Source of the DNA: Roseinatronobacter sp. S2
GTDB taxonomy: Bacteria > Pseudomonadota > Alphaproteobacteria > Rhodobacterales > Rhodobacteraceae
DNA length: 64,000 nucleotides
Assembly: GCF_029581395.1 (NCBI RefSeq)
Contig: NZ_CP121115.1
Coordinates: 496,001 to 560,000 of the forward strand
Direction of reading: 5' to 3'
Made by a program: the position numbers and the translations under genes. Positions 1 to 64,000 of the stretch are shown here, piece by piece; position 1 is the first letter of the stretch, and each line of letters starts with the position of its first letter. The notes beneath the pieces were generated by a model that searched no databases, was not told the origin of the DNA, and saw only the letters and a list, made by a program, of their open reading frames with translations.

Positions 1-2
1 GG

Positions 3-851
3 TTCGAACTGCCTTATTACTGCATGATGCATGATTTCGGCCTGACAGAGGATTACGCCTGTTTCCATGTCGTGCCGATTGTCAGTTCATGGGAGCGGCT
101 GGAAGAGCGCAAGCCGCATTTCGGGTTTGACACCACCAAAGAGGTGTATCTGGGCATTCTGCCGCGCCGGGGTGATGCCAGGGACGTGCGCTGGTTCAAG
201 GCCCCCAATTGTTTCGCAAGCCATGTCATGAACGCTTTCAACGATGGCGAGATGGTATATTTCGACGTGCCGATGGCCAAGAATAATGGTTTCCCGTTTT
301 TCCCTGATGTTCATGGCGCGCCATTCAACCGCGCAGAGGCTGCGGCGGTCATGACCCGCTGGGCGGTGAACATGAATGACAAGTCGGACAGCTTCCATTC
401 GATGACGCAGCTTTCAAATTTCGTGGGCGAGTTTCCCCGGATTGACGACCGCTATGCCGCTATGCCCTATCGGCACGGGTTCATGCTGGCGCAGGATCTT
501 GATCGTCCGCTGAAACTGCCCAATGGGCGCTCGATGTCGGGGCTGATGCCCAACCTTCTGGGGCATATGGACCACGCGACGGGCAAAACCCGGCAATACT
601 TCACCGGCACGACCTCGACCTTGCAGGAACCTGCCTTCATTCCGCGTCCCGGTTCGGTGAATGAGGGAGACGGCTATCTGGTCGCGGTTGAAAACATGCT
701 GGCAGAGCATCGATCGGATCTGGTGCTGTTTGATGCGATGCGCATTGACGAAGGCCCTATTGCGCGGATGCCGCTGGAATTGCGGTTGCGTGGGGGGTTG
801 CATGGCAACTGGGTGCCTGCCGCGATGCTGCCGGAAAACCCCGCCGCATGA
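3..851 (+). CDS. Carotenoid oxygenase family protein (5'-truncated by window edge)
   Basis: C-terminal 282 codons of a carotenoid/stilbene cleavage dioxygenase (RPE65/lignostilbene dioxygenase superfamily); the frame is open to the window edge. These non-haem iron enzymes split a carbon-carbon double bond of a polyene or stilbene into two carbonyl products. The segment MHDFGLTEDY near the visible start carries one of the four iron-binding histidines, and LHGNWVP near the C-terminus carries the last. The stop overlaps the start of the GMC gene by 4 bp, so the two are translationally coupled. The oxidoreductase and three aldehyde dehydrogenases downstream fit aldehyde cleavage products. The family is confident; the substrate (carotenoid, apocarotenoid or lignostilbene) cannot be told. 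Confidence 0.88.
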   Translation, partial: FELPYYCMMHDFGLTEDYACFHVVPIVSSWERLEERKPHFGFDTTKEVYLGILPRRGDARDVRWFKAPNCFASHVMNAFNDGEMVYFDVPMAKNNGFPFFPDVHGAPFNRAEAAAVMTRWAVNMNDKSDSFHSMTQLSNFVGEFPRIDDRYAAMPYRHGFMLAQDLDRPLKLPNGRSMSGLMPNLLGHMDHATGKTRQYFTGTTSTLQEPAFIPRPGSVNEGDGYLVAVENMLAEHRSDLVLFDAMRIDEGPIARMPLELRLRGGLHGNWVPAAMLPENPAA

Positions 852-2485
852 GCAGGGGTTACGATCAAATCATTGTCGGCGCAGGGTCGTCGGGCTGCGT
901 GCTGGCCGCGCGCCTGTCCGAAGACCCCAGCGCGCGCGTGCTGCTGATCGAGGCCGGCGGGTCCGAAAAGCGCCCCAGCGTGGCAATGCCGCTGGCATGG
1001 TTCAAGGCGATGAACAACCCGTCGCTAAGCTGGGGTTACGCGACCGAGCCGGAACCCCATGCCGATAACCGGGTGATCCCAGTGCCGCGGGGCCGGGTTG
1101 TGGGTGGCTGTTCGTCGATCAACGGCATGATGTATTCGCGCGGCCATTCCCGCGACTACGATCTTTGGGCGCAAAAGGGGCTGACGGGCTGGGCTTTTGA
1201 AGATGTGCTGCCCTATTTCGTCCGGTCGGAAGACAACTGGCGCGGGGCCTCAACCTATCATGGGGCAGGGGGGCCACTGACAGTGGCGCGGCACCAGACG
1301 GATGATGTGATCTTTCCCAGACTTGCGCGCGCGGCGCAGGAACTTGGCTACCCCGTAATCGACGATTTCCACGGGGCAGAACAAGAAGGTTTCTCAACAC
1401 CCGACTTCACTGTTCACAAGGGACGGCGCGGTTCAACTGCTGCGCGGTTCCTGCGCCCCGCGCTATCACGTCCTAACCTTGATCTGATGTCAGGCGCGCT
1501 GGTGCATCGCGTGGTTATCGAGAACGGGCGTGCTGTGGGCGTGGAGCTGTCGCGCGGTATCAAGACCGAAACCATTCGCGCGGGGTCCGGGGTGATCCTG
1601 TCCGCCGGGGCGTATGGATCGCCGCAGATCCTGATGTTGTCGGGCATCGGGCGGGCGGACGAATTGCGCGCGGTTGGTGTCGAACCCCTGCACGATCTGC
1701 CGGGCGTCGGTCGTAACCTTCAGGAACATGCAAGTGTCGCGCATTTCTATGATGCGGCCGGGGATTTCACCTTTGACCGCGAATTGCGGCTGGACCGGCT
1801 GGCGCGTTCGGTCATCCGCTGGCAACTTACCGGCACCGGACCCGCCGCAGGGTTGCCGGTGGGCATACAGGGGTTCATCCGCAGCCGCGAGGGGCTGGAC
1901 CGCCCCGATCTGCAATCGTTGATCAGCCCTGTTGCGATGAACAATGATGTGTGGTTTCCGGGGCTGCGCCGGTCTGTCGGGTCGCGGTTTTCAGTGGCGA
2001 ATGTGTTGCTTCACCCCGAAAGCCGGGGCTGGGTGCGACTGGCGTCGAACGATCCCGGCGCGAAGCCGCGCATTCGCCTGAACCTGCTGGCCGCCGAAGC
2101 AGACCGCATGGCGTTCCGGCGCTTCATTGCCCTGACGCGCGATTTCTTCGCGACCAAGGCTGGTGCCTCGCTGGTCAAAGGCGCGGTGCTGCCGTCCGAT
2201 ATCCTGACCACGCCGGACGCAATTGACGGCTATGTGCGCGCGGCAGTGCGCACAGCGATGCACCCGACCTCGACCTGTGCGATGGGTACGGGGGAAGACG
2301 CGGTGTTGGATGCTGCCCTGCGCGTGCGTGGAGTTGATGCCTTGCGTGTCGTTGATTGTTCGTCAATGCCGGATATACCCGGCGGCAACACGCAGGCCCC
2401 CGCCATCATGCTGGCCGAGAAGGCCGCTGATCTGATCATGGGCAAACCCGCGCCCGCAACCCGACATCAAGAGGAGGTCGCATGA
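848..2485 (+). CDS. GMC-family FAD-dependent oxidoreductase (choline dehydrogenase-like)
   Basis: 545 residues, the normal length of bacterial GMC alcohol dehydrogenases. The N-terminal dinucleotide fold IIVGAGSSGCVLAARL binds FAD. The GMC signature around residues 80-100 (GRVVGGCSSINGMMYSRGH) follows. The C-terminal catalytic pair is visible as the His in MHPTSTCAMG (about residue 470) and the Asn in GGNTQAP (about residue 511). Such enzymes oxidise a primary alcohol to an aldehyde and pass electrons to a quinone or oxygen. The gene overlaps both neighbours by 4 bp (ATGA), so it lies inside a tight operon. Its likely role is oxidising an alcohol intermediate before the aldehyde dehydrogenases downstream act. 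The substrate is unknown; 'choline' is only the generic family label. Confidence 0.93.
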   Translation: MSRGYDQIIVGAGSSGCVLAARLSEDPSARVLLIEAGGSEKRPSVAMPLAWFKAMNNPSLSWGYATEPEPHADNRVIPVPRGRVVGGCSSINGMMYSRGHSRDYDLWAQKGLTGWAFEDVLPYFVRSEDNWRGASTYHGAGGPLTVARHQTDDVIFPRLARAAQELGYPVIDDFHGAEQEGFSTPDFTVHKGRRGSTAARFLRPALSRPNLDLMSGALVHRVVIENGRAVGVELSRGIKTETIRAGSGVILSAGAYGSPQILMLSGIGRADELRAVGVEPLHDLPGVGRNLQEHASVAHFYDAAGDFTFDRELRLDRLARSVIRWQLTGTGPAAGLPVGIQGFIRSREGLDRPDLQSLISPVAMNNDVWFPGLRRSVGSRFSVANVLLHPESRGWVRLASNDPGAKPRIRLNLLAAEADRMAFRRFIALTRDFFATKAGASLVKGAVLPSDILTTPDAIDGYVRAAVRTAMHPTSTCAMGTGEDAVLDAALRVRGVDALRVVDCSSMPDIPGGNTQAPAIMLAEKAADLIMGKPAPATRHQEEVA

Positions 2486-2985
2486 ACACCCCTGATCCGC
2501 TGGCGCTTGTTCACGAGCATGCCTTCGACATTCGTATCAATTTCGACAAACGCTGGAATACCGGGCCAATCTATGGCGGGGCGCAGCTGGGCTATACTTC
2601 CGTTGGCGCCGGGTCCATGGTCGAAGGACCGTTGCTGAACGGGCAGCTTGTCGATTATTCGGGTGCCGACTGGCCGGTGGTGCGTGCGGATGGGGTGGTC
2701 GAGTTGAACGCCCATTACATGATCAGGGCCGATGACGGGGCGCTGATCTATATCCGCAACCTTGGATATGTTCACCGGCCGTTGCGCACGCAGGGGCAGG
2801 GACCGGATGATCTGCCAGATGTGCCCGCCTATTTTCGCTGCACCCCTTATTTCAAGGCCCCCGAGGATGGCCCTCATGCATGGCTGAACCGCACTGTGAT
2901 TGTGGGCGTGGCCATGCGCAAACCCCATGTGACACCGGATGATGCGCCGGATCATTCGCTTTTTCGCTATTATGCAATCCGCTGA
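2482..2985 (+). CDS. DUF3237 family protein
   Basis: 167 residues matching the DUF3237 family by its pattern: an N-terminal strand region with GPIYGGAQ, then GPLLNGQLVDYSGADW, then VVELNAHYMIRADDGALIYIRNLGY. No catalytic function is established for the family. The protein has no signal peptide or membrane segment, so it is probably a cytoplasmic beta-barrel-like protein. It starts inside the GMC stop codon (ATGA overlap after GAGGAGG) and is followed 12 bp later by the first aldehyde dehydrogenase. This position suggests it works on, or binds, an intermediate of the same pathway; that is inference from context. Confidence 0.85.
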   Translation: MNTPDPLALVHEHAFDIRINFDKRWNTGPIYGGAQLGYTSVGAGSMVEGPLLNGQLVDYSGADWPVVRADGVVELNAHYMIRADDGALIYIRNLGYVHRPLRTQGQGPDDLPDVPAYFRCTPYFKAPEDGPHAWLNRTVIVGVAMRKPHVTPDDAPDHSLFRYYAIR

Positions 2986-2997
2986 GGGAAACCAGAT

Positions 2998-4500
2998 ATG
3001 AACCAGATGTTCGACCCCGCCCGCCCCGATGCCCTGCGCGCCGAACTGGCCACAGCGCCGCGCAAGCTGCTGATTGACGGCGCTTTCCATGATGCCGCGC
3101 AGGGGCAGGTGCTTGACGTCATCGACCCCGCGACAGGCCGGAAATTCGCCGAAGCGGCTGCCGGTGGTGCGGCTGATATTGATGCGGCCGTCATGGCGGC
3201 ACGCTGCGCATTTGATGATGGCCGCTGGACCGGGCTGCCCCCTGCGCGGCGGCAGGACCTATTGCTGAGGCTTGCTGACCTGATCGCGCGCGATGCTGAA
3301 GAACTGGCGCTGCTTGAAACCATGGACAATGGCATGCCCTTCATGATGGCGCGTATGGGCGGGGCGATGGGTGCTGTGGGCATGCTGCGCTATTTCGCGG
3401 GCTGGGCGACGAAGATCGGCGGCGAGACGATCACCCCCTCTTGGCCGGGCGAATGGCTGGGCTATACACGGCGTGAACCGGTGGGCGTTGTCGCCGCGAT
3501 CACGCCCTGGAACTTTCCGCTGGCCATGGAAGTGGGCAAACTGTCGGCGGCACTTGCGGCAGGCTGCACCGTGGTCCTGAAACCAGCCGAACAGACACCC
3601 CTGTCTGCGGTGAAACTGGGCGCGTTGATCTGCGAAGCGGGCTTTCCTGATGGCGTGGTTAATATTGTCACCGGCACGGGGGCACAGGCAGGCGCGCCGC
3701 TGGTTGCGCATCCCGGTATCGACAAGATTTCTTTCACCGGATCGACCGTTGTGGGCCAGCACATTCTGCGTGAAAGCGCGGGCACTATGAAGCGTGTGAC
3801 ACTGGAACTTGGTGGCAAATCGCCTACCTTCATCCTTGGCGATGCCGATCTGGCCCGCGCCATTCCTGCGGCGGCGCAGGGGATTTTCGGTAATGCCGGG
3901 CAGGTCTGCGCGGCAGGGTCGCGGTTGTTTGTGCATGAAAGTGTTTTTGATCAGGTGATGGAAGGTATTACCGAACGTGCACAGACCCTGAAAATCGGCG
4001 CAGGGCTGGAACCGGGCACGGAGATGGGCCCACTGGTCAGCGCTGTCCAGCGCGACCGGGTGATGGGCTATATCGACGCGGGCCGCGACGCGGGTGTCAC
4101 ATTGCTGACCGGTGGCAGCACAATCGGCGAGGGTGGGTATTTCGTGGAACCCACAGTTCTGGTTGAACCGGGCGCGGATCTGTCTGTCACCCGCGAAGAG
4201 ATATTTGGCCCCGTTCTGTGTGCCATGCGCTTTGGCGATGATGACCTTGACGCGCTGGCCGCACGGGGCAACGATTCACAATACGGCCTGTCTTCGGCCA
4301 TCTGGACGCAGGACATCACTGCCGCCCACAAGCTGGCCAATCGTCTGCGTGCGGGCACAGTGCGCATCAACGGTTCTGGCCCGCCCGATCCTGCGCTGCC
4401 GCTGGGCGGCTACAAGGCGTCGGGTTTCGGACGTGAAAACGGGCGCGCGGGCCTGGAAATTTTCACTGAACTCAAGACGATCACCGTCTCACTCAATTAA
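2998..4500 (+). CDS. Aldehyde dehydrogenase, NAD(P)-dependent (first of three)
   Basis: 500 residues, full-length ALDH superfamily. PWNFPLAMEVGKLSAAL is the cofactor-binding segment, LELGGKSPTFI carries the general-base Glu, and GNAGQVCAAGSRLFV carries the nucleophilic Cys. EEIFGPVL and the C-terminal GGYKASGFGRE block complete the fold. GAGGGA sits a few bases before the ATG. The enzyme oxidises an aldehyde to a carboxylate in the cytoplasm. It belongs to the operon with the carotenoid oxygenase and GMC genes, and is followed 15 bp later by a second ALDH of a different subfamily. Sequence alone does not identify the aldehyde. Confidence 0.95.
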   Translation: MNQMFDPARPDALRAELATAPRKLLIDGAFHDAAQGQVLDVIDPATGRKFAEAAAGGAADIDAAVMAARCAFDDGRWTGLPPARRQDLLLRLADLIARDAEELALLETMDNGMPFMMARMGGAMGAVGMLRYFAGWATKIGGETITPSWPGEWLGYTRREPVGVVAAITPWNFPLAMEVGKLSAALAAGCTVVLKPAEQTPLSAVKLGALICEAGFPDGVVNIVTGTGAQAGAPLVAHPGIDKISFTGSTVVGQHILRESAGTMKRVTLELGGKSPTFILGDADLARAIPAAAQGIFGNAGQVCAAGSRLFVHESVFDQVMEGITERAQTLKIGAGLEPGTEMGPLVSAVQRDRVMGYIDAGRDAGVTLLTGGSTIGEGGYFVEPTVLVEPGADLSVTREEIFGPVLCAMRFGDDDLDALAARGNDSQYGLSSAIWTQDITAAHKLANRLRAGTVRINGSGPPDPALPLGGYKASGFGRENGRAGLEIFTELKTITVSLN

Positions 4501-4515
4501 CGGCAGGGAATTACC

Positions 4516-5967
4516 ATGAACACAACGATGAGAGAGGCCGACACCTATCCGGCCCTGAAACTGCATATTGACGGCGAATGGATCACGGCGGGCGACCGCC
4601 GGACCTTCGATGTGCTGAACCCCGCAACCGGGGCTGTGCTGGCACATCTGCCGCTGGTCAATGCCAGCGATCTGGACCGGGCGCTGGAGGCGGCTGATCG
4701 CGGTTTCAGACTATGGCGCAAATCCACGCCAGAAGAACGCGCAGCGGTCCTGAACGGCGCGGCGCAGCGCCTGCGCGCGCGCGCTGACCAGATCGCGCGC
4801 AATGCGACGCTGGAAGAAGGCAAAACCTTCGCCGAAACCCGGCTGGAAGTGATGGTCACAGCGAACCTGTTTGAATTCTACGCCGGAGAGGCAAAGCGCA
4901 CCTATGGCCGTGTGCTGGTGCGCCCGGAAGGCCAGCGCTCGATCGTGGTCAAAGAACCTGTGGGACCGGTCGCGGCCTTCGCGCCGTGGAATTTCCCGAT
5001 AGCCAATCCCGGCCGCAAATTGGGTGCACCAATTGCGGCTGGCTGCTCGGTCATTCTGAAACCCGCCGAGGAAGCGCCAGCCTCGGCTATGGCGGTGGTC
5101 GAAGCGTTGGTCGAATCCGGCTTGCCTGCGGGTGTCTGTCAGTTGGTCTTTGGCGTGCCGGACGAAGTGTCGCGCCACCTTCTGGCGTCAAAAATCCTGC
5201 GCAAGGTCAGCTTTACCGGTTCTACCGTGGTGGGCACCCATCTGATGAAACTGGCCGCCGACAACGCGTTGCGCACAACGATGGAACTTGGCGGCCATGC
5301 GCCCGTTATAGTGTTTGATGACTGTGACTTCGACCGGACAATCAACATGCTGACCACGGCCAAGATCCGCAATTCCGGGCAGGTCTGCGTGTCGCCCACG
5401 CGGTTCTTCATTCATGAAAACATCCATGAACGGTTTGTCGCGGCAATCAGCGAACGGTTGGCGCAGGTCAAGATCGGCAACGGGCTGGACCCGGATGTGC
5501 AGATGGGACCGATGGCCAATGCGCGCCGCCCCGAAGCGATTGAAGGGTTGTTGCAGGATGCGGTTGCCAAAGGCGCAGAAATCCGCACAGGCGGGGAACG
5601 TATTGGCAATGAGGGGTTCTTTTTTCAGCCCACGGTGCTGACCAGTATGTCCAACGACATGCGGATCATGAATGAAGAACCCTTTGGCCCTGTCGTTTCT
5701 GCGCTGCCGTTCAGCGATTTTGATGAAGTTGTAGCCCAGGCCAACAGGCTGCCTTTCGGACTGGCTGCCTATGCGTTCACCGAAAACGGGCGGCTGGCCA
5801 ACCGGATTGGCGCGGCGCTGGAAAGTGGTATGGTCGGGATCAACGCGGTCGTCATGGCCGCACCTGACAGCCCGTTTCAGGGCGTTAAGCATTCCGGCCA
5901 CGGGGCCGAGGATGGGCCGGAAGGGGTCGAGGCGTGCCTTGTCTCGAAAGTCATTCACCAACTTTGA
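4516..5967 (+). CDS. Aldehyde dehydrogenase, succinate-semialdehyde dehydrogenase-like (second of three)
   Basis: 483 residues with the layout of the NAD(P)-dependent succinate-semialdehyde dehydrogenase subfamily. PWNFPIANPGRKLGAPIAAG binds cofactor, MELGGHAPVIVFDDCD holds the Glu, and NSGQVCVSPTRFFI holds the catalytic Cys. The GVKHSGHGAEDGPEG tail is typical of this subgroup. It lies 15 bp after the first ALDH and 47 bp before the third. Three non-identical ALDHs in one operon suggest a pathway giving more than one aldehyde, or a dialdehyde; this is inference. An SSADH-like sequence does not prove a role with succinate semialdehyde. Confidence 0.94.
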   Translation: MNTTMREADTYPALKLHIDGEWITAGDRRTFDVLNPATGAVLAHLPLVNASDLDRALEAADRGFRLWRKSTPEERAAVLNGAAQRLRARADQIARNATLEEGKTFAETRLEVMVTANLFEFYAGEAKRTYGRVLVRPEGQRSIVVKEPVGPVAAFAPWNFPIANPGRKLGAPIAAGCSVILKPAEEAPASAMAVVEALVESGLPAGVCQLVFGVPDEVSRHLLASKILRKVSFTGSTVVGTHLMKLAADNALRTTMELGGHAPVIVFDDCDFDRTINMLTTAKIRNSGQVCVSPTRFFIHENIHERFVAAISERLAQVKIGNGLDPDVQMGPMANARRPEAIEGLLQDAVAKGAEIRTGGERIGNEGFFFQPTVLTSMSNDMRIMNEEPFGPVVSALPFSDFDEVVAQANRLPFGLAAYAFTENGRLANRIGAALESGMVGINAVVMAAPDSPFQGVKHSGHGAEDGPEGVEACLVSKVIHQL

Positions 5968-5981
5968 GTGTTGCATCAGAA

Positions 5982-5999
5982 GGCCAGGATTTCCTGGCC
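5982..5999 (+). promoter_or_regulatory. Hairpin just upstream of the third ALDH ribosome-binding site
   Basis: Perfect 8-bp inverted repeat GGCCAGGA/TCCTGGCC with a 2-base loop. It lies in the 47-bp gap between the second and third ALDH genes and ends one base before the AAGGAGG ribosome-binding site. It lacks a T-tract, so it is more likely a processing, stability or translation-control element than a terminator. Confidence 0.5.
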
Positions 6000-6014
6000 C
6001 AAGGAGGAAGAACC

Positions 6015-7463
6015 ATGAAGATCGACATGCTGATTGACGGCGCACCCGTCAGCGCGAAAAGCGGTAAGACCTATGAACGTATCGACCCGTTCACCGGTGA
6101 GGTGGCGACAGTGGCAGCGGCCGCGACCGCTGAGGATGTGCCGGGGATTGTGGCTTCGGCGCAGGAAGCGTTCGAAAGCTGGTCCCGGACCGGGCCGAAT
6201 GCACGCCGCAAGATTCTGAACAAGGCCGCTGATATTCTTGAAAGCAAGGCGGATGAATTCGCCAGCCTGATCATCGCGGAAACCGGCGCGACCGGGCCAT
6301 GGGCCGGGTTCAACGTCGCGTTTGCGGCGGGCGTTCTGCGCGAGGCAGCTTCGATGACAACCCAGATCACCGGCGAGATTATTCCGTCCGACAAGGCCGG
6401 TTCCATGGCTATGGGCCAGCGCAAGCCGCTGGGTGTTTGCCTTGGCATAGCGCCCTGGAACGCGCCTGTTATTTTGGGCGTGCGCGCAATCGCGATGCCA
6501 CTGGCCTGTGGCAATACAGTGATCCTGAAAGCGTCAGAGGCTTGTCCCGGCACGCATCGGCTGATTGGTGATGTGCTGGCAGAAGCCGGCCTGCCCAAAG
6601 GTGTGCTGAATGTCGTGACCAATGCCCCCGAAGATGCCGCCGATCTGGTGGCGGCGCTGATTGGCCATGATGCGGTTAAACATGTGAACTTCACCGGGTC
6701 CACCGCCATCGGGCGGATCATCGGGCGACTTGCGGGCGAGAATTTGAAACCCGTGTTGCTGGAGCTGGGTGGCAAGGCACCACTGGTGGTGCTGGATGAT
6801 GCCGATATTGACGGTGCAGTGAACGCCGCTGTCTTCGGGGCCTTCATGAATCAGGGCCAGATCTGTATGTCCACCGAACGGATTATCGTTGACGAAAAGA
6901 TTGCCGATGATTTTGTCGCGAAGCTTTCGGCGCGTGCAGCGTCGCTGCCTGCGGGTGATCCGCGTGGCAAGGTGGCGCTTGGGGCATTGATATCCGAGGC
7001 CGCCGCCGAGAAGATGGAAGCGCTGGTCGATGATGCCGTGTCCAAGGGCGCGAAGCTGACGGCAGGGGGCGCGCGCAAGGGCGCTGTGGTGCCTGCAGGG
7101 GTGCTGGACGGGGTGACGTCCGCAATGCGCATCTATAGCGAGGAAAGCTTCGGTCCGGTCAAGTCCGTCATCCGCGTGAAGGGCGATGACGACGCGGTGC
7201 GCGTGGCCAATGATACTGAATATGGCCTGTCAGCAGCGGTTCATGGTGGTGATCTCAAACGTGCGATGGCCGTGGCAGACCGCATCAAGTCTGGTATCTG
7301 CCACATCAACGGTCCCACCGTTTCGGATGAGGCGCAGATGCCCTTTGGCGGTGTCAAAGCGTCTGGGCATGGCAGGTTCGGCGGCAAGGCGGGAATCGAC
7401 GCCTTCACCGAATGGCGTTGGCTGACCATCGAAGACCCGCACAAACAGCACTACCCGTTCTGA
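6015..7463 (+). CDS. Aldehyde dehydrogenase, vanillin/salicylaldehyde dehydrogenase-like (third of three)
   Basis: 482 residues from the ATG at 6015, which follows AAGGAGG at good spacing; an in-frame start further upstream would overlap the second ALDH and is rejected. PWNAPVILGVRAIAMPLACG binds cofactor, LELGGKAPLVVLDDAD holds the Glu, and NQGQICMSTERIIV holds the catalytic Cys. The PWNAP, NQGQICMSTER and FGGVKASGHGRFGG patterns are those of the ALDH group containing vanillin and salicylaldehyde dehydrogenases. This favours an aromatic aldehyde as substrate. It is the last gene of the operon and a hairpin follows within 40 bp. Confidence 0.93.
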   Translation: MKIDMLIDGAPVSAKSGKTYERIDPFTGEVATVAAAATAEDVPGIVASAQEAFESWSRTGPNARRKILNKAADILESKADEFASLIIAETGATGPWAGFNVAFAAGVLREAASMTTQITGEIIPSDKAGSMAMGQRKPLGVCLGIAPWNAPVILGVRAIAMPLACGNTVILKASEACPGTHRLIGDVLAEAGLPKGVLNVVTNAPEDAADLVAALIGHDAVKHVNFTGSTAIGRIIGRLAGENLKPVLLELGGKAPLVVLDDADIDGAVNAAVFGAFMNQGQICMSTERIIVDEKIADDFVAKLSARAASLPAGDPRGKVALGALISEAAAEKMEALVDDAVSKGAKLTAGGARKGAVVPAGVLDGVTSAMRIYSEESFGPVKSVIRVKGDDDAVRVANDTEYGLSAAVHGGDLKRAMAVADRIKSGICHINGPTVSDEAQMPFGGVKASGHGRFGGKAGIDAFTEWRWLTIEDPHKQHYPF

Positions 7464-7499
7464 GACGCGCTTTCAGCGCAACTATCCAAGCATTACTTG

Positions 7500-7519
7500 C
7501 CCGGAGCTATGGCTCCGGG
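7500..7519 (+). terminator. Hairpin terminator after the ALDH operon
   Basis: Perfect 8-bp stem CCCGGAGC/GCTCCGGG with a 4-base loop, 36 bp after the third ALDH stop. It is followed by TGGTTTCATTTT, a broken T-rich tail, so it probably acts as an intrinsic terminator. Confidence 0.65.
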
Positions 7520-7948
7520 TGGTTTCATTTTGGGGCGATCATACCAAGGAAAAGGGGCGGCATTGCTGGTGCTGCCCCTGTGGGAATGTGCCGTCAGGCG
7601 GATCAGACTTTAAAGACCTTGCACGCGTTGTCTTCAAGAACGCCTTTTGGCTCGTATCGTCCACGTCCTTATGTGGTTTGATGCCGGAGCGGGCAGAATC
7701 CTACAGGCCCTCTCACCGAGCATGTCCTGGCCGTCACGGCGCTTCCGCGCTTTCAGGCCATCGCCCGCATCCGGGATCTGCTATTCAGGCGCCTTCACCT
7801 CTTTGATCCAGGTTCCTGTCCGAAAGAGTTGAGAGGCTTGATCGGCGGCAAGATCAGGGAACCCGTCATCAGCTTAAACTGGCCAGATATCCTGCGCAGC
7901 GCAACGGCTAAGGATGGTTTGCCAATCTGTCGCCAATTCACGTCTGAA
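7520..7948. other. Intergenic stretch without recognised gene
   Basis: About 430 bases between the operon terminator and the 3' end of the opposing LysR gene. Several short open frames cross it, but none has a convincing ribosome-binding site, recognisable motif or codon pattern matching the neighbours. I see no repeat or RNA gene. Confidence 0.5.
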
Positions 7949-8908
7949 CTATTCGGGCGTTGCGGCGTGAAGACGCTGCCGCAATATGTTGCGGATCCGG
8001 CCTTTCAGCCAGACCAGACCCGGATCCTCGGTGTTGCGTTGATGCCAGGTCATCTGGAATTGCTGGCTGAATGTGGGAAGCGGCACGTCCAGCCGTTGCA
8101 AAAAGTGGCGATGCGGCGAGGTCATCAGTTGGATCGGATGCACCAGTCCGACGAGATTGCTTCGCGCGACGATCTCCAGCACGCTGCCCGGGCGGGTTAC
8201 GCGCACAACATCCCTGCGCTCGATACGGTGAGACGGCCGGAAAGTCGCGGCATTGGCCAGAGCGCCGGACTCCAGATCAAGCGACACATGCCCCATCTTG
8301 CGAAATTGTTCCGCGGTTATCTGCCCGTCGATTTCCGGGTGACCCCGGCGGGCAATCGCTGTCAGTTCGATTGGCATTATCGCTTCCCACCGCAGAAGCT
8401 GGTTGTTCGGCGGGGCCATGCCGACAGCGAGATCGGCCTCGCCGCTTTCCAGAGCCTCGCCAATCGGTAACTTGGGGGCGAGCAGTAGCTTGTAGGATAT
8501 CCCCGGAAAGCGTTCCGATTGCGAGACCAGTTCCGGGATCAGCAGCGTCTCGAAGATATCGACAAGGTGCAGCCTGAAGTCGCGCGTGGCCGTCACCGGG
8601 TCGAAGGAGGCTGAAGGTTCGCCCATCAGCTCGCATTCCTCCAGAATCCGTTGCACCCCGCCGATGAGTTCATCTGCGCGGGTGGTCGGGGCCATACCGC
8701 CGGGACGGCGGACAAACAAAGGATCGTCCAGCACCTCGCGCATGCGTCCCAAGAGGTTCGACACGGTGGGCTGCGCCAGTCCTAAAAGCTTCGCCGCCTT
8801 GGATAGATTGCGTGTCGCATAGATAGCATCAAAGGCAAGCAGATGCTTGATGTCGAGCTGCATCAGACGCCTCGGCCGACGTCTGGGTGGGGCCGTGGGG
8901 TCGGTCAT
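7949..8908 (-). CDS. LysR-family transcriptional regulator
   Basis: 319 residues from the ATG at 8908. A TTG 12 bases upstream and an ATG at 8863 are alternatives, and none has a clear ribosome-binding site. The N-terminal winged helix-turn-helix reads AAKLLGLAQPTVSNLLGRMR, followed by a LysR substrate-binding domain of normal length (about residues 90-300). NLSKAAKLLGL and FVRRPGGMAPTTRA are typical. The gene points toward the aldehyde dehydrogenase operon across a 485-bp gap. It could regulate that operon or the autotransporter on its other side; the sequence does not decide. Confidence 0.9.
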   Translation of the reverse strand: MTDPTAPPRRRPRRLMQLDIKHLLAFDAIYATRNLSKAAKLLGLAQPTVSNLLGRMREVLDDPLFVRRPGGMAPTTRADELIGGVQRILEECELMGEPSASFDPVTATRDFRLHLVDIFETLLIPELVSQSERFPGISYKLLLAPKLPIGEALESGEADLAVGMAPPNNQLLRWEAIMPIELTAIARRGHPEIDGQITAEQFRKMGHVSLDLESGALANAATFRPSHRIERRDVVRVTRPGSVLEIVARSNLVGLVHPIQLMTSPHRHFLQRLDVPLPTFSQQFQMTWHQRNTEDPGLVWLKGRIRNILRQRLHAATPE

Positions 8909-9309
8909 TTCATTTATCAATAGTTCATCATTTCAACTTGGCGTGTTCCGCCGTGATTATTTCGAAGCTATGAACCTGATGCAACACACATTTGACGGTG
9001 GCGCATGTCGCTCCGCTGGACAAGGACATCCGTGTGACCGAACGCCCGCCGCTACCGACCCTTATAGGCAGCCATGTGGCCCGACCGCGCAGCATCTCGA
9101 CGCTGGCCACGGGCGCCCGGTTTCTGGCGGTGTGGGTTGTCCAATGCCATCGAAAACACGGGCAGCGGCATTCTGGATCTGACGCGCAGTGCCTCCAGCT
9201 TCACGAAGGTGATTTCCGTCGCGATCACCGAACTGGTCGGCAATGCGCTGATTGATTGCAGCAGCAGGTTCTTAAGTCACGAACGAAAATGGAATGGAGT
9301 GTAGTATCA
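8909..9309. other. Intergenic region between divergent LysR and autotransporter genes
   Basis: About 400 bases. The first 40 next to the LysR gene are AT-rich, with several TCAT steps, and could hold divergent promoters. The rest is GC-rich with open frames that match nothing I know. The fragment reading IENTGSGILDLTRSASSF (about 9140-9200) might be a gene remnant but I cannot assign it. Confidence 0.4.
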
Positions 9310-12300
9310 ATGGCATGGTCAGCAGAAAAGCTTGAGAATTTCTCATCAAATGGATCTGTCAAACGGGATATTAGTGTCTGTTCAGGCAGAAGATTAGGTT
9401 CTGCGGCGGGACTCGCCATAGCTGTTTTATTTCCGATGGCGAATTCCGCAGAGGCACAGAATACTTGGACCGGTGAAATATCGTCCGACTGGGCCGCTCA
9501 TGAGAACTGGAGTGGTAGCATTCCCTCCGGCGAGAACGTGACAATTGATCTTGCAACAGGTGCGGGCGACCCTTTTCCTGTTCTCGAAGGAACGGGCCAA
9601 TCCGGATTGCTGAGGGTCGGGGGGGCCGAACTTGGGGAACTCGTAATTCGGAACGGAGGGCAGTTGACCTCCGACGCGGGCTTGAATCGAATTGCTGATG
9701 CTGAAGGGAGCATTGGAAATGTCACGGTTACGGGCACGAATTCAAGCTGGACAAACACCGGAAACCTTCAAGTCGGTCGGGGCGGTGCAGGTACCTTGAA
9801 CGTCGAAAACGGCGGTTTTGCAACAAATGGCATTGGATTTATCGGGGTTCAACAGACAGCTACAGGCATAGTCAACGTTACCGGTGCCGGGTCCGAATGG
9901 AATAATACGAGTGGCTTGAGTATCGGTGGCGCAGGTTCCGGGACCTTAAGCATTTCTGATGGAGGTTTGGTGTCCAGTGCTGGTTCGGCCGCAGTCGGGA
10001 ATGTTGTCAACGCGGGCGAAGGCATCGTCCTGGTCTCTGGCGAGGATTCGCGTTGGACGCATGATGGAGACCTTCAGATCGGCTTGTTTGGTCAGGGGGA
10101 AATGACCGTAACTTCGGGTGGTTCCGTCTCAAATGCAGAAGGCTCGATCGGGGCTCAGACTGGTAGCACTGGTTTGGTGACAATCCGTGGTGCTGACACA
10201 ACATGGATCAACAGCGGCGGACTAACCATCGGGCAAAGCGGAAGCGGCACCTTGGCCATCGAAGAGGGTGGCGTTGTGTCAAATGCCACCGCGACCATTG
10301 GCAGTCAGCTTGATCGAACAGGTAAAGTTCAGGTAACCGGTGCTGGTTCGGAATGGAATAGTAGTGGTGCTTTGACTATCGGATTTAGAGGCAATGGCGA
10401 GCTCTCGATATCTGATGGCGGGCACGTCTCAGCCAGTTCGGTTTTCCTCGGTCGTCTTAGCGACGGCGAGGGCACGCTGAATATCGGGGCTGCTGCGGGC
10501 GAGGAAGCGATTTCAGCTGGAACTCTGGAGACCGGGAGTGTCAATTTCTCGAATGGGACTGGCACGATCAATTTCAACCATACCAGCCCGCAGTATCTGT
10601 TTTCTTCGAATGTTTCAGGCAATGGTGAGGTAAATATCTTATCTGGAACCACTATATTCGCTGGCAACAACACTTATACCGGCTTGACGACAATTGCCGC
10701 TGGCACATTACAGATCGGGAATGGTGGTGCTCTTGGCTCTTTGGGGCGCGGGGACGTGTTGATGTCCGGGGGAACACTCGCTTTTGACCGTTCAAGTTCG
10801 TATACCTATGGTGGCGAAATCACTGGTTCTGGAACCTTGCGGCAGGTTGGAACTGGGCGGACAATTCTAACAGGAAATTCTGGAAGCTTTGGTGGCTCTA
10901 CAGAGATCATGAGCGGAGAGCTCGCCGTAAACGGAGTGCTCGGAGGAACAGTCAACATCGCGAATGGCGGGCTGCTTATGGGTTCGGGTTCGGTTGGCGA
11001 AACGAGAGTAAATTCAGGCGGCATAATCGCGCCGGGAAATTCTATCGATACACTTTCAGTTGATGGCGACCTGACTTTTGAGCCCGGCTCCATTTACCGT
11101 GTGGAGGTTGATCCGACAGGAACCAGAAGCGACCTGATTGCTGTCAATGGAACCGCATATCTTGCGGGTTCCGTGCTGCATATCGGTGAGGATGGTGACT
11201 ATAAGCCCTACTCCGAATATAAAATTCTGACTGCGACAGGCGGCTTTGACGGCACGACCTTTGACGAAGTAAGATCAGATTACACCTTCCTGGAGTCTTT
11301 GCTAAGTTACAGCACAAATGATGTCACACTGCGCCTTGCTCGGAACGACGTCTCCTTTTCGAGCGTGGCAGCAACACCGAACCAGAGGGCGACTGCGGGC
11401 GGCCTCGACAGCCTTCCAATCGGCAACGCCATCAATAGCGCTATCGTCATGCTGGATGAGCCTGCCGCCCGAAAAGGCTTCGATATGCTCTCTGGCGAGC
11501 CACATGCTTCGGCCATTACGTCTATGATTGGCAATAGCGGCACAATTCGCAGTGTCGTGCTAAGCCGCTTTCGGTCACGTTTCGGGAGTGGAAGACCTTT
11601 GGCCGCATCGCTGGTTACCACCCGCGCGAACAATGGTAGCGCGCTGGGGTTGACGTCAGATGAAGAAAAAGTAACCGATCTGAATGTATGGGGACATGTT
11701 TTCGGCTCGCAAAGTCGTTTTGATGGTGATGGAAACACCGCGCGCCTGCGCTATAGTCAAAGTGGCTTTCTGATTGGTGCCGATACTAACCTGAATGATG
11801 TCTGGGGCTTCGGGGTGTTTGCTGGCTATAGCCCTTCTACTTTCAGCGTCCGGGATCGAAACTCGTCAGGGTCGAGCGATAACTTTCATTTGGGGTTCTA
11901 TGGGGGGGCCGCGATCGACAGTATGCGCCTGAACGTTGGTGCAGCGTATACTTGGCATAACATCGACACCCTGCGCACCGTCGCTTTTCCAGGCTTCTCC
12001 GACAGTCTCAGCGCCTCTTACCGATCACATACCGCTCAGGTATTTGGCGAGGCAGGCTATATGTTTGACATAGACACTCTCAGTGCTGGCACGCTCAGCC
12101 TTGAGCCGTTTGCAGGGTTGGCCTATGTTCACAACAAAACAAATTCTTTCAGCGAGAATGGTGGCCCGGCTGCACTGACCGCCTTAAGAAGCACGACTGC
12201 AACAAGCTTTTCGACGCTGGGACTACGGGCCTTGTCGCAGATCGATATGGGAAGCATGCGAGCAACAGTACATGGTATGGTGGGCTGGCGTCGCGCAATC

Positions 12301-12513
12301 GGCGACACGACTCCGACAATGAACTTTTCTTTTGCTGGCAGCGATGTATTTGACGTGTCCGGAACGTCGCTTGCAAAGGACACAGCACTTATAGAGGCTG
12401 GTCTTAATCTGGAAGTCCGCGAAAACGTAGATTTTGGCCTCTCTTATGGAGGGCGGTATAGCAGTCACGGCCAAGAGCATCGCTTCAACGCGCAACTTCA
12501 GGTGTCATTCTGA
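9310..12513 (+). CDS. Type V autotransporter with T5SS/PEP-CTERM-type repeats and C-terminal beta-barrel
   Basis: 1067 residues from the ATG at 9310, chosen because GGAG lies 10 bases upstream; in-frame ATGs at 9289 and 9256 are possible. An extended N-terminal leader ends in a hydrophobic stretch and SAEAQ, a likely signal-peptidase site near residue 50. The passenger has five tandem ~50-residue repeats (about 138-388) of the pattern V-x-V-x-G-x-x-S-x-W, L-x-I-G, GxGxL, GG-x-V. An autotransporter-associated strand repeat follows (GNNTYTGLTTIAAGTLQIG). The last ~275 residues form a beta-barrel translocator ending in the expected terminal Phe. It should be exposed on or released from the outer membrane as a beta-helix, possibly an adhesin. 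It stands alone and is visibly AT-richer than its neighbours, suggesting transfer. Confidence 0.92.
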   Translation: MAWSAEKLENFSSNGSVKRDISVCSGRRLGSAAGLAIAVLFPMANSAEAQNTWTGEISSDWAAHENWSGSIPSGENVTIDLATGAGDPFPVLEGTGQSGLLRVGGAELGELVIRNGGQLTSDAGLNRIADAEGSIGNVTVTGTNSSWTNTGNLQVGRGGAGTLNVENGGFATNGIGFIGVQQTATGIVNVTGAGSEWNNTSGLSIGGAGSGTLSISDGGLVSSAGSAAVGNVVNAGEGIVLVSGEDSRWTHDGDLQIGLFGQGEMTVTSGGSVSNAEGSIGAQTGSTGLVTIRGADTTWINSGGLTIGQSGSGTLAIEEGGVVSNATATIGSQLDRTGKVQVTGAGSEWNSSGALTIGFRGNGELSISDGGHVSASSVFLGRLSDGEGTLNIGAAAGEEAISAGTLETGSVNFSNGTGTINFNHTSPQYLFSSNVSGNGEVNILSGTTIFAGNNTYTGLTTIAAGTLQIGNGGALGSLGRGDVLMSGGTLAFDRSSSYTYGGEITGSGTLRQVGTGRTILTGNSGSFGGSTEIMSGELAVNGVLGGTVNIANGGLLMGSGSVGETRVNSGGIIAPGNSIDTLSVDGDLTFEPGSIYRVEVDPTGTRSDLIAVNGTAYLAGSVLHIGEDGDYKPYSEYKILTATGGFDGTTFDEVRSDYTFLESLLSYSTNDVTLRLARNDVSFSSVAATPNQRATAGGLDSLPIGNAINSAIVMLDEPAARKGFDMLSGEPHASAITSMIGNSGTIRSVVLSRFRSRFGSGRPLAASLVTTRANNGSALGLTSDEEKVTDLNVWGHVFGSQSRFDGDGNTARLRYSQSGFLIGADTNLNDVWGFGVFAGYSPSTFSVRDRNSSGSSDNFHLGFYGGAAIDSMRLNVGAAYTWHNIDTLRTVAFPGFSDSLSASYRSHTAQVFGEAGYMFDIDTLSAGTLSLEPFAGLAYVHNKTNSFSENGGPAALTALRSTTATSFSTLGLRALSQIDMGSMRATVHGMVGWRRAIGDTTPTMNFSFAGSDVFDVSGTSLAKDTALIEAGLNLEVRENVDFGLSYGGRYSSHGQEHRFNAQLQVSF
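9721..10473 (+). repeat. Five tandem ~50-codon repeats in the autotransporter passenger
   Basis: Successive units begin VTVTGTNSSW, VNVTGAGSEW, VLVSGEDSRW, VTIRGADTTW and VQVTGAGSEW. Each carries an L-x-I/V-G step about 17 residues on and a GG turn near residue 31. Units are 49-52 residues and diverged at the DNA level, so this is an old array, not a recent expansion. Confidence 0.85.
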
Positions 12514-13125
12514 TGCGAGTTTATTCGACAGCACAACTGGGACGAAGATCTGCTATCTAAGCGGGAATGAAGAACTGAAGACGAAAGTTTCAGACCTCCG
12601 CGCCGTGGAATCCACCCCCGGCAGCGTTTTGCAAGCCGACGTGGATGGCGAGATCGACACTGGCCGGGACGAACGCAGCGACGAATGCATAATCTAACCA
12701 GAACCGCCTTGGCGGCCACGCCGGGCGGAGCATCGGTAAGGCCTGCGTTCGTGCCCAATTTTTTGGCTATAGATACTGTCACGCGGATATCTTGCGTGCA
12801 GACGTCATGTGGGATCGGGGGATTTATATCATGAAGCCCAGCCCGACTGGCTGCCTGCCGAAATTAGCAACAGGTTGATAAATAATAAAAAACGGCAATT
12901 TCGGTGCTTGGATAAGTCGCATCCAGATGTTCGGATACAAAGGGTTTTCACCTTGGGTCGGCCGAAATCTAATACTTAACAAGAAATAATCTACTTTGCT
13001 CATTCCGGTATTGGGTTCAGCTTTTGCACATCCTGCGCACATCATTTTGCGATGCGGTGGCAGCTCAAGAACTGAAAATCGTTTCGCACCAATCTCGTGC
13101 GTAAATGCCAGTAGAGGACTCGAGT
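12514..13125. other. Intergenic region after the autotransporter
   Basis: About 610 bases. No hairpin with a T-tract follows the autotransporter stop. Short open frames are present on both strands without ribosome-binding sites or recognisable domains. The part near 12880-13000 is AT-rich and may contain the promoter of the flavin monooxygenase gene, but no clear -35/-10 pair can be defended. Confidence 0.4.
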
Positions 13126-14379
13126 ATGAAGGTTGAAAAGACCGATACGCTGATTGTCGGGGGCGGTCAGTCCGGAATTGCGATGAGCGAACATCTGACT
13201 GATCTGGGCATTCCCCATATCGTTCTGGAGCGCAAGCGGGTGGCCGAACGGTGGCGGTCCGAACGCTGGGATTCGCTCGTAGCGAATGGCCCTGCATGGC
13301 ATGATCGGTTTCCGGGCATGGAATTCGAAGACATCAACCCGGACGCGTTTCCCCCGAAAGAACAGATGGCGTCTTATCTGGAAGCCTATGCAAATATGAT
13401 CAACGCGCCAATCCGCACCGGGGTCGACGTCAAAAGCGTGCGCAAGCGCGAGGGGCAGACTGGCTTTATCGCAACCACATCTGACGGAGAAATCGCGGCA
13501 GAGCGCATTGTTGCGGCGACCGGGCCGTTTCAAGTGGCTGATTACCCAGATCTTGTGCCCCAAGAGACAGAGGTGATGCAGATCCATTCCTCGGATTACA
13601 AAAACCCGGATCAACTGCCAGCCGGGGCCGTTCTGGTCGTTGGTGGCGGCGCCTCCGGCGCGCAGATTGCCGAAGAACTGCACCGCGCGGGGCGTCAGGT
13701 CTATCTGTCCATCGGCGAGCATTACCGTCCACCGCGGTGCTATCGGGGGCGTGACTATGTCTGGTGGCTGGGCGTGCTGGGCAAGTGGGACGAGATCAAC
13801 ACCAAATCCCGAAAGAAACATGTCGCCTTTGCCGTCAGCGGGTATGATGGTGGCAAGACCATCGATTTCAGGAAATTCGCCAATCAGGGCATTACCATTG
13901 TCGGCAAGACCGCGTCCTATGATGATGGTATCGTGCATTTCGCAGATGATCTGGTGACCAATCTGGCCGATGGTGACAGCGCATATCTTGATATGCTGCG
14001 CGAGGCCGACGCCTATGTCGAGCGCAATGGGGTTGAACTGCCGTCGGACCCGGAAGCCTGGGAAATACAACCGGATGCGCCCTGTATTCAGAACCCGTTG
14101 CAGCGGCTTGATCTGAAAGAGGGCAATGTCAATGCCATCGTCTGGGCGACCGGTTTCAAGTTCGATTTCAGTTGGTTGGAAGTTGATGTCTTCGATGAAA
14201 AGGGCGCGCCCGTGCACAAGCGCGGGATTGCGGCGGAACGGGGCATCTATTTCCTTGGCTTGCCGGAACTGACCAACCGTGCGTCGTCTTTCATCTATGG
14301 GTGTTGGTACGATGCGAAATACATTGCAACGCATATCGGTGTTCAGCGGAATTATTCCGCCTATGAAAAAGCAGGGTAG
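13126..14379 (+). CDS. Flavin-containing monooxygenase-like NAD(P)/FAD oxidoreductase
   Basis: 417 residues from the ATG at 13126, preceded by AGAGGA at 7 bases; the in-frame ATG 21 bases upstream has no such site. Two dinucleotide-binding motifs are visible: LIVGGGQSGIAMSEHL near residue 8 for FAD and LVVGGGASGAQIAEEL near residue 171 for NAD(P)H. AATGPF and IVWATGF are the expected GATG-type motifs. The family oxygenates nitrogen, sulfur or ketone carbons in the cytoplasm. This is the first gene of a 12-kb forward run that includes an ABC importer and hydrolytic enzymes, so it may start the breakdown of an imported nitrogen- or sulfur-containing compound. Substrate unknown. Confidence 0.88.
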   Translation: MKVEKTDTLIVGGGQSGIAMSEHLTDLGIPHIVLERKRVAERWRSERWDSLVANGPAWHDRFPGMEFEDINPDAFPPKEQMASYLEAYANMINAPIRTGVDVKSVRKREGQTGFIATTSDGEIAAERIVAATGPFQVADYPDLVPQETEVMQIHSSDYKNPDQLPAGAVLVVGGGASGAQIAEELHRAGRQVYLSIGEHYRPPRCYRGRDYVWWLGVLGKWDEINTKSRKKHVAFAVSGYDGGKTIDFRKFANQGITIVGKTASYDDGIVHFADDLVTNLADGDSAYLDMLREADAYVERNGVELPSDPEAWEIQPDAPCIQNPLQRLDLKEGNVNAIVWATGFKFDFSWLEVDVFDEKGAPVHKRGIAAERGIYFLGLPELTNRASSFIYGCWYDAKYIATHIGVQRNYSAYEKAG

Positions 14380-14517
14380 TCCACCCTGCGTCCGGGGGCT
14401 GGCCCCGACATCAGAAAACCGCCCATACCCTGTCTGGGCATACGCGGGGCGCGGCACGAACACCCGCGAGTTGGCGCCGACTTGCCCGCGCACGTCCCTG
14501 AGAAAAAGGAACCCGAC

Positions 14518-14964
14518 ATGACACGCGTGATGTTTCTGAATGGTCCCAATGCCAATTTATACGGTCTGGATCAGAAAGGCACCTACGGGACGGACAGTTT
14601 CCCACAGATCAGGGATGCCTGTCTGGCGCGTGCCGAAGGGCTTGGCCTGACGCTTGATTTCCGGCAATCCAACCACGAGGGCCAGCTTATCGACTGGATT
14701 CAGGAAGCGCGGCAAAGCTGTGAAGGTGTTCTTATAAATGCGGCCGGACTGACCTATACATCGGTGGCGATCCTGGATGCGTTGCTGGCCTTCGACGGCC
14801 CGGTCATCGAATGCCATATGAGCAATATCTGGAAGCGCGAAGCCTTTCGCAGCCATTCCTATGTTTCCAAAGCGGCCACTGGCGTGATCGCGGGGTTGGG
14901 GCTGCGCGGCTATCTTTTGGCGATTGATGCGATGCATGGAGTGCTGAGCGTGGAGGCGACATGA
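14518..14964 (+). CDS. aroQ: Type II 3-dehydroquinate dehydratase-like protein, divergent
   Basis: 148 residues from the ATG at 14518 (AAAAAGGA upstream). The type II dehydroquinase fold is clear: LNGPNANLYG, QSNHEGQLIDWI, INAAGLTYTSVAILDAL, ECHMSNIWKREAFRSHSYVS and GLGLRGYLLAI. The catalytic His of ECHMSN, the lid Tyr and the later Arg are present. However, the active-site-loop Arg of true enzymes (LGRREP in M. tuberculosis) is replaced in LYGLDQKGTYG, and the substrate-contacting His of THTS is Tyr (TYTS). The normal reaction is dehydration of 3-dehydroquinate. Given these changes and its place among catabolic genes, this copy may act on another substrate. It overlaps the next gene by 4 bp. 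Confidence 0.85.
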   Translation: MTRVMFLNGPNANLYGLDQKGTYGTDSFPQIRDACLARAEGLGLTLDFRQSNHEGQLIDWIQEARQSCEGVLINAAGLTYTSVAILDALLAFDGPVIECHMSNIWKREAFRSHSYVSKAATGVIAGLGLRGYLLAIDAMHGVLSVEAT

Positions 14965-15896
14965 CGGATACGCTTGTCTTCTACAGCGCGCTTGATCCCT
15001 TCGAAGACTGGCGCGACGCCTTAACGCCCCATCTGGGTGACGCCGTGCAGATCCAGAACCATGATGCCATTACCGACCCTGAAAAAGTGCGCTACGCGCT
15101 GGTCTGGATGCCACCAGACGGGTTTTTCAAGCGTTTTCCCAACCTGTCGCTGGTGACCAATCTGGGGGCCGGTGTTGATCGACTGGTGGCGCGCGACGAT
15201 TTGCCTGACGTGCCGATCACGCGCTTGTCCGACCCAGAAATGGGGCGCATGATGGCCAGCTTCGTGCTGTTCGCCGTGTTGCGCCATGCCCGGGACATTC
15301 CGTTTTTCGAAGCGGCACAGATGCGGCGTGAATGGGCCTATAAGCATCCACGCCCGGCCATCGAAATATCTGTCGCGGTGCTGGGATTGGGCGAGTTGGG
15401 GGCGCTTGCTGCCAAGGAAATCGCGCGTCAGGGTTTTGTAACCCATGGTTGGCCAACGCGCCCAAAGGATTTGCCGGGCGTGACGGTTCACCATGGCGAT
15501 GATGCGCTTGATCAGCTTCTGGGTCTGGCGGATATCGTGGTCAGTATGCTGCCGCTGACCCCGCGCACACGCAAACTTCTGAATGCAGAACGTTTTGCCC
15601 GGATGAGACAGGACGCATCTTTCATCAATGTGTCGCGCGGAGAGGTTGTAGATGAAGCTGCGCTTGTTGCTGCGTTGAAAGCGGGGCACCTGTCGGGCGC
15701 GACCCTCGATGTGTTCGAAAAGGAACCGCTGGCGTCGGATCATCCGCTTTGGTCACTTCCGGGGGTACTGATCACACCACATCTGGCGTCTGTCGCGCTG
15801 CCGAAAAGCGCTGCGCCGCAAATCGCTGCCAATATCCGCGCGATCCGGCGCGGGGACGAACTGCGCAACACTGTCTCACGGGTGCACGGATATTAA
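14961..15896 (+). CDS. D-2-hydroxyacid dehydrogenase (glyoxylate/hydroxypyruvate reductase A-like)
   Basis: 311 residues of the D-isomer 2-hydroxyacid dehydrogenase family, GhrA-like by length. The Rossmann motif VLGLGELGALAAKEIA lies near residue 140. The catalytic triad is visible as Arg in NVSRGEVVDE, Glu in DVFEKEPLASDHPLW and His in ITPHLASVAL. It reduces a 2-oxoacid (or oxidises a D-2-hydroxyacid) with NAD(P)H. ATGA overlap with the dehydroquinase-like gene implies coupled translation. Its true substrate is probably an intermediate of this cluster and not necessarily glyoxylate. Confidence 0.92.
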   Translation: MTDTLVFYSALDPFEDWRDALTPHLGDAVQIQNHDAITDPEKVRYALVWMPPDGFFKRFPNLSLVTNLGAGVDRLVARDDLPDVPITRLSDPEMGRMMASFVLFAVLRHARDIPFFEAAQMRREWAYKHPRPAIEISVAVLGLGELGALAAKEIARQGFVTHGWPTRPKDLPGVTVHHGDDALDQLLGLADIVVSMLPLTPRTRKLLNAERFARMRQDASFINVSRGEVVDEAALVAALKAGHLSGATLDVFEKEPLASDHPLWSLPGVLITPHLASVALPKSAAPQIAANIRAIRRGDELRNTVSRVHGY

Positions 15897-16345
15897 GCAA
15901 TTTGCCATCAATGTTCCACTTCGACGCAACCATGAAAACATACGAATTGAAAATAAGTAAATCATATCAGAACATTAAATGGAACCGTTGGAAGAAACTT
16001 TCCAGTGATCAGTTATTTCCAATTAGTGAATACGATTTGATCTACCTGAGATTAAGGAAATGAGAACTGGTCAGGAACTGTGACGCAGATGCACAAGACA
16101 AACATCCAAAAATGTCACGTCATGCAGGCGAAAGCGAAGCTTGATTGTCGTTTCGTGCGGTCAGGCGGCCCTTTGGTACATACCCCGTGGGGCCTGTCTC
16201 GAAATCTCATCCGGGCGAATACGAACTCCCTGCTCGGGCCGCCTTGTCCGGGCAGGAAAACCAGTCAGACCTTCACGCGGTTCTGGCTTCATAGCGGCGC
16301 ATTCCTAGGCCGCATCAAACCCCATCCAGAAACAGGAACACCACA
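15897..16345. other. AT-rich intergenic region upstream of the ABC importer
   Basis: About 450 bases. The first 165 (15897-16061) are strikingly AT-rich compared with the surrounding genes and have only a ~50-codon open frame (MFHFDATMKTYELKISKSYQ...) with no known match. The remainder is GC-rich and probably holds the promoter of the transporter operon. No hairpin or repeat was seen. Confidence 0.4.
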
Positions 16346-17371
16346 ATGAAGAACCTACTTTTGACAGCCACAGCCCTGAGCCTGATTGCGCCTGTAGCCA
16401 CTGCCGAAACGCTGGTTGTGAGCAGCTGGGGCGGAAGCTGGCGCGACATGATTGAAGAAACAATCGCCCGCCGCTTCACCGAAGAAACCGGTGTCGAGGT
16501 CGAATTCATCACCGGCGGTACGATTGACCGGCTTAATCAAGCCCAGTTCAACCGGGACACGCCCGAAAGCGACATCACGTTCACCACCTCGCATGTGGGG
16601 TGGCTGTATCGCAATGCCGGGCTGTTCGAAGAACTGGACATGTCGCGTATCCCCAATGCGGCCAATCTGGTCGAACAAGCCATCATCAGCCCGTCGCATA
16701 TCGGGGCCTGGGCCTATGTCTACACGATCGGCTATGTGCCGGATGAAGTGCCGGAGGGGATCACTTTTAGCAGCTGGGCAGATCTATGGTCGCCAGAGCT
16801 TGAGGGCATGATTGCTGCCCCTGATTTCGATCCGTCACATATCATCGCGGTGTCCACTGTTCTTGAAGGGCTGGAATTCGAAGACTGGATGGGCGCCACC
16901 GACCGCCTGATGGCGTTGCGCCCCAATTTCCGCGCCTTCTAAACCAATGACGCCAATTCGCAGCAATTGCTGACAACAGGGGAAACGCCTGTGCAGATCA
17001 TGCTGTCTATGAACGCCTATCATATCCAGTCGGAAGGTGTGGATGTGCAACTGGCAATCCCCGAAGAAGGCGCAGTGCTGGGGGTTGATACAATGGCCAT
17101 CACCACAGGGTCGGACAAGGTCGATCTGGCCTATCAGTTCATCAACATCGCCCTTGATCCGGAAATTCAGGCACAAATCACCGAAATCAAGAAAGGCAGC
17201 CCCGTGGTGTCGAATGCCGTATTGTCCGAAGAACTGGCATCGCTGCCGGGCATCTTCACCACGCCCGAACAATGGGAAGAAGAAGCCTTGATCATTCCGC
17301 ATGAGTTGCGGGCCGAGAAAACCGCTGAATGGCGTCAGTGGTTTTCCGAAAACATGATCGGCGGCAACTGA
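16346..17371 (+). pseudogene. ABC transporter substrate-binding protein (spermidine/putrescine type) interrupted by an in-frame stop
   Basis: The reading frame encodes a periplasmic binding protein of about 340 residues with signal peptide MKNLLLTATALSLIAPVATA and mature start ETLVVSSWGGSWRDM. It is broken only by a TAA at 16940-16942 (codon 199). The same frame continues directly as TNDANSQQLLTTGETPVQIM, which family members have after a Tyr (FYTNDANSQQ). A single TAY-to-TAA change therefore explains the stop. The protein should capture a polyamine-like or other amine solute for the permeases and ATPase downstream. If the stop is real, only the first 198 residues are made and uptake should fail unless readthrough occurs; sequencing error is the alternative. 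Confidence 0.88.
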
Positions 17372-17380
17372 GACCGCCAT

Positions 17381-17405
17381 GTCCCGGCGGTCTGACCGCC
17401 GGGAC
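17381..17405 (+). promoter_or_regulatory. Strong intercistronic hairpin between binding protein and permease
   Basis: Perfect 11-bp stem GTCCCGGCGGT/ACCGCCGGGAC with a 3-base loop, 10 bases after the binding-protein stop and about 100 before the permease start. No T-tract follows. It resembles the mRNA-stabilising or partial-termination hairpins found behind binding-protein genes of ABC operons. Confidence 0.7.
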
Positions 17406-17503
17406 GATGCCTGGCCGCGCGCGCGGCTCCCGCGAGCAGGCAATACACCAACCATGCAGAATTGTATGCGCTGCCAAATAAACGAAGTTTCGGAAGGTCT
17501 CTG

Positions 17504-18355
17504 ATGTCAAAACGTCCCTTTCTGGGTTGGTTCGCCTCTCCGTCCATCCTGATCGCTTTTGGGCTTACGGCGTCATTTCTGGCGATCATTCAGTACAGCC
17601 TGCGCGCGCATGTGCCCGGCTCGCTTGATCCCGGCGGTTTCACTCTCGATAATTTCACAACACTTTGGCATCTGGCTTATGGCCGGGCTTTTATGAACAG
17701 TCTGCTTCTGTGTGTCTGGACGGCCGTTTTTGCGCTGCTGATCGGCTATCCTCTCGCCTATGCCATGATCCGCGCCCGGTCGGGCCCGCTGCGCAGCGCG
17801 ATTCTGCTGATATCGCTGACGCCGTTGTTCATGGGCGAGATCGTGCGCACCTATTCTTGGATGATCGTTCTGGGAAATCGTGGCTTCCTGAATTCTGTTC
17901 TTCTGAAACTCGGGCTGATCGACAGCCCGATCAGCTTCATGTTCACAATGACAGGGGTGGTCATCGCGCTGGTGCATTTCACACTGCCCATCGTGGTGGT
18001 GATGCTTGCAGCTGCACTGTCACATATCGACCGGAACCTTGAACGGGCCGCAACCTCGCTGGGGGCAGGGCGTGTGCGGGTGTTCTTCACGGTCACCTTG
18101 CCGTTGTCGATGCCCGGCGTTGTGGCGGCTACCTCCACTGCCTTTGCATGGACATTTTCTGCATTTGCCACGCCACAGATGATCGGCGGAGGGCAGGTTT
18201 CGACCATTTCTACGATGGTTTATCAGGTCGGGTTTGCGTCCTTCAACTTTCCGCTTGCGGCGTCCCTGTCACTGACGGGGCTGCTCTTTGCCATAGCTGT
18301 TCTGGCGCTGTTTAACACCGGCATTCGCCGCCTTGAAAAATACGGAGCGCACTGA
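17504..18355 (+). CDS. ABC transporter permease (PotB-like)
   Basis: 283 residues from the ATG at 17504, preceded by GGAAGG at 6 bases; the upstream in-frame ATG at 17462 lacks a site. About six hydrophobic segments are visible, starting PSILIAFGLTASFLAIIQYS. The BPD-type EAA loop lies in NLERAATSLGAGRVRVFFTV. It forms half of the inner-membrane channel of the polyamine-type importer, with the second permease 2 bases downstream. It is intact although the binding-protein gene upstream carries a stop codon. Confidence 0.93.
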   Translation: MSKRPFLGWFASPSILIAFGLTASFLAIIQYSLRAHVPGSLDPGGFTLDNFTTLWHLAYGRAFMNSLLLCVWTAVFALLIGYPLAYAMIRARSGPLRSAILLISLTPLFMGEIVRTYSWMIVLGNRGFLNSVLLKLGLIDSPISFMFTMTGVVIALVHFTLPIVVVMLAAALSHIDRNLERAATSLGAGRVRVFFTVTLPLSMPGVVAATSTAFAWTFSAFATPQMIGGGQVSTISTMVYQVGFASFNFPLAASLSLTGLLFAIAVLALFNTGIRRLEKYGAH

Positions 18356-18357
18356 TC

Positions 18358-19167
18358 ATGAAAAAGTCACTTGCTGACCACCTGCTTGACTGGTCCGGCC
18401 GCATTTTTTTGACAGCAATTCTTGGTTTTCTGGTGCTGCCGTTCTTTGTGGTCGCCATCGCATCTTTTAACAAAGGGGCGATCCTGTCCTTTCCGCCGGA
18501 AGCGTGGTCAGTGCAATGGTATGTCAATGCCTTTGAATACCGCGATTTCGGGGCCGGATTGCGCAATTCTCTGCGGATCGCAGCGATTGGTGCCGGGATC
18601 GCGCTGATTGCCGGGGCAGGTTTTGCCTATGTGTTTCAGCGCTATGAATTCAGGTGCAAATCGGGGCTGAACGCAATTCTGATGTCGCCGCTGATTATTC
18701 CGAATTTCACCATTGGCCTGGGCATCCTGATCCTGACGGCTTCGGCGTCATTGCCCCGCAACCTGTGGACCGTGGTGACGGTGCATGTGATCATCGTGCT
18801 GCCCTTCGTCGTGCGATCGGTCTATGTGTCGCTACAGAATCTGGAACGCAATTATGAGAATGCTGCCGAAAGCCTTGGGGCCAGCCCGGCTTATGTTCTG
18901 CTGACAATTACGGCCCCGTTGCTGCTGCCTGGCCTGATTGCGGGGGGCATATTCGCAGCGATCCTGTCTTTCAACGAATTCACCGCATCACTGTATGTGG
19001 TCAACCGTGGCACCGCCACGTTGCCCGTCGCGATGTATAACTATGTCCGGGAATACGCGGACCCGACACTTGCTGCGATTTCGGTCATGTATGCGCTGGC
19101 GGTTGCAGTCTTGCTGCTGGTGCTCCACCGGATTTTCCGCCTTGAAAGGGTTCTGAATGTTGAGTGA
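18358..19167 (+). CDS. ABC transporter permease (PotC-like)
   Basis: 269 residues with about six membrane segments and the EAA loop NYENAAESLGASPAYVLLTI contacting the ATPase. An N-terminal segment (IFLTAILGFLVLPFFVVAIA) and the FNKGAILSFPPEAWS motif are typical of the second permease of spermidine/putrescine-type systems. It starts 2 bases after the first permease gene and overlaps the ATPase gene by 11 bp, so the three are co-translated. Confidence 0.93.
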   Translation: MKKSLADHLLDWSGRIFLTAILGFLVLPFFVVAIASFNKGAILSFPPEAWSVQWYVNAFEYRDFGAGLRNSLRIAAIGAGIALIAGAGFAYVFQRYEFRCKSGLNAILMSPLIIPNFTIGLGILILTASASLPRNLWTVVTVHVIIVLPFVVRSVYVSLQNLERNYENAAESLGASPAYVLLTITAPLLLPGLIAGGIFAAILSFNEFTASLYVVNRGTATLPVAMYNYVREYADPTLAAISVMYALAVAVLLLVLHRIFRLERVLNVE

Positions 19168-20269
19168 TACCTTGCCCAAAGCGGCTTCAAAGACCGGTGA
19201 TCCGGTCGCGGTGCAGATTGATGGTGTCGGCAAATCCTTTGCCGGAACTGTCGCGCTGAAACCGATCTGGCTAAAAATTGCACGCGGCGAATTTCTGACC
19301 CTTCTGGGGCCATCGGGCTGCGGCAAGACAACGCTTCTGAACCTGATTGCCGGTTTTCTGGAAGCCGATGCCGGGGAATTGTTCATTCACCGCGATCTGG
19401 TCACGCGCGTGCCGCCGCATCTGCGGGAAATCGGGATCGTGTTCCAGAATTACGCGTTGTTTCCACATATGAGCGTTGCGCAGAATGTGGCATATGGCTT
19501 GCGCACGCGCCGCGTTTCCAAGGTGGAAATCGCCGAGCGGGTGCGCGAGGCGTTGGCGCTGGTCAAACTGGAGGATTTCGCTGACCGTCGACCGCGCCAG
19601 TTGTCGGGGGGCCAGCAGCAGCGCGTAGCGCTTGCCCGGGCGCTTGTGATCCGCCCACGAGTGTTGTTGCTGGACGAACCCTTTTCCGCGCTGGATCGGA
19701 ACCTGCGCGGGGCCATGCAGGTGGAATTGCGCGAAATCCAGTCAAGCCTAGGGCTGACCACAGTGTTCGTGACCCATGACCAAAGCGAAGCGCTAAGCAT
19801 GTCTGACCGTATCGCGGTCATGTCACGCGCACAAATTCAGCAGATTGGCACCCCGGACGAAATTTATGACCGTCCGCAAAGCCGCTTCGTGTCAACCTTC
19901 GTGGGTGATGCCAACCTGTTTTCCGCAACCTTGATCTCCAGCTCTGGCAAGGATGTGCGCCTGAAACTGGGTGAGGTGGGACTGGACCTGACGACCTATC
20001 AGTCCGATCTGCCCGCGCCGGGGCCAGTGACATTGTTCGTGCGCCCTGAACATTGCCGCCTGACAGAAGCAGGCAGCCCCGGCGCTGTGCCCGCGACTGT
20101 TGCGCTTGCGGTCTATCAGGGCAGCTATACGGAACTTTATCTGGATTGCCCCTTCGCCGACACCGGACGGGCGATGCTGCGCGTGCCAGCAAGCACAGTG
20201 ATGGCACCGGGCACCGCTGTCGGCATCGCTTTGCCGCAGCAAGGTCCGGCAATCTTTCCCAAGGAATGA
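19157..20269 (+). CDS. ABC transporter ATP-binding protein (PotA-like)
   Basis: 370 residues. The ATPase domain has Walker A GPSGCGKTT, Q-loop FQNYALFPHMSV, signature LSGGQQQRVALARAL, Walker B VLLLDEP and H-loop VTHDQSEALSMSD. A C-terminal TOBE-type regulatory domain follows (about 280-365, FVRPEHCRL). It powers the importer formed with the two preceding permeases. The next gene begins 8 bases after its stop, linking the transporter to the quinone oxidoreductase and GST genes. Confidence 0.95.
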   Translation: MLSDTLPKAASKTGDPVAVQIDGVGKSFAGTVALKPIWLKIARGEFLTLLGPSGCGKTTLLNLIAGFLEADAGELFIHRDLVTRVPPHLREIGIVFQNYALFPHMSVAQNVAYGLRTRRVSKVEIAERVREALALVKLEDFADRRPRQLSGGQQQRVALARALVIRPRVLLLDEPFSALDRNLRGAMQVELREIQSSLGLTTVFVTHDQSEALSMSDRIAVMSRAQIQQIGTPDEIYDRPQSRFVSTFVGDANLFSATLISSSGKDVRLKLGEVGLDLTTYQSDLPAPGPVTLFVRPEHCRLTEAGSPGAVPATVALAVYQGSYTELYLDCPFADTGRAMLRVPASTVMAPGTAVGIALPQQGPAIFPKE

Positions 20270-20277
20270 GGGGACGC

Positions 20278-21276
20278 ATGACTGACAGTCTGACTGGAAT
20301 CATTGCCCGTGTCGCGGGTGGGCCGGACGTTCTGGAACCTGTGCAGCGGCCCATTCCCGCACCCGGCCCGGGCGAGGTGTTGCTGCGTGTCGCCGCCGCC
20401 GGTGTCAATCGTCCTGATATCATGCAGCGCTCGGGTGCCTTGCCTGTGCCGCCCGGTGTGTCTGACATTCTGGGACTGGAAGTTGCGGGCACGGTGCAGG
20501 CCGTGGGGCAGGGGGGTGACCCTGCGCTTGTCGGAACATCTGTTATGGCGCTGCTTAAGGCAGGTGGCTATGCCAGTTATGTGACGGCCCGGGTCGATCA
20601 CTGTCTGCCCATCCCCGAAGGTCTTGACCTGCACGAAGCGGCCTGTCTTCCAGAGGGGTTGTTTACGATCTGGCATAACCTGTTTGATCGCGGCGCGCTG
20701 AAACCGGGTGAGTGGGTGCTTCTTGAAGGTGGGGCCAGCGGCATTGGCACGCTGGCGCTGCAACTTGCGCGGGCCTATGGCGCGCATGTCATCGTTACAG
20801 CGGGCGGCCCAGACAAATGCGCACGCCTGAAAGCGATGGGCGCATATGCTATTGATTACCGCAATGAGGACCTGATCACACGGGTAATGGAACTGACTGG
20901 CGATGCCGGGGTCGATGTCGTGCTGGATATCCTTGGCGGGGACATGGTGAACACGCATCTTGCCCTGATGGCAGCGGGCGGGCGTCATATCGGGCTGGCC
21001 TTCATGACGGGTATGATCGCACAGGTCGATCTGGGGCTGGCCATGCGCAAGGGCCTGTGGCTCAGCTCCTCGACGCTGCGACCCAAGAGCGACGCCGAAA
21101 AGGCTGCTATCGCGCAATCGGTGCGGCATAATTTATTGCCCCTGATTGGCCCGGATGGCGTGCGGCCAGTGCTGTCCCGGAAGTTTCCGCTGTCACAGGT
21201 GGTGGATGCGCACGCCCTTTTGGAAAGCGGGCGCAATTTCGGCAAGATCGTCCTTGTGGTCGAGGAGATGCCATAA
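20278..21276 (+). CDS. NAD(P)H:quinone oxidoreductase, zinc-independent MDR family
   Basis: 332 residues from the ATG at 20278 (GAGGGGAC upstream); longer frames reaching into the ATPase gene are rejected. The GroES-like N-terminal half contains PGEVLLRVAAAGVNRPDIMQ and LGLEVAGTVQAVG. The cofactor site is LLEGGASGIGTLALQLARA. No zinc-binding Cys set is present, as in quinone oxidoreductase/PIG3-type proteins. It reduces quinones or enones with NAD(P)H. Its stop overlaps the GST start (TAATG), so it is coupled to a likely detoxification partner. Confidence 0.92.
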   Translation: MTDSLTGIIARVAGGPDVLEPVQRPIPAPGPGEVLLRVAAAGVNRPDIMQRSGALPVPPGVSDILGLEVAGTVQAVGQGGDPALVGTSVMALLKAGGYASYVTARVDHCLPIPEGLDLHEAACLPEGLFTIWHNLFDRGALKPGEWVLLEGGASGIGTLALQLARAYGAHVIVTAGGPDKCARLKAMGAYAIDYRNEDLITRVMELTGDAGVDVVLDILGGDMVNTHLALMAAGGRHIGLAFMTGMIAQVDLGLAMRKGLWLSSSTLRPKSDAEKAAIAQSVRHNLLPLIGPDGVRPVLSRKFPLSQVVDAHALLESGRNFGKIVLVVEEMP

Positions 21277-21887
21277 TGATAATCGATCTGTTCTGGGGAT
21301 CTGCATCGCCTTTTGTGCGCAAGGTGATGGTTGTTGCGCATGAATTGGGGGTGCAGGACAGTGTCCGGATCTACAACACTGCGGCCCACCCGATTGATCG
21401 TGATCTGCGCGTGAAAGGTGTGAACCCGCTTGCGAAAGTGCCTGCCGCGCGTTGCGCAGATGGGACGCTTCTGTATGACAGTCGGGTGATCTGCGAATAC
21501 CTTGATGACATGGCGGGCGGCGCACTGTTTCCCGCGCCCGGGCCGGCGCGCTGGACCGCGTTGCGACGACAGGCCCTGGCAGATGGTTTGCTCGATGCGG
21601 CGTTGCTGGTGCGGTATGAATTATTGATCCGGCCAGACCCGCTGAAATGGCCGCTCTGGATCGAAAAACAGCGCGAGAAGGTCGAAGATGCGCTGGATGC
21701 GATGCAGGGCGACTGTCCCGGCGCAGGATGCGCTGATATTGGGGCCATCTCCTGTGCCTGCGCACTAGGGTGGCTGGATTTCCGTTTCCCCGATATCGGC
21801 TGGCGCGCCACCCGGCCAGAGCTTGCCGCCTGGTTTACGCAATTCGATACACGCCCCGCCATGCGTGCAACCCATCCGCGTGGCTGA
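21276..21887 (+). CDS. Glutathione S-transferase family protein
   Basis: 203 residues. The N-terminal thioredoxin-like domain begins IDLFWGSASPFVRKVMVVAHE, with NPLAKVPAARCADGTLLYDSRVICEYLD carrying the cis-Pro and the glutathione gamma-glutamyl site (DSR). A helical C-terminal domain follows. It conjugates, isomerises or reduces an electrophile using glutathione. Start and stop are coupled to the quinone oxidoreductase gene. In a catabolic operon it could open a ring, isomerise an intermediate or remove a reactive product. Confidence 0.9.
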   Translation: MIIDLFWGSASPFVRKVMVVAHELGVQDSVRIYNTAAHPIDRDLRVKGVNPLAKVPAARCADGTLLYDSRVICEYLDDMAGGALFPAPGPARWTALRRQALADGLLDAALLVRYELLIRPDPLKWPLWIEKQREKVEDALDAMQGDCPGAGCADIGAISCACALGWLDFRFPDIGWRATRPELAAWFTQFDTRPAMRATHPRG

Positions 21888-21970
21888 CAACGCCGCGCAA
21901 TCCGATCCATATCACCCGATCTGGCCGCGCCCCCGCTTTGGCATCACGGCCCCTAACGAAAGGCACAATC

Positions 21971-22396
21971 ATGGCCCATTATCGCCATCGAAAGTTCAAT
22001 ACCAAGGAAACCTATCCAGAACAGAATCTGGACAATGACCTGTGTCAGGCCGTTGTCACCAACGGGGGCAAGATGATCTTCTTGCGCGGTCAATGTCCGC
22101 AAGACCTTGATACAGCGGAAAACATTTCCAGCAGTGATCCTGTTGAGCAAACGCATAAGGTCATGTCCAACATCCGGCAACTGGTCGAAGAATGCGGTGG
22201 CGACATGAGCCATGTGACCAAGCTGGTTGTCTATCTGACTGATGTGCGCCACCGCGAGGCGGTCTACCGCACGATGGGCGCCTATATTAAGGGCGTATTT
22301 CCTGTATGCACGGGGCTGGTTGTCGTGGCGCTTGCGCGGCCCGAATGGCTGGTAGAGATTGATGCAACGGCAGTCATTCCAGATCAGACCGGCTGA
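21971..22396 (+). CDS. RidA/YjgF family protein
   Basis: 141 residues from the ATG at 21971 (AAAGG upstream). The RidA pattern is visible: RGQCPQDLDT, VMSNIRQLVEECGGDMSHVTKLVVYLTD and LARPEWLVEIDATAVI, including the Arg that holds the substrate carboxylate. RidA proteins hydrolyse reactive enamine/imine intermediates, and relatives in catabolic operons act as deaminases or amidases. The presence of one here supports a pathway in which an imine or aminoacrylate-type intermediate forms. A gap of 83 bases separates it from the GST gene. Confidence 0.92.
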   Translation: MAHYRHRKFNTKETYPEQNLDNDLCQAVVTNGGKMIFLRGQCPQDLDTAENISSSDPVEQTHKVMSNIRQLVEECGGDMSHVTKLVVYLTDVRHREAVYRTMGAYIKGVFPVCTGLVVVALARPEWLVEIDATAVIPDQTG

Positions 22397-22444
22397 CATG
22401 GCAGCGGACACCGCCACAATATCACTTCAACTTTGGGGGGCATC

Positions 22445-23119
22445 ATGACCTTTTCGATTATCGGGCATTGCACGGAAACAGGGATGTTCGGGGTGGCGAT
22501 CTCGTCATCTTCGCCCGCGGTCGCGGCGCGCTGTTCCTTTGCACGGGCAAAAGTCGGGGCAGTTGCCACGCAGAACGTGACCGATCCGCGCCTTGGCCCG
22601 CGCGCGCTGGATCTGATGGAACGCGGCGCAGAACCGGCCGAGGCGCTGGCAATCCTGAAACGGACCACCGCGCATATGGATTTCCGTCAGGTGTTGGCGG
22701 TCGGACCATCGGGGGAAAGCGCGATCCATTCGGGCACTCAGGTGCTGGGCAACTGGTCAGAAGCGCTGGGGCCGCACACGGCGGCGGCGGGCAATTTGCT
22801 GGCCACTACGGATGTGCCGCAGGCCATGGTGCAGCATTTCTGCACGTCGCAGGGCCATCTGGGCGCGCGGCTGCTGGGCGCTTTGGTCGCCGGGCGCGAT
22901 GCAGGCGGAGAGGCCGGACCCGTCCATTCCGCAGGATTGCTGGTGGTCGATGAACATAGCTGGCCTTTGGTGGAATTGCGTATAGACTGGTCCGAAGACT
23001 GCCCGATCCGCGCGCTGGAAACCGCATGGACGATCTATGCGCCGCAAATGACTGCATATGTGACCCGCGCGCTCGACCCCGGCCTTGCCCCGTCTTACGG
23101 TGTGCCGGGCGATGAATGA
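22445..23119 (+). CDS. DUF1028 family protein (Ntn-hydrolase-like)
   Basis: 224 residues from the ATG at 22445, preceded by a GGGGGG stretch; a TTG 12 bases earlier is less likely. The family pattern is clear: MTFSIIGHCTETGMFGVAIS, AVATQNVTDPRLGPRALDLM and HSAGLLVVDEH. DUF1028 proteins have an N-terminal-nucleophile-hydrolase-like fold, and the biochemical role is not settled to my knowledge. Such genes often sit beside RidA and M20 peptidase genes, as here, suggesting hydrolysis of an amide or a related bond in the same pathway. Confidence 0.9.
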   Translation: MTFSIIGHCTETGMFGVAISSSSPAVAARCSFARAKVGAVATQNVTDPRLGPRALDLMERGAEPAEALAILKRTTAHMDFRQVLAVGPSGESAIHSGTQVLGNWSEALGPHTAAAGNLLATTDVPQAMVQHFCTSQGHLGARLLGALVAGRDAGGEAGPVHSAGLLVVDEHSWPLVELRIDWSEDCPIRALETAWTIYAPQMTAYVTRALDPGLAPSYGVPGDE

Positions 23120-23176
23120 CCAAACGCGCGGCCAGCGCAGGCGCCATCCGGCTGGATTTTGAAAGCGAGACAGACA

Positions 23177-24103
23177 ATGCCGCTCAGATTCACCTTGCGC
23201 CAGCTTGAATATTTTATCGCGGTGGGCGAGTCGGGCAGCATTGCGCTGGCTGCGGAAAAGGTCAATGTGACTGCGCCGTCCATGTCTTCTGCGATCGCGC
23301 AGCTTGAGGGGGCGTTCGGCGTGCAACTGCTGGTCAGGCGCCACGCACAGGGATGCGCGCTGACCCCCGCCGGAGAGCGTTTTATCGAGCAGGCGCGCGT
23401 CGTTCTGGAAGATGCCGAAAAGCTAAATGACATGGCCAATATCTATACTGGCAGCGTGCGCGGGTCGCTGCGGGTTGGATGCCTGCGAACCTTCGTGCAG
23501 TTCATTGTGCCGCAACTGCGCCGCAGCTTTGAAAACAAATACGACCAGATCGAGTTTTTCCAGATCGTGCTGGATCAGGGCCAGATATTTGATGCGCTGT
23601 CTTCGGCGCGGATAGACCTTGCGCTGACCTATGACATGGCGCTGCCCAGCGACATCAGATTCCAACCCCTATGCACGCTGCCGACCTATGTCATGTTGGC
23701 CGCCGATCATCCGCTTGCGGGGCACAAACACCTGAGCGCCGAGGATCTGGTCGATCAAGATATGGTGCTACTGGATATGCCCCATAGTGCAGAGTATTTC
23801 CTGTCAATGTTCCGTGCCGTCGGGCGCAGACCGCGTATTTCGGAACGCACACCTGAAATTGCACTACAGCGCAGTCTGGTTGCCAATGGCTTCGGCTTCG
23901 GCATTTCGAATATGCGAACAGTTTCTGAATTTTCGATGGACGGGAAAGGGCTGAAATTCGTTCCGCTTGAAACCACGGTCCCGCCACTTCATCTGGGACT
24001 TGCCACGTCGAAAGCGACCTATGTGTCGCGCAAGATACAGGCCTTCATCGATCATTGCCGCGAGGCAGCTGCCGCAAATCAGCTGCCCGGCCTAGTCACC
24101 TGA
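23177..24103 (+). CDS. LysR-family transcriptional regulator
   Basis: 308 residues from the ATG at 23177; a TTG at 23159 is the alternative. The N-terminal helix-turn-helix reads IALAAEKVNVTAPSMSSAIA and an effector-binding domain spans roughly residues 90-295. It lies in the same direction between the DUF1028 and M20 genes, not divergently. It is the only regulator inside this forward cluster and so the best candidate to control it. Confidence 0.92.
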   Translation: MPLRFTLRQLEYFIAVGESGSIALAAEKVNVTAPSMSSAIAQLEGAFGVQLLVRRHAQGCALTPAGERFIEQARVVLEDAEKLNDMANIYTGSVRGSLRVGCLRTFVQFIVPQLRRSFENKYDQIEFFQIVLDQGQIFDALSSARIDLALTYDMALPSDIRFQPLCTLPTYVMLAADHPLAGHKHLSAEDLVDQDMVLLDMPHSAEYFLSMFRAVGRRPRISERTPEIALQRSLVANGFGFGISNMRTVSEFSMDGKGLKFVPLETTVPPLHLGLATSKATYVSRKIQAFIDHCREAAAANQLPGLVT

Positions 24104-24113
24104 GCAAAGCGTC

Positions 24114-25286
24114 ATGACACCTGACATTGTTGACATCCTCGCGCGTCTGGTCGCCTTTCCGACACTATCGCGCCAGTCGAATCTGGAGCTTCTGGAATAT
24201 GTGGAGTCTCTTCTGCGTCCAGCTGGCATCCGCTGCGAACGATTTTTCAGCACAGATGCGACCCAGGCCAATCTCTGGGCCAGTGTAGGGCCGGAGGGAT
24301 CGGGCGGGGTGGTTTTGTCAGGCCATTGCGATGTCGTGCCAGTGGCGGGACAGGCATGGTCGCGCGATCCGTTTGCCTTGCATCTGGAAGAGGGGCGCTA
24401 TTACGGGCGCGGCACGGCGGATATGAAAGGGTTTCTGGCGGTGGCCATCCACGCCATGTTGCGTGCTACTGAACGGCCCCTGATACAGCCGCTGCATCTG
24501 GCCATTTCCTATGATGAGGAAATCGGCTGCCTTGGCGTGCGTGGCATGCTTGGGGCGCTGGCGGCCCGTCCTGCGCGACCGGCGTTGTGCATTGTCGGTG
24601 AACCTACGGGAATGCGGATTGCACATGGCCATAAGGGGAAACGCGCGCTCAGGGCATGTTGTCACGGACAGGAAGGTCATTCCGCGCTTGCGCCGCAGGC
24701 GCTGAATGCGCTGCATCTGGGGGCGGCCTTCGTCACGCGGCTTCAGGCACGTCAGGACGCACTGGAAGCCAATGGCGCGCGCGATGCCGCCTATGAGATT
24801 CCCTATTCGACCCTACATGTCGGTGTCATGCAGGGCGGCACTGCACTGAATATTGTGCCTAACCGCTGCGATCTGGATTTCGAATTGCGCAATGTCCCGG
24901 GCGACGACCCTGATGCCATCATCGCCGATATTCGTCAGGATGCAGAAGCGATTGCCGCCCCTCATCGCAACCGTTTCCCCAACGCCCGGATCGAGATCGA
25001 AGAGGTTTCGGGTTATCCCGGCCTTGATACCGCTGCCGACATTCCCGCAATCGCATGGCTGCGTGCGCTGCTGGGGCGCGACGATCCGTTGACCAAGGTG
25101 TCTTTTGGCACCGAGGGCGGATTGTTTCAGCAAAGCCTTGGCCTGCCCACGCTGGTCTGTGGCCCCGGCCATATGGCACAGGGGCACAAGCCAGATGAGT
25201 ATGTCAGTGTCGAACAGCTACACGATTGCGCGGATTTTCTTGCGGCCTTGACGGACGCGCTGGTAATTGGGCAAGCACCTGCATGA
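24114..25286 (+). CDS. argE: M20 family metallohydrolase, acetylornithine deacetylase (ArgE)-like
   Basis: 390 residues with the two-zinc M20 layout: first His in SGHCDVVPVAG, bridging Asp in GRGTADMKGF, catalytic Glu pair in SYDEEIGCLG, a further ligand in GEPTGM and the last His in GPGHMAQGHKPDEY. A dimerisation domain lies in the middle (about residues 175-285). ArgE removes the acetyl group from N2-acetylornithine. In this catabolic setting, next to DUF1028 and RidA genes, it may deacylate another N-acyl amino acid, so the symbol is family-level only. It begins 10 bases after the LysR stop and converges with the hydroxyacid oxidase. Confidence 0.88.
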   Translation: MTPDIVDILARLVAFPTLSRQSNLELLEYVESLLRPAGIRCERFFSTDATQANLWASVGPEGSGGVVLSGHCDVVPVAGQAWSRDPFALHLEEGRYYGRGTADMKGFLAVAIHAMLRATERPLIQPLHLAISYDEEIGCLGVRGMLGALAARPARPALCIVGEPTGMRIAHGHKGKRALRACCHGQEGHSALAPQALNALHLGAAFVTRLQARQDALEANGARDAAYEIPYSTLHVGVMQGGTALNIVPNRCDLDFELRNVPGDDPDAIIADIRQDAEAIAAPHRNRFPNARIEIEEVSGYPGLDTAADIPAIAWLRALLGRDDPLTKVSFGTEGGLFQQSLGLPTLVCGPGHMAQGHKPDEYVSVEQLHDCADFLAALTDALVIGQAPA

Positions 25287-25305
25287 TCTAAATGCCGGTG
25301 TTGGA

Positions 25306-26490
25306 TCAGGTCGTCCCCTTGGACAATTGCACGGTCGGATCACCAAATCCGCGCGGCACATAGAGGTTATGTGGACCGAGGTTTTTTACATCGGTTTCCC
25401 CGCATAAGGCCATCGTGACATCGAGTTCCTTATGAAGAATGTCCAGCGCCTTTGTCACCCCGGCCTCGCCCATGGCGCCCAGTCCATAGGTGAAGGCGCG
25501 GCCGATATAGGTGCCCTTCGCCCCCAGTGCGAGTGCCTTGAGTACGTCCTGCCCAGAACGGATGCCACTGTCGAAATGCACCTCGACCCGGTCGCCCACA
25601 GCCTCGATGATCGAGGGCAGCATGCGGATTGAACTGGCTGCACCGTCAAGCTGGCGCCCCCCGTGGTTCGAGACGATAATCGCATCCGCGCCGATATCGG
25701 CGGCGCGTCGGGCATCTTCAGGGTCCATGATGCCCTTGATGATCATCTTGCCGCCCCACCATTTCTTGAACTGTGCAATCCGTGGCCAGTCGAGAGCGTG
25801 GTCGAAGGCCTGGTTGGTCCAGGGCGCCAACGATGACGGATCGTCCACGCCTTTGGCATGTCCTGCGATATTGCCGAAGAACCGCCGTTTTGTGCCCAGC
25901 ATTTCCAGCCCCCACGGGATTTTTGTGAGCAGATCCATCATTGCAGACACCGTCAGTTTCGGGGGGGCGGAAAGACCATTTTTCAGATCCCTATGGCGTT
26001 GTGCCATGATTTGCAGATCGACGGTCACCACAATTGCGGAACATCCGGCCGCGCGCGCGCGGTCGAACAAGCGGCGCATGAACTCATCGTCTTTCAGCGT
26101 ATAGACCTGAAACCAGAAGGGTTTTGTCGTATGCTCGGCCACATCCTCGATTGAACAGATTGACATGGTGGACAGTGTGAAAGGCACGCCAAATCTCTCG
26201 GCGGCGCGGGCAGCCTTGATCTCTCCGTCCGCCGACTGCATCCCGGTCAGCCCCACCGGCGCAAGGGCCACGGGCATGGCCACATCCTGCCCTATCATCT
26301 GCGCGCGTGTCGAGCGGTTTGACATATCAACCGCGACACGTTGCTTCAGTCGGATGTGCTTGAAATCACTGGTGTTCTCGCGCAGGGTTTGTTCCGTCCA
26401 GCTGCCGGAAACGGCGTAGTCGTAGAACATCTTGGGCACACGGCGCTGGTAGCGTCGCCGCAGTTCTTCTATTTCAGTCACGACTGACAT
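25306..26490 (-). CDS. lldD: FMN-dependent alpha-hydroxy-acid oxidase/dehydrogenase (LldD-like)
   Basis: 394 residues, full length. APVGLTGMQSADGE and the SNHGGRQLDGAASS block hold FMN and the active site, including the catalytic His. HFDSGIRSGQDVLKALALGA is the phosphate-binding part. It oxidises an L-2-hydroxyacid, classically L-lactate to pyruvate. A GAGGGAA lies just before the ATG. The gene is monocistronic, convergent with the M20 gene across 19 bp, and upstream of it is a long region without genes. L-lactate is the most likely but unproven substrate. Confidence 0.92.
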   Translation of the reverse strand: MSVVTEIEELRRRYQRRVPKMFYDYAVSGSWTEQTLRENTSDFKHIRLKQRVAVDMSNRSTRAQMIGQDVAMPVALAPVGLTGMQSADGEIKAARAAERFGVPFTLSTMSICSIEDVAEHTTKPFWFQVYTLKDDEFMRRLFDRARAAGCSAIVVTVDLQIMAQRHRDLKNGLSAPPKLTVSAMMDLLTKIPWGLEMLGTKRRFFGNIAGHAKGVDDPSSLAPWTNQAFDHALDWPRIAQFKKWWGGKMIIKGIMDPEDARRAADIGADAIIVSNHGGRQLDGAASSIRMLPSIIEAVGDRVEVHFDSGIRSGQDVLKALALGAKGTYIGRAFTYGLGAMGEAGVTKALDILHKELDVTMALCGETDVKNLGPHNLYVPRGFGDPTVQLSKGTT

Positions 26491-27261
26491 TGGCGCGTTC
26501 CCTCAGAATCCTGTTCCGCAATTCAAACGCCCAGAGAAAGAAATTCGCGTGTCAACGCGGGACGGTCATCTGCGGCCTCTACCGTCCGATAATCCCACCA
26601 GAAAAGTCAAGTTAGAACAGGCGTGTGCCCCCGCCACCCGCTGCCAGTGCGCAGTGTATAAGCCCTCTGCCTGTGGTCATGCTCAAAAATGCCGGGCATT
26701 CTCCGAACGTATATGATCGGCCTGATTTGCGTCGACTTATGCGGCTTACAGTTCACGGACGTGAGGTCATCCAGGCGGTTCAATCTGTGGTTCGCGATAC
26801 CTGCGCGACTCCAGCGCAGCAAGCTTCGGAGTCGACATTGCTCATGGCTGATTTCAATGAACGTACAAGTAATCACAGCGGCTCCTTCGCAGCCGGCGGC
26901 GCGTACCGCATGCGACTGAAGCTGTGAAGTGGTGCCGCGCTTGCGAGGGCAAACAACCGCCCTGTCCCGCACAGCGTCATCCATCACGCCGCCGTCCAGA
27001 ACCCGTGCTTCAGAATGCCCCGCGCGGGCGTGATGCCCTTAAGCGTCAGCGTCAGGGAATGTGCTTTTTTTTGGATCATCGATCAGGTGCTTTTCGAAAA
27101 TCCGGTCCGTGATGGCCCAAGCCCCCTTTTCAGTCAGGCTCAAACCCGATCCGCCCCATCCCTCCTCAAGCTCTCAAAATCCACGTTAACACGACAGGGG
27201 GCTTGCATTTGTTCGCTTTATGTTCTACATTGGAAGACACGCCAGCAAGGGAGACGCCCCT
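26491..27261. other. Long intergenic region without recognised gene
   Basis: About 770 bases upstream of the hydroxyacid oxidase gene and before a small repeat protein. Open frames of about 100-126 codons run on both strands (26625-26927 plus, 26607-26987 minus) but have no recognisable domain, and cysteine/arginine-rich compositions typical of antisense or non-coding frames. It may be a decayed insertion. Confidence 0.4.
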
Positions 27262-27558
27262 ATGGAAAGCACTACATTCGCTCTGCCCGCGACCCCCAAG
27301 CAGATCGCCTATGCGCGCGCACTCGCCTTGCGCAACCAGACGCTTCTGCCATGGGAGGTGCAGCAGGACCGGCGCGCTCTCAGCGCATGGATCGACACGC
27401 AGGCCAGGATGAAACCCGCCACAGCGCTGGACAGCCTGCCGTCGTCCAAACAGGTCGCCTTCGCCGAGCGCCTCGCCCGCATCAAACGCCGCGCCGTCCC
27501 GGAAGAATGCTTCCGCGACAAGGGGCTGATGTCGAAATGGATCGATGGGAACAGGTGA
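27262..27558 (+). CDS. Small protein with two internal repeats, unknown function
   Basis: 98 residues from the ATG at 27262 (AAGGGAGA upstream); an in-frame ATG at 27220 is less likely. The protein is two diverged copies of one motif: TPKQIAYARALALRNQTLLP ending in SAWIDTQ, and SSKQVAFAERLARIKRRAVP ending in SKWIDGN. The pattern K-Q-x-x-x-A-x-x-L-A ... S-x-W-I-D is one I associate, from memory, with accessory and DNA-processing proteins in alphaproteobacteria. It looks like a helical nucleic-acid-binding or adaptor unit; no function can be assigned. Confidence 0.65.
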   Translation: MESTTFALPATPKQIAYARALALRNQTLLPWEVQQDRRALSAWIDTQARMKPATALDSLPSSKQVAFAERLARIKRRAVPEECFRDKGLMSKWIDGNR

Positions 27559-27568
27559 GAGGCGCGGA

Positions 27569-28015
27569 TCAGGTGGTAGGCAGGGGCAGTCGATAGATAC
27601 GACAATGCCCTGCGACCTCCACCTCGATCACCCGATTGACCATGTGATCAGCCGGTGCCGCGTTCATGCGCACGCACTGATCTCGTGACACACAGGGCAG
27701 GATGACAAGACCCGGATGCAAGTCCCCCGCCCGACCAGACCCCGGAAGCCCCGTGCATCTTCGGTGGGCGGCTGCCGGGTCGTCGCGCGTCACGTCCACG
27801 GACATGCAGTATTCGTGGTAATAGTGACCCCGATGGCTGGTTTCGGCGACAAGCTGGTAGAAGTTGCGTCGCTGGATGGCGTGCAGCCGGTCGGCAATGC
27901 TGCGCAGGGTTGTATCATTGGGCGCACGAACGCGGATGCGCGCGGTCGCCCCCTTCGCGTGTCTAAGGTAGCCTTTCAGACAGCTGCCATCGCCCTGATC
28001 CCATAACCCGGAGAA
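27569..28015 (-). pseudogene. Remnant of a small accessory (plasmid/phage-type) protein lacking its N-terminus
   Basis: An open frame starts directly after a TGA and reads FSGLWDQGDGSCLKGYLRHA, then IADRLHAIQRRNFYQLVAET and HRGHYYHEYCMSVDVTRDDP. The order F-S-G-x-W-x-Q-G-D-G, I-A-D-x-L, Q-R-R-x-F-Y, H-x-x-x-M-S-V-D-V is, from memory, that of an uncharacterised family common on alphaproteobacterial plasmids and phages, whose members have a further N-terminal part. No start codon precedes the conserved region, the first ATG (27805) lies after most of it, and the C-terminal half no longer looks like the family. I read it as a decayed gene. Confidence 0.5.
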
Positions 28016-28055
28016 TCAGATGCACGCCTATTGGCGCGCGCCGCCGCCCAGCAAC

Positions 28056-28883
28056 CTAGACGAGTGAATTGATAGGGCCTAATTCACCTTTGCCCCACTC
28101 TGCCCATGAGCCGTCGTAAAGCCGTGCGTGACTATCGATACGCTCCAGACCAAGTGCAAGGACGCAGGCTGTCATGCCCGAGCCGCATGTCACAATAGAA
28201 GCAGCGGCGGTGTCGCCGAAACGCTGGCGCAAGCGCACCGCATCAAGGAAGCGCCCATCCCCGTCGGTCAATGTCGTAAACGGGATGCAATGCGCACCCG
28301 GCATATGGCCGGATTTCAGGCCGGGGCGCGGTTCAGGTGCCTTGCCGTCAAAGCGGTCTTGCGCACGGGCATCAAGCACTGTTTCGCAGCGCGCGGCAAC
28401 GAGCGCGGCCATATCTGCACCAGACACAACGCGGCTTTTATCCAGAACCCATGACCGCTCCGGCACGGTGGTTGCCTCACATGCACCCGAGGATACAGGA
28501 TGTCCGGATCTTTTCCAGATGTTCAAACCGCCATCCAGAACGAAGCTCTCCATAATTCCGAATACCCGAAGCGTAAACCACACGCGGGGTGCACTGAAAT
28601 GATTGGCGCTGCGGTCATAGACGACAACAGGCTTACGCCCGTCGATGCCCAGGTTCGCCATGGCGCGCGCGAATGTGGCTGCGTCGGGCAGCATATGCGG
28701 CAAGTCGCTTTGCGTGTCGCAAACCTCGTCGATTTCATACAGGCGTGCTCCGGGAATTCGCACGGTTTCAAACTCCAGCCGGCTTCTTGTCGGATCGGCC
28801 GGCAGGTAGTATGTGGCGTCCAGAACATGCACACGGTCGAGGTTTTTTGCCAGCCAATCAGCTTTCACAATGGGATCGGTCAT
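28056..28883 (-). CDS. 3-mercaptopyruvate/thiosulfate sulfurtransferase (tandem rhodanese)
   Basis: 275 residues, two rhodanese domains. The N-terminal domain is catalytically inactive and the C-terminal one carries the Cys (about residue 233) in the loop CGSGMTA. That loop is the mercaptopyruvate-type CG-S/A-G-x-T-A, not the CRKGVTA of thiosulfate rhodaneses, so 3-mercaptopyruvate is the better guess. The reaction moves a sulfane sulfur from mercaptopyruvate to an acceptor and releases pyruvate. The start overlaps the stop of the GlcD-type gene by 4 bp and it is the last gene of the TTT operon. The context suggests a sulfur-containing 2-oxoacid as an intermediate; that is inference. Confidence 0.88.
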   Translation of the reverse strand: MTDPIVKADWLAKNLDRVHVLDATYYLPADPTRSRLEFETVRIPGARLYEIDEVCDTQSDLPHMLPDAATFARAMANLGIDGRKPVVVYDRSANHFSAPRVWFTLRVFGIMESFVLDGGLNIWKRSGHPVSSGACEATTVPERSWVLDKSRVVSGADMAALVAARCETVLDARAQDRFDGKAPEPRPGLKSGHMPGAHCIPFTTLTDGDGRFLDAVRLRQRFGDTAAASIVTCGSGMTACVLALGLERIDSHARLYDGSWAEWGKGELGPINSLV

Positions 28884-30271
28884 GCGGCGGCCTTCTTCAG
28901 CGGAGGCAGGACTTTGTCGGGATTCATTATTCCCACCGGATCAAGCGCGCCCTTGATCCGGTGCATTAACGTCAGGGCAGGACCGTGTTCGTCCTGCATA
29001 TACTTGCGTTTTCCGGTGCCCACGCCATGCTCGCCCGTGCAGGTGCCATCACATGACAGGGACTTCGCAACCATGGCTTCATTAATCTTGGCGACAATAT
29101 CCAACTCGGCCTTTGCAGCCGGGTCAACGGAAAACACAACATGGAAATTTCCGTCGCCCACATGGCCCATGATCGAGGCCGGAACGGGGCAGTCGCGCAG
29201 CAGGCCCTTGGCGTGGTCTATGCAATCAGGCAGCGCAGAGAGGGGAACACAGACATCAGTGGCCCAGCCGCGGCACCCTGCGCGCTGATTGACCGTTGCC
29301 GTATAGGCTGAATGGCGCGCACGCCAGAGGCTGTTTCGTTCCTCTGCCCGCTCTGCCCAGCGGAAGTTCGCGCTGCCATTCATTTCAGCGATGTCCTTGA
29401 ACATATCGACCTGTTCCTTGACACCCGCTTCCGAGCCGTGGAATTCGATGAAGAGCGTGTCTGCTTCCACTTCGTTCAGGTGCGAAAAGGCGTTGACTGC
29501 ACGGATGCACCCTTCATCCAGATATTCCACCCTTGCCAGCGGCAGGCCGACCTGAATGGCCGCTATCGCGGTTTGACAGGCAGCGTCGGGACTGGGGAAG
29601 GTGCAGATAGCGGCCCGCACTGCCTCCGGCCTGCCATAAAGCTTCAGCGTGACCTCGGTGATGACGCCCAATGTCCCCTCGGAGCCGACAAAAAGATGCG
29701 TCAGGTCATAGCCCGCCGAGGATTTGCGCGCCCGCCGCGCTGTGCGCATAATTTCACCTTCTGGCGTCACTACGGTCAGGTTCAGGACATTCTCGCGCAT
29801 TGTGCCATAGCGCACAGCGTTTGTTCCAGACGCACGGGTGGCGGCCATGCCGCCAAGCGTTGCATTCGCACCGGGATCGATGGGAAAGAAAAGCCCTGTG
29901 TCGCGCAGATGCGTGTTCAATGCCTCGCGGGTCACACCGGCCTCGACTGTGCAATCAAGATCGTCGGGGCGCACGTCAAGAATACGGTCCATCCTGCTCA
30001 GGTCGATGCAAAGCCCGCCGCGCAATGCGCTGGTATTTCCTTCAAGCGAGGAACCTGCGCCATGTGGGATCACTGCGATCTGGTGCGCGTTGCAGACCCG
30101 CATAATTGCGGCGACTTCTTCGGTTGTTTCCGGCCATGCCACGGCGTCAGGTGGCGCAGGATCGTGATGGGCTTCGGTGCCCGCATGATGATCGCGGTCT
30201 GCTTGCCGTTCGGACAAACGCGCGCCCAGCAATTGTATAAGCGCTACGCGCTGATCGTTGGAAAGGGTCAT
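28880..30271 (-). CDS. FAD-binding oxidase of the GlcD/D-lactate dehydrogenase family
   Basis: 463 residues. The PCMH-type FAD domain has VIPHGAGSSLEGNTSALRGG and DPGANATLGGMAATRASGTN. The C-terminal FAD-oxidase domain ends in GEHGVGTGKRKYM. The family oxidises D-2-hydroxyacids (glycolate, D-lactate, 2-hydroxyglutarate) to 2-oxoacids and passes electrons to a quinone or cytochrome. No GlcE or GlcF partner is adjacent. It begins 4 bases after the tctA stop and overlaps the sulfurtransferase start, so a 2-hydroxyacid brought in by the TTT system could be oxidised here and passed to the sulfurtransferase. Confidence 0.92.
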   Translation of the reverse strand: MTLSNDQRVALIQLLGARLSERQADRDHHAGTEAHHDPAPPDAVAWPETTEEVAAIMRVCNAHQIAVIPHGAGSSLEGNTSALRGGLCIDLSRMDRILDVRPDDLDCTVEAGVTREALNTHLRDTGLFFPIDPGANATLGGMAATRASGTNAVRYGTMRENVLNLTVVTPEGEIMRTARRARKSSAGYDLTHLFVGSEGTLGVITEVTLKLYGRPEAVRAAICTFPSPDAACQTAIAAIQVGLPLARVEYLDEGCIRAVNAFSHLNEVEADTLFIEFHGSEAGVKEQVDMFKDIAEMNGSANFRWAERAEERNSLWRARHSAYTATVNQRAGCRGWATDVCVPLSALPDCIDHAKGLLRDCPVPASIMGHVGDGNFHVVFSVDPAAKAELDIVAKINEAMVAKSLSCDGTCTGEHGVGTGKRKYMQDEHGPALTLMHRIKGALDPVGIMNPDKVLPPLKKAAA

Positions 30272-30275
30272 GAGT

Positions 30276-31772
30276 TCAAACCTTTTTCTTCTGTTGTATC
30301 CACCGCAAGAGGGGTGCTGCTATTTGCGCCAGCAATACGAGAACGATGCAGCTAAAGAGGACTGCACTGATCGGGCGGGTGATGAAGGTCGAAAGATCCC
30401 CGTCCGACAACATCAGTGATCTTCGGAAATTCTCCTCCATCATCGGACCAAGGACGAGGCCAAGAACCAGAGGCGCCACCGGGAAGTGCAGCAGGCGCAG
30501 GATATAGCCCAGAAACCCGAAAGCCAGAAGCTGGTAGATGTCGAAGACGGAATAGCGGATTGAATAGGTGCCAATCACCACAAGAACAAGGATTGCCGGG
30601 TAAAGAAGGCGGTAGGGAATACGCAGCATCGCAACCCAAAGCCCGATCATGGGTATGTTGAAGATCAGCAGGATCAGGTTCCCCAGCCAGAAGCTGGCGA
30701 TAAGCCCCCAAAACATTTCGGGTGTATTGCTAAGCATCTGCGGTCCTGGTGTGACCCCGTGCACGATCATTGCGCCCAGAAGCAGGGCCATCACAGCATC
30801 ACCGGGCACGCCCAGCGTCAGTGTCGGAATAAAGGCTGTCTGCGCTGCGGAGTTGTTCGCAGCCTCGGGACCTGCCACCCCTTCGACGATACCCTGACCA
30901 ATGCGGGCGCGATTGCGGGCCATCTTCTTTTCCGTTGCGTAAGAAAAGAACGACGCGATCGTCGATCCGGTGCCCGGCAGGGTGCCAAAGAAAGACCCGA
31001 TGGCCGAGCCGCGCCAGATTGCCGGCCAGCTGTCGCTCAGTTCTTTGCGTGTCGGGATCATTGATCGCAGCGAGATCTTGCCCGTGGGCCGCCTGCGTTC
31101 TGCACGCCCTATATTCGCCAGAATTTCGGACAGGCCGAACAAACCCATGGCCGATGCAACAAGGCTGATGCCGTCCATCAGTTCAAACTGCCCATAGACG
31201 AACCGCATGGTCCCCGAGGTTGTGTCCAGCCCGACGATCCCCAGCAGAACCCCCAAAGTCACCATGGCAAGGCCGCGCACCGCAGACCCTTCGGAAAGGG
31301 TAGAAGCCGCGACAAGGCCAAGCGACATCAGCAGGAAATATTCCTGACTGCCGAAGCGCAATGCAAAAGCTGCCAGCGCGGGTGCGAAACCCGACATCAG
31401 CAAGATGCCGATGCTTCCGCCAATGAAGGATGCAACCGCCGAAATGAACAAGGCCGCGCCTGCACGACCGTTTTTCGTCATCTCATAGCCGTCTATGCAG
31501 ACCACCGCCGAAGAGGCGGTTCCCGGCAGGCGCAAGAGGATCGACGCGACCGACCCCCCATATTGGGCGCCATAATAGATACCCGCCAACATGATCAGCG
31601 CGTCGGTTGGCGCAATGTAATAAGTCAGCGGCAGTAACATCGAGATTGCTGCCAGCGGACCTACGCCGGGCAACACGCCTATAAACATGCCGATGGAGAC
31701 GCCGACAAAGCAGAACATCAGCGTTTCCCACGAAAGGGCCACCTGAAATCCGAGCATAAGGTTGTCGATCAT
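30276..31772 (-). CDS. tctA: Tripartite tricarboxylate transporter, large permease subunit TctA
   Basis: 498 residues from the ATG at 31772, which overlaps the tctB stop (ATGA); an upstream in-frame TTG at 31784 is less likely. It has many hydrophobic segments and the TctA signatures GVLPGVGPLAAISMLLPLTY near the N-terminus and GTLPGTGSTIASFFSY in the middle. It is the main membrane channel of a TTT importer, driven by an ion gradient and fed by a periplasmic TctC protein. Substrate class: carboxylates. Confidence 0.95.
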   Translation of the reverse strand: MIDNLMLGFQVALSWETLMFCFVGVSIGMFIGVLPGVGPLAAISMLLPLTYYIAPTDALIMLAGIYYGAQYGGSVASILLRLPGTASSAVVCIDGYEMTKNGRAGAALFISAVASFIGGSIGILLMSGFAPALAAFALRFGSQEYFLLMSLGLVAASTLSEGSAVRGLAMVTLGVLLGIVGLDTTSGTMRFVYGQFELMDGISLVASAMGLFGLSEILANIGRAERRRPTGKISLRSMIPTRKELSDSWPAIWRGSAIGSFFGTLPGTGSTIASFFSYATEKKMARNRARIGQGIVEGVAGPEAANNSAAQTAFIPTLTLGVPGDAVMALLLGAMIVHGVTPGPQMLSNTPEMFWGLIASFWLGNLILLIFNIPMIGLWVAMLRIPYRLLYPAILVLVVIGTYSIRYSVFDIYQLLAFGFLGYILRLLHFPVAPLVLGLVLGPMMEENFRRSLMLSDGDLSTFITRPISAVLFSCIVLVLLAQIAAPLLRWIQQKKKV

Positions 31773-32239
31773 GGAAGCACCCAAGGCGGCATCATCCGCA
31801 ACTGCAAATCAAGCGCGAAAACGAAGATACCCCAGATCAGGCCCACGACAGTCACAACCAGCAGCGCGATTTCGCGCAGCGTCCGGCCGGTTTCAGCCAA
31901 TGCCGACACCGTGACCAGCACCGCGATAGAGATGGCACCGCCCAGCAAGGGGTAGAACACACCAAAAAGGATGATGGCCCCCAACAGATAGATCACCGGG
32001 CGCAACAGGCCGGGCGCGACCCGCTGATCGGGGTTTTGCCAACCTTCGATCAACAGCATCAGCCCGAAAAGAAGGAACAACCCGCCGAGCAATGCAGGAA
32101 AATAGCCCGGTCCCATGGCGTCCGCAGTGCCCAGACGCAGGCCGGATACCTGGATGAAGGTTACAGCGGCGACGGCGAACATCAACACGGCACCAAGGCC
32201 GCTGCGCGATGTCAGTGCTGCGAATATCTTATTGTGCAT
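31769..32239 (-). CDS. tctB: Tripartite tricarboxylate transporter, small permease subunit TctB
   Basis: 156 residues with four hydrophobic segments and the TctB pattern GLRLGTADAMGPGYFPALLGG between the first two. It is the small membrane subunit working with TctA. It lies 16 bases after the crotonase gene and overlaps tctA by 4 bp. Confidence 0.93.
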   Translation of the reverse strand: MHNKIFAALTSRSGLGAVLMFAVAAVTFIQVSGLRLGTADAMGPGYFPALLGGLFLLFGLMLLIEGWQNPDQRVAPGLLRPVIYLLGAIILFGVFYPLLGGAISIAVLVTVSALAETGRTLREIALLVVTVVGLIWGIFVFALDLQLRMMPPWVLP

Positions 32240-32255
32240 GACGGCTCCTGTCTGT

Positions 32256-32999
32256 TCAACGTCCGTGAAAGACCGGTGCCCGCTTGTTGCGGAATGCCTC
32301 CAGCGCGTCGGCGGCGTCTTGGCTGTTCATGACAGTGTCGACCTTGCGCGTGACGTCAAACAAGGTCTGGATGGGTGTGTCGCCCACAGCATCCAGACTC
32401 ATGCGTTTCAGCATCTCGACAACCAGTGGTGCGTTATCTGCAATCCGTCGCGCCAGTTTTCGCGCCTCGTCAACATGCGTGCCCGGGGCAACAAGACGGT
32501 TCGCCATCCCGCATTCATGGGCACGCTGCGCGGAAATAGGATCCCCGAGCAGCATCATCTCCTGCACGACCCGCAGCGGTCCGCGCTTGACCAGCGCCGA
32601 TACCGCACCCTTGGCAACCCCTATCTTGGCTTCGGGATAGATCAGCTCTGCATCCACCGTCAGAACGATGAAATCACACATCATTGCCAAGACCATCCCT
32701 GCCCCGATTGCCTTGCCGCTAATCGCTGCAATGATTGGCTTGTCGCAACGAAATCCGAATTCGGGCACTGCATGCCAAAACAACTCTGGCGGGTCGTTCA
32801 GATCCGCCCCGGCGCTGAAAACCTTGTCATCGCAGGCCTTCAGGATGGCGACGCGCGCATCGCCGCCGTCAAACCTGTCCCAGCACTGGCGCAAATCCGC
32901 GAACATCTGGCCAGTCATCGCGTTGCGTTTCTCAGGGCGACAGATGGTGATCTCTGCGATCCCGTCAGCCTCTTCATACAGGATATTCTCAAAGTTCAT
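32256..32999 (-). CDS. Enoyl-CoA hydratase/isomerase (crotonase) family protein
   Basis: 247 residues, crotonase fold. The oxyanion-hole segments are FSAGADLNDPPELF and ISGKAIGAGMVLAMMCDF, and ELIYPEAKIGVAKGAVSALV is the usual catalytic region, although GVAKGA replaces the common PGAGG. Crotonases hydrate, isomerise or cleave acyl-CoA thioesters. It sits between tctC and tctB inside the importer operon, which is unusual and ties it to the imported acid. The convergent acyl-CoA synthetase nearby could make its CoA substrate. Candidate reactions include hydroxycinnamoyl-CoA hydratase/lyase-like or methylthioacryloyl-CoA hydratase-like steps; neither is proven. Confidence 0.9.
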   Translation of the reverse strand: MNFENILYEEADGIAEITICRPEKRNAMTGQMFADLRQCWDRFDGGDARVAILKACDDKVFSAGADLNDPPELFWHAVPEFGFRCDKPIIAAISGKAIGAGMVLAMMCDFIVLTVDAELIYPEAKIGVAKGAVSALVKRGPLRVVQEMMLLGDPISAQRAHECGMANRLVAPGTHVDEARKLARRIADNAPLVVEMLKRMSLDAVGDTPIQTLFDVTRKVDTVMNSQDAADALEAFRNKRAPVFHGR

Positions 33000-33023
33000 T
33001 CGGCAACCTTTGGAAGAACCGGG

Positions 33024-33051
33024 AAAAGACCGCCTGCGGATGCAGGCGGTC
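33024..33051 (-). terminator. Intercistronic hairpin with T-run after tctC
   Basis: Perfect 10-bp stem GACCGCCTGC/GCAGGCGGTC (33028-33051) with a 4-base loop, followed on the minus strand by TTTT. It lies 16 bases after the tctC stop. It probably acts as a partial terminator, giving more binding protein than downstream gene products. Confidence 0.7.
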
Positions 33052-33067
33052 AGGTCGACAGGGACTC

Positions 33068-34021
33068 TCAGTCGATGGAGATGCCAGCGGCGTCACGGAT
33101 TTGGATGAAAACTTCGAAGTCGGATTCCACGGCTTCGTCCGTTTGTGCCGGATTGCGATAGGCCGGAAGCAGACCCATCTGAAGGACTCGCGCCTGATAG
33201 GCTTCGCTTTCCACCATCGCCTCAAGTGCGGCGCTCATCTTCGCAACAGCGTCGGAATCTGTGCCCGCTGGCGCAAAAACGCCGAACCAGCCACTCAGCG
33301 ACATTTCATAGCCTTGTTCCTTGGTTGTGGGAACGTCAGGGTAGGCAGGGTGGCGCGCGTCAGAAATCACCGCAATAACGTTCATATCCGGATTGTCGAT
33401 TTGTTGTGTCACAGCAGGGTCGACCATGAATTCGATTTCACCGGACAGAATGGCCGTCACGGCGTTGTTGGACCCCTGATAGGGGATGTGTCTGGCTTCG
33501 GCCCCTGCTTCATCCAGAAAATAGTTTGTCGAGAACTGGCCCATGGAGCCAACGCCCGCCGAGCCGTATTTGGCATTATTGTCTTTCAGATAGTCCACGA
33601 AGCTATCAAGGTCAGACACACCAAGACCCGCATTCACGCCGACGAAGACCAGTGAATCGGCCGTTGTGGCAATCCCGTCGAAGCTGTTTACCGGATCGTA
33701 GGTTACTGCCGGATTGATGATAGGTTGCACCACATTGGTGGCGTTGTTGCCGAAAAAAATCGTATAGCCGTCATTCGGTGCGCCAGCGGCCAGCGTGGCC
33801 CCGACGACGCCGCCAGCGCCCGGTTTATTGTCGATAACGACAGGCTGGCCGATGGATTCTGATATCGCCTCTGCTGCGAGGCGCGCGAGAATATCGGTCG
33901 TCCCGCCGGGGTTGTAAGGAACGATCATTGTGACAGGCTTTGACGGCCAGTCTTGTGCAAATGCACTGCCCGTCATCAGCGACATACCTGCAATTGCAAG
34001 ACCGAATGTTCTGGAAATCAT
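33068..34021 (-). CDS. tctC: Tripartite tricarboxylate transporter substrate-binding protein TctC (Bug family)
   Basis: 317 residues from the ATG at 34021, which follows GGGAGG; an upstream in-frame start is rejected. The signal peptide MISRTFGLAIAGMSLMTGSA ends in FAQ. The mature start DWPSKPVTMIVPYNPGGTTD is the Bug-family pattern. It binds a carboxylate in the periplasm and delivers it to TctA/TctB. It is the first gene of a minus-strand operon continuing through crotonase, tctB, tctA, the GlcD-type dehydrogenase and the sulfurtransferase. A palindrome typical of an operator lies about 100 bp upstream. Confidence 0.95.
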   Translation of the reverse strand: MISRTFGLAIAGMSLMTGSAFAQDWPSKPVTMIVPYNPGGTTDILARLAAEAISESIGQPVVIDNKPGAGGVVGATLAAGAPNDGYTIFFGNNATNVVQPIINPAVTYDPVNSFDGIATTADSLVFVGVNAGLGVSDLDSFVDYLKDNNAKYGSAGVGSMGQFSTNYFLDEAGAEARHIPYQGSNNAVTAILSGEIEFMVDPAVTQQIDNPDMNVIAVISDARHPAYPDVPTTKEQGYEMSLSGWFGVFAPAGTDSDAVAKMSAALEAMVESEAYQARVLQMGLLPAYRNPAQTDEAVESDFEVFIQIRDAAGISID

Positions 34022-34116
34022 GGTGTATCCTCCCGTTACCAATACGCGGCGTGACTGGGCCGCATGTCCTCCGGGTAAATGCTAGCATGGAGATTTATGT
34101 TTCTCAATGAATTGTT

Positions 34117-34137
34117 TTGTTCTAATATACAGAACAA
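34117..34137. promoter_or_regulatory. Palindromic operator in the tctC/IclR divergent promoter region
   Basis: Perfect inverted repeat TTGTTCT-N7-AGAACAA, with core GTTC-N9-GAAC. It is midway between the divergent tctC and IclR starts. A matching palindrome with identical core spacing precedes the acyl-CoA synthetase gene (37812-37828), so it is a likely binding site for one of the two IclR proteins. Confidence 0.75.
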
Positions 34138-34183
34138 TAATCGAATCGATGATGCAAAACTGAACGTGGCGAAGGCAGGTGAA

Positions 34184-34939
34184 ATGGATACTACACTGTT
34201 GAAAGGGCTAAATATTCTTGAAGTAATCGTCGCTGGGGGCGAACCAGCGAGTGTATCTGAGCTTGCGCGCAAGCTTGACCTACCAAAAAGCAATGTGCAT
34301 CGCACAGTCGCATCATTACGCGAGGCAGACTATTTGCGCTTCGATCCCGATTCGCGGCGATATTTTCCATCACTCAAGCTGGCACAAATGGGAACGCGGG
34401 TCGCTGCCAGCTTTCCGTTCCGAATGGCGGTCCTGCCATTCCTGCAAGCTCTTGTCCGGGAAACCAGCGAAAGTGCGCATTTCGCTTTGCTGGATGGCAG
34501 CAGCGTCGTATTTCTTGCAAATGCCTTGCCGTCGGTCGCCGTAGCCTCGGTTATTCCCGACAACCTGGCACTGCGATGGGATGACAGCGCACTTGGCATT
34601 GCGCTTGTTTCCGCATTGGCGGAAGACGCCCGTGCGGCACTGCTTGCGTCGTCCGGTGCATCGGACAAGACAGTGCAACAGGTCGCACGCGCCAGTATCG
34701 ATGGATATGCCTTGATCCGACGTCATGAAACGCGGCGCATCTTTGAACTGGCCGCGCCGGTCCTTTCCGAATGGAATACTGTCATTGGTGCAATCGGCAT
34801 CACAGGACCGGCTATGCGGTTCTCCGAAGATCGCCTTCCAAATCAGCTTGAAGCGACGCTGGCTGCTGCTGCTTCCGTTTTTCACCAGGACGCAGTAGAG
34901 TTTACCAAGGTATCTCAAACGAATACAGAACGCACATGA
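34184..34939 (+). CDS. IclR-family transcriptional regulator (first of two)
   Basis: 251 residues from the ATG at 34184 (AAGGCAGGTGA upstream). A start at 34079 would add an unusual tail crossing the operator palindrome and is rejected. The winged helix-turn-helix is ASVSELARKLDLPKSNVHRT and an IclR effector-binding domain fills the rest. It is divergent from tctC across about 160 bp and overlaps the second IclR gene by 4 bp. It most likely controls the TTT operon and probably the acyl-CoA synthetase. Confidence 0.92.
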   Translation: MDTTLLKGLNILEVIVAGGEPASVSELARKLDLPKSNVHRTVASLREADYLRFDPDSRRYFPSLKLAQMGTRVAASFPFRMAVLPFLQALVRETSESAHFALLDGSSVVFLANALPSVAVASVIPDNLALRWDDSALGIALVSALAEDARAALLASSGASDKTVQQVARASIDGYALIRRHETRRIFELAAPVLSEWNTVIGAIGITGPAMRFSEDRLPNQLEATLAAAASVFHQDAVEFTKVSQTNTERT

Positions 34940-35724
34940 TCAAGTCGGTGGACAAAGCGCTGCGCCTATTGGAAATTCTGTCGCAATCGGATCGCCCGAT
35001 GCGGCTGCGCGACATTGCGGAGGCATCGGAGTTGACACGCTCCAACGCCTTCCGGATGCTTCAGACATTGCGCGATCTTGACTATGTCCAGCAGACGGGC
35101 GACGGATCACATTATGACCTCACGCTCAAAATCTTCGAGATTGGCGCGCGCAAGGTTGCGTCGAACTCTCTCGTCTCTGTCGCGCATCCGGTCCTTCAGG
35201 CCTTGTCCGAACGAGTCTCGGAAAATGTTATGCTCAGCGTGCGCGAAGGCTTGACCAGCGTTGTCATAGACCGCATCGAAAGCCGTGCTTTCGTGCGGAC
35301 TTTCGCATATCTGGGTGCACGCGCACCACTCCATGCGGTGTCGGGGGGCAAGGTGCTTCTGGCCTTCGCACCAGAGGAGATCATCGCGGACATGACGCAG
35401 AACCTCGTCAGGTTCACGGACAGGACGATCACCGACCCCGATCGCCTTGCGCAGGAGATTGCGACGATCCGCGCGCAAGGCCATGCGACCGCGTTCCACG
35501 AAATCAACGAAGCCGCGCGCGGCGTGGCGGTGCCGATCCGGTCGCTGCATGGGGATGTTGTCGCGGCACTTAGTATTTCCGGACCGATGGAGGAATTGAG
35601 CGATGCGCTGATCGTGCGGTTTGTGGCCGAATTGCATGACCACACCGCGCAGATCGAGCGTGCCTGGTCTGGCGTCAATCAAGGTGTCGGCGTCTCAAGC
35701 GTTCCCCGCCCGTCCAGCGCATAG
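34936..35724 (+). CDS. IclR-family transcriptional regulator (second of two)
   Basis: 262 residues. The helix-turn-helix reads MRLRDIAEASELTRSNAFRM and the effector domain includes VSENVMLSVREGLTSVVIDRIESR. It starts inside the stop of the first IclR gene (ATGA) and its 3' end overlaps the opposing synthetase gene by 46 bp. Two different IclR proteins translated together is uncommon; they may form a mixed oligomer or sense two compounds. Confidence 0.92.
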   Translation: MIKSVDKALRLLEILSQSDRPMRLRDIAEASELTRSNAFRMLQTLRDLDYVQQTGDGSHYDLTLKIFEIGARKVASNSLVSVAHPVLQALSERVSENVMLSVREGLTSVVIDRIESRAFVRTFAYLGARAPLHAVSGGKVLLAFAPEEIIADMTQNLVRFTDRTITDPDRLAQEIATIRAQGHATAFHEINEAARGVAVPIRSLHGDVVAALSISGPMEELSDALIVRFVAELHDHTAQIERAWSGVNQGVGVSSVPRPSSA

Positions 35725-37796
35725 GCGCCGGTTTCGGTAATCCGGAACGGGTTCACCTCGAAATCGCGCAGCTGTTCGCCCAGATCCGGACCAAGCCAAG
35801 ACAGCCGCGCGATTGCTTCACAGGCCGCGTTGATTGCCAGCGGTGCCTGTCCGCGCGCCCCTGACAGAAGTGGCCATAGGCGAAGGCTTTCCAGCATCAT
35901 TCGTACATCTTCCGGTGTGACCGGCGCGCGACGCTGAACCACATCGTGCAAAAGCTCCACATGGATGCCACCTGCGCCCAGCACAAGCTGCGGCCCGTAT
36001 CCCGGTTCATTCGTCATCCCGACGATCAGCTCGATCCCGGGTGCAATCATTTGCTGCACATCAATCTGCGTTTGTGCACCGCTTGCGGCGTGTCCGATGG
36101 CCTGCGCGACTTCGGCAAATGCCGCGTGCAGCGCCTGTTCCGTCTTGATCCCGACTTTGACAAGGCCCAGATCGCTTTTGTGCACAACATCCGGCACCAC
36201 GCCTTTCAGGACCACAGGATACCCGCAATCCTTTGCTGCGACGGTTGCTTCTTCGACTGTTGTTGTCAGTTTTGCGACCGGAACGGAAACACCGTAGGCT
36301 GACAGAAGCACCTTGGCCTGAGGTTCTGTCAGGAAGCCGCTTGCTGTCACCTGTGGCGTGTCCAGATCGGCAGGGCGCGCGGGGTCGCGCTGGCGTATAG
36401 CCGATGCCCCCGCCAGATCATCGCGGTAAACCTGAAGCACACGATACAGATCATCGGTGCGTGTCACGAATGGTATGCCCGCTTCCAGTGCGCGGTCCCT
36501 TAGTTCATCCCCGAAACGGGACAAATTCAAGACCAGCACGAACGGCTTTTCCTGCCGTTGCCAGATACCGATTGCGTGGTCCAGCGTTTGCATCATCATG
36601 GGCTGCGGGGTCATGACATACGCGGTAACGCCGGTTGACGTATCCTGATGCACCGCGTTAATCGCCCGCTCGAAGATACCGAATTCGAGACCGCCTTTGT
36701 GCCCGCCCAAATCCAGCGGGTTGTTCTGGTGCGATGCGGGATAGTCTTGCTTCAGTCTTTGTCGTGTGTCATCGGAAAAGACGTCTGCGCGCAAGTCGCG
36801 CATTGCAAGCTGGTCGGCCATAATCGCCGCGCCGCCACCCGAAGCGCAGATGATACCCACGTTGGCACAAGCAGGTCGCGGGTTGGCAGACATGACACCT
36901 GCGCACAAGATCATGGCGTCCGGGTCGTCCAGCAGGACCACGCCAACCTCTAGGCAAAGCGTTTCAAATGCGGAAAACGAACCTGCAAGGCTTGCCGTGT
37001 GCGATTTCGCCAGATGCGAGCCAGCCTCTGTTCGTCCTGCCTTTACCGCCAGAACCGATTTTCCCGCAGCCCGCGCTTTCAGGCACAGTTCACGAAAGCG
37101 CGCGGGCGATTTCAGACCTTCGATATAGAGGCAAATGACCCGCGTTTTTTTTTCGTCGATGAAAGCTTCGAGGAAGTCGCAAAGTTCCAGATCGGCTTGG
37201 TTCCCGATGCTGACCATGCCCGACAGACCGACGCCGTGATCATGCGCTTGCAAGAACAGGGTTCCCATCATCGCACCGCTTTGGCTGATGAAGGCTACGC
37301 CCCCTTTGCGCAATGTTGCCGCATGGCGCAGCGTCGGCGTCGAGGACAGGGCAATGTTCGCCTGTGGCACAATCATACCCATGCAGTTTGGCCCAACAAG
37401 CCGCATCTTATGGTGCCGCGCAATCGCGACTATCCTTTCCTCCAGTGCGGCACCTTCCGCACTGAATTCGCCCAGTTGCGCAGTAATAATGACACAGACG
37501 CCCACCCCCGCCGTGCCGCAAGCTTCGACGGTTTCTTCAAGAAGGGTCGCCGGAACGGCCACCAGCGCCATATCCGACGGCTCCGGCAAGTCCGTTATGG
37601 ATTTGTAGCAGGTCAGACCCAGCAAACTCTCTCGTTTGGGATTGATGGGATAAATTTTTCCGCCGAATCCGTGATCAATCAAGTGATGCAGGATGCGCCC
37701 GCCGAACTTTGCATAATCCGCCGAGGCACCGATCAGGGCGATGGATTTCGGAGAAATTACGCGGCTCATTGCAATGGTGTTTGTTCGTTTGGTCAA
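35679..37796 (-). CDS. ADP-forming acyl-CoA synthetase (acetate--CoA ligase/feruloyl-CoA synthetase FerA-like)
   Basis: About 705 residues from a TTG at 37796 that has GGGAGG 5 bases upstream; an ATG at 37769 is the alternative. Domains in order: CoA-binding (SIALIGASADYAKFGGRIL), succinyl-CoA-ligase-like with the phospho-His in AKSHTASLAGSF, and C-terminal ATP-grasp (VVLKGVVPDVVHKSDLGLV). The protein joins CoA to a carboxylate with ATP to ADP plus phosphate. Length and fusion order resemble acetyl-CoA synthetase (ADP-forming) and the FerA-type feruloyl-CoA synthetases. With the crotonase and TTT genes it could activate an imported acid. The gene is convergent with the IclR pair and preceded by the same palindrome as tctC. 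Confidence 0.9.
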   Translation of the reverse strand: MTKRTNTIAMSRVISPKSIALIGASADYAKFGGRILHHLIDHGFGGKIYPINPKRESLLGLTCYKSITDLPEPSDMALVAVPATLLEETVEACGTAGVGVCVIITAQLGEFSAEGAALEERIVAIARHHKMRLVGPNCMGMIVPQANIALSSTPTLRHAATLRKGGVAFISQSGAMMGTLFLQAHDHGVGLSGMVSIGNQADLELCDFLEAFIDEKKTRVICLYIEGLKSPARFRELCLKARAAGKSVLAVKAGRTEAGSHLAKSHTASLAGSFSAFETLCLEVGVVLLDDPDAMILCAGVMSANPRPACANVGIICASGGGAAIMADQLAMRDLRADVFSDDTRQRLKQDYPASHQNNPLDLGGHKGGLEFGIFERAINAVHQDTSTGVTAYVMTPQPMMMQTLDHAIGIWQRQEKPFVLVLNLSRFGDELRDRALEAGIPFVTRTDDLYRVLQVYRDDLAGASAIRQRDPARPADLDTPQVTASGFLTEPQAKVLLSAYGVSVPVAKLTTTVEEATVAAKDCGYPVVLKGVVPDVVHKSDLGLVKVGIKTEQALHAAFAEVAQAIGHAASGAQTQIDVQQMIAPGIELIVGMTNEPGYGPQLVLGAGGIHVELLHDVVQRRAPVTPEDVRMMLESLRLWPLLSGARGQAPLAINAACEAIARLSWLGPDLGEQLRDFEVNPFRITETGAYALDGRGTLETPTP

Positions 37797-37811
37797 GATT
37801 GCCTCCCAAAT

Positions 37812-37828
37812 GTTCCGTATATCAGAAC
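37812..37828. promoter_or_regulatory. Palindromic operator upstream of the acyl-CoA synthetase
   Basis: GTTC-N9-GAAC with the spacer CGTATATCA, matching the tctC-side site (spacer TAATATACA) in arms and spacing. It lies just upstream of the synthetase ribosome-binding site, where a bound repressor would block transcription. Confidence 0.68.
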
Positions 37829-38819
37829 GCAAATGCGTATTTTGATACATCTCACTTCATTTGGGCACTTGAGTCAAGAAGCCTGCAATGCAAGCGACAT
37901 CATAGCCAGCTATTGCGGAATCCTTTATTTGTTCTGTAATTTGAAACATGTATGATAATTGAGAAGTGTACTAACCAATGCAATCATTCGGAAAAACGGC
38001 TTCGCAGATTTGCGGCAGGCCGTTCTGTGGCAGGGGTGCTTAGAAACATCGTATGCAAAGTCGCGCTTGGGGGACGCCGTGCCGGAAGCTAAAACAATAG
38101 GGTGTCTACCGACTTTCGCGGATGATGTTTTCATTGAGGCGATGTGCACATGTATGGATATCCCCGTTCGCGCAAAATGTGTGTGATCGGGATCACCGCC
38201 CAGCCGCGCCGCCGGGATAAGCCCCAAGATACGAAACGGGTCCAGAATCCGCTATCCAATCCAGAAACCGGCATGCCTCCACGGGTTCTCATCGCCCAGA
38301 CGAAACCAGTGGGCACAACGAGGATCTGGCGGACCTCCATCGACTGGCAGATGGGCCAGCGAACATTTCGGGATTGAAACGAGCCGGATCGCGTGGTTAC
38401 AGCGCCGCCAGCCTGTTCCACTCCGCACGATCAGCGCGTCGGTCGAGTGCAGGCGGCGACAGCAACGCCGACACACATAGCTTCAGCACAGTGCAGAAAT
38501 ATTAAGGAATTCCATCTGAAGGATCCTTGCTGTGCCAGTATTCGAATTGAACGCTAATTCCGAGATGCGCCATGGCTTTGTTCAAACCTTGGAGCACAGC
38601 GCTACGCGCGCGCCTGATTTTACATCGCCGCCAATGAGTTCGGCCAGCGAATGCCCGGTTCCTTTGCGAAAGCTTCCACCTTGGCGCGGGCCTTTGCGCT
38701 TTGCCGGTGTTTATAGGCGGTGATCGTCTTGGCGATGTTCCCTGTGCAATTTGCGCAGCCCCGAAAGCAACAGCGCCCCGCAACTTCCTGACGGGTGGAC
38801 ACGCGAGATCGCGGGTATC
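37829..38819. other. Intergenic region with no intact gene
   Basis: About 990 bases upstream of the synthetase. A degenerate copy of the palindrome (GTTC-N9-AAAC, 37931-37947) lies 100 bp from the good one. The rest holds short frames without recognisable domains; the stretch 38500-38800 on the minus strand may be the decayed 3' part of the IS6-type transposase noted next. Confidence 0.4.
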
Positions 38820-39019
38820 GGTGATCCGCAGTCTTTGGCGCCAACACGGGTATAGGCTTCATCCAACTATCAATTCAGGCTTGCGCGGCTAACATGACGC
38901 CCCGCCAGCAGGTCCGTCATATCCTGATAGGACAACGGGTAGCAAAAACACATCCGCACGGCCTTCAAGACGATCATTGCAGGAAACCGGTGGCGTTTGA
39001 ACGGCTGTGTGCTTGACAT
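38820..39019 (-). pseudogene. Remnant of an IS6-family transposase N-terminus
   Basis: A 49-residue frame starting at 39019 reads FKRHRFPAMIVLKAVRMCFC and YPLSYQDMTDLLAGRHVSRA. This is the N-terminal signature of IS6/IS26-type transposases (F-K-R-H-R-F, L-S-Y-R-D, L-L-A-x-R). It stops at TGA-TAG, and the same frame continues as LDEAYTRVGAKDCG, which resembles the region around the first catalytic Asp (DETYIKV) of that family. The middle part is therefore deleted and the rest has decayed. No terminal inverted repeats were recognised. Confidence 0.55.
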
Positions 39020-39085
39020 ATGCAAGGTCCTTTCACGACCTAATGTCAAACAGCAAGCAGTTAACGCAACAGCCCCATCTGAAAC

Positions 39086-39838
39086 CTACGGCCGTGCAGG
39101 CAAAGTCCGGACCGTGCGCCGTGCACGCCAGCGGTCAAAATCGCGCTGCGATGTTTCCAGCAGTTCGGCATTCAGGATTCGCATGGCGATTGCACGGTTC
39201 AACGCCCGCACCCGTTTGTTGAACCCCGTCCCGCCCGCTGTGTCGCCAGTTTCATCATCCAGAACGCCAAGTTTTTCATATAGCGACAACAAGCGGTTCT
39301 GCACTGTTCGCAATGACATGCCGCGGCGTTCAGCGATACTGCGGTCTTGCAGCCCAAGCGCAAGGTCCAGAAGCACGGCATATTCGCTGTCATCCAATGC
39401 ATTGCGGGGCAATGTGGTGCGACGCTGGAAGCGGTGGATTTCGCGGTCAACCATGATCTGCCCCTCGATCAGAACGGCGCGCAACGCAAGTTTCAACCGT
39501 TCGCGTGTCGCGGTTTTCAGGACATAACCATAGGCGCTGTCTTCGGGCACGATCTGGCTGATGCCGCGCAAATATGCCTCATCCGAATAGTTGGACCAGA
39601 ACAGGATGCGGGTGTCGGGCCGTTCGGACCAGATGGTGCGCGCAGCCTCTATCCCGTTCTGCTTGTCCATCTGCAAATCCATCACCACGGCTTCTATCCG
39701 TCCCGCGCGGGCCTCTGTGGTGCCGGCAAGCCCGTCGACGGCGTGCAGTGTCTCGGTGACTTCGGGCAATGCCTCGGCCAGCGTATCCTGAAGATAGGAC
39801 GCATGGAACTGGTCATCTTCGACAATCAGAACCTTCAT
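39086..39838 (-). CDS. Two-component response regulator, receiver plus LuxR-type helix-turn-helix
   Basis: 250 residues from the ATG at 39838. The receiver domain has the acidic pair in VLIVEDDQFH, the phosphoacceptor Asp in AVVMDLQMDKQNG and the conserved Lys in YVLKTATRE. A C-terminal helix-turn-helix region follows (LALGLQDRSIAERRGMSLRT, about 165-205). It overlaps the histidine kinase stop by 4 bp. It should activate or repress the sugar ABC operon divergent from the kinase gene, where two tandem palindromes are found. Confidence 0.9.
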   Translation of the reverse strand: MKVLIVEDDQFHASYLQDTLAEALPEVTETLHAVDGLAGTTEARAGRIEAVVMDLQMDKQNGIEAARTIWSERPDTRILFWSNYSDEAYLRGISQIVPEDSAYGYVLKTATRERLKLALRAVLIEGQIMVDREIHRFQRRTTLPRNALDDSEYAVLLDLALGLQDRSIAERRGMSLRTVQNRLLSLYEKLGVLDDETGDTAGGTGFNKRVRALNRAIAMRILNAELLETSQRDFDRWRARRTVRTLPARP

Positions 39839-41040
39839 GTGCGGCCCTCCTTTCCGGCCCCGCGCAGCGTCACCACGACACATGTGCCCGCGTTCTCCAG
39901 TATTTCAAGATCGGCATCGATCAGGCGGGCACGGGTGCGCATATGCGACAGGCCCGACTGCCTGCTGGCCGTGGTGGCCGAAAAACCGCAGCCATTATCT
40001 TGAACTGTCAGGCGCAGCCGTCCGGTCGGGTCATGGTCGATCATGACGCCAATGCGCGTTGCACCGGAATGGCGCGCGGTGTTGTTGATCGCCTCTTGCG
40101 TGATGCGAAACAGCGCGGTGCGCGTGGTTGTGTCCAGCCGGTCGGGGGTGTTGCCCGTCCGGTCGTCCACGTCAACCACGACCGGCGCATGCCCCGTGGC
40201 ACGTTCCAGATGGACGCGAACCGCATGGGCAAAGCCGAATAATTCCACAAGTGTCGGAACCGCCGTGTCGATGATCCGGCGCAGGTCATCAATGCAGTGG
40301 CCAAGGCGTTCTGCCAGCACCTGCCGGTCCGGTGTCGCCGTGTCTGCGGTCAGATCGCGCAACAAGCGCGTCAGGTCGGCCAGCGTCTGGTCGTGCAGGT
40401 CCATGCCGATGCGCTGGCGTTCGCGTTCCAGTTCCTGCGTCAGGTCCAGCGCGCCTTTCCGCAAACCTTCTTCGCGTGCCTGCGCTTCGGCCCGGGCGCG
40501 CGCCACCTGTTGTGCCTTTTCCGACGCGTGCAGGGCATGAAAATAGGGTGCCAGCATATCCGCCAGATGGCGCGCCCGCGTCACGGTTGCCCCGTCATAA
40601 AGGCCGCGCGCATTATGTGAGATATTCAGCGTGCCGATCACCCTGCCCATAACCTTCATTGGCACATTGACCCGCGACCGCAGGTCATGGCGGAAAATCG
40701 GCTCGCATCGCGCCCCTGCAAAAGTATAGCGCGGATCTTGGGTGGCGTCCGCAGTCAGCATCGCGTCACACCGCGCGGTCAGAAGATCACGGACAGGCGA
40801 ATTCTGAACACGGGTGCGCTTGCGCGACCAGCTTGTGGTGATGCCAACCTCATAGCTGACTGTCCAGCCGGGCGAGTCGTTGAGGCAGATATCAGCATGC
40901 GTGAACGGGATCAGTGATGCGATTTCGTCTGCGACCGCCGCCAGCGCGGAGGGGATTTCGGTTTCGCCCGCCAGATGGCCTGAAATACGCATGAAGACAT
41001 CATGTCCGGCCAGTGCCAGCGGGGCTGATGCGGTGGACAC
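39835..41040 (-). CDS. Soluble sensor histidine kinase (GAF domain, HisKA_3 and HATPase)
   Basis: 401 residues from a GTG at 41040 preceded by GGAGGA at 5 bases. A far longer frame to 41844 crosses the divergent binding-protein gene and is not the true start; an ATG at 41088 is possible. A GAF-type sensor lies about residues 20-175. The dimerisation/phosphoacceptor region follows with His in GMDLHDQTLADL, and then the ATPase with NNTARHSGAT and DNGCGF. No membrane segment is seen, so it senses a cytoplasmic signal. This NarL-type pair likely responds to the sugar, or its metabolite, taken up by the divergent ABC system. Confidence 0.88.
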   Translation of the reverse strand: MSTASAPLALAGHDVFMRISGHLAGETEIPSALAAVADEIASLIPFTHADICLNDSPGWTVSYEVGITTSWSRKRTRVQNSPVRDLLTARCDAMLTADATQDPRYTFAGARCEPIFRHDLRSRVNVPMKVMGRVIGTLNISHNARGLYDGATVTRARHLADMLAPYFHALHASEKAQQVARARAEAQAREEGLRKGALDLTQELERERQRIGMDLHDQTLADLTRLLRDLTADTATPDRQVLAERLGHCIDDLRRIIDTAVPTLVELFGFAHAVRVHLERATGHAPVVVDVDDRTGNTPDRLDTTTRTALFRITQEAINNTARHSGATRIGVMIDHDPTGRLRLTVQDNGCGFSATTASRQSGLSHMRTRARLIDADLEILENAGTCVVVTLRGAGKEGRT

Positions 41041-41113
41041 AGGCTTCCTCCATGACTTGGCTGCGCTTACCCGCAAGCATATAGCCATGTATTGCAGAAA
41101 GAAATAACCGAAT

Positions 41114-41151
41114 CCGCACCTGATATGCGGGAACCCGCAACAGATATGCGG
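41114..41151. promoter_or_regulatory. Two tandem palindromes CCGCA-N7-TGCGG in the kinase/ABC divergent promoter
   Basis: Copies at 41114-41130 and 41135-41151. Both have perfect 5-bp arms and spacers ending in GATA, and their centres are 21 bp apart, two helical turns. This is the expected layout for cooperative binding of a dimeric response regulator on one face of the DNA, about 120 bp upstream of the binding-protein start. Confidence 0.72.
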
Positions 41152-41265
41152 CTTCCTGTCTTTACAGACCCGACAGGCCCCCATAGCCTTTTCCCACGCT
41201 CGGTATGTCCGGGTCACGACAGGGAGGAGCATGCTGGCAATCTGCTGCATGCGAAGGGAGGAAAC

Positions 41266-42279
41266 ATGAGGAATACCACACTTCTGGGTGCGGCAACGCT
41301 TGCCATGATGGCGACCGTTGCCCCGGTGCACGCCGACACCAGTGACAAGCGCATTGCGCTGTCCAACAACTATGCGGGCAATTCCTGGCGTCAGGCAATG
41401 CTGGAATCCTGGTCCGAAATCGCTGGCGCAGCGGCGCAGGACGGTGTTGTGGCGGCAGCTGATGCGTTCACCACATCCGAAAATCAGGCCACCGAACAGG
41501 CGGCGCAGATCCAGAACCTGATTTTGCAGGGGTATGATGCCATCGTGCTGAATGCCGCGTCGCCAACCGCGCTGAACGGCGCTGTGGCCGAGGCGTGCAA
41601 TGCGGGCCTTGTCGTCGTCAGCTTTGATGGCATTGTCACCGAACCCTGCGCATGGCGTATCGCGGTTGATTTTCAACAAATGGGCCGCGAGCAGGTGGAC
41701 TATCTGGCCAGCCGACTGCCTGATGGCGGCAACCTGCTGGAAATACGCGGTCTTGCCGGTGTGTTCGTCGATGACGAGATTTCGGCAGGCATTCACGAAG
41801 GTGTCGCGCAGCATAGCCAGTTCAACATCGCAGGCGCGGTTCATGGCGACTGGGCGCAGGAAGTGGCGCAGCGCGCTGTTTCAGGCATTCTGCCTTCGCT
41901 GCCCGACATTGTCGGTGTTGTGACACAGGGCGGCGATGGCTACGGGGCCGCACAGGCAATTCGCGCGGCGGGCCGTGACATGCCGATCATTGTGCTGGGC
42001 AATCGTCAGGACGAAATGCAGTGGTGGGCGGACCAGCGTGATGCCAACGGCTATGAAACGCTGTCGCTGTCAATTGCACCCGGTGTTGCCACGCTGGCGT
42101 TCTGGGTGGCGCAACAGATCCTTGACGGGCAGGACGTGCCCAAGGACCTGACCGTGCCGTTCCTGAAAATTACGCAAGACACACTGGATGATGCCTTGGC
42201 GCAAACGCCTGCGGGTTCGGTGGCCAATGTCACCTACTCGCTTGACGATGCGCGCGCTGTGATCGCCGAGGCGGACTGA
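41266..42279 (+). CDS. Sugar ABC transporter substrate-binding protein (RbsB/periplasmic-binding type)
   Basis: 337 residues from the ATG at 41266 (GGGAGGAAAC before it); the earlier in-frame ATG lacks a site. The signal peptide MRNTTLLGAATLAMMATVAP ends before HADTSDK. The body is a two-lobed peripla_BP_4-type binder: ALSNNYAGNSWRQAMLESW, LILQGYDAIVLNAASPTALN and GVVTQGGDGYGAAQAI. It captures a sugar in the periplasm for the two RbsC-like permeases. The ATPase gene starts 6 bases after its stop. Confidence 0.93.
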   Translation: MRNTTLLGAATLAMMATVAPVHADTSDKRIALSNNYAGNSWRQAMLESWSEIAGAAAQDGVVAAADAFTTSENQATEQAAQIQNLILQGYDAIVLNAASPTALNGAVAEACNAGLVVVSFDGIVTEPCAWRIAVDFQQMGREQVDYLASRLPDGGNLLEIRGLAGVFVDDEISAGIHEGVAQHSQFNIAGAVHGDWAQEVAQRAVSGILPSLPDIVGVVTQGGDGYGAAQAIRAAGRDMPIIVLGNRQDEMQWWADQRDANGYETLSLSIAPGVATLAFWVAQQILDGQDVPKDLTVPFLKITQDTLDDALAQTPAGSVANVTYSLDDARAVIAEAD

Positions 42280-42285
42280 CACGAC

Positions 42286-43716
42286 ATGACCGCAGTAGCG
42301 CAAGAGTCTGCGCCGATTGTTGCCCTGACCGATGCGGCCAAATCTTTTGGCGCGGTCAGGGCGCTTGACGGTGTCAGCCTGTCGATCAGACCGGGGGAGT
42401 GCCTCGGGCTTGTGGGGCATAACGGCGCGGGGAAATCCACGCTTGTCAATGTTGTGAACGGGGGTCTGCGCCCCACATCGGGCTGTGTCGATTTTCCGGC
42501 ATCCGGCGCGGATACGGCGCTGGTCGCCGGGGTGCGGTCGGTGTTTCAGGAACTATCATTATGTCCTAACCTGACGGTTGCCGAGAACCTGCGTATTTCG
42601 CATTCGGGCCTGCGCGGGCCGGGCTGGCGGCGTGCTGCGCGGGCCGAGATTGCGCGCACGCTTGATACAGTCTTTCCCGGTCATGGAATTGACACCGAAA
42701 CAACAGTCGAGGAGTTGGGCATTGCCGAACGGCAGATGGTTGAAATCGCCATCGGGTTTGCCCCGCGCGGGCAGGATGTCCGGCTGGTAATCCTTGATGA
42801 ACCGACATCGTCGCTGGATGCGGCGATTGCAGACCAGTTGGTTGCCTATGTCCGCCAGTTTTGTGCGCAGGGCGGGGCAGTCATTTTCATTTCACACATG
42901 CTGGGCGAGGTGTTCGCCGTTGCATCGCGCATTCTGGTCATGCGCGACGGCAAGGTGGTGGCCGACCGCCCTGTTGCGGAATTTACGCGGCAGGGGCTGG
43001 TCGATGCGATGGGTCATGTCGCCGACGCCGCCGCCGTTGCCGCCGTTGCGCGCGATTTCGGGCCTGAAGTGGTGCGCACCGATGACGGGCTGGCCGCCCG
43101 CAAGGGCGAAGTCGTGGGCCTGTCGGGGCTGGCAGGTCACGGGCAGGCGCGCGCACTTGCGCACCTGTATCTGGGCACGACATCGGCATGGCGTGCGCGT
43201 CGCGACCCAAAGATGGTTTTTGTCGCCGGTGACCGCACCCGCGATGGTATTTTGCCGCTGTGGTCGATCCTGCGCAACATATCCATCGGCGTCTTGCAGC
43301 AGTTTTCACGGCGCGGGCTGGTTGACCATTCGGCAGAAACCGCACTTGCCGAGGACTGGAAACACCGCATTGGCATTCGCACCGGTGATCTGGCCAATAA
43401 CATATTGTCGTTGTCGGGGGGCAATCAGCAAAAGGTGCTGTTTGCGCGTGCATTGGCATCGACTGCGCCAGTGGTTGTGATGGACGATCCGATGCGCGGG
43501 GTCGATGTGGGAACCAAACAAGGGGTCTATGCGATGATCCGCGCCGAGGCCGCCAAGGGCCGCACCTTTTTGTGGTATTCGACCGAAACCGACGAGGTTT
43601 GCCAGTGTGACCGTGTCTTTGTGTTCCGCAACGGCCAGATTTCGGCGGAGCTGACCGGCGATGCGATCACCGAAGAAGGTATCCTTCGCGCCTCGTTTGA
43701 AATGCAGGACGGTTGA
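42286..43716 (+). CDS. Sugar ABC transporter ATP-binding protein (RbsA/XylG-like double ATPase)
   Basis: 476 residues, two fused ATPase domains. The first has Walker [10 protein letters not shown] and Walker [13 protein letters not shown] with the usual weakened signature ([12 protein letters not shown]). The second lacks a canonical Walker A ([11 protein letters not shown]) but keeps signature [15 protein letters not shown] and the [12 protein letters not shown] block, as is normal for this class. It is somewhat shorter than typical ~500-residue RbsA proteins. It drives uptake through the permeases encoded immediately downstream. Confidence 0.93.
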
Positions 43717-43718
43717 GC

Positions 43719-44654
43719 ATGCGCAGATTATTCTCAAAGTATCGCATTTTGCTTCCGGTTGTGTCGCTGGCGCTGCTGTTGGTGGCAACCTTCTATATGC
43801 AGCCCCGCACCATGAGCTATTTCGGGGTGAACCTGCTGTTCAATCTGGCCGTGCCCATCGCACTGGCGACGGTTGCCCAGATGTGCATCATGATGGTCGA
43901 AGATATTGATCTTTCGGTGGGGGCCTTTGTCAGTCTGGCCGCTTGTGTCACGGCAACGCTGCTGAACGATCAACCGGCGCTGGGGGTGGCGGTGCTGGCA
44001 TGTCTGGTCGCGGCCTATGCGGTGATGGGTGCGGTGATCCACCGGCTGGAACTGCCTGCAATCGTTGTGACGCTGGGCATGTCGTTTGTCTGGGGTGGGC
44101 TGGCATTGTTCATCCTGCCCACGCCGGGCGGGGCAAGCCCGGGCTGGTTGCGCAGTATGATGACATCGACCCCGCCCATGGTGCCGATGGCTGTTGTGGC
44201 GTCGGTCGTGATTGCCACCGTGGCGCATCTGCTGGTGATCCGGTCCGGCATCGGCACTGTGCTGCGCGGCGTGGGCGGCAATGCGCGTTCGGTTGCGCGC
44301 GCGGGCTGGCCGGTGATCCGGCTGAAGGCGCTGGCCTATGGTCTGGCGGGACTGTTCGGCGTTCTTGCGGGCATGGCGCTGGTCGGGCTGACAACTTCGG
44401 CTGATGCCAATATTGCGCTGCGTTATACGCTTTTGTCCATCGCAGGCGTCATCCTTGGCGGGGGCGAATTTACCGGCGGCAAGGTCAGTCCGGTGGGCGC
44501 AGTGATTGGCGCATTGACACTGACGCTGGCGGCATCCTTCCTTAGCTTTTTGCGCCTGTCGCCCGACTGGCAGATAGGCGCGCAGGGCGCAATCCTGATC
44601 ATTGTGCTGATGGCACGGCTGCTGTTCACGCGCCGCAACGCGCGCGACGGATAG
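43719..44654 (+). CDS. Sugar ABC transporter permease (RbsC-like, first)
   Basis: 311 residues from the ATG at 43719, 2 bases after the ATPase stop. About eight or more hydrophobic segments are visible. The BPD_transp_2 signature lies in MMVEDIDLSVGAFVSLAACV, and ILGGGEFTGGKVSPVGAVIG near the end is typical. It pairs with the following permease to form the channel. Confidence 0.93.
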   Translation: MRRLFSKYRILLPVVSLALLLVATFYMQPRTMSYFGVNLLFNLAVPIALATVAQMCIMMVEDIDLSVGAFVSLAACVTATLLNDQPALGVAVLACLVAAYAVMGAVIHRLELPAIVVTLGMSFVWGGLALFILPTPGGASPGWLRSMMTSTPPMVPMAVVASVVIATVAHLLVIRSGIGTVLRGVGGNARSVARAGWPVIRLKALAYGLAGLFGVLAGMALVGLTTSADANIALRYTLLSIAGVILGGGEFTGGKVSPVGAVIGALTLTLAASFLSFLRLSPDWQIGAQGAILIIVLMARLLFTRRNARDG

Positions 44655-44662
44655 GGGGGCAC

Positions 44663-45601
44663 ATGACAACGCTTATTTCACGCCCCTGGATCTGGTCATG
44701 GCTTGCCGCCGGTGGCGCATTCATGCTGACGATGCTGCTGACCGAAGGGCGCGGCGCGGGCGAGCTTGCTTATGCCGCGCTGTCGTTCGGGGCCTTTGCC
44801 GCCATTGTCGGGCTGGGCCAGATGATGGTGATCACGCTGGGTCCGGGCAATGTTGATCTGTCGATCCCTGCTGTGATGACGCTGTCGGGCACGCTTGCGC
44901 TAAAGGCCATGGGGTCTGTTCCGGGCCTTGAGCTTTGGGGTCTGGGTGTCGCGGTCGCGGTCGGGCTGGGGGCGGGCGGGGCCAATTTCGCACTGATCTA
45001 TCTGCTGCGTCTGCCGCCCATTATCGCCACGCTGGCTGCATCGCTGGTGTATCAGTCCGTTGCGATCTGGTCGAACCGGGGGCTGCGCGTCCGCCCGCCC
45101 GAAGCGCTTGCCGATTTCGCCACGGGCCGCGCCTTGGGCATTCCTAATGTCGCACTGGTCGGGCTGGTGCTGGCGGTCGTGGTCTGGGTGGTGCTGGAAG
45201 GCAGCATCTGGGGGCGCTGGCTGCTGGCATCGGGGCAGAACATGCGCGCAGCGCGGCTGGCCGGTGTTCCGGTGCAGCTGGTGCGCGCCGTCACTTACCT
45301 TACTGTTTCGGTTCTGGCGGCAGTGGCGGGCTATCTGCTGGCCAGCTTTTCAGGTGGCGCATCACTGAATATGGGGCAGGAATATCTGTTGATGTCCATC
45401 GCGGTGGTGGTCATCGGGGGCACATCGATTGCCGGGGGCAATTCCAATGTTCCCGGTGTCTGGGGGGGCGCGCTGTTCATGTTCCTTGTTGTGTCGATGC
45501 TGAATTCCTATGGCTTCGGCGCGGGCGTGCGGCTGGTTCTGACTGGCTCTATCATCATCGGCATTGTCATTGTTGCCAGCACGCGGAGGGCGCGCCCATG
45601 A
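44663..45601 (+). CDS. Sugar ABC transporter permease (RbsC-like, second)
   Basis: 312 residues with multiple membrane segments and family motifs GPGNVDLSIPAVMTLSGTLA and VIGGTSIAGGNSNVPGVWGG. It begins 8 bases after the first permease and overlaps the lactonase start by 4 bp. Two different RbsC-type permeases suggest a heterodimeric channel, as in some rhamnose or autoinducer-type systems. Confidence 0.93.
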   Translation: MTTLISRPWIWSWLAAGGAFMLTMLLTEGRGAGELAYAALSFGAFAAIVGLGQMMVITLGPGNVDLSIPAVMTLSGTLALKAMGSVPGLELWGLGVAVAVGLGAGGANFALIYLLRLPPIIATLAASLVYQSVAIWSNRGLRVRPPEALADFATGRALGIPNVALVGLVLAVVVWVVLEGSIWGRWLLASGQNMRAARLAGVPVQLVRAVTYLTVSVLAAVAGYLLASFSGGASLNMGQEYLLMSIAVVVIGGTSIAGGNSNVPGVWGGALFMFLVVSMLNSYGFGAGVRLVLTGSIIIGIVIVASTRRARP

Positions 45602-46530
45602 TCTCGACACCGCCGCATCTGGAAATCCATGACAATGCCTTTGCTTCGCTTGTCCACCCCATGTCGCAACTGGAACGGATTGCCACCGGTTTCACCTGGG
45701 TTGAAGGGCCGGTCTGGTTTGGTGATCACGGCTGCCTGTTGTTTTCCGACATCCCGTCCCAGCGGATACTGCGCTGGTCGCCCGATGGGGTGGCACTGTT
45801 CCGGCAGGGGTCGGGGTTCAACAATGGCAACACGCGCGACCGGCAGGGGCGGCTGGTCGGCTGTCGCCACGGGCCCCGCGATGTTGCCCGCACCGAGCAT
45901 GATGGCAGCCTGACCGTGCTGGCATCCGCGTATCAGGGGCGGCGGCTGAATTCGCCCAATGATGTGGTTGTCAGTTCGGACGGCGCAGTGTGGTTCACCG
46001 ATCCGACCTATGGAATCGATTCCAATTTTGAGGGGCGGCGCTGCGATCCCGAACAGGACGCGCGGCATGTGTTCCGCATTGATCCCGAAACCGGCATCAC
46101 CGCGCCGGTTGTGTCGGATTTTGTGCAGCCGAACGGGCTGTGTTTTTCGCCCGACGAAACCCGCCTTTATATTGCCGAAAGCGGGTCGAGCCATGATGAC
46201 AGCGTGGCATCCGTGATCCGCCAGTTTGATGTCGCTGGCAGCACGCTGACTGATGCAGGCGTTTTTGCCCATATTGACCACGGCCTGCCCGATGGCATCC
46301 GCACCGATGAAGCGGGAAACCTGTGGTCATCGGCAGCAGACGGTGTGCATTGCTTCGCGCCCGATGGCCGCCTTCTGGGCAAGATACTGGTGCCAGAGGT
46401 GGTGGCGAACCTGTGTTTCGGCGGGCCTGACGGTCACCGGCTGTTCATTACCGCAACAACATCGGTTTATTGCATATTCGTGGACATAAAGGGCGCCGAA
46501 CCCTGGACACAGGGCGCAGGGCCCATGTGA
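45598..46530 (+). CDS. SMP-30/gluconolactonase family protein
   Basis: 310 residues, six-bladed propeller lactonase. Metal-binding positions are visible in WVEGPVWF (Glu), LNSPNDVVVSSDGAVWFTDP (Asn, Asp) and DHGLPDGIRTDEAGNLW (Asp). It hydrolyses a sugar-derived lactone to the aldonic acid. The start overlaps the last permease stop (ATGA) after a GGAGGG, so it is the fifth gene of the transporter operon. This suggests the imported sugar is oxidised to a lactone, but the dehydrogenase and later enzymes are not in this window. Confidence 0.9.
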   Translation: MISTPPHLEIHDNAFASLVHPMSQLERIATGFTWVEGPVWFGDHGCLLFSDIPSQRILRWSPDGVALFRQGSGFNNGNTRDRQGRLVGCRHGPRDVARTEHDGSLTVLASAYQGRRLNSPNDVVVSSDGAVWFTDPTYGIDSNFEGRRCDPEQDARHVFRIDPETGITAPVVSDFVQPNGLCFSPDETRLYIAESGSSHDDSVASVIRQFDVAGSTLTDAGVFAHIDHGLPDGIRTDEAGNLWSSAADGVHCFAPDGRLLGKILVPEVVANLCFGGPDGHRLFITATTSVYCIFVDIKGAEPWTQGAGPM

Positions 46531-46682
46531 CGGCCGCCGCGCGGACCTAATGCCACGGGGCAGGTTTCGTGTGTATTGTCACAGGGGTGATACTGAAATC
46601 ATGGCAGGGCGGGCCACTGACGCTGCCTTCATATCTGTATCAGGATTGAAAATGGCGAACACAAACATCTTTTAGCAGTATG

Positions 46683-47786
46683 TTAACGGATACGCTGGCC
46701 GTCCGCGGCGAAGATGCGCAAATACCGCGTGTCAACGCGAAGCGGTGTGCGATGACCCGCAGGCAATTTCAGACCGCGCGGCGCTTCCAGCGTGCAGGCA
46801 AGACCGTTGCCGGTTGTGCCGTAGCAATAGGAACTACCGCCCAGATATTCAGTGAATTCCACATCGAAAACAAGCGCGTGCGGATCAGCCCCGTTGTCCC
46901 CTATTTCAAAATGCTCCGGACGCACGCCAAGCGTAATTTTCGTACCGATGGCGGGCGGTTGGGTCAGGGGGGGCGCCGCGATCCTGCTGTCCCCCACTGC
47001 GATCTGACCATTTTCCGCCATCACGGCGGGAAAGAAATTCATCGCGGGCGACCCTATGAAGCCAGCCACAAAGGCATTATCGGGGTCTTCATAAAGATCA
47101 GCAGGCGCGCCGATTTGTTCCACTTTGCCGGCGCGCAGAACGACAATCTTGTCGGCCAGCGTCATGGCTTCTGTCTGGTCATGGGTTACATAGATCATGG
47201 TGATCCCCAGTTCCCGGTGCAGGCGCGTGATTTCAAGGCGCATGCCGACGCGAAGTTCGGCATCCAGATTGGACAGCGGCTCGTCAAACAGGAACACATC
47301 GGGGTTGCGCACGATGGCGCGCCCAATGGCCACGCGCTGGCGCTGACCGCCCGAAAGCTGGCCGGGTTTGCGGTCCAGATAGTCTGTCAGCTTCAGCACG
47401 GCGGCTGCATCACTGACCTTTTGTGCAATTTCGGCCTTGGGCCATCCGGCTGCTTTCAGTCCGAAGCCCATATTCTGCGCCACGCTCATATGTGGATAAA
47501 GCGCGTAGGTCTGAAACACCATCGCGATGCCCCGGTCGGATGGGTCTTTTTCGGTCACGTCCTCATTGCCGATGAACACATCCCCTGCTGTTACATCTTC
47601 CAGCCCCGCAATAAGGCGCAGCAAGGTTGATTTTCCGCACCCCGACGGGCCGACAAAGACAACAAATTCGCCCGGTGCGATCTGAAGGTTGATGTCACGA
47701 AGAACTTCCACTGCGCCGAAGGATTTGTGCAGCCGTTTCAGGGTGACTCCAGCGGCGCGACCTGCGCTGACTTTTGGCATTTTCAT
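46683..47786 (-). CDS. ugpC: ABC transporter ATP-binding protein, UgpC/MalK type
   Basis: 367 residues from the ATG at 47786, spaced well from GAAGGA. An ATG 9 bases earlier overlaps the GH127 stop (ATGA) and is also possible. Walker A GPSGCGKST, signature LSGGQRQRVAIGRAI, Walker B VFLFDEPLSNLD and H-loop VTHDQTEAM are present. A C-terminal OB-fold regulatory region follows (GVRPEHFEIG). It powers the MalFG-type permeases of this operon and is its last gene, convergent with the SMP-30 gene. Confidence 0.94.
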   Translation of the reverse strand: MKMPKVSAGRAAGVTLKRLHKSFGAVEVLRDINLQIAPGEFVVFVGPSGCGKSTLLRLIAGLEDVTAGDVFIGNEDVTEKDPSDRGIAMVFQTYALYPHMSVAQNMGFGLKAAGWPKAEIAQKVSDAAAVLKLTDYLDRKPGQLSGGQRQRVAIGRAIVRNPDVFLFDEPLSNLDAELRVGMRLEITRLHRELGITMIYVTHDQTEAMTLADKIVVLRAGKVEQIGAPADLYEDPDNAFVAGFIGSPAMNFFPAVMAENGQIAVGDSRIAAPPLTQPPAIGTKITLGVRPEHFEIGDNGADPHALVFDVEFTEYLGGSSYCYGTTGNGLACTLEAPRGLKLPAGHRTPLRVDTRYLRIFAADGQRIR

Positions 47787-47791
47787 GGCAT

Positions 47792-49705
47792 TCATCCTTC
47801 CCGTCGTATCCAGGTCAGCATGGCACCCGGTGCGCGATTGTCCCACAGATAATAGGGAATTGCCGTCAGCGTTGCAGGGGACCGCGCGGGTGGTGCGCTG
47901 TCATACAACGCCTGAGACACAGTCCCTTCGCGTAAGACTGACGCGCCCAGCCGGACAATTCCGCCCAGATCGCCGGAGGGTTCGGCGGTCAGGGGTGCGT
48001 CATCGGCAAGGATCAGGCTGTTCAGGTCGGGGCCATTATCTGCCTCTTCAATGCAATAGGCAAAAGGTCCGTGCATAAGCGCGACGCGCCCCTGATTCAT
48101 GGTCACACGCGGATGGGCGAAAACCCTGCGCGGCGACAGATCAAGTGTCAGCACAACCTGATCCCCCGCCTGCCATCTTCGCTGTATGCGGATATACCCT
48201 GCGCGTGGCGCGGTTGCTGCGGGGTCGCCATTGACCGTAACTGTGGCCGTCCTTGCCCAGCCGGGTATGCGCAGCGACAGCGCGAAATCAAGCGGGCGGT
48301 CCGTCTGCATGCTGATCAGAATGGTGCCGTCATTGGGATAGTCTGTCACCTGCTCCAGCGTCACATTGCCCCCGGCCAGCGCGATTTCGGCGCGGCTGGA
48401 ATTATATAGATGCACCGCGATTTCACTGTCTGAAACACCGTAGAAATATGACCCGATCGATGCCACCAGTCGCGAGATATTGGGCGGGCAGCAGGGGCAG
48501 CGGTGCCATGTCCAGCGGTGATGATCGCCCAGACTTTCCAGCGGGTTGTCGTAGAAGAATTTGGTCCCGTCCAGTGACAGGCCAGACAGCGCATTGTTGT
48601 AAAGTGCCTGTTCCATGATGTCGGCAAACCGCCCGTCCGGCCCGCGCCCCAGCATGCGGCTGGCCCAGAAGACCAGCGCGACTGCGGCACAGGTTTCGGC
48701 ATAGGCGGTGGCATTCGGCAGGTCATAATCGAAGGTCAGCCCTTCATTCTGCGCCGAGGGGCCAAACCCGCCATGGATATACAGGTTGCGATCCACCAGA
48801 TGCGACCACAGTTTTTCCAGCGGTTCGGTCAGTGTGTCATCGCCAAATTCAGTCGCGACATCTGCCATACCCGCATAAAGATAGGCCGCGCGCACCGCAT
48901 GGCCCACCACCCGGTCCTGTTCGCGCACGGGCTTGTGGGCCTGACAATATTCCAGCGTGCCGAAATAAAACCCGCCTTCCCCCTCGCCGCGCGCCTGCGC
49001 TTCGTGCTCGAAATAGTTGGGCGACTGGCCGCGCTGATCGACAAAAAATTTCGCCAGATCAAGATAGCGTTGGTCGCCGGTGACCCGACCCAGTTTCACC
49101 AGGGCCAGTTCCAGTTCCGGGTGACCGGGATAGCCCTTGCGCTGCCCGTCACCGGGGCCGAAGACCTGCGCGATATGGTCGGCGTAGCGGCACATGATAT
49201 CCAGAAACCGGCGCTTGCCCGTCGCATGGAAATAGGCGACCGCCCCTTCAATCAGATGGCCTGCATTATACAATTCATGCCGGTCGCGCAGGTTGGTCCA
49301 GCGCTGGCCCGGTTCGATGCGGATATACCAGGAATTCAGATAGCCATCTTCCATCTGCAACCGGCCATAGGCGTCGATCACCTGATCCACCATTGCTTCC
49401 AGTTCGGGGTCGGGGCAGTGGTTCAGCGCATAGGCGGCGGTTTCAATGGATTTGCCGAAATCGCTGTCCCAGAACATCTGGGTGGTAACAGTATTGCCAT
49501 GCTGAAAGGGGATAACCAGACCGGGGTTCGGACGGTCTGGATCCACCTGATCAAGCATCCGTGCCTCGATACAGCGATCAAACAGCGTGCGCGCGGTGAC
49601 AGCGCATATGGTGTTGATCCGCGGGCCGAAGAAGCCGCCGACATGGACCTTGTCAACCGACAGGGGCCGGAATTTTGCGTGGGCGGTGGGGGTATGTTCG
49701 TTCAT
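47792..49705 (-). CDS. Glycoside hydrolase family 127, beta-L-arabinofuranosidase-like
   Basis: 637 residues, the usual GH127 length. The pattern matches HypBA1-type enzymes: the ETCAAVALVFWASRML segment and HRCPCCPPNISRL supply the Glu and the Cys cluster that binds zinc and includes the catalytic Cys nucleophile. HELYNAGHLIEGAVAYFHAT is also typical. It removes beta-L-arabinofuranose from short oligosaccharides such as plant hydroxyproline-linked arabinans. No signal peptide is visible, so it probably acts in the cytoplasm on imported oligosaccharides. The gene sits between the second permease and the ATPase genes of a sugar importer. Confidence 0.9.
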   Translation of the reverse strand: MNEHTPTAHAKFRPLSVDKVHVGGFFGPRINTICAVTARTLFDRCIEARMLDQVDPDRPNPGLVIPFQHGNTVTTQMFWDSDFGKSIETAAYALNHCPDPELEAMVDQVIDAYGRLQMEDGYLNSWYIRIEPGQRWTNLRDRHELYNAGHLIEGAVAYFHATGKRRFLDIMCRYADHIAQVFGPGDGQRKGYPGHPELELALVKLGRVTGDQRYLDLAKFFVDQRGQSPNYFEHEAQARGEGEGGFYFGTLEYCQAHKPVREQDRVVGHAVRAAYLYAGMADVATEFGDDTLTEPLEKLWSHLVDRNLYIHGGFGPSAQNEGLTFDYDLPNATAYAETCAAVALVFWASRMLGRGPDGRFADIMEQALYNNALSGLSLDGTKFFYDNPLESLGDHHRWTWHRCPCCPPNISRLVASIGSYFYGVSDSEIAVHLYNSSRAEIALAGGNVTLEQVTDYPNDGTILISMQTDRPLDFALSLRIPGWARTATVTVNGDPAATAPRAGYIRIQRRWQAGDQVVLTLDLSPRRVFAHPRVTMNQGRVALMHGPFAYCIEEADNGPDLNSLILADDAPLTAEPSGDLGGIVRLGASVLREGTVSQALYDSAPPARSPATLTAIPYYLWDNRAPGAMLTWIRREG

Positions 49706-49730
49706 GGGAAACCTTTTGGAAAACAGCTGC

Positions 49731-50612
49731 TCACTTCACCGCGCCAGCCGTCAGGCCACGGATGTAGGAGCGTTGGAGGATAAGAAAAAGGACAAGACAG
49801 GGGATCATCATGACCGTCACGCCCGCCTGCACCGCGCCCCAGTCAACAGCGCCGTAGCGCCCGTAGCGCACCGCCGTCATCAGCACCGGCAGGGTGAACT
49901 TGTCCTGATCCGACAGCAGCACAAGGGCGGCCAGAAATTCGTTCCACGCATTCAGGAAGGCAAACAGGCCAGACGTTACCATGCCCGGAACCACCAGTGG
50001 CACCATCACCTGCCACAGCAGGCGCATGCCCTTGATGCCATCCATACGGGCCGCTTCCTCGATTTCCTTGGGCACTGCGTCAAAGGCGTTCTTCATCATG
50101 AAGACAGAAAAGGGCAGTTGTAGTGTGGTATAGACAAGGATCAGCCCAAGATGCGAGTTTTGCAGCCCCATCCGCGCCAGCAACAAAAACAGCGGCGTCA
50201 GGATCGACTGAAACGGGATCATGATCGTGGACAGGATCAGCACAAAAGCCAGCGGTTTAAGCGGGAAGCGGTAGCGCGAAAACCCGTAGCCTGCCAACAA
50301 GGCCACAGCGATGGTCAGCACGGCTGTGCCAATCGCGACAATCGCTGAATTGGCGGTGTAATGCAGGATCGACTGTCCGAAATTTTCCAGCCGGACATAA
50401 TTGTCCAGCGTGAAATTATCGGTGGGCCATGGTGGCAGGGGCGGGCGCAGCGACATTGCCGTGGGCCGGAAACTGGCCATTGCAACCCAGAAGATGGGCG
50501 CAAGGAAGATCAGCGCGACCAGCACCGCCGTTACATGGAACACGATGCGGTGTCCCTTGATGCGCCCGCCGCGCGCGGTCGGCGCAGGGGTATAGGGGGC
50601 GGCCATGGTCAT
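49731..50612 (-). CDS. Carbohydrate ABC transporter permease (MalG/UgpE-like)
   Basis: 293 residues from the ATG at 50612, whose first base overlaps the preceding stop (TAATG), with AAGGGGG 7 bases upstream. About six membrane segments are seen, and the EAA loop lies in EIEEAARMDGIKGMRLLWQV. FILSTIMIPFQSILTPLFLL is typical of MalG-type proteins. It pairs with the MalF-type permease for oligosaccharide uptake. Confidence 0.93.
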   Translation of the reverse strand: MTMAAPYTPAPTARGGRIKGHRIVFHVTAVLVALIFLAPIFWVAMASFRPTAMSLRPPLPPWPTDNFTLDNYVRLENFGQSILHYTANSAIVAIGTAVLTIAVALLAGYGFSRYRFPLKPLAFVLILSTIMIPFQSILTPLFLLLARMGLQNSHLGLILVYTTLQLPFSVFMMKNAFDAVPKEIEEAARMDGIKGMRLLWQVMVPLVVPGMVTSGLFAFLNAWNEFLAALVLLSDQDKFTLPVLMTAVRYGRYGAVDWGAVQAGVTVMMIPCLVLFLILQRSYIRGLTAGAVK

Positions 50613-51535
50613 TATTTGTCCCCCTTGTCGCGCAGCAACCAAAGCTGGATCGCCGACAACACCATCAGGATGATCAGCAACACCACCGACAGCGCCGAGC
50701 CATAGCCCAGCCGGAAGGACACGAAGCTTTCATTGAAAATCTTGTAAACCGCCGTGATGGTTTGATTGCGCGGACCGCCATTCAGGATGATATAGAACTG
50801 GTCAAAAGCCAGCATTGACCCCGACACACACAGGATCAGTGCAAGGGCAAAAGGCTGGCGCACCAGCGGCATGGTGATCCAGCGGAAACGCTGAAACCAG
50901 CTTGCCCCATCAATGCGCGCGGCTTCCTGATAGTCAGAAGGGATAGATTGCAGCCCGCTCATCAGGATGACCATGTAGAACCCGGCCATTTTCCACACGA
51001 CCATGATCGTCACCGACCAGAAGGCCAAATCGAACCGTGCCAGCAGATTGACCCGCCCTTCGGTTATGCCCAGCATTTGTACCAGCGGTGAAAACAGGCC
51101 CGCATCTACATTGGCCAGCCATGCCCATAGCAGGGATGCGGATGCAAACCCCGTAACCACCGGCAGGAAATAGGCGGTGCGATACATGGTGATCGCGCGC
51201 CCCTCGGACTGGACCATCAGCGCCAGCGCCATGGCGACACCCATCAACCCGATGGTCGCAACGATGGTATAGATTACGGTAAAGCGCATGGCGTTCCAGA
51301 AACTGGTGTCCCCCCAAAGCCGCGTGTAGTTTGCAGTGCCAATCCAGCGCGGATTGCCCAGCAGCGGCCAGTCATGCAGCGACATCCACATAGTCATGCC
51401 CAAAGGCACCAGAAAGAACACTGCCACCAGCCCCAGCGCGGGCAGCACATAAACCAGCCCTTGCCAGTCGGTGCGGCGCGGCGCGCGCGGCGTGGGTGGG
51501 GCATCCGGGCTCGGATCGGGCACAGTGTTGGACAT
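50612..51535 (-). CDS. Sugar ABC transporter permease (MalF/UgpA-like)
   Basis: 307 residues from the ATG at 51535; a GTG directly before it is possible. An N-terminal membrane segment (GLVYVLPALGLVAVFFLVPL) and about five more follow. The EAA loop is DYQEAARIDGASWFQRFRWI. It lies between the binding-protein gene, across a 57-bp gap with a hairpin, and the second permease. Confidence 0.93.
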   Translation of the reverse strand: MSNTVPDPSPDAPPTPRAPRRTDWQGLVYVLPALGLVAVFFLVPLGMTMWMSLHDWPLLGNPRWIGTANYTRLWGDTSFWNAMRFTVIYTIVATIGLMGVAMALALMVQSEGRAITMYRTAYFLPVVTGFASASLLWAWLANVDAGLFSPLVQMLGITEGRVNLLARFDLAFWSVTIMVVWKMAGFYMVILMSGLQSIPSDYQEAARIDGASWFQRFRWITMPLVRQPFALALILCVSGSMLAFDQFYIILNGGPRNQTITAVYKIFNESFVSFRLGYGSALSVVLLIILMVLSAIQLWLLRDKGDK

Positions 51536-51561
51536 CACGGGGGATACTCCGGCAGGAAGGG

Positions 51562-51584
51562 TGGCGGGCCGGGGTGGCCCGCCA
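51562..51584 (-). promoter_or_regulatory. Intercistronic hairpin between binding protein and permease
   Basis: Perfect 9-bp stem TGGCGGGCC/GGCCCGCCA with a 5-base loop, 8 bases after the binding-protein stop. No T-run follows. This is the third binding-protein gene in the window with such a hairpin, probably to raise its mRNA level over the permeases. Confidence 0.65.
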
Positions 51585-51592
51585 GCATCCGG

Positions 51593-52858
51593 TCAGGGGG
51601 CGGCGTCGATGATCGCCTGCATTTCGGCCTGACCATCTGCGACGGCCTGCATCATCTCTTCTTCGCTCTGGGCGAAGAAGGCGCGGTTCAGCGTGGTGAT
51701 CCATGGCCCGTTGCGCGAATTGATGATGTCATTGAAGACGGTCGAATAGGGCGTGCGGCCATTCGCCATGGCTTCGGCCGAAACCAGATAGCGTTCGTCC
51801 AGCCCTTCGAACACCTGCCCGGCCAGATCGCCCCGGACAGGCACGGCACCGTTGGCCACCAGAATTTTCTGCCCTTCCAGCGAATAGGCGAATTCGATGA
51901 ACGCCTCGATTGCCGGGATCTTGCTGTCGTCGGTGCGCGCGGAGATGACGAAATTATCGCCGCCTGCAAAGCTGGAAAACTGGCCCGATTCCTGCCCCGG
52001 CAGGAAAGTGACGCCATAGTTCAGGTCGGGGTAGTTGTTGTTCAGCGCCCCGATGGCGAAAGACCCTGACGGTGAAATGCCGATATTGCCATTTGCAAAG
52101 GCGGCAAAGAAGTTGGAACCGCTGTCGGTCTGCGCCCCGGCAGGGACCAGATTGTCATTTGCCATGCCACGGTAAAACGCGATTGCGGCGACAACCTCGT
52201 CGGAATCGAGCGTTGCCGTGCGGCCATTATCGGCCAGAAGGTCGCCATCAGTCGCCCAGATCAAGGGCGCGAAGGTGAATATATTGCAACCCCCGCAATT
52301 GCCCGAGAAATAGAAACCATAGGTTTCAGCCCCCAGCGCGCTGACTGCTTCGGCATGCTCGCGGATCTCTGCCCATGTTTCAGGCCCTTTTTCGGGGTCC
52401 AGCCCTGCCTGCTCATACAGGTCCTTGTTCCACAAAAGGAAAGACGCGTCGCCTGAGAACGGCACGCCATAAATCTGGTCACCAACAGTGCCCACTGACA
52501 GATGCGCAGGCGACAATTCGTTAAAGTAGGGCAGGCTCTGCGCGAAATCTGTCAGATCACGCAACTGGCCTGCTTCGGCAAAGGCGGGCGTATAGATCAG
52601 GTCCAGCGACAAGGCGTCGGGGGCGGAACCGCCAGCGCTGGCAATGGCATAGCGCTGCACCAGCTCATCTACCGGAACGATCTGTAGGTTTACCTGATGC
52701 GCGCCCGCGGCATTGAACGCCTCGACCAGCGGCGGCATGAACTCCGATCCGTCTGAGCGCACCCAAAGTGAAAATGTCTCTGCCGCGGCGATCCCCGGCA
52801 CGAAACCCATGCCAAGGGTTGCAAGCGCGACCCCGTTTGTCAGTGTCCGAAAGTTCAT
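51593..52858 (-). CDS. Sugar ABC transporter substrate-binding protein (extracellular solute-binding family 1)
   Basis: 421 residues. The signal peptide ends near GIAAAETFSLWVRSDGSEF. SBP_bac_1 features include YGVPFSGDASFLLWNKDLYE and ANGNIGISPSGSFAIGALN. It binds an oligosaccharide or sugar in the periplasm for the MalFG-type permeases. It is the first gene of the minus-strand operon containing the GH127 enzyme. A LacI-type operator lies about 40 bp upstream of its start. Confidence 0.94.
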   Translation of the reverse strand: MNFRTLTNGVALATLGMGFVPGIAAAETFSLWVRSDGSEFMPPLVEAFNAAGAHQVNLQIVPVDELVQRYAIASAGGSAPDALSLDLIYTPAFAEAGQLRDLTDFAQSLPYFNELSPAHLSVGTVGDQIYGVPFSGDASFLLWNKDLYEQAGLDPEKGPETWAEIREHAEAVSALGAETYGFYFSGNCGGCNIFTFAPLIWATDGDLLADNGRTATLDSDEVVAAIAFYRGMANDNLVPAGAQTDSGSNFFAAFANGNIGISPSGSFAIGALNNNYPDLNYGVTFLPGQESGQFSSFAGGDNFVISARTDDSKIPAIEAFIEFAYSLEGQKILVANGAVPVRGDLAGQVFEGLDERYLVSAEAMANGRTPYSTVFNDIINSRNGPWITTLNRAFFAQSEEEMMQAVADGQAEMQAIIDAAP

Positions 52859-52896
52859 GTGTCTTCCTCCCTAATGGTGCCTCCCAAAGTTGAGAG

Positions 52897-52911
52897 AACG
52901 TTTGCGCAGTT
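52897..52911. promoter_or_regulatory. LacI-family operator upstream of the sugar-binding-protein gene
   Basis: AACGTTTGCGCAGTT, centred on the TTGCGCA palindrome common in LacI/GalR operators. It shares AACGTTTGCGCA exactly with the site before the lacI-type gene at 54040. Confidence 0.72.
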
Positions 52912-52946
52912 ACGACGAAAAGCCCCTCCGCTTTCCGATGAAATGA

Positions 52947-53972
52947 TCAGGCGGCGATGACTGTCTTATCAGCGCCGCATGACTGTCTGATAACAAGCTG
53001 GCTTGGGGTATGCGTCAGGCCGGGCGGAACCTCGCGCCCCTCAATCAGGTCGAGTAAGCACAGGCCTGCCTGCCGCCCCAGTTCCACAAGTCCCATGTCA
53101 ATGGTTGTCAGTGGCGGCCTGGTTGCCGCCGCGAAAATTTCCCAGTTGTCGAAACCCACGATGGCGACATCACCCGGCACAGACACGCCAAGATGCGTTA
53201 GCCCGTCGATCATGCCCCGTGCAATCTGGTCGTTGCCGCAAAATATTGCATCGGGGGCACATGCCGCCTGATTGCGGCCAAACAGGAGGCGCGCAATGTC
53301 AAAGCCATGCTGCTCTGACCATGCCCCAAATATCACGTCGCCCCAAGGCGTTGCGTCATTGTCGGCCAATGTCCGGGCATAGCTTTCGGCGCGGATACAT
53401 GCGGCGGCAAAGGCTGCTGGCCCGGTAACATGGGCAATGCTACGTCGGCCCAGATCAAGCAGATGTTGCGTTGCAATGCGCGCCCCGCCCGCATCATCGG
53501 GGACAAAGGCGATGCCATCTTCATCGCAGGCTGACATGACGTGCACAGTCGGGATGCCCGATTTACGCAGGCTTTCGTGGGGCGCGCGGTCAATTCGTTT
53601 GCCTGCCAGAACCAAACCATCAACCTGCCTGTCCTCCAGCGCCTGAAGGTTGATGCGGGCAAGCTCTGGGTCGTCCTGATAAGACGCCAGAAGGACTGAT
53701 ACACCGCGATCCACCGCTGCGCTGGACAGGCCGGACGCCACCGGCAAGGTGAAGCGGCCATAGGTGTCATTGGTCAGAAGGCCCAAAGTAAAGGAGCGCT
53801 TGCGCACCAGCCCCTGCGCGATCGAGTTGGGGCGATAGCTCAACGCTTTCGCGGCTTCCTGAACGCGGGCACGTGTTTCAGGGGCCATCCGCCCTTCGCC
53901 GTTCAGGGCGCGGGAAGCCGTGGTGACACTGACCCCCGAACGCAATGCAACATCGCGAATGGTAACCCGCAT
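52947..53972 (-). CDS. LacI-family transcriptional regulator
   Basis: 341 residues. The N-terminal helix-turn-helix is VTIRDVALRSGVSVTTASRA with hinge region ALSYRPNSIAQGLVRKRS, then a periplasmic-binding-like effector domain (about 60-335). It is the gene directly upstream of, and in the same direction as, the GH127 sugar importer operon. It almost certainly represses that operon until the sugar is present. A copy of the same operator sits before its own start, so autoregulation is likely. Confidence 0.94.
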   Translation of the reverse strand: MRVTIRDVALRSGVSVTTASRALNGEGRMAPETRARVQEAAKALSYRPNSIAQGLVRKRSFTLGLLTNDTYGRFTLPVASGLSSAAVDRGVSVLLASYQDDPELARINLQALEDRQVDGLVLAGKRIDRAPHESLRKSGIPTVHVMSACDEDGIAFVPDDAGGARIATQHLLDLGRRSIAHVTGPAAFAAACIRAESYARTLADNDATPWGDVIFGAWSEQHGFDIARLLFGRNQAACAPDAIFCGNDQIARGMIDGLTHLGVSVPGDVAIVGFDNWEIFAAATRPPLTTIDMGLVELGRQAGLCLLDLIEGREVPPGLTHTPSQLVIRQSCGADKTVIAA

Positions 53973-54039
53973 GGTGGCTCCTCCCGTCCATTACCCATTG
54001 AAATACCTGCCCTGTCGTACAGCATGCGGCACTTGGGAT

Positions 54040-54054
54040 AACGTTTGCGCAACT
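54040..54054. promoter_or_regulatory. LacI-family operator upstream of the lacI-type gene
   Basis: AACGTTTGCGCAACT, matching the site at 52897 over 12 consecutive bases plus part of the flank. It lies about 70 bp before the regulator start, consistent with autoregulation. Confidence 0.7.
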
Positions 54055-54135
54055 AAGCATGTTGCCGCCACCCTTGTCAACCCGTCTGCGGCGAACGCGC
54101 CTTTGCATCCGCCATTCAGCTTGTCATCACTAATG

Positions 54136-55566
54136 CTACAGTTGCACATGATGTCGAATGTTCCGATGGGCTGTTGCGGCTAAGTTTTGGTGACGTCGTC
54201 GCCATAGAGACCAAGCCCAAATGAACCTTGTGGTGAGGACGGGACGCGGCAGCAAGCGGGCGAGGAGGTACCGGATTTCTGCCGTGGTGAAGTTATCGGC
54301 TCGTCTTGAGTTCAGATCGCCGCAACGGGATTGTCCGGACTCGTTTTGTTCGGCTGACGCAAACCCGAACGGCGCTGATCCGCGCCAAGGCGAGCGAGGA
54401 AAGCTGCGGCTGCCATGACAAGGCTGATGTGGCGATGCCATCCATGCCATGAGCGGGCTTCGCAATGGTCGAGGCCGAGGTCGTCTTTGGCGCGCAGGAA
54501 GCACTCCTCGATCGTCCAGCGCAAACCGGCGGCCGCCGCAAGCTCGGCAAGCGTGGTGTCTGAGCGGGCATAGGCAAAATAATATGCAATTGCGCCCGGA
54601 TTGCGCAGGCTGCGCCTTGCGAGACACCAGCGGGCAAACCCGTTCGGAGCCTGGTATTTGAGCTGGACACGGGCCCAATCATACAATCTGGGTCCCTTTG
54701 CACCTTCACCTGCGCTCAACGGTATCCAGGCGTCATCGGGCAGCGCGGCAATCATCGTGACCGGGTCAGTCTGGATCAGCGTCCATTCCTCCATGAACCG
54801 CAATGTCTGATTGCTGCGCACTGCCAGCACATAGGTCTGCTGGCGCTCCTCCAGCATATGCCGGAACCGATAATCCGCACCGTAGACGGCATCGGCGAGA
54901 ACAAACGCGCATGGAATACCTTCGTCGAGCAGGCGCGTGACCATCTCACACGCCATGGCTGGCTTGGTGGTGAAGGCAATATCTTCAGGCACGTAGGCCT
55001 TTGCGCGCCGCTCAGGATCATTGGCCCAGGATTTCGGCAGATACAGCCTTCTGTCGATCAGGGCGTGCCCCCAGCGGCTTGCATAGCTCGCAAACACACC
55101 GATCTGACTGTTCTCAATCCGTCCCGCCGTGCCGGAATACTGTCGCGCGACGCCAACCGAATGAGCGCCTTTCTTGAGGAAACCTGTTTCATCAATCACA
55201 AGAACCCCATCAGGATCAGCGAGGGCATCAAGCGCGTAGTCGCGAACTCGCTGACACAGAGCATCTGCAGACCAGCTTGATCGGCCCAGCAGCGACTGGA
55301 TCTTGTAAGGCCGCGCCAGGCCAGCTTCCTCAGCCAGCATCCAACCTGTCTTGCGTTCTGCCCCGGACAAGAGGCCATCGATAAAGGCCCCAGCAGATGC
55401 ACGCTGTTCAGACCTGATGAAGGCAGATGCAATCCGCGCCTTCATTCCATCGAGCGCTGCGCGCCAATCCGAAACCGCTCCAGCCCAGTCCTATACGGAC
55501 ATCATCAATCCTCCCCAATCGCTCAGGCGGGAATGAATCAGATATCCACATCATATGCAACTGTAG
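54136..55566 (-). mobile_element. IS701-family insertion sequence with 22-bp imperfect terminal inverted repeats
   Basis: About 1.43 kb bounded by CTACAGTTGCA(C/T)ATGATGT(C/G)GA at 54136-54157 and its complement at 55545-55566 (20 of 22 match). It encodes one transposase. The transposase frame is intact, so the element could be functional. A clear target-site duplication could not be established; CTA trinucleotides occur a few bases outside both ends. It lies between the LacI gene and a sulfotransferase-like gene and ends within 5 bases of the latter's stop codon. Confidence 0.82.
54312..55445 (-). CDS. IS701-family transposase
   Basis: 377 residues from the ATG at 55445. Upstream in-frame codons (SDWRAALDG) resemble a true N-terminus but no start codon precedes them before a TAG, so the start is uncertain. 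DDE-type features are VLVIDETGFLKKGAHSVGVA (first Asp), FVLADAVYGADYRFRHML (second Asp) and LRWTIEECFLRAKDDLGL (Glu). SQIGVFASYASRWGHALID is characteristic of IS701/IS4-type enzymes. It moves the surrounding element. Confidence 0.92.
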   Translation of the reverse strand: MKARIASAFIRSEQRASAGAFIDGLLSGAERKTGWMLAEEAGLARPYKIQSLLGRSSWSADALCQRVRDYALDALADPDGVLVIDETGFLKKGAHSVGVARQYSGTAGRIENSQIGVFASYASRWGHALIDRRLYLPKSWANDPERRAKAYVPEDIAFTTKPAMACEMVTRLLDEGIPCAFVLADAVYGADYRFRHMLEERQQTYVLAVRSNQTLRFMEEWTLIQTDPVTMIAALPDDAWIPLSAGEGAKGPRLYDWARVQLKYQAPNGFARWCLARRSLRNPGAIAYYFAYARSDTTLAELAAAAGLRWTIEECFLRAKDDLGLDHCEARSWHGWHRHISLVMAAAAFLARLGADQRRSGLRQPNKTSPDNPVAAI

Positions 55567-55568
55567 TA

Positions 55569-56348
55569 CTAGATTACCTGGTAGCCACAACGTCGGGCCA
55601 GATCATGATCAAGCTGGCTATTTATGAACTCTATATCGGTCGCGCACAGCTTTGAAACCCAGGAACGATCCTTGTAGAAAGCGACGATGTCCGCAGTGCT
55701 ACGCCCGTCATTTTTGGTTGACTTGGTAGGGACACTAACCTGCGTCGGTAACTCCGACCCAAACGACTCAGCTACACGGTGAACGAAGCCATTGATGTCC
55801 TCGATCACCTCTTCGTAGCGCACGAGCATTGCCGGACCGTGCTCGGCGAGCTGCGCATAGGAGGAAACTTTGTCGTTCCACAATTCCACTGGGTTCGGAT
55901 ATTCCGCAGGACCGTGCTCGCGCCCCACCGTCCGCCACGGTGCACGCAGGAATTCGGAGAAGCTGATCCTGTGCAGATGGTTGTTCAGTTTACTCTGATA
56001 GGGGCGCTTGTGCAACGATAGGAGCCAGGCATAGGGATCCTTCATCAGGGCAATAAATCCGACGTCATCGGGATAGGCCTGCCCTTCAGGACCGTTGGGG
56101 ATGCGGGCGTGCTTCCAGCCGAGTTCGGCTGCGAAACGCTGCGCGTAGCGCCGATCCCGATCATCCTCGACCAGTCTGTAGGCGATATCGTATGGCAAGA
56201 CCTTGTAGGCAAGCTTGTACATTTTCCGAATTGGCGACGGAAGGTTCCCCGCACAGATCGTGAGAGGCAGATTCGCTGCGAGCAGATCCTCGACAAAATT
56301 CGTCCCTGTATTCCTTTCTCCATAGATCTTGATCCGGCGAACATTCAT
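55569..56348 (-). CDS. Sulfotransferase-like P-loop protein
   Basis: 259 residues. The N-terminal phosphate-binding loop IKIYGERNTGTNFVEDLL is typical of PAPS-dependent sulfotransferase-fold proteins found in surface-polysaccharide or prophage settings. KDPYAWLLSLHKRPYQSK resembles the 3'-phosphate-binding region and MLVRYEEVIEDINGFVHRVA is the conserved Y-E-D/E-L block. It probably transfers sulfate to a glycan or lipid acceptor; the acceptor is unknown. The stop lies only a few bases from the IS701 end, so the C-terminus may have been altered by the insertion. No glycan genes surround it, suggesting an isolated acquired gene. Confidence 0.75.
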   Translation of the reverse strand: MNVRRIKIYGERNTGTNFVEDLLAANLPLTICAGNLPSPIRKMYKLAYKVLPYDIAYRLVEDDRDRRYAQRFAAELGWKHARIPNGPEGQAYPDDVGFIALMKDPYAWLLSLHKRPYQSKLNNHLHRISFSEFLRAPWRTVGREHGPAEYPNPVELWNDKVSSYAQLAEHGPAMLVRYEEVIEDINGFVHRVAESFGSELPTQVSVPTKSTKNDGRSTADIVAFYKDRSWVSKLCATDIEFINSQLDHDLARRCGYQVI

Positions 56349-56640
56349 TATCTTTCCTCAGTCTAATTGTAACCGACATTCCCCAAAGCGATTATCGCGT
56401 GATCCCAAAGTTGCCTGAAGCTGCTGGCTAGTCAAGTGTTTTCGTCCCCAGCGGTGTCTACGGTCGAGGCAATGCCCGGAGTCGGGCGGATATGCCCTCG
56501 CGGGCCATTAATTTGCGCGTTTTCAAGGATGCTGGACGTTCCCGAATATCTGCTGCCTGAGAGAAGCGCCAACCCGCGTCAGACCATGGCGGCAGCAGCC
56601 TGACCGGGTGGTCTCGCCAGTTAGGTGTCACCAAAGGCCG
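56349..56640. other. Intergenic region upstream of the sulfotransferase-like gene
   Basis: About 290 bases with no recognisable gene; the AT-richer part next to the sulfotransferase start may be its promoter. It merges into the IS21 remnant. Confidence 0.4.
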
Positions 56641-56746
56641 TATTGGCCGCGAACGCGGCGCCACCGCGCTTCTTGATTGCGTTACCCATCATTACGACAT
56701 CGTCGAGACCAGCAACGAAAGCTGGCGCTTCAAAACCCTCGAATAA
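56641..56746 (+). pseudogene. Fragment of an IS21-family IstB helper ATPase (C-terminus)
   Basis: The frame reads RERGATALLDCVTHHYDIVE and TSNESWRFKT before a TAA at 56744. This matches the C-terminal end of IstB proteins (A-T-A-L-L-D-R-L-T-H-H ... E-T-G-N-E-S-W-R-F). The ATPase domain and istA are absent, so only a scar of the element remains. Confidence 0.6.
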
Positions 56747-56846
56747 TCCAGAAACCGCTGGCCCGATACCGTTGCGCTATATAGCGGCTACACCATATCA
56801 GGCCAACTGACACTGCTTAGCATACTCATGGCGCGGGTCAAAACGA

Positions 56847-57230
56847 CTACCCGCTATTTGCGCGTGCATCACGTCGTTGGGCCGTATCCATTGATGGTCC
56901 GCGCCGTTTCAAAGGGCGGCTTTGATGTGTGGAACCCGAAGGGCCGAACACTGGTGTCTGATGCTGACCGCAGCAATGGGCAGCCACAGCCGTTGAAGCT
57001 GTCATTTCACAACTCGCAGGCAGCGCGGCAGTGCTCTCATACTGGTCAGCGTTCAAGTCATTCATCGAAAACCTGCTGCTATTACGCGCCGCCGTCCACG
57101 CCACGTCCCGAAGCCTCTCTTGATCGATAGCAAGATCGGCCAAAGATCGCGGCCCGAGCTGTTCAAGCGCGTAGAGCGTCCGGCGATACTCCCACCAGAT
57201 CACGGCCATTTCCTTGAGTGAGGCAAGCAT
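56847..57230 (-). CDS. DUF1127 domain protein with atypical C-terminal extension
   Basis: 127 residues from the ATG at 57230. The first ~50 residues (EYRRTLYALEQLGPRSLADL followed by AIDQERLRDVA) are a DUF1127/YjiS-like domain, a short arginine-rich module, found in small RNA- or stress-linked proteins of alphaproteobacteria. Normal members end soon after this domain. Here the frame runs on for ~75 residues of Ser/Ala/Cys-rich sequence without family likeness. That suggests loss of the natural stop by deletion or insertion next to the IS21 scar. Confidence 0.55.
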   Translation of the reverse strand: MLASLKEMAVIWWEYRRTLYALEQLGPRSLADLAIDQERLRDVAWTAARNSSRFSMNDLNADQYESTAALPASCEMTASTAVAAHCCGQHQTPVFGPSGSTHQSRPLKRRGPSMDTAQRRDARANSG

Positions 57231-57423
57231 AATAATCCTCCGTCTGGTTCGCGGCACGCTGGCAGTCGTGCCACCGTTTCATCGGTGATCGCAGCAGGCA
57301 TCGCTATGCCGGGAGTTCTGAAAAACAATCCGGACCATTGGCCCCTTGGATGATCTTAGAATTGCACAAAAATCCGCGATCATGCTACATACAGGATCGC
57401 AACAGATTTTTCGAAAATGAAAA

Positions 57424-58305
57424 ATGGATGACAATTGGGATGATCTGCGGCTGTTTCTTGCTGTCAGCCGCCTTGGCGGGTTGAGCGCTGCACAGCAGAA
57501 AACCGGCCTGTCCCCGGCGACATTGGGGCGGCGGGTCACTGCGCTTGAACGCCAGATCGGTGTGCCGCTGTTTGTCCGTAGCCAGACCGGCTATGCGCTG
57601 ACCGATGCCGGGCAGGATCTTCTGGCCCATGCCGAGGATGTGGAACGCGCCATGCTGGTGGTGTCGCGCTGGCGCGAAGGCACCCAGACCCAGCGCAGCG
57701 TCCGGCTTTCCGCGGGCAACTGGACCACGGACTTTCTGGTGCGCAATATTCACGCCATCTGGCGGACTGACGATCCGGCCATCGAATTTGTCACGGCCAA
57801 TGCGCGTATCGACATCGGGCACAGGGCCGCCGATATCGGTATCCGCAATGCCCGTCCCACCGATCCACATCTGGCCGGACGCAAGATCGGCAGCGTCGCA
57901 TTTGCGCTTTTCGGCACCATGGACCAAAGCCCGGACAGTTCCATTGTCGGGCTGTCGGGTGATACGTCCACATCACCATCGGCACGGTGGATGGCCGCAC
58001 AGCTTGGCCACAGGATGCGGCTGCGCGGCAATGGGGTTCATGCGGTGCGCGAGCTTGTGGTGCAGGGGGCCGGGCTGTCTGTCCTGCCGTGTTTTATTGG
58101 CGATGACGACCCGCGTTTGTGCAGGATGGGGCCAATCATCACCGACCTGAGCACCGAGCAATGGCTTGTCGCGCATCACGACGAGCGCCACAGCCCGCCG
58201 GTCCGGCGCGTGATCGAACGACTTGCGACCCTGTTCAATGAGGCCAGCCCGCTGTTTTCCGGCGCGCGACCACAGGCCGTGCACCCCGCGGCGGAACGGG
58301 TGTAA
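57424..58305 (+). CDS. LysR-family transcriptional regulator
   Basis: 293 residues. The helix-turn-helix reads LSAAQQKTGLSPATLGRRVT, followed by LERQIGVPLFVRSQTGYALT and an effector domain. The D-D-L-R-L-F-L-A-V start is typical of the subgroup that regulates a neighbouring gene. No intact target gene remains beside it; the EamA-type fragment downstream may be what is left of one. Confidence 0.9.
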   Translation: MDDNWDDLRLFLAVSRLGGLSAAQQKTGLSPATLGRRVTALERQIGVPLFVRSQTGYALTDAGQDLLAHAEDVERAMLVVSRWREGTQTQRSVRLSAGNWTTDFLVRNIHAIWRTDDPAIEFVTANARIDIGHRAADIGIRNARPTDPHLAGRKIGSVAFALFGTMDQSPDSSIVGLSGDTSTSPSARWMAAQLGHRMRLRGNGVHAVRELVVQGAGLSVLPCFIGDDDPRLCRMGPIITDLSTEQWLVAHHDERHSPPVRRVIERLATLFNEASPLFSGARPQAVHPAAERV

Positions 58306-58411
58306 AAATCCCTGCGGGGTTGTCTGACAGGAGAGGTTTTGGATGACGGTATCGTGCACAAGTCGTTGCCGCTGCACCTTGCGCTGCTGTCCCAGTCCGC
58401 CCGGATGCTGG

Positions 58412-58510
58412 TGACATTGGCCCGATTATTCAACCGGCATCCTGCTGGCGCTCGGTGGCGCATTCATGTGGACCCTTGCCGCAGTGATTACCAAGGAGCG
58501 CCCAGTTTGA
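58412..58510 (+). pseudogene. Fragment of an EamA/DMT-type membrane transporter
   Basis: After a TGA the frame reads STGILLALGGAFMWTLAAVI then TKERPV and a stop. The G-x-L-L-A-L-x-x-A-x-x-W pattern is the first helix of EamA (drug/metabolite) transporters. Only ~30 codons remain and no start precedes it, so it is a remnant if real. Confidence 0.35.
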
Positions 58511-58588
58511 AGCGTTCATTTGTGGATAGATGAATTCAGTGAACGTTGGCCGTTGGGCATTCCGGGAACACAGCAGCCTTGCGCAGAC

Positions 58589-58951
58589 CTAAACCATGCG
58601 AAGGCCGCGCCGCGCCGTCTCTCTCGCGAGGATGTCCTGTGCCGGATGTCCGGCGATCGGCACGCCGGGATCACCCGATATTTCGCCTTCGGCGATCAAT
58701 GCGTGATAGCGCGCGCAGCAGACTCGCAGGAATGAGGTGAAATTGCCAAGATCATGATCGGCATCCATCGCCTCGTGCCAAAGCCGGGTGATCAGTTGCG
58801 CGACCGTCATCCCGTCGCGCGCGCCGATCTCGGTCAGCGTGTCCCAGAAATGGTTTTCGATCCGGATCGAGGTGGCGACCCCGTCGATGCGCAGACTATG
58901 GGTGCGGCTCTGCCATTGTCCGGCATCGGCCTTGATAAAGAGTTCACACAT
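58589..58951 (-). CDS. Ribbon-helix-helix (RHH_4) domain protein
   Basis: 120 residues, GGGAGG before the ATG. The family pattern is clear: MCELFIKADAGQWQSRTHSL, RIDGVATSIRIENHFWDTL and EIGARDGMTVAQLITRLW. RHH_4 proteins are short, common in alphaproteobacteria, and presumed DNA-binding through the R-I-E-N strand and following helices; targets are unknown. It is downstream of the DJ-1/PfpI gene in the same direction with a 21-bp gap, so the two are probably co-transcribed. Confidence 0.88.
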   Translation of the reverse strand: MCELFIKADAGQWQSRTHSLRIDGVATSIRIENHFWDTLTEIGARDGMTVAQLITRLWHEAMDADHDLGNFTSFLRVCCARYHALIAEGEISGDPGVPIAGHPAQDILARETARRGLRMV

Positions 58952-58972
58952 CGCGGAGCCTCCCGTTTCGGT

Positions 58973-59530
58973 TCAGAGGAGCGCCATGAACTGCTTCAGC
59001 CAGGCAGGATGCGCGGGCCAGGCGGGCGCTGTGACCAGATTGCCATCGGTTACCGCCTCTGTCACGGCAATATCGGCGAATGTCCCGCCTGAAGCTGTCA
59101 CCTCATAGGCGCAGGCCGGATAGGCAGAGCAGGTCCGTCCTTTCAGCACCCCTGCGGCAGCCAGCAGCTGCGCGCCGTGGCAGATGGCGGCGACGGGTTT
59201 GTCGGCTTCAAAAAAATGCTGCACCATGGCCAGAACCTGCGCGTTCATCCGCAGATATTCCGGCGCACGGCCACCCGGCACAACCAGCGCGTCATAACTG
59301 GCAACATCGACATCATCGAAATCCGCGTTCAGCGCGAAATTGTGGCCGGGTTTTTCGGAATAGGTCTGGTCGCCCTCGAAATCATGGATCGCGGTCTTGA
59401 CCGTGTCACCGGCCTTCTTGTCAGGGCATACGGCATCGACATTGTGGCCACAGGCCAGAAGAGTCTGAAACGGGACCATGGTTTCATAGTCTTCGGTGAA
59501 ATCGCCGGTAATCATCAGGATATTCGCCAT
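58973..59530 (-). CDS. DJ-1/PfpI family protein
   Basis: 185 residues, GGGAGG before the ATG. The nucleophile-elbow Cys is near residue 117 in [18 protein letters not shown], and the conserved Glu is near residue 15 (GDFTEDYE). [11 protein letters not shown] is also typical. Family members act as glyoxalases, deglycases or stress-linked hydrolases. No membrane or signal segment. Likely cytoplasmic protection against reactive carbonyls. Confidence 0.9.
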
Positions 59531-59707
59531 CTTGCATCCTCCCTTGCTGACGGTAGCCGCAAGGGTAGGGCAGGTGCTTGGGTTGTGGGTATTAACGGGA
59601 TACTACGACAGGCAAAATCGCTCCTATAGATTGTTATCGGGAGATCAGCCAGCTTCAATATGCTCCGATTGCGGGTATTCACACATGCCGCCGGATAGAA
59701 GCTTGGT

Positions 59708-60592
59708 TCATTTCCATGTCCGAACATGGTCGACAAGCGCGCGTAATTTGGGTGCCATGTTCCGGCGTTGCGGAAAGAAAAGGTAGAAGCCGGGGAATGG
59801 CGGCAGGAAGTCCTCCAGCACCGGGATCAACTCGCCAGTGTCGATATGCGGCTGAAGCGTTTCAACCGGCGCAAATGTAATCCCGCCACCGCTAAGTGCG
59901 GTGCGCAGCATCACCCGCAGGTCATTGGTGCTGATCTGCGGGGCGACGGCCACATCGAACGGAACGCCATTCTCGACGAATTCCCAGCGATAAGGCGCGG
60001 TATTGGGCGCGGGACGCCAGCCGATGCAGCGGTGGTGCACAAGATCGCGCGGGTGCTCTGGCGCGCCATGCGCGGCAAGATAGGCGGGCGTTGCCACGAC
60101 CGCCTCTCGCTGCGGGCCGCCGACCGGCACGGCGATCATGTCTTGCTCGATCACCTCGCCCAGCCGCACACCGGCATCGAACCCGGCGGCAACAATGTCA
60201 AATTCAGCATCGGTCACGGTGATGTCCAGTGTGATTTGCGGGTAGCCTTCCGCGAAGCGGGCGATCAGCGGGCCGGACAGAAAGGGTTCGGCGATGGAGG
60301 TGACGGCGATCCGCAACAGGCCTCGCGGGCGATCCTCGGCACCGATGGTTTCCAGCGCGCTCAGCATCTCCGTCAGTGGCCGCGCCAGTTCCGCGTGCAA
60401 CCGCGTCCCCGCCTCGGTCAGCCGGACCGAGCGGGTGGTACGCGTGACCAGCGCCACACCAAGGCTGTCTTCCAGCCGCCGGATACTCTGACTGACCGCG
60501 GAGCGTGTCACGCCCAGCCTGTCAGCCGCCGCGCGAAAGTTTGCTTCTTCGGCCACAGCACGGAAAAGCGGAAGAAGGTTAAGATCGATCAT
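59708..60592 (-). CDS. LysR-family transcriptional regulator
   Basis: 294 residues from the ATG at 60592; a TTG 6 bases upstream is possible. The helix-turn-helix is FRAAADRLGVTRSAVSQSIR and a LysR effector domain covers about 90-290. It is divergent from the SDR gene across about 100 bp, the standard layout for a LysR protein controlling its neighbour. Confidence 0.92.
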   Translation of the reverse strand: MIDLNLLPLFRAVAEEANFRAAADRLGVTRSAVSQSIRRLEDSLGVALVTRTTRSVRLTEAGTRLHAELARPLTEMLSALETIGAEDRPRGLLRIAVTSIAEPFLSGPLIARFAEGYPQITLDITVTDAEFDIVAAGFDAGVRLGEVIEQDMIAVPVGGPQREAVVATPAYLAAHGAPEHPRDLVHHRCIGWRPAPNTAPYRWEFVENGVPFDVAVAPQISTNDLRVMLRTALSGGGITFAPVETLQPHIDTGELIPVLEDFLPPFPGFYLFFPQRRNMAPKLRALVDHVRTWK

Positions 60593-60689
60593 TGTCAAGC
60601 CACACTAACCATGAAGTTCATCAATAGGGGAGTACCCACGACAATCGCATTCGTCCATTCTTTTGGCAATCGAAGGAAAGGAACACTCG

Positions 60690-61412
60690 ATGGACAAGGT
60701 TATTCTTATCACCGGTGCCTCTGGCGGAATTGGCGAAGGCATCGCGCGGGAACTTGCAGCGGCAGGCGCCAAGGTCTTGCTGGGCGCGCGACGCGCCGAC
60801 CGGCTGGACGGCATCGTGAACGACGTCCGCGCGAACGGCGGTGTGGCAGAGGCGCGTGTGCTTGATGTCACCGACCGGGTGGCGATGGCGGGCTTCGCGC
60901 AGGCAGCACTGGAGCTTTGGGGCCGGATCGACGTGCTGGTGAACAATGCGGGCATCATGCCGCTGTCGCCGCTGTCCGCAGGCAAGCTGGATGAATGGGA
61001 ACGGATGGTGGACGTGAACATCAAGGGCGTTCTGTGGGGGATAGGCGCGGTGCTGCCCGCGATGGAGCGGCAGGGGGAGGGGCAGATCATCAACATCGGT
61101 TCGATCGGGGCATTGCAGGTGGTGCCGAGTGCTTCGGTCTATTGCGCAACGAAATTCGCGGTGCGGGCGATTTCCGATGGGTTGCGGCAGGAAAGCACAA
61201 ATATCCGCGTCACCTGCGTTAATCCGGGCGTGGTCGAAAGCGACCTTGCCTCGACAATCACCCATGAAGAGACACTGGCCGTGATGGATGCTTACCGCGC
61301 AATTGCCCTGCAACCCGCCGATATCGCCCGCGCCGTGCGTCAGGTAATAGAGGCGTCCGCCAGTGTGGACACAACCGAAATCACCATCCGCCCGACCGCA
61401 TCGGCGAACTAA
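60690..61412 (+). CDS. Short-chain dehydrogenase/reductase (SDR)
   Basis: 240 residues from the ATG at 60690 (AAAGGAAC upstream). The cofactor motif is ILITGASGGIGEGIARELA, NNAGIMPLSPLS is the NNAG motif, and the active-site Y-x-x-x-K is in YCATKFA with Ser in NIGSIGAL. It oxidises or reduces an alcohol/ketone with NAD(P). The next gene starts 20 bp later and encodes an Atu4866-type protein, a frequent SDR partner. Substrate unknown. Confidence 0.93.
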   Translation: MDKVILITGASGGIGEGIARELAAAGAKVLLGARRADRLDGIVNDVRANGGVAEARVLDVTDRVAMAGFAQAALELWGRIDVLVNNAGIMPLSPLSAGKLDEWERMVDVNIKGVLWGIGAVLPAMERQGEGQIINIGSIGALQVVPSASVYCATKFAVRAISDGLRQESTNIRVTCVNPGVVESDLASTITHEETLAVMDAYRAIALQPADIARAVRQVIEASASVDTTEITIRPTASAN

Positions 61413-61432
61413 GCGCGCCAAGGATTGCAATC

Positions 61433-61750
61433 ATGAAACAGAACCTAATTGCGGCAGTTATTGCTGCCACTTCCGGCCAGCCCGCTCTTGTGCAGAATAC
61501 TGCGGTAGGTGACCACCTTTATGTCGGCATGTGGATCACGGCAGATGGATATATCCGGCACGAACTGCTGCCCGACAACCGGTATATCGAAGCCCGCGGC
61601 AGTCGCGAGCGCGCCTATGAGGGGCGCTATGAGGTCACGGAGCAATGGATATACTATTGGGATGACACCGGCTTCACGGCCGATGGTGTTTTTGTCGATG
61701 ACAACGTCCTGCATCATGCAGGCATGGTGCTATACCGGCAGCAGCCGTGA
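61433..61750 (+). CDS. Atu4866 domain-containing protein
   Basis: 105 residues. The conserved core is VGMWITADGYIRHELLPDNR, YIEARGSRERAYEGRYEV and WIYYWDDTGFTADGVF. Atu4866-type proteins are small beta-barrel proteins of unknown role often encoded beside SDR genes under LysR control, as here. The hydrophobic N-terminus is short and not a clear signal peptide. A hairpin terminator lies about 140 bp downstream. Confidence 0.85.
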   Translation: MKQNLIAAVIAATSGQPALVQNTAVGDHLYVGMWITADGYIRHELLPDNRYIEARGSRERAYEGRYEVTEQWIYYWDDTGFTADGVFVDDNVLHHAGMVLYRQQP

Positions 61751-62684
61751 GGGGGTAAATGGCGGATCCGAAAGATCCTGTCGCAAAATTTGTGCCTGGG
61801 TTGGGTGTGGGCCTGCGCTGGACATAGTTATGCTGCGAGCTGCTGAAACGCGGCCAAGGGGGCATGCGCTTCCACACAACAGTTCGGGGTTGCGGGGTCA
61901 ATATCGGCCCCGCGTTTTTCCATTGTCTCTCCGAGGTTGCGACAGGACACGGGGCTTGCACAGATAGAAAAATATCACGAACAGGATCACAGGTTTCGCA
62001 TAATGCGCATCTTTGAAATCAACCATCGCTGCGAAATCATCTCATTTGAAGATGCATAATGCACGGCCAGCAGGAAACCCAAAACCTTTGCAACGAAACC
62101 AATGATTTTCGGGTTGATATTACGCCGAGGGAGAGCTGCCTTGCTTACTCGCAGCATTCTGTCCCGGTGCAGCTGTTTGAGACTTTCACTGGCAGCTAAT
62201 GCAACATGTCACGCGCGATGGCCAGCCGGTGGAATGTCGCGAGGCGGAGCGCTGATCACGATCACGCGGGGTCAGAGCCAGACCAGCGGGCAGGGGCTGT
62301 TCTGGCCCGAGGACAACTTGCCCGCCATCACGACCTTCCTCAATCGCCTTCTAGTGCTGACCATCGACATGCAGGGTGTGCTGTTCAGCGCCCTTGGGAA
62401 GCTGCCCGAGCAGAGGATTGAAGGTGCTATCGCTGCCGGGGACCACGACCTCGGGCTGGAAACCGTGCCTTTGTGTTTATTATTTCGAGACTGGGTTTAC
62501 CTGTGCAGGCACAGTGCAGCTGAAACAACGACCGTCTGCAAAACGGCTGCAAGCCGTCTAATTATGAACGCAGGCAATCATTGAGGGCACCGATCTGCAC
62601 ACTGCACCGCCGCAAGGCAAGAGGGCGGACCTTCCTGTACATTCAACAAAGCGCAGCGAAAGTCTGCAAGTGGCGGGCGCTTTG
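61751..62684. other. Long intergenic region
   Basis: About 930 bases. The hairpin terminator at 61892 is the only defined element. A 160-codon open frame (62102-62584 plus) has no recognisable domain or convincing ribosome-binding site and I do not call it a gene. The area around 61970-62110 is AT-rich. Confidence 0.4.
61892..61919 (+). terminator. Intrinsic terminator after the SDR/Atu4866 pair
   Basis: 6-bp GC stem GCGGGG/CCCCGC (61892-61913) followed by GTTTTT. Confidence 0.65.
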
Positions 62685-63539
62685 TCAGCCCATGATTGAA
62701 GCGATGTAGCTCTTCAAAGAGGTCTCACCGCAGCTTGGTTTATCCATCGCATCCGTCATCCCGTCGATCATGCGGCATGTCATACAAGTGTAAGAGGCCG
62801 CCGCCTTGCCCGAAAATCCGAACTTGCAGAAGGTGCCTTCCAGGGCATCGCGCGGGATCTCCTGAATTCCAACCTCACGATCCAGCGCCTCTGCGAAGGC
62901 CGCCGCGACATCTCGCGCTGTATAGTGTTCCGGCCCTTCAAAATACGCGATACCCACATCATCGATTCCGGACATGAGCCGCCTGGCGGCCGCTTTCCCC
63001 AAATCGGCCGGTGCCACCATCGGAATGGAAAGACCGGCGGGAAAGAAGCACGGTAAAATGCCGCTCTCCTGCATCTGTTCTGCCATTCCTGCCCAGTTGC
63101 TCATATAATAGGCGCACCGGTTGATCGCAGCAGGGACAGGCTGTCTTTCCAGGGCTTTCTCGAATTCATGCAGCACTGTCAGATCGCCGCATCGTTCCCC
63201 ATTGAAGGCACCGTAGGTCGATTGCGCGACCACTTTTTCAAGGCCCGAGCCGTCAAGGGCTGAGATGATCGCGGCCACGTTCGCCCGCTCTTCTTCGTCT
63301 GTATCGCCCGTAGGGTCCGCTGGCGGCTTGAGCAGAAAGGCACGCTTGCCGGTCTGGAGGATGCGACGCGTAGCCTCGACGTCGCGAATGTCTGCAACTG
63401 CGATCTTCGCTCCGGCCTCCTTCAAATCTGCGCCATGGCTTTCATCACGGGTAACAACTGTCACCTTCTGACCCTTGTTCAAGAGGGTGCGCGCCGTCGC
63501 CGATCCGACCTGCCCGGTTCCGCCAAGTGTCACATACAT
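62685..63539 (-). CDS. NmrA-like NAD(P)-binding protein
   Basis: 284 residues from the ATG at 63539, which is 6 bases from AGGAG; the ATG directly before it is too close. The cofactor motif VTLGGTGQVGSATARTLL is at the extreme N-terminus, followed by the atypical-SDR pattern VVAQSTYGAF and AINRCAYYMSNWAGM. No canonical Y-x-x-x-K pair is evident, as in NmrA/HSCARG-type redox sensors and some quinone reductases. The frameshifted WYL regulator gene ends 71 bp upstream on the same strand and probably controlled it. Confidence 0.88.
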   Translation of the reverse strand: MYVTLGGTGQVGSATARTLLNKGQKVTVVTRDESHGADLKEAGAKIAVADIRDVEATRRILQTGKRAFLLKPPADPTGDTDEEERANVAAIISALDGSGLEKVVAQSTYGAFNGERCGDLTVLHEFEKALERQPVPAAINRCAYYMSNWAGMAEQMQESGILPCFFPAGLSIPMVAPADLGKAAARRLMSGIDDVGIAYFEGPEHYTARDVAAAFAEALDREVGIQEIPRDALEGTFCKFGFSGKAAASYTCMTCRMIDGMTDAMDKPSCGETSLKSYIASIMG

Positions 63540-63610
63540 CATGATCTCCTTTTCGATTCCCGATCAGAGCTTATCAGGCAGGTTTGACAGAAAATGTCAG
63601 GAACCCGCAT

Positions 63611-64000
63611 TCAGACGTTTGCGTGGGGTTCGATCCGGCGATACGCTGCCAGCAGACTGTTGCGGGATCGGGGGATGTTTTCATCCAGCAAAGCCAGGTT
63701 CTCGATGCGATCAATCCGGAAATGCCGAAAATCATCACGTTGCTCACACCACGCGGCGAGCAGTTCCGCATGGTCAAAATAGCCGAACGCGACAGGCCAG
63801 CGACGCGGGTGCCAGGTGTTTTTCCCTGCGGTCGGTAGGCGATCTCCAGCTTGCGGCGGTCGCGCAAGGCCCGCCTGACCAATCCCAATTCGGTTTGCCT
63901 GTTATTCACGGAAGGGCCAACCGTCAGGCCACTCGCAAGCATCCGAGCTTCGTCATCGCGTCCCATACCATCTGTAATCTTGAGCAATGCCAACTCGGCT
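63611..64000 (-). pseudogene. WYL-domain (YafY-type) regulator, frameshifted and cut by the window edge
   Basis: One frame reads VRRALRDRRKLEIAYRPQGK through TRV. The adjacent frame then reads PVAFGYFDHAELLAAWCEQR, DDFRHFRIDRIENLALLDEN and ends at 63611. Together these form the normal WYL regulator (x-V-W-P-V-A-L-G-Y-F ... A-W-C-E-x-R-x-D-F-R-H-F-R). A 2-base insertion (or 1-base loss) near 63799-63803 joins them: removing GC from CGTCGCTGG restores V-W-P. Without repair the frame runs on to 63574 with unrelated sequence. The N-terminal DNA-binding part lies beyond the window. Confidence 0.8.

Follow-up and report, generated by a model that had tools for sequence, protein, structure and literature searches.

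We tentatively propose that a nine-gene cluster of Roseinatronobacter sp. S2, contained in a 64,000-nucleotide stretch of DNA (the window), could well break down a carboxyalkyl thioether of 3-mercaptolactate, as a catabolic unit under substrate control. The proposal builds on the gene content and conservation of the cluster, its kinship with 3-mercaptopropionate-type modules, a conserved operator-like site, and the catalytic residues of the encoded enzymes, all of which were observed.

Organization, conservation, and putative regulation of the cluster

A sequence-only reading had described a run of six minus-strand genes, namely tctC, a crotonase gene, tctB, tctA, a GlcD-type dehydrogenase gene, and a sulfurtransferase gene; all six were recovered, each scoring above its Pfam cut-off (table 1). 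Its ATG start for tctC, at 34021, was likewise borne out, with a longer reading frame beginning at TTG 34042, and tctA starts with TTG and has an internal ATG four codons further downstream. As judged from the distances between neighbors (68, 16, -16, 4, and -4 bp), the six genes likely form a single transcription unit. The unit is larger than first described and comprises nine genes, including iclR1, iclR2, and an acyl-CoA ligase gene. TctA, TctB, and TctC are encoded together, with all three Pfam families above cut-off, which places the transporter among the TTT systems; the PDB chains closest to TctC were 2dvz, 5oei, and 2f5x.

Table 1. Positions, strands, and supporting evidence of the features of the cluster
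Feature	Position	Strand	Evidence
tctC, TTT periplasmic binding protein	33068..34021	-	Pfam TctC, 170 bits
Crotonase, enoyl-CoA hydratase family; putative C-S beta-eliminating enzyme	32256..32999	-	Pfam ECH_1, 143 bits
tctB, small TTT membrane subunit	31769..32239	-	Pfam TctB, 54.6 bits
tctA, large TTT membrane subunit	30276..31784	-	Pfam TctA, 511.8 bits
FAD-dependent D-2-hydroxyacid dehydrogenase, LDHD type	28880..30271	-	Pfam FAD_binding_4 and FAD-oxidase_C; LDHD match
3-Mercaptopyruvate-type sulfurtransferase (MST)	28056..28883	-	Pfam Rhodanese; MST PDB matches
iclR1, divergent IclR-family regulator	34184..34939	+	Pfam HTH_IclR and IclR_C; likely ATG 34184, ORF from 34079
iclR2, second IclR-family regulator	34936..35724	+	Pfam IclR_C, 133.7 bits
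ADP-forming acyl-CoA ligase	35679..37769	-	Pfam Succ_CoA_lig and ATP-grasp_5; likely ATG 37769, ORF from 37850
Palindromic operator-like site TGTTCTGTATATTAGAACA, presumed IclR site	34118..34136	-	Conserved upstream of tctC in 4 aligned sequences
Second operator-like site	37811..37829	+	3 mismatches; some 40 bp upstream of the likely ATG of the ligase
Promoter-like site TTGAGA-17-TAGCAT	34079..34107	-	Downstream of the operator, within the block conserved upstream of tctC

Orthologous loci were collected by a two-sequence crotonase alignment scan, which undercounts because it relies on two exact peptide patterns. Of the 13 loci returned, nine (25-29% identity) were discarded as unrelated crotonases, and four (69-86%) were retained. 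The cluster thus recurs in Salipiger, Pararhodobacter, Roseinatronobacter, and one MAG, with protein identities of 39-90%; in these four loci, identities were 82-90% for TctA, 68-78% for the ligase, 64-76% for TctC, and 55-85% for IclR2, and the IclR1 orthologues align from residue 35-36. The TTT, crotonase, and ligase genes were present in all four, and both IclR genes travel with the TTT genes in every one of them. The dehydrogenase and the sulfurtransferase were kept with the TTT genes in three, so the neighborhood analysis did not refute the earlier grouping. Protein comparison thus suggests that the recurrence of the gene set exceeds chance. In the Pararhodobacter locus (L039), the dehydrogenase-MST pair was relocated yet still lies within the cluster; both genes are absent from the fourth locus (L050, Roseinatronobacter), with no orthologue of either anywhere in that genome, which suggests that the core can serve without them.

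We propose that a common palindrome would place both the tctC operon and the ligase gene under the control of the IclR proteins. The palindrome has two matches in the window at three or fewer mismatches, compared with 0.05 expected, although in a genome-wide control the reversed pattern matched as often as the operator pattern in two of five genomes, including that of the window. An operator-like site was found upstream of the ligase gene in the window, L049, L050, and L039 but not in L047 (four of five loci), and in L039 an operator-like site (8687-8705, three mismatches) precedes the relocated dehydrogenase-MST pair. The promoter-like site is a consensus match only; the region holds three such sites against 5.2 expected. 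A match to the operator in L083 was first read as cross-regulation. Since other loci also contain GTTC-N9-GAAC motifs, a motif common to IclR sites is an equally likely explanation, and the palindrome may be general to these IclR proteins.

Catalytic features of the encoded enzymes

The best PDB matches of the window MST (1urh, 3olh, and 4jgt) are all named 3-mercaptopyruvate sulfurtransferase. The protein has tandem rhodanese domains, a CGSGMT loop, and residues D52, H63, R177, R186, C233, and S235, as expected of an MST, and we take these conserved residues to be those that hold mercaptopyruvate. It shares the two rhodanese stretches, the CGSGxT loop, and the active-site residues with mammalian and bacterial SseA/MPST, but it differs from them in being a second copy in its genome and in lying inside a catabolic operon; it is 42% identical to the other copy, which is presumed to be the housekeeping enzyme. 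Against the NCBIfam equivalog NF008557 it scored 205.3 bits, short of the cut-off of 250; three further MST homologues likewise fell short (221-238 bits). The cluster is rare, occurring in 2 of 295 family genomes as judged by best MST score. At E 1e-70, the window MST recovered its own copy alone (1 of 398 phylum genomes and 1 of 37 genus genomes), and a scan of genome contigs with this single MST gave no match.

The crotonase retains both hydratase glutamates, E123 and E147 (which we equate with E144 and E164 of the rat enzyme), a hydratase-type acid-base pair, together with a SAGAD motif and the oxyanion-hole region.

The dehydrogenase had been called GlcD-type, but NCBIfam does not assign it to glycolate oxidase GlcD, the TIGR00387 score being 330.9 bits against a cut-off of 567.9; no glcE or glcF partner was found in NCBIfam and Pfam scans of ten neighboring proteins. 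Its top PDB match was the mouse D-lactate dehydrogenase LDHD (8jdc, 467 bits). Hand counting on an alignment to mouse LDHD, with residue numbers as in the LDHD paper, showed that subsite A is complete, with R319, H370, H377, E414, and H415 as the Arg, the two metal-binding His, the Glu, and the His. The window enzyme thus shares the catalytic and metal residues of LDHD, an FAD- and Mn-dependent D-2-hydroxyacid dehydrogenase, but its hydrophobic subsite is altered in the same hand count (W351 to Y, S365 to A, and I407 to V; V101 was not mapped). A possible partner for the L-isomer, the L-lactate-dehydrogenase-like gene at 25306-26490, was dropped because none of the four orthologous loci has a match to it at E 1e-8.

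Kinship with thioether catabolism and the proposed route

Three sister modules (L079, L080, and L081) encode homologues of the window TctA (35-36% identity), crotonase (39-42%), and ligase (41-42%), with an IclR gene nearby as in the window. Their gene set comprises TTT, an S/N-oxide reductase homologue, Ech, ligase, Ech2, a 3MDO-like protein, CaiB, and IclR; thiol disposal would proceed via the dioxygenase homologue and CaiB, in contrast to the dehydrogenase and MST of the window. The cysteine-dioxygenase-family protein of L079 was closest to solved 3-mercaptopropionate dioxygenases (235 bits), and the S/N-oxide reductase homologues scored below the bisC_fam cut-off (910 and 949 vs 1018). A Polaromonas P1-6 plasmid (L046) carries a cysteine-dioxygenase-family protein, CaiB, a second crotonase, TctC homologues, a crotonase 36% identical to that of the window, and a ligase in pieces (32-44%); neither TctA nor IclR was found in this stretch. 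A tblastn search of the whole window with the L079 dioxygenase, CaiB, S/N-oxide reductase, and second crotonase (E 1e-6) yielded the known crotonase only.

The sister clusters appear to resemble thiodipropionate degradation. In Variovorax paradoxus TBEA6, according to two reports, the genes for 3,3'-thiodipropionate (TDP) use are ech-20, ech-30, a crotonase-family gene, mdo, act, and acdA, with TctC for uptake (PMC6370202, PMC8102459). The former describes two Ech genes as required, Ech-20 as stabilized by TDP-CoA but not by TDP, and beta-elimination of the thioether by enzymes of the enoyl-CoA hydratase family as one of two proposed variants (PMC6370202). The cluster has in common with TBEA6 a TctC-type uptake protein, a proposed activation with CoA, and members of the enoyl-CoA hydratase family, whereas its nine proteins include no thiol dioxygenase, CaiB transferase, or acyl-CoA-dehydrogenase-like desulfinase, and thus not the combination of 3-mercaptopropionate dioxygenase and CaiB-type CoA transferase that defines a TBEA6-type pathway. 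They include instead an ADP-forming ligase, a D-2-hydroxyacid dehydrogenase, and an MST. Because a homologue of 3-mercaptopropionate dioxygenase accompanies the crotonase, ligase, and TTT genes in the homologous clusters, cleavage of a thioether at the C-S bond by ligase and crotonase is the better reading. An alternative is that a hydroxycinnamate-like aromatic acid is imported and handled by ligase and crotonase, with a separate task for the MST. Routes for aromatic acids do use generally related crotonases and ligases, but the nine proteins include no aromatic ring-cleavage enzyme, and those homologous modules with partners that can be named carry a thiol dioxygenase homologue; this earlier suggestion, which gained no support, is very improbable.

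For the preferred thioether route, we infer all substrates, reactions, and regulation as follows. A di-acid, such as 3-[(2-carboxyethyl)thio]lactate or 3-[(2-carboxypropyl)thio]lactate, would be bound by TctC outside the membrane and imported by TctAB, and the ADP-forming ligase would form the CoA ester of its carboxyalkyl arm. The crotonase, with both hydratase glutamates, would then eliminate the beta-thio group (retro-Michael), giving an enoyl-CoA, which would enter general metabolism, and free 3-mercaptolactate. The LDHD-type flavoenzyme would oxidize D-3-mercaptolactate to 3-mercaptopyruvate, a step that should need the free thiol rather than the thioether because mouse LDHD rejects 2-hydroxyacids bearing hydrophilic side groups (PMC10589216). 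Finally, sulfur would pass to the MST as an enzyme persulfide, with release of pyruvate. No cluster gene indicates a particular acyl arm. In human ECHS1 deficiency, acryloyl-CoA and methacrylyl-CoA are known to form conjugates with cysteine (PMC8507190), and the 2-hydroxy analogues of these conjugates could be natural candidates for the substrate.

If the proposal is true, the MST, usually a housekeeping enzyme, would gain a catabolic role in recovering pyruvate from 3-mercaptolactate, thioether conjugates of cysteine-derived lactate would have a pathway, and genes currently annotated by family only would receive a concrete function. Bacterial mercaptolactate breakdown via this route was not found in the open-access literature as covered by titles and abstract openings (subscription papers fall outside this scope).

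MST-flavoenzyme pairs in other lineages

MSTs of other lineages also lie near a flavoenzyme of the GlcD/LDHD family, in two further types of loci, some of which have TTT genes. The first type (L083 and the Variovorax loci L097 and L098) combines MST, flavoenzyme, an XcbD-like lyase, and TctC, which is the only TTT component found in L097 and L098. These loci are like the window in having an MST, a GlcD-family flavoenzyme, and a TTT component, but the candidate for the C-S step is a lyase of the aspartase/fumarase superfamily rather than ligase plus crotonase. The L083 lyase was not assigned to XcbD itself, since it reached 504 of the required 600 bits, whereas it passed the cut-off of the purB model (352 vs 326). 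A phylum search with this lyase gave hits in 0 of 398 genomes, which says little, as the sample had no known positive. The second type, in the Rhizobiaceae loci L091, L092, and L100, combines MST, flavoenzyme, and an S/N-oxide reductase homologue, with TTT genes in L092 only.

These pairs fit the end of the route suggested by the sequence-only reading, from mercaptolactate via mercaptopyruvate to pyruvate, whereas its imported substrate, free 3-mercaptolactate, leaves the crotonase and ligase without a role, though both are constant in the four orthologous loci. Were free 3-mercaptolactate (or its disulfide) imported and passed directly to dehydrogenase and MST, ligase and crotonase would act on some other acid or in a side reaction. 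The 4-bp overlap of the dehydrogenase and MST genes, which are present or absent together, and similar pairs lacking a crotonase or ligase of the window type in L083, L092, and L097 speak for such direct use. It is nevertheless somewhat unlikely, because ligase and crotonase belong to the conserved core, the ligase has its operator-like site in most loci, homologous ligase-crotonase pairs adjoin a thiol dioxygenase homologue, and L083 and L097 carry a candidate C-S lyase instead.

A control for the pairing came from other MST loci, where a GlcD/LDHD-type gene lay within 1.5 kb in 0 of 30 and 1 of 28 cases (1 of 58 together); the 30 came from a class search with the Neorhizobium MST, in which the threshold of 1e-80 proved too permissive (124 of 318 genomes). 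In Ketogulonicigenium, the source of the closest MSTs outside the cluster, a dehydrogenase of this kind is absent within 5 kb of them. The parallel pairing in other MST lineages, compared with this control, and the survival of the pair through rearrangement in Pararhodobacter make it quite unlikely that dehydrogenase and MST are passengers (a D-lactate oxidizer and a general persulfide donor) in a TTT-crotonase-ligase operon for an acid, as the absence of the pair from one orthologous locus, the rarity of the cluster, and the sub-cut-off equivalog score of the MST might suggest. Returning to mercaptolactate released from thioethers, it may be, with some reservation, a catabolic node reached several times by bacteria, which several kinds of C-S cleavage module (in the window, CoA ligase plus crotonase; elsewhere, an XcbD-like lyase or a set linked to S/N-oxide reductase) would supply. 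A flavin D-2-hydroxyacid dehydrogenase, followed by an MST recruited for the purpose, would then turn this cysteine-derived thioether waste into pyruvate and usable sulfane sulfur.

It is unlikely that the thioether or other acid releases a thiol other than mercaptolactate, with dehydrogenase and MST acting on a different 2-hydroxy-thiol or on an S-substituted lactate before C-S cleavage, as the MST residues presumed to hold mercaptopyruvate are all kept and the side-group preference of mouse LDHD argues against it. The L050 core without the pair is consistent with such a thiol, as are Rhizobium loci combining D-LDH and S/N-oxide reductase genes with no intact MST, which suggest that the dehydrogenase can have other partners. 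Three Rhizobium loci were picked for the similarity of their dehydrogenases; the MST is missing from two of them and reduced to a remnant in the third; in Rhizobium leguminosarum (L148), a 34-residue MST remnant adjoins the dehydrogenase.

Gene content and conservation of the cluster

All six minus-strand genes of the operon (tctC, crotonase, tctB, tctA, GlcD-type dehydrogenase, and 3-mercaptopyruvate-type sulfurtransferase, MST) were confirmed as open reading frames in position and strand, each with its expected Pfam family above the cut-off, and the intergenic gaps were 68, 16, -16, 4, and -4 bp. Two IclR genes lie upstream on the opposite strand, with an ADP-forming acyl-CoA ligase beyond them. 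The LldD-type gene downstream of the operon scored above the threshold for PRK11197, an L-lactate dehydrogenase model.

In the family sample (approximately one genome per genus, 295 genomes), some MST match was observed in 289 genomes. The strongest was that of the window's genome (E 1.1e-190), followed by the Pararhodobacter genome G222 (3.4e-102; 58%), and none of the others bettered 3.7e-62; within the genus, 1 of 37 genomes gave a match at E 1e-70. Scanning genome contigs with the crotonase alignment revealed four orthologous loci at 69-86% identity, in all of which tctC, the crotonase, tctB, tctA, the ligase, and both IclR genes were kept. The sequence-only reading, which placed the dehydrogenase and MST in one system with the tctABC-type (TTT) importer, held in three of these four loci, where the two genes neighbor each other. 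In Pararhodobacter the pair, encoded on the other strand from the tctC operon, is still inside the cluster, with the ligase on one side and the IclR genes on the other; in the genome of Roseinatronobacter sp. HJB301, the best MST (43%) and the best dehydrogenase (51%) were both outside the cluster. The flanking argE, lysR, and LldD-type genes had no match in any of the four loci (E 1e-8; stored flanks of up to 10 kb, shorter in L050).

Coordinates of the operon, the related loci, and neighboring features
Locus	Position (strand)	Feature
Window	28056-34021 (-)	Six-gene operon
Window	34184-35724 (+)	iclR1 and iclR2
Window	35679-37769 (-)	ADP-forming acyl-CoA ligase
Window	34118-34136	Operator-like palindrome
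Window	25306-26490 (-)	FMN L-2-hydroxyacid dehydrogenase, LldD type, 1.5 kb downstream of operon
Window	39086-46530	Response regulator and histidine kinase beside ABC-transporter genes and gluconolactonase-family protein; separate sugar-type set
L047, Salipiger sp. IMCC34102		Orthologous cluster
L048, Pararhodobacter sp. CCB-MM2		Orthologous cluster; same contig as G222 locus L039 (by gene positions)
L049, MAG named RHODO2		Orthologous cluster
L050, Roseinatronobacter sp. HJB301		Orthologous cluster
L050	11194-13507	Rieske oxygenase and reductase downstream of tctA, at dehydrogenase/MST place of other loci
L041, Ketogulonicigenium robustum	6847-12831	MST of the window's clade after moeA, DUF2478, methyltransferase, and iron-type ABC transporter
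L083 (G222:C49)	5116-15802	XcbD-like lyase, MST, GlcD-like protein, TTT component
L083	11877-11895 (C49:93876-93894)	Operator-like site
L097, Variovorax plasmid	6431-13656	XcbD-like lyase, MST, GlcD-like protein, TTT component
L092	6299-11574	Rhizobium-type plasmid operon: DsbA-like, D-LDH, S/N-oxide reductase; type occurs with or without MST
L147		Same operon type, near sulfonate transporter
L149		Same operon type, near sfnG/msuE
L148, Rhizobium leguminosarum Ta9k	5849-5950	MST remnant
L043	10001-12165	Other-lineage MST directly adjoining DAO-family flavoenzyme; possibly amino-acid oxidase and MST
L084	8186-10338	As L043
L093	8056-10137	As L043

Pairing of sulfurtransferases with flavoenzymes

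A GlcD-like gene lay within 1.5 kb of MST in 0 of 30 control loci from the MST class search and in 1 of 28 from the family MST search (two control loci were cut by contig ends), the single case being L029 from genome G150, of Rhizobiaceae type. Among 25 loci picked by hand, some of which served as queries, 8 had a GlcD-like gene at up to 1.5 kb from MST and 9 at up to 5 kb. The MST tree grouped the window type with Ketogulonicigenium (100/99), whose MSTs have different neighbors; the Rhizobiaceae, Martelella, and G150 copies formed another clade (99/93), and Variovorax grouped with Burkholderia (100/100), with the second G222 locus, L083, beside these at weak support (90/74). The copies thus fall into at least three lineages, so recruitment of MST looks independent. 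The dehydrogenase tree separated the four window-type proteins from seven paralogues and seven Rhizobiaceae/G150 proteins, but at a fork with 90/99 support that was not starred.

L083 carries an aspartase/fumarase-superfamily lyase, MST, a GlcD-like protein approximately 1.2 kb further, and divergent TTT and IclR genes. The best NCBIfam match of this lyase, which has a GSSTMPHKRN loop, was XcbD (504 bits vs. a cut-off of 600). Plasmids of Variovorax paradoxus SPNA7 and 2u118 carry consecutively a GlcD-like gene, a lyase 61-62% identical to that of L083, TctC, MST, and an S/N-oxide reductase homologue. The XcbD-like lyase loci L083 and L097 are candidates for a second C-S cutting route to mercaptolactate. 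Three Rhizobiaceae plasmids carry DsbA-like, MST, D-LDH, and S/N-oxide reductase genes, with TTT genes found in Neorhizobium alone. In Martelella, MST adjoins an FAD/Fe-S protein, and in a further MST lineage (Paracoccus aminophilus and three other genomes) a DAO-family flavoenzyme adjoins MST in three of four loci.

Three Rhizobium loci were chosen by dehydrogenase similarity; two had no MST and L148 had a remnant alone, 34 residues with a 70% match to Neorhizobium MST, between the DsbA-like and D-LDH genes, where L091, L092, and L100 have an intact MST. The pairing is thus older than this loss of MST, yet dispensable.

Proposed route and likeness to thiodipropionate catabolism

The closest solved chains to the sulfurtransferase are named 3-mercaptopyruvate sulfurtransferase (1urh, 3olh, 4jgt), and its active-site residues D52, H63, R177, R186, C233, and S235 were conserved in the aligned copies, within blocks that line up with solved MSTs. 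Both hydratase glutamates, E123 and E147, are present in the crotonase. A glycolate oxidase identity for the GlcD-type protein was not sustained (TIGR00387, 330.9 vs. a cut-off of 567.9 bits); it is nearer to LDHD, with mouse LDHD (8jdc, 467 bits) closest and the Mn- and glycolate-binding residues kept.

The crotonase search at E 1e-45 matched 7 of 295 family genomes. Besides the window's genome and G222, these were five with matches at 39-45%; TTT genes lie nearby in all five of their loci and a ligase in four. L079, L080, and L081 share TctA, the crotonase, the ligase, a second crotonase, a cysteine-dioxygenase-family protein, CaiB, and an S/N-oxide reductase homologue; a search with the module proteins gave no dioxygenase match in L078 and L082. 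A Polaromonas P1-6 plasmid (L046) carries homologues of CaiB, the dioxygenase, second crotonase, ligase, crotonase, and TctC, several of them fragmented, with no TctA within the stretch examined. The L079 dioxygenase was closest to solved 3-mercaptopropionate dioxygenases (3uss/4tlf, 235 bits; 4wvz, 231), followed by 6xb9 (229) and 4qma (217), named cysteine dioxygenase type I by their depositors; mercaptosuccinate dioxygenase scored 38 bits and the remaining entries, mostly named cysteine dioxygenase type 1, at most 24. This conserved Ech-ligase-Ech2-3MDO-like-CaiB module of Rhodobacteraceae and the Polaromonas plasmid apparently serves a thioether or mercaptopropionate pathway.

The sister-module gene set resembles the thiodipropionate (TDP) route of Variovorax TBEA6, in which mutants lacking either ech-20 or ech-30 no longer grow on TDP, Ech-20 is stabilized by TDP-CoA (PMC6370202), and a TctC is reported to be needed for TDP uptake (PMC8102459). 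With the sister modules the window shares the importer, ligase, and crotonase, and it has the dehydrogenase and MST in place of their dioxygenase and CaiB. Sulfurtransferases near thiol enzymes have precedent: the mercaptosuccinate dioxygenase gene of Advenella has a rhodanese-related sulfurtransferase gene in its vicinity (PMC5373536).

In the available text of PMC10589216, LDHD is active on D-2-hydroxyacids with hydrophobic but not hydrophilic side groups, and no mercapto compound is named there among its substrates. Free mercaptolactate would therefore suit the dehydrogenase better than a carboxylate-bearing thioether, which places C-S cleavage first. From gene content and residues, we infer that the order would be import, CoA activation, beta-elimination, oxidation, and desulfuration. 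The sequence-only reading had suggested as plausible the uptake of a sulfur-containing 2-hydroxyacid such as 3-mercaptolactate; its end-route through mercaptopyruvate to pyruvate is backed by conservation and the parallel pairings, but a thioether is more probable than free mercaptolactate as the full substrate. We concluded that the system is a new variety of organosulfur acid catabolism; no description of this mercaptolactate route was found in the open-access literature, searched at listing level.

Operator-like palindrome upstream of tctC

Alignment of the tctC upstream regions of the window, Salipiger, RHODO2, and Roseinatronobacter revealed a common palindrome, TGTTCTGTATATTAGAACA, and a common promoter-like site, TTGAGA-17-TAGCAT; the palindrome pattern was derived from these four regions, so finding it in them does not test it independently. 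A putative operator also occurs upstream of the ligase, with three mismatches in the window, two in L049, and one in L050; upstream of the L047 ligase no such site was found at up to three mismatches. The sites of L039 precede tctC and lie in the interval from ligase to dehydrogenase, with three mismatches each. Shuffled sequences gave 0.00-0.05 matches per locus. Genome-wide, at up to two mismatches, the only site in G222 falls within L083, where it separates the lyase-MST genes from a second TTT set, and the window's genome has its own operator site and one other elsewhere; the reversed-pattern control gave zero in G222 and genomes G713 and G714, and as many as the real pattern in the window's genome and G712. 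Because looser GTTC-N9-GAAC motifs also occur in L080 and at further places in L039, the palindrome may be a motif common to IclR proteins of this kind.
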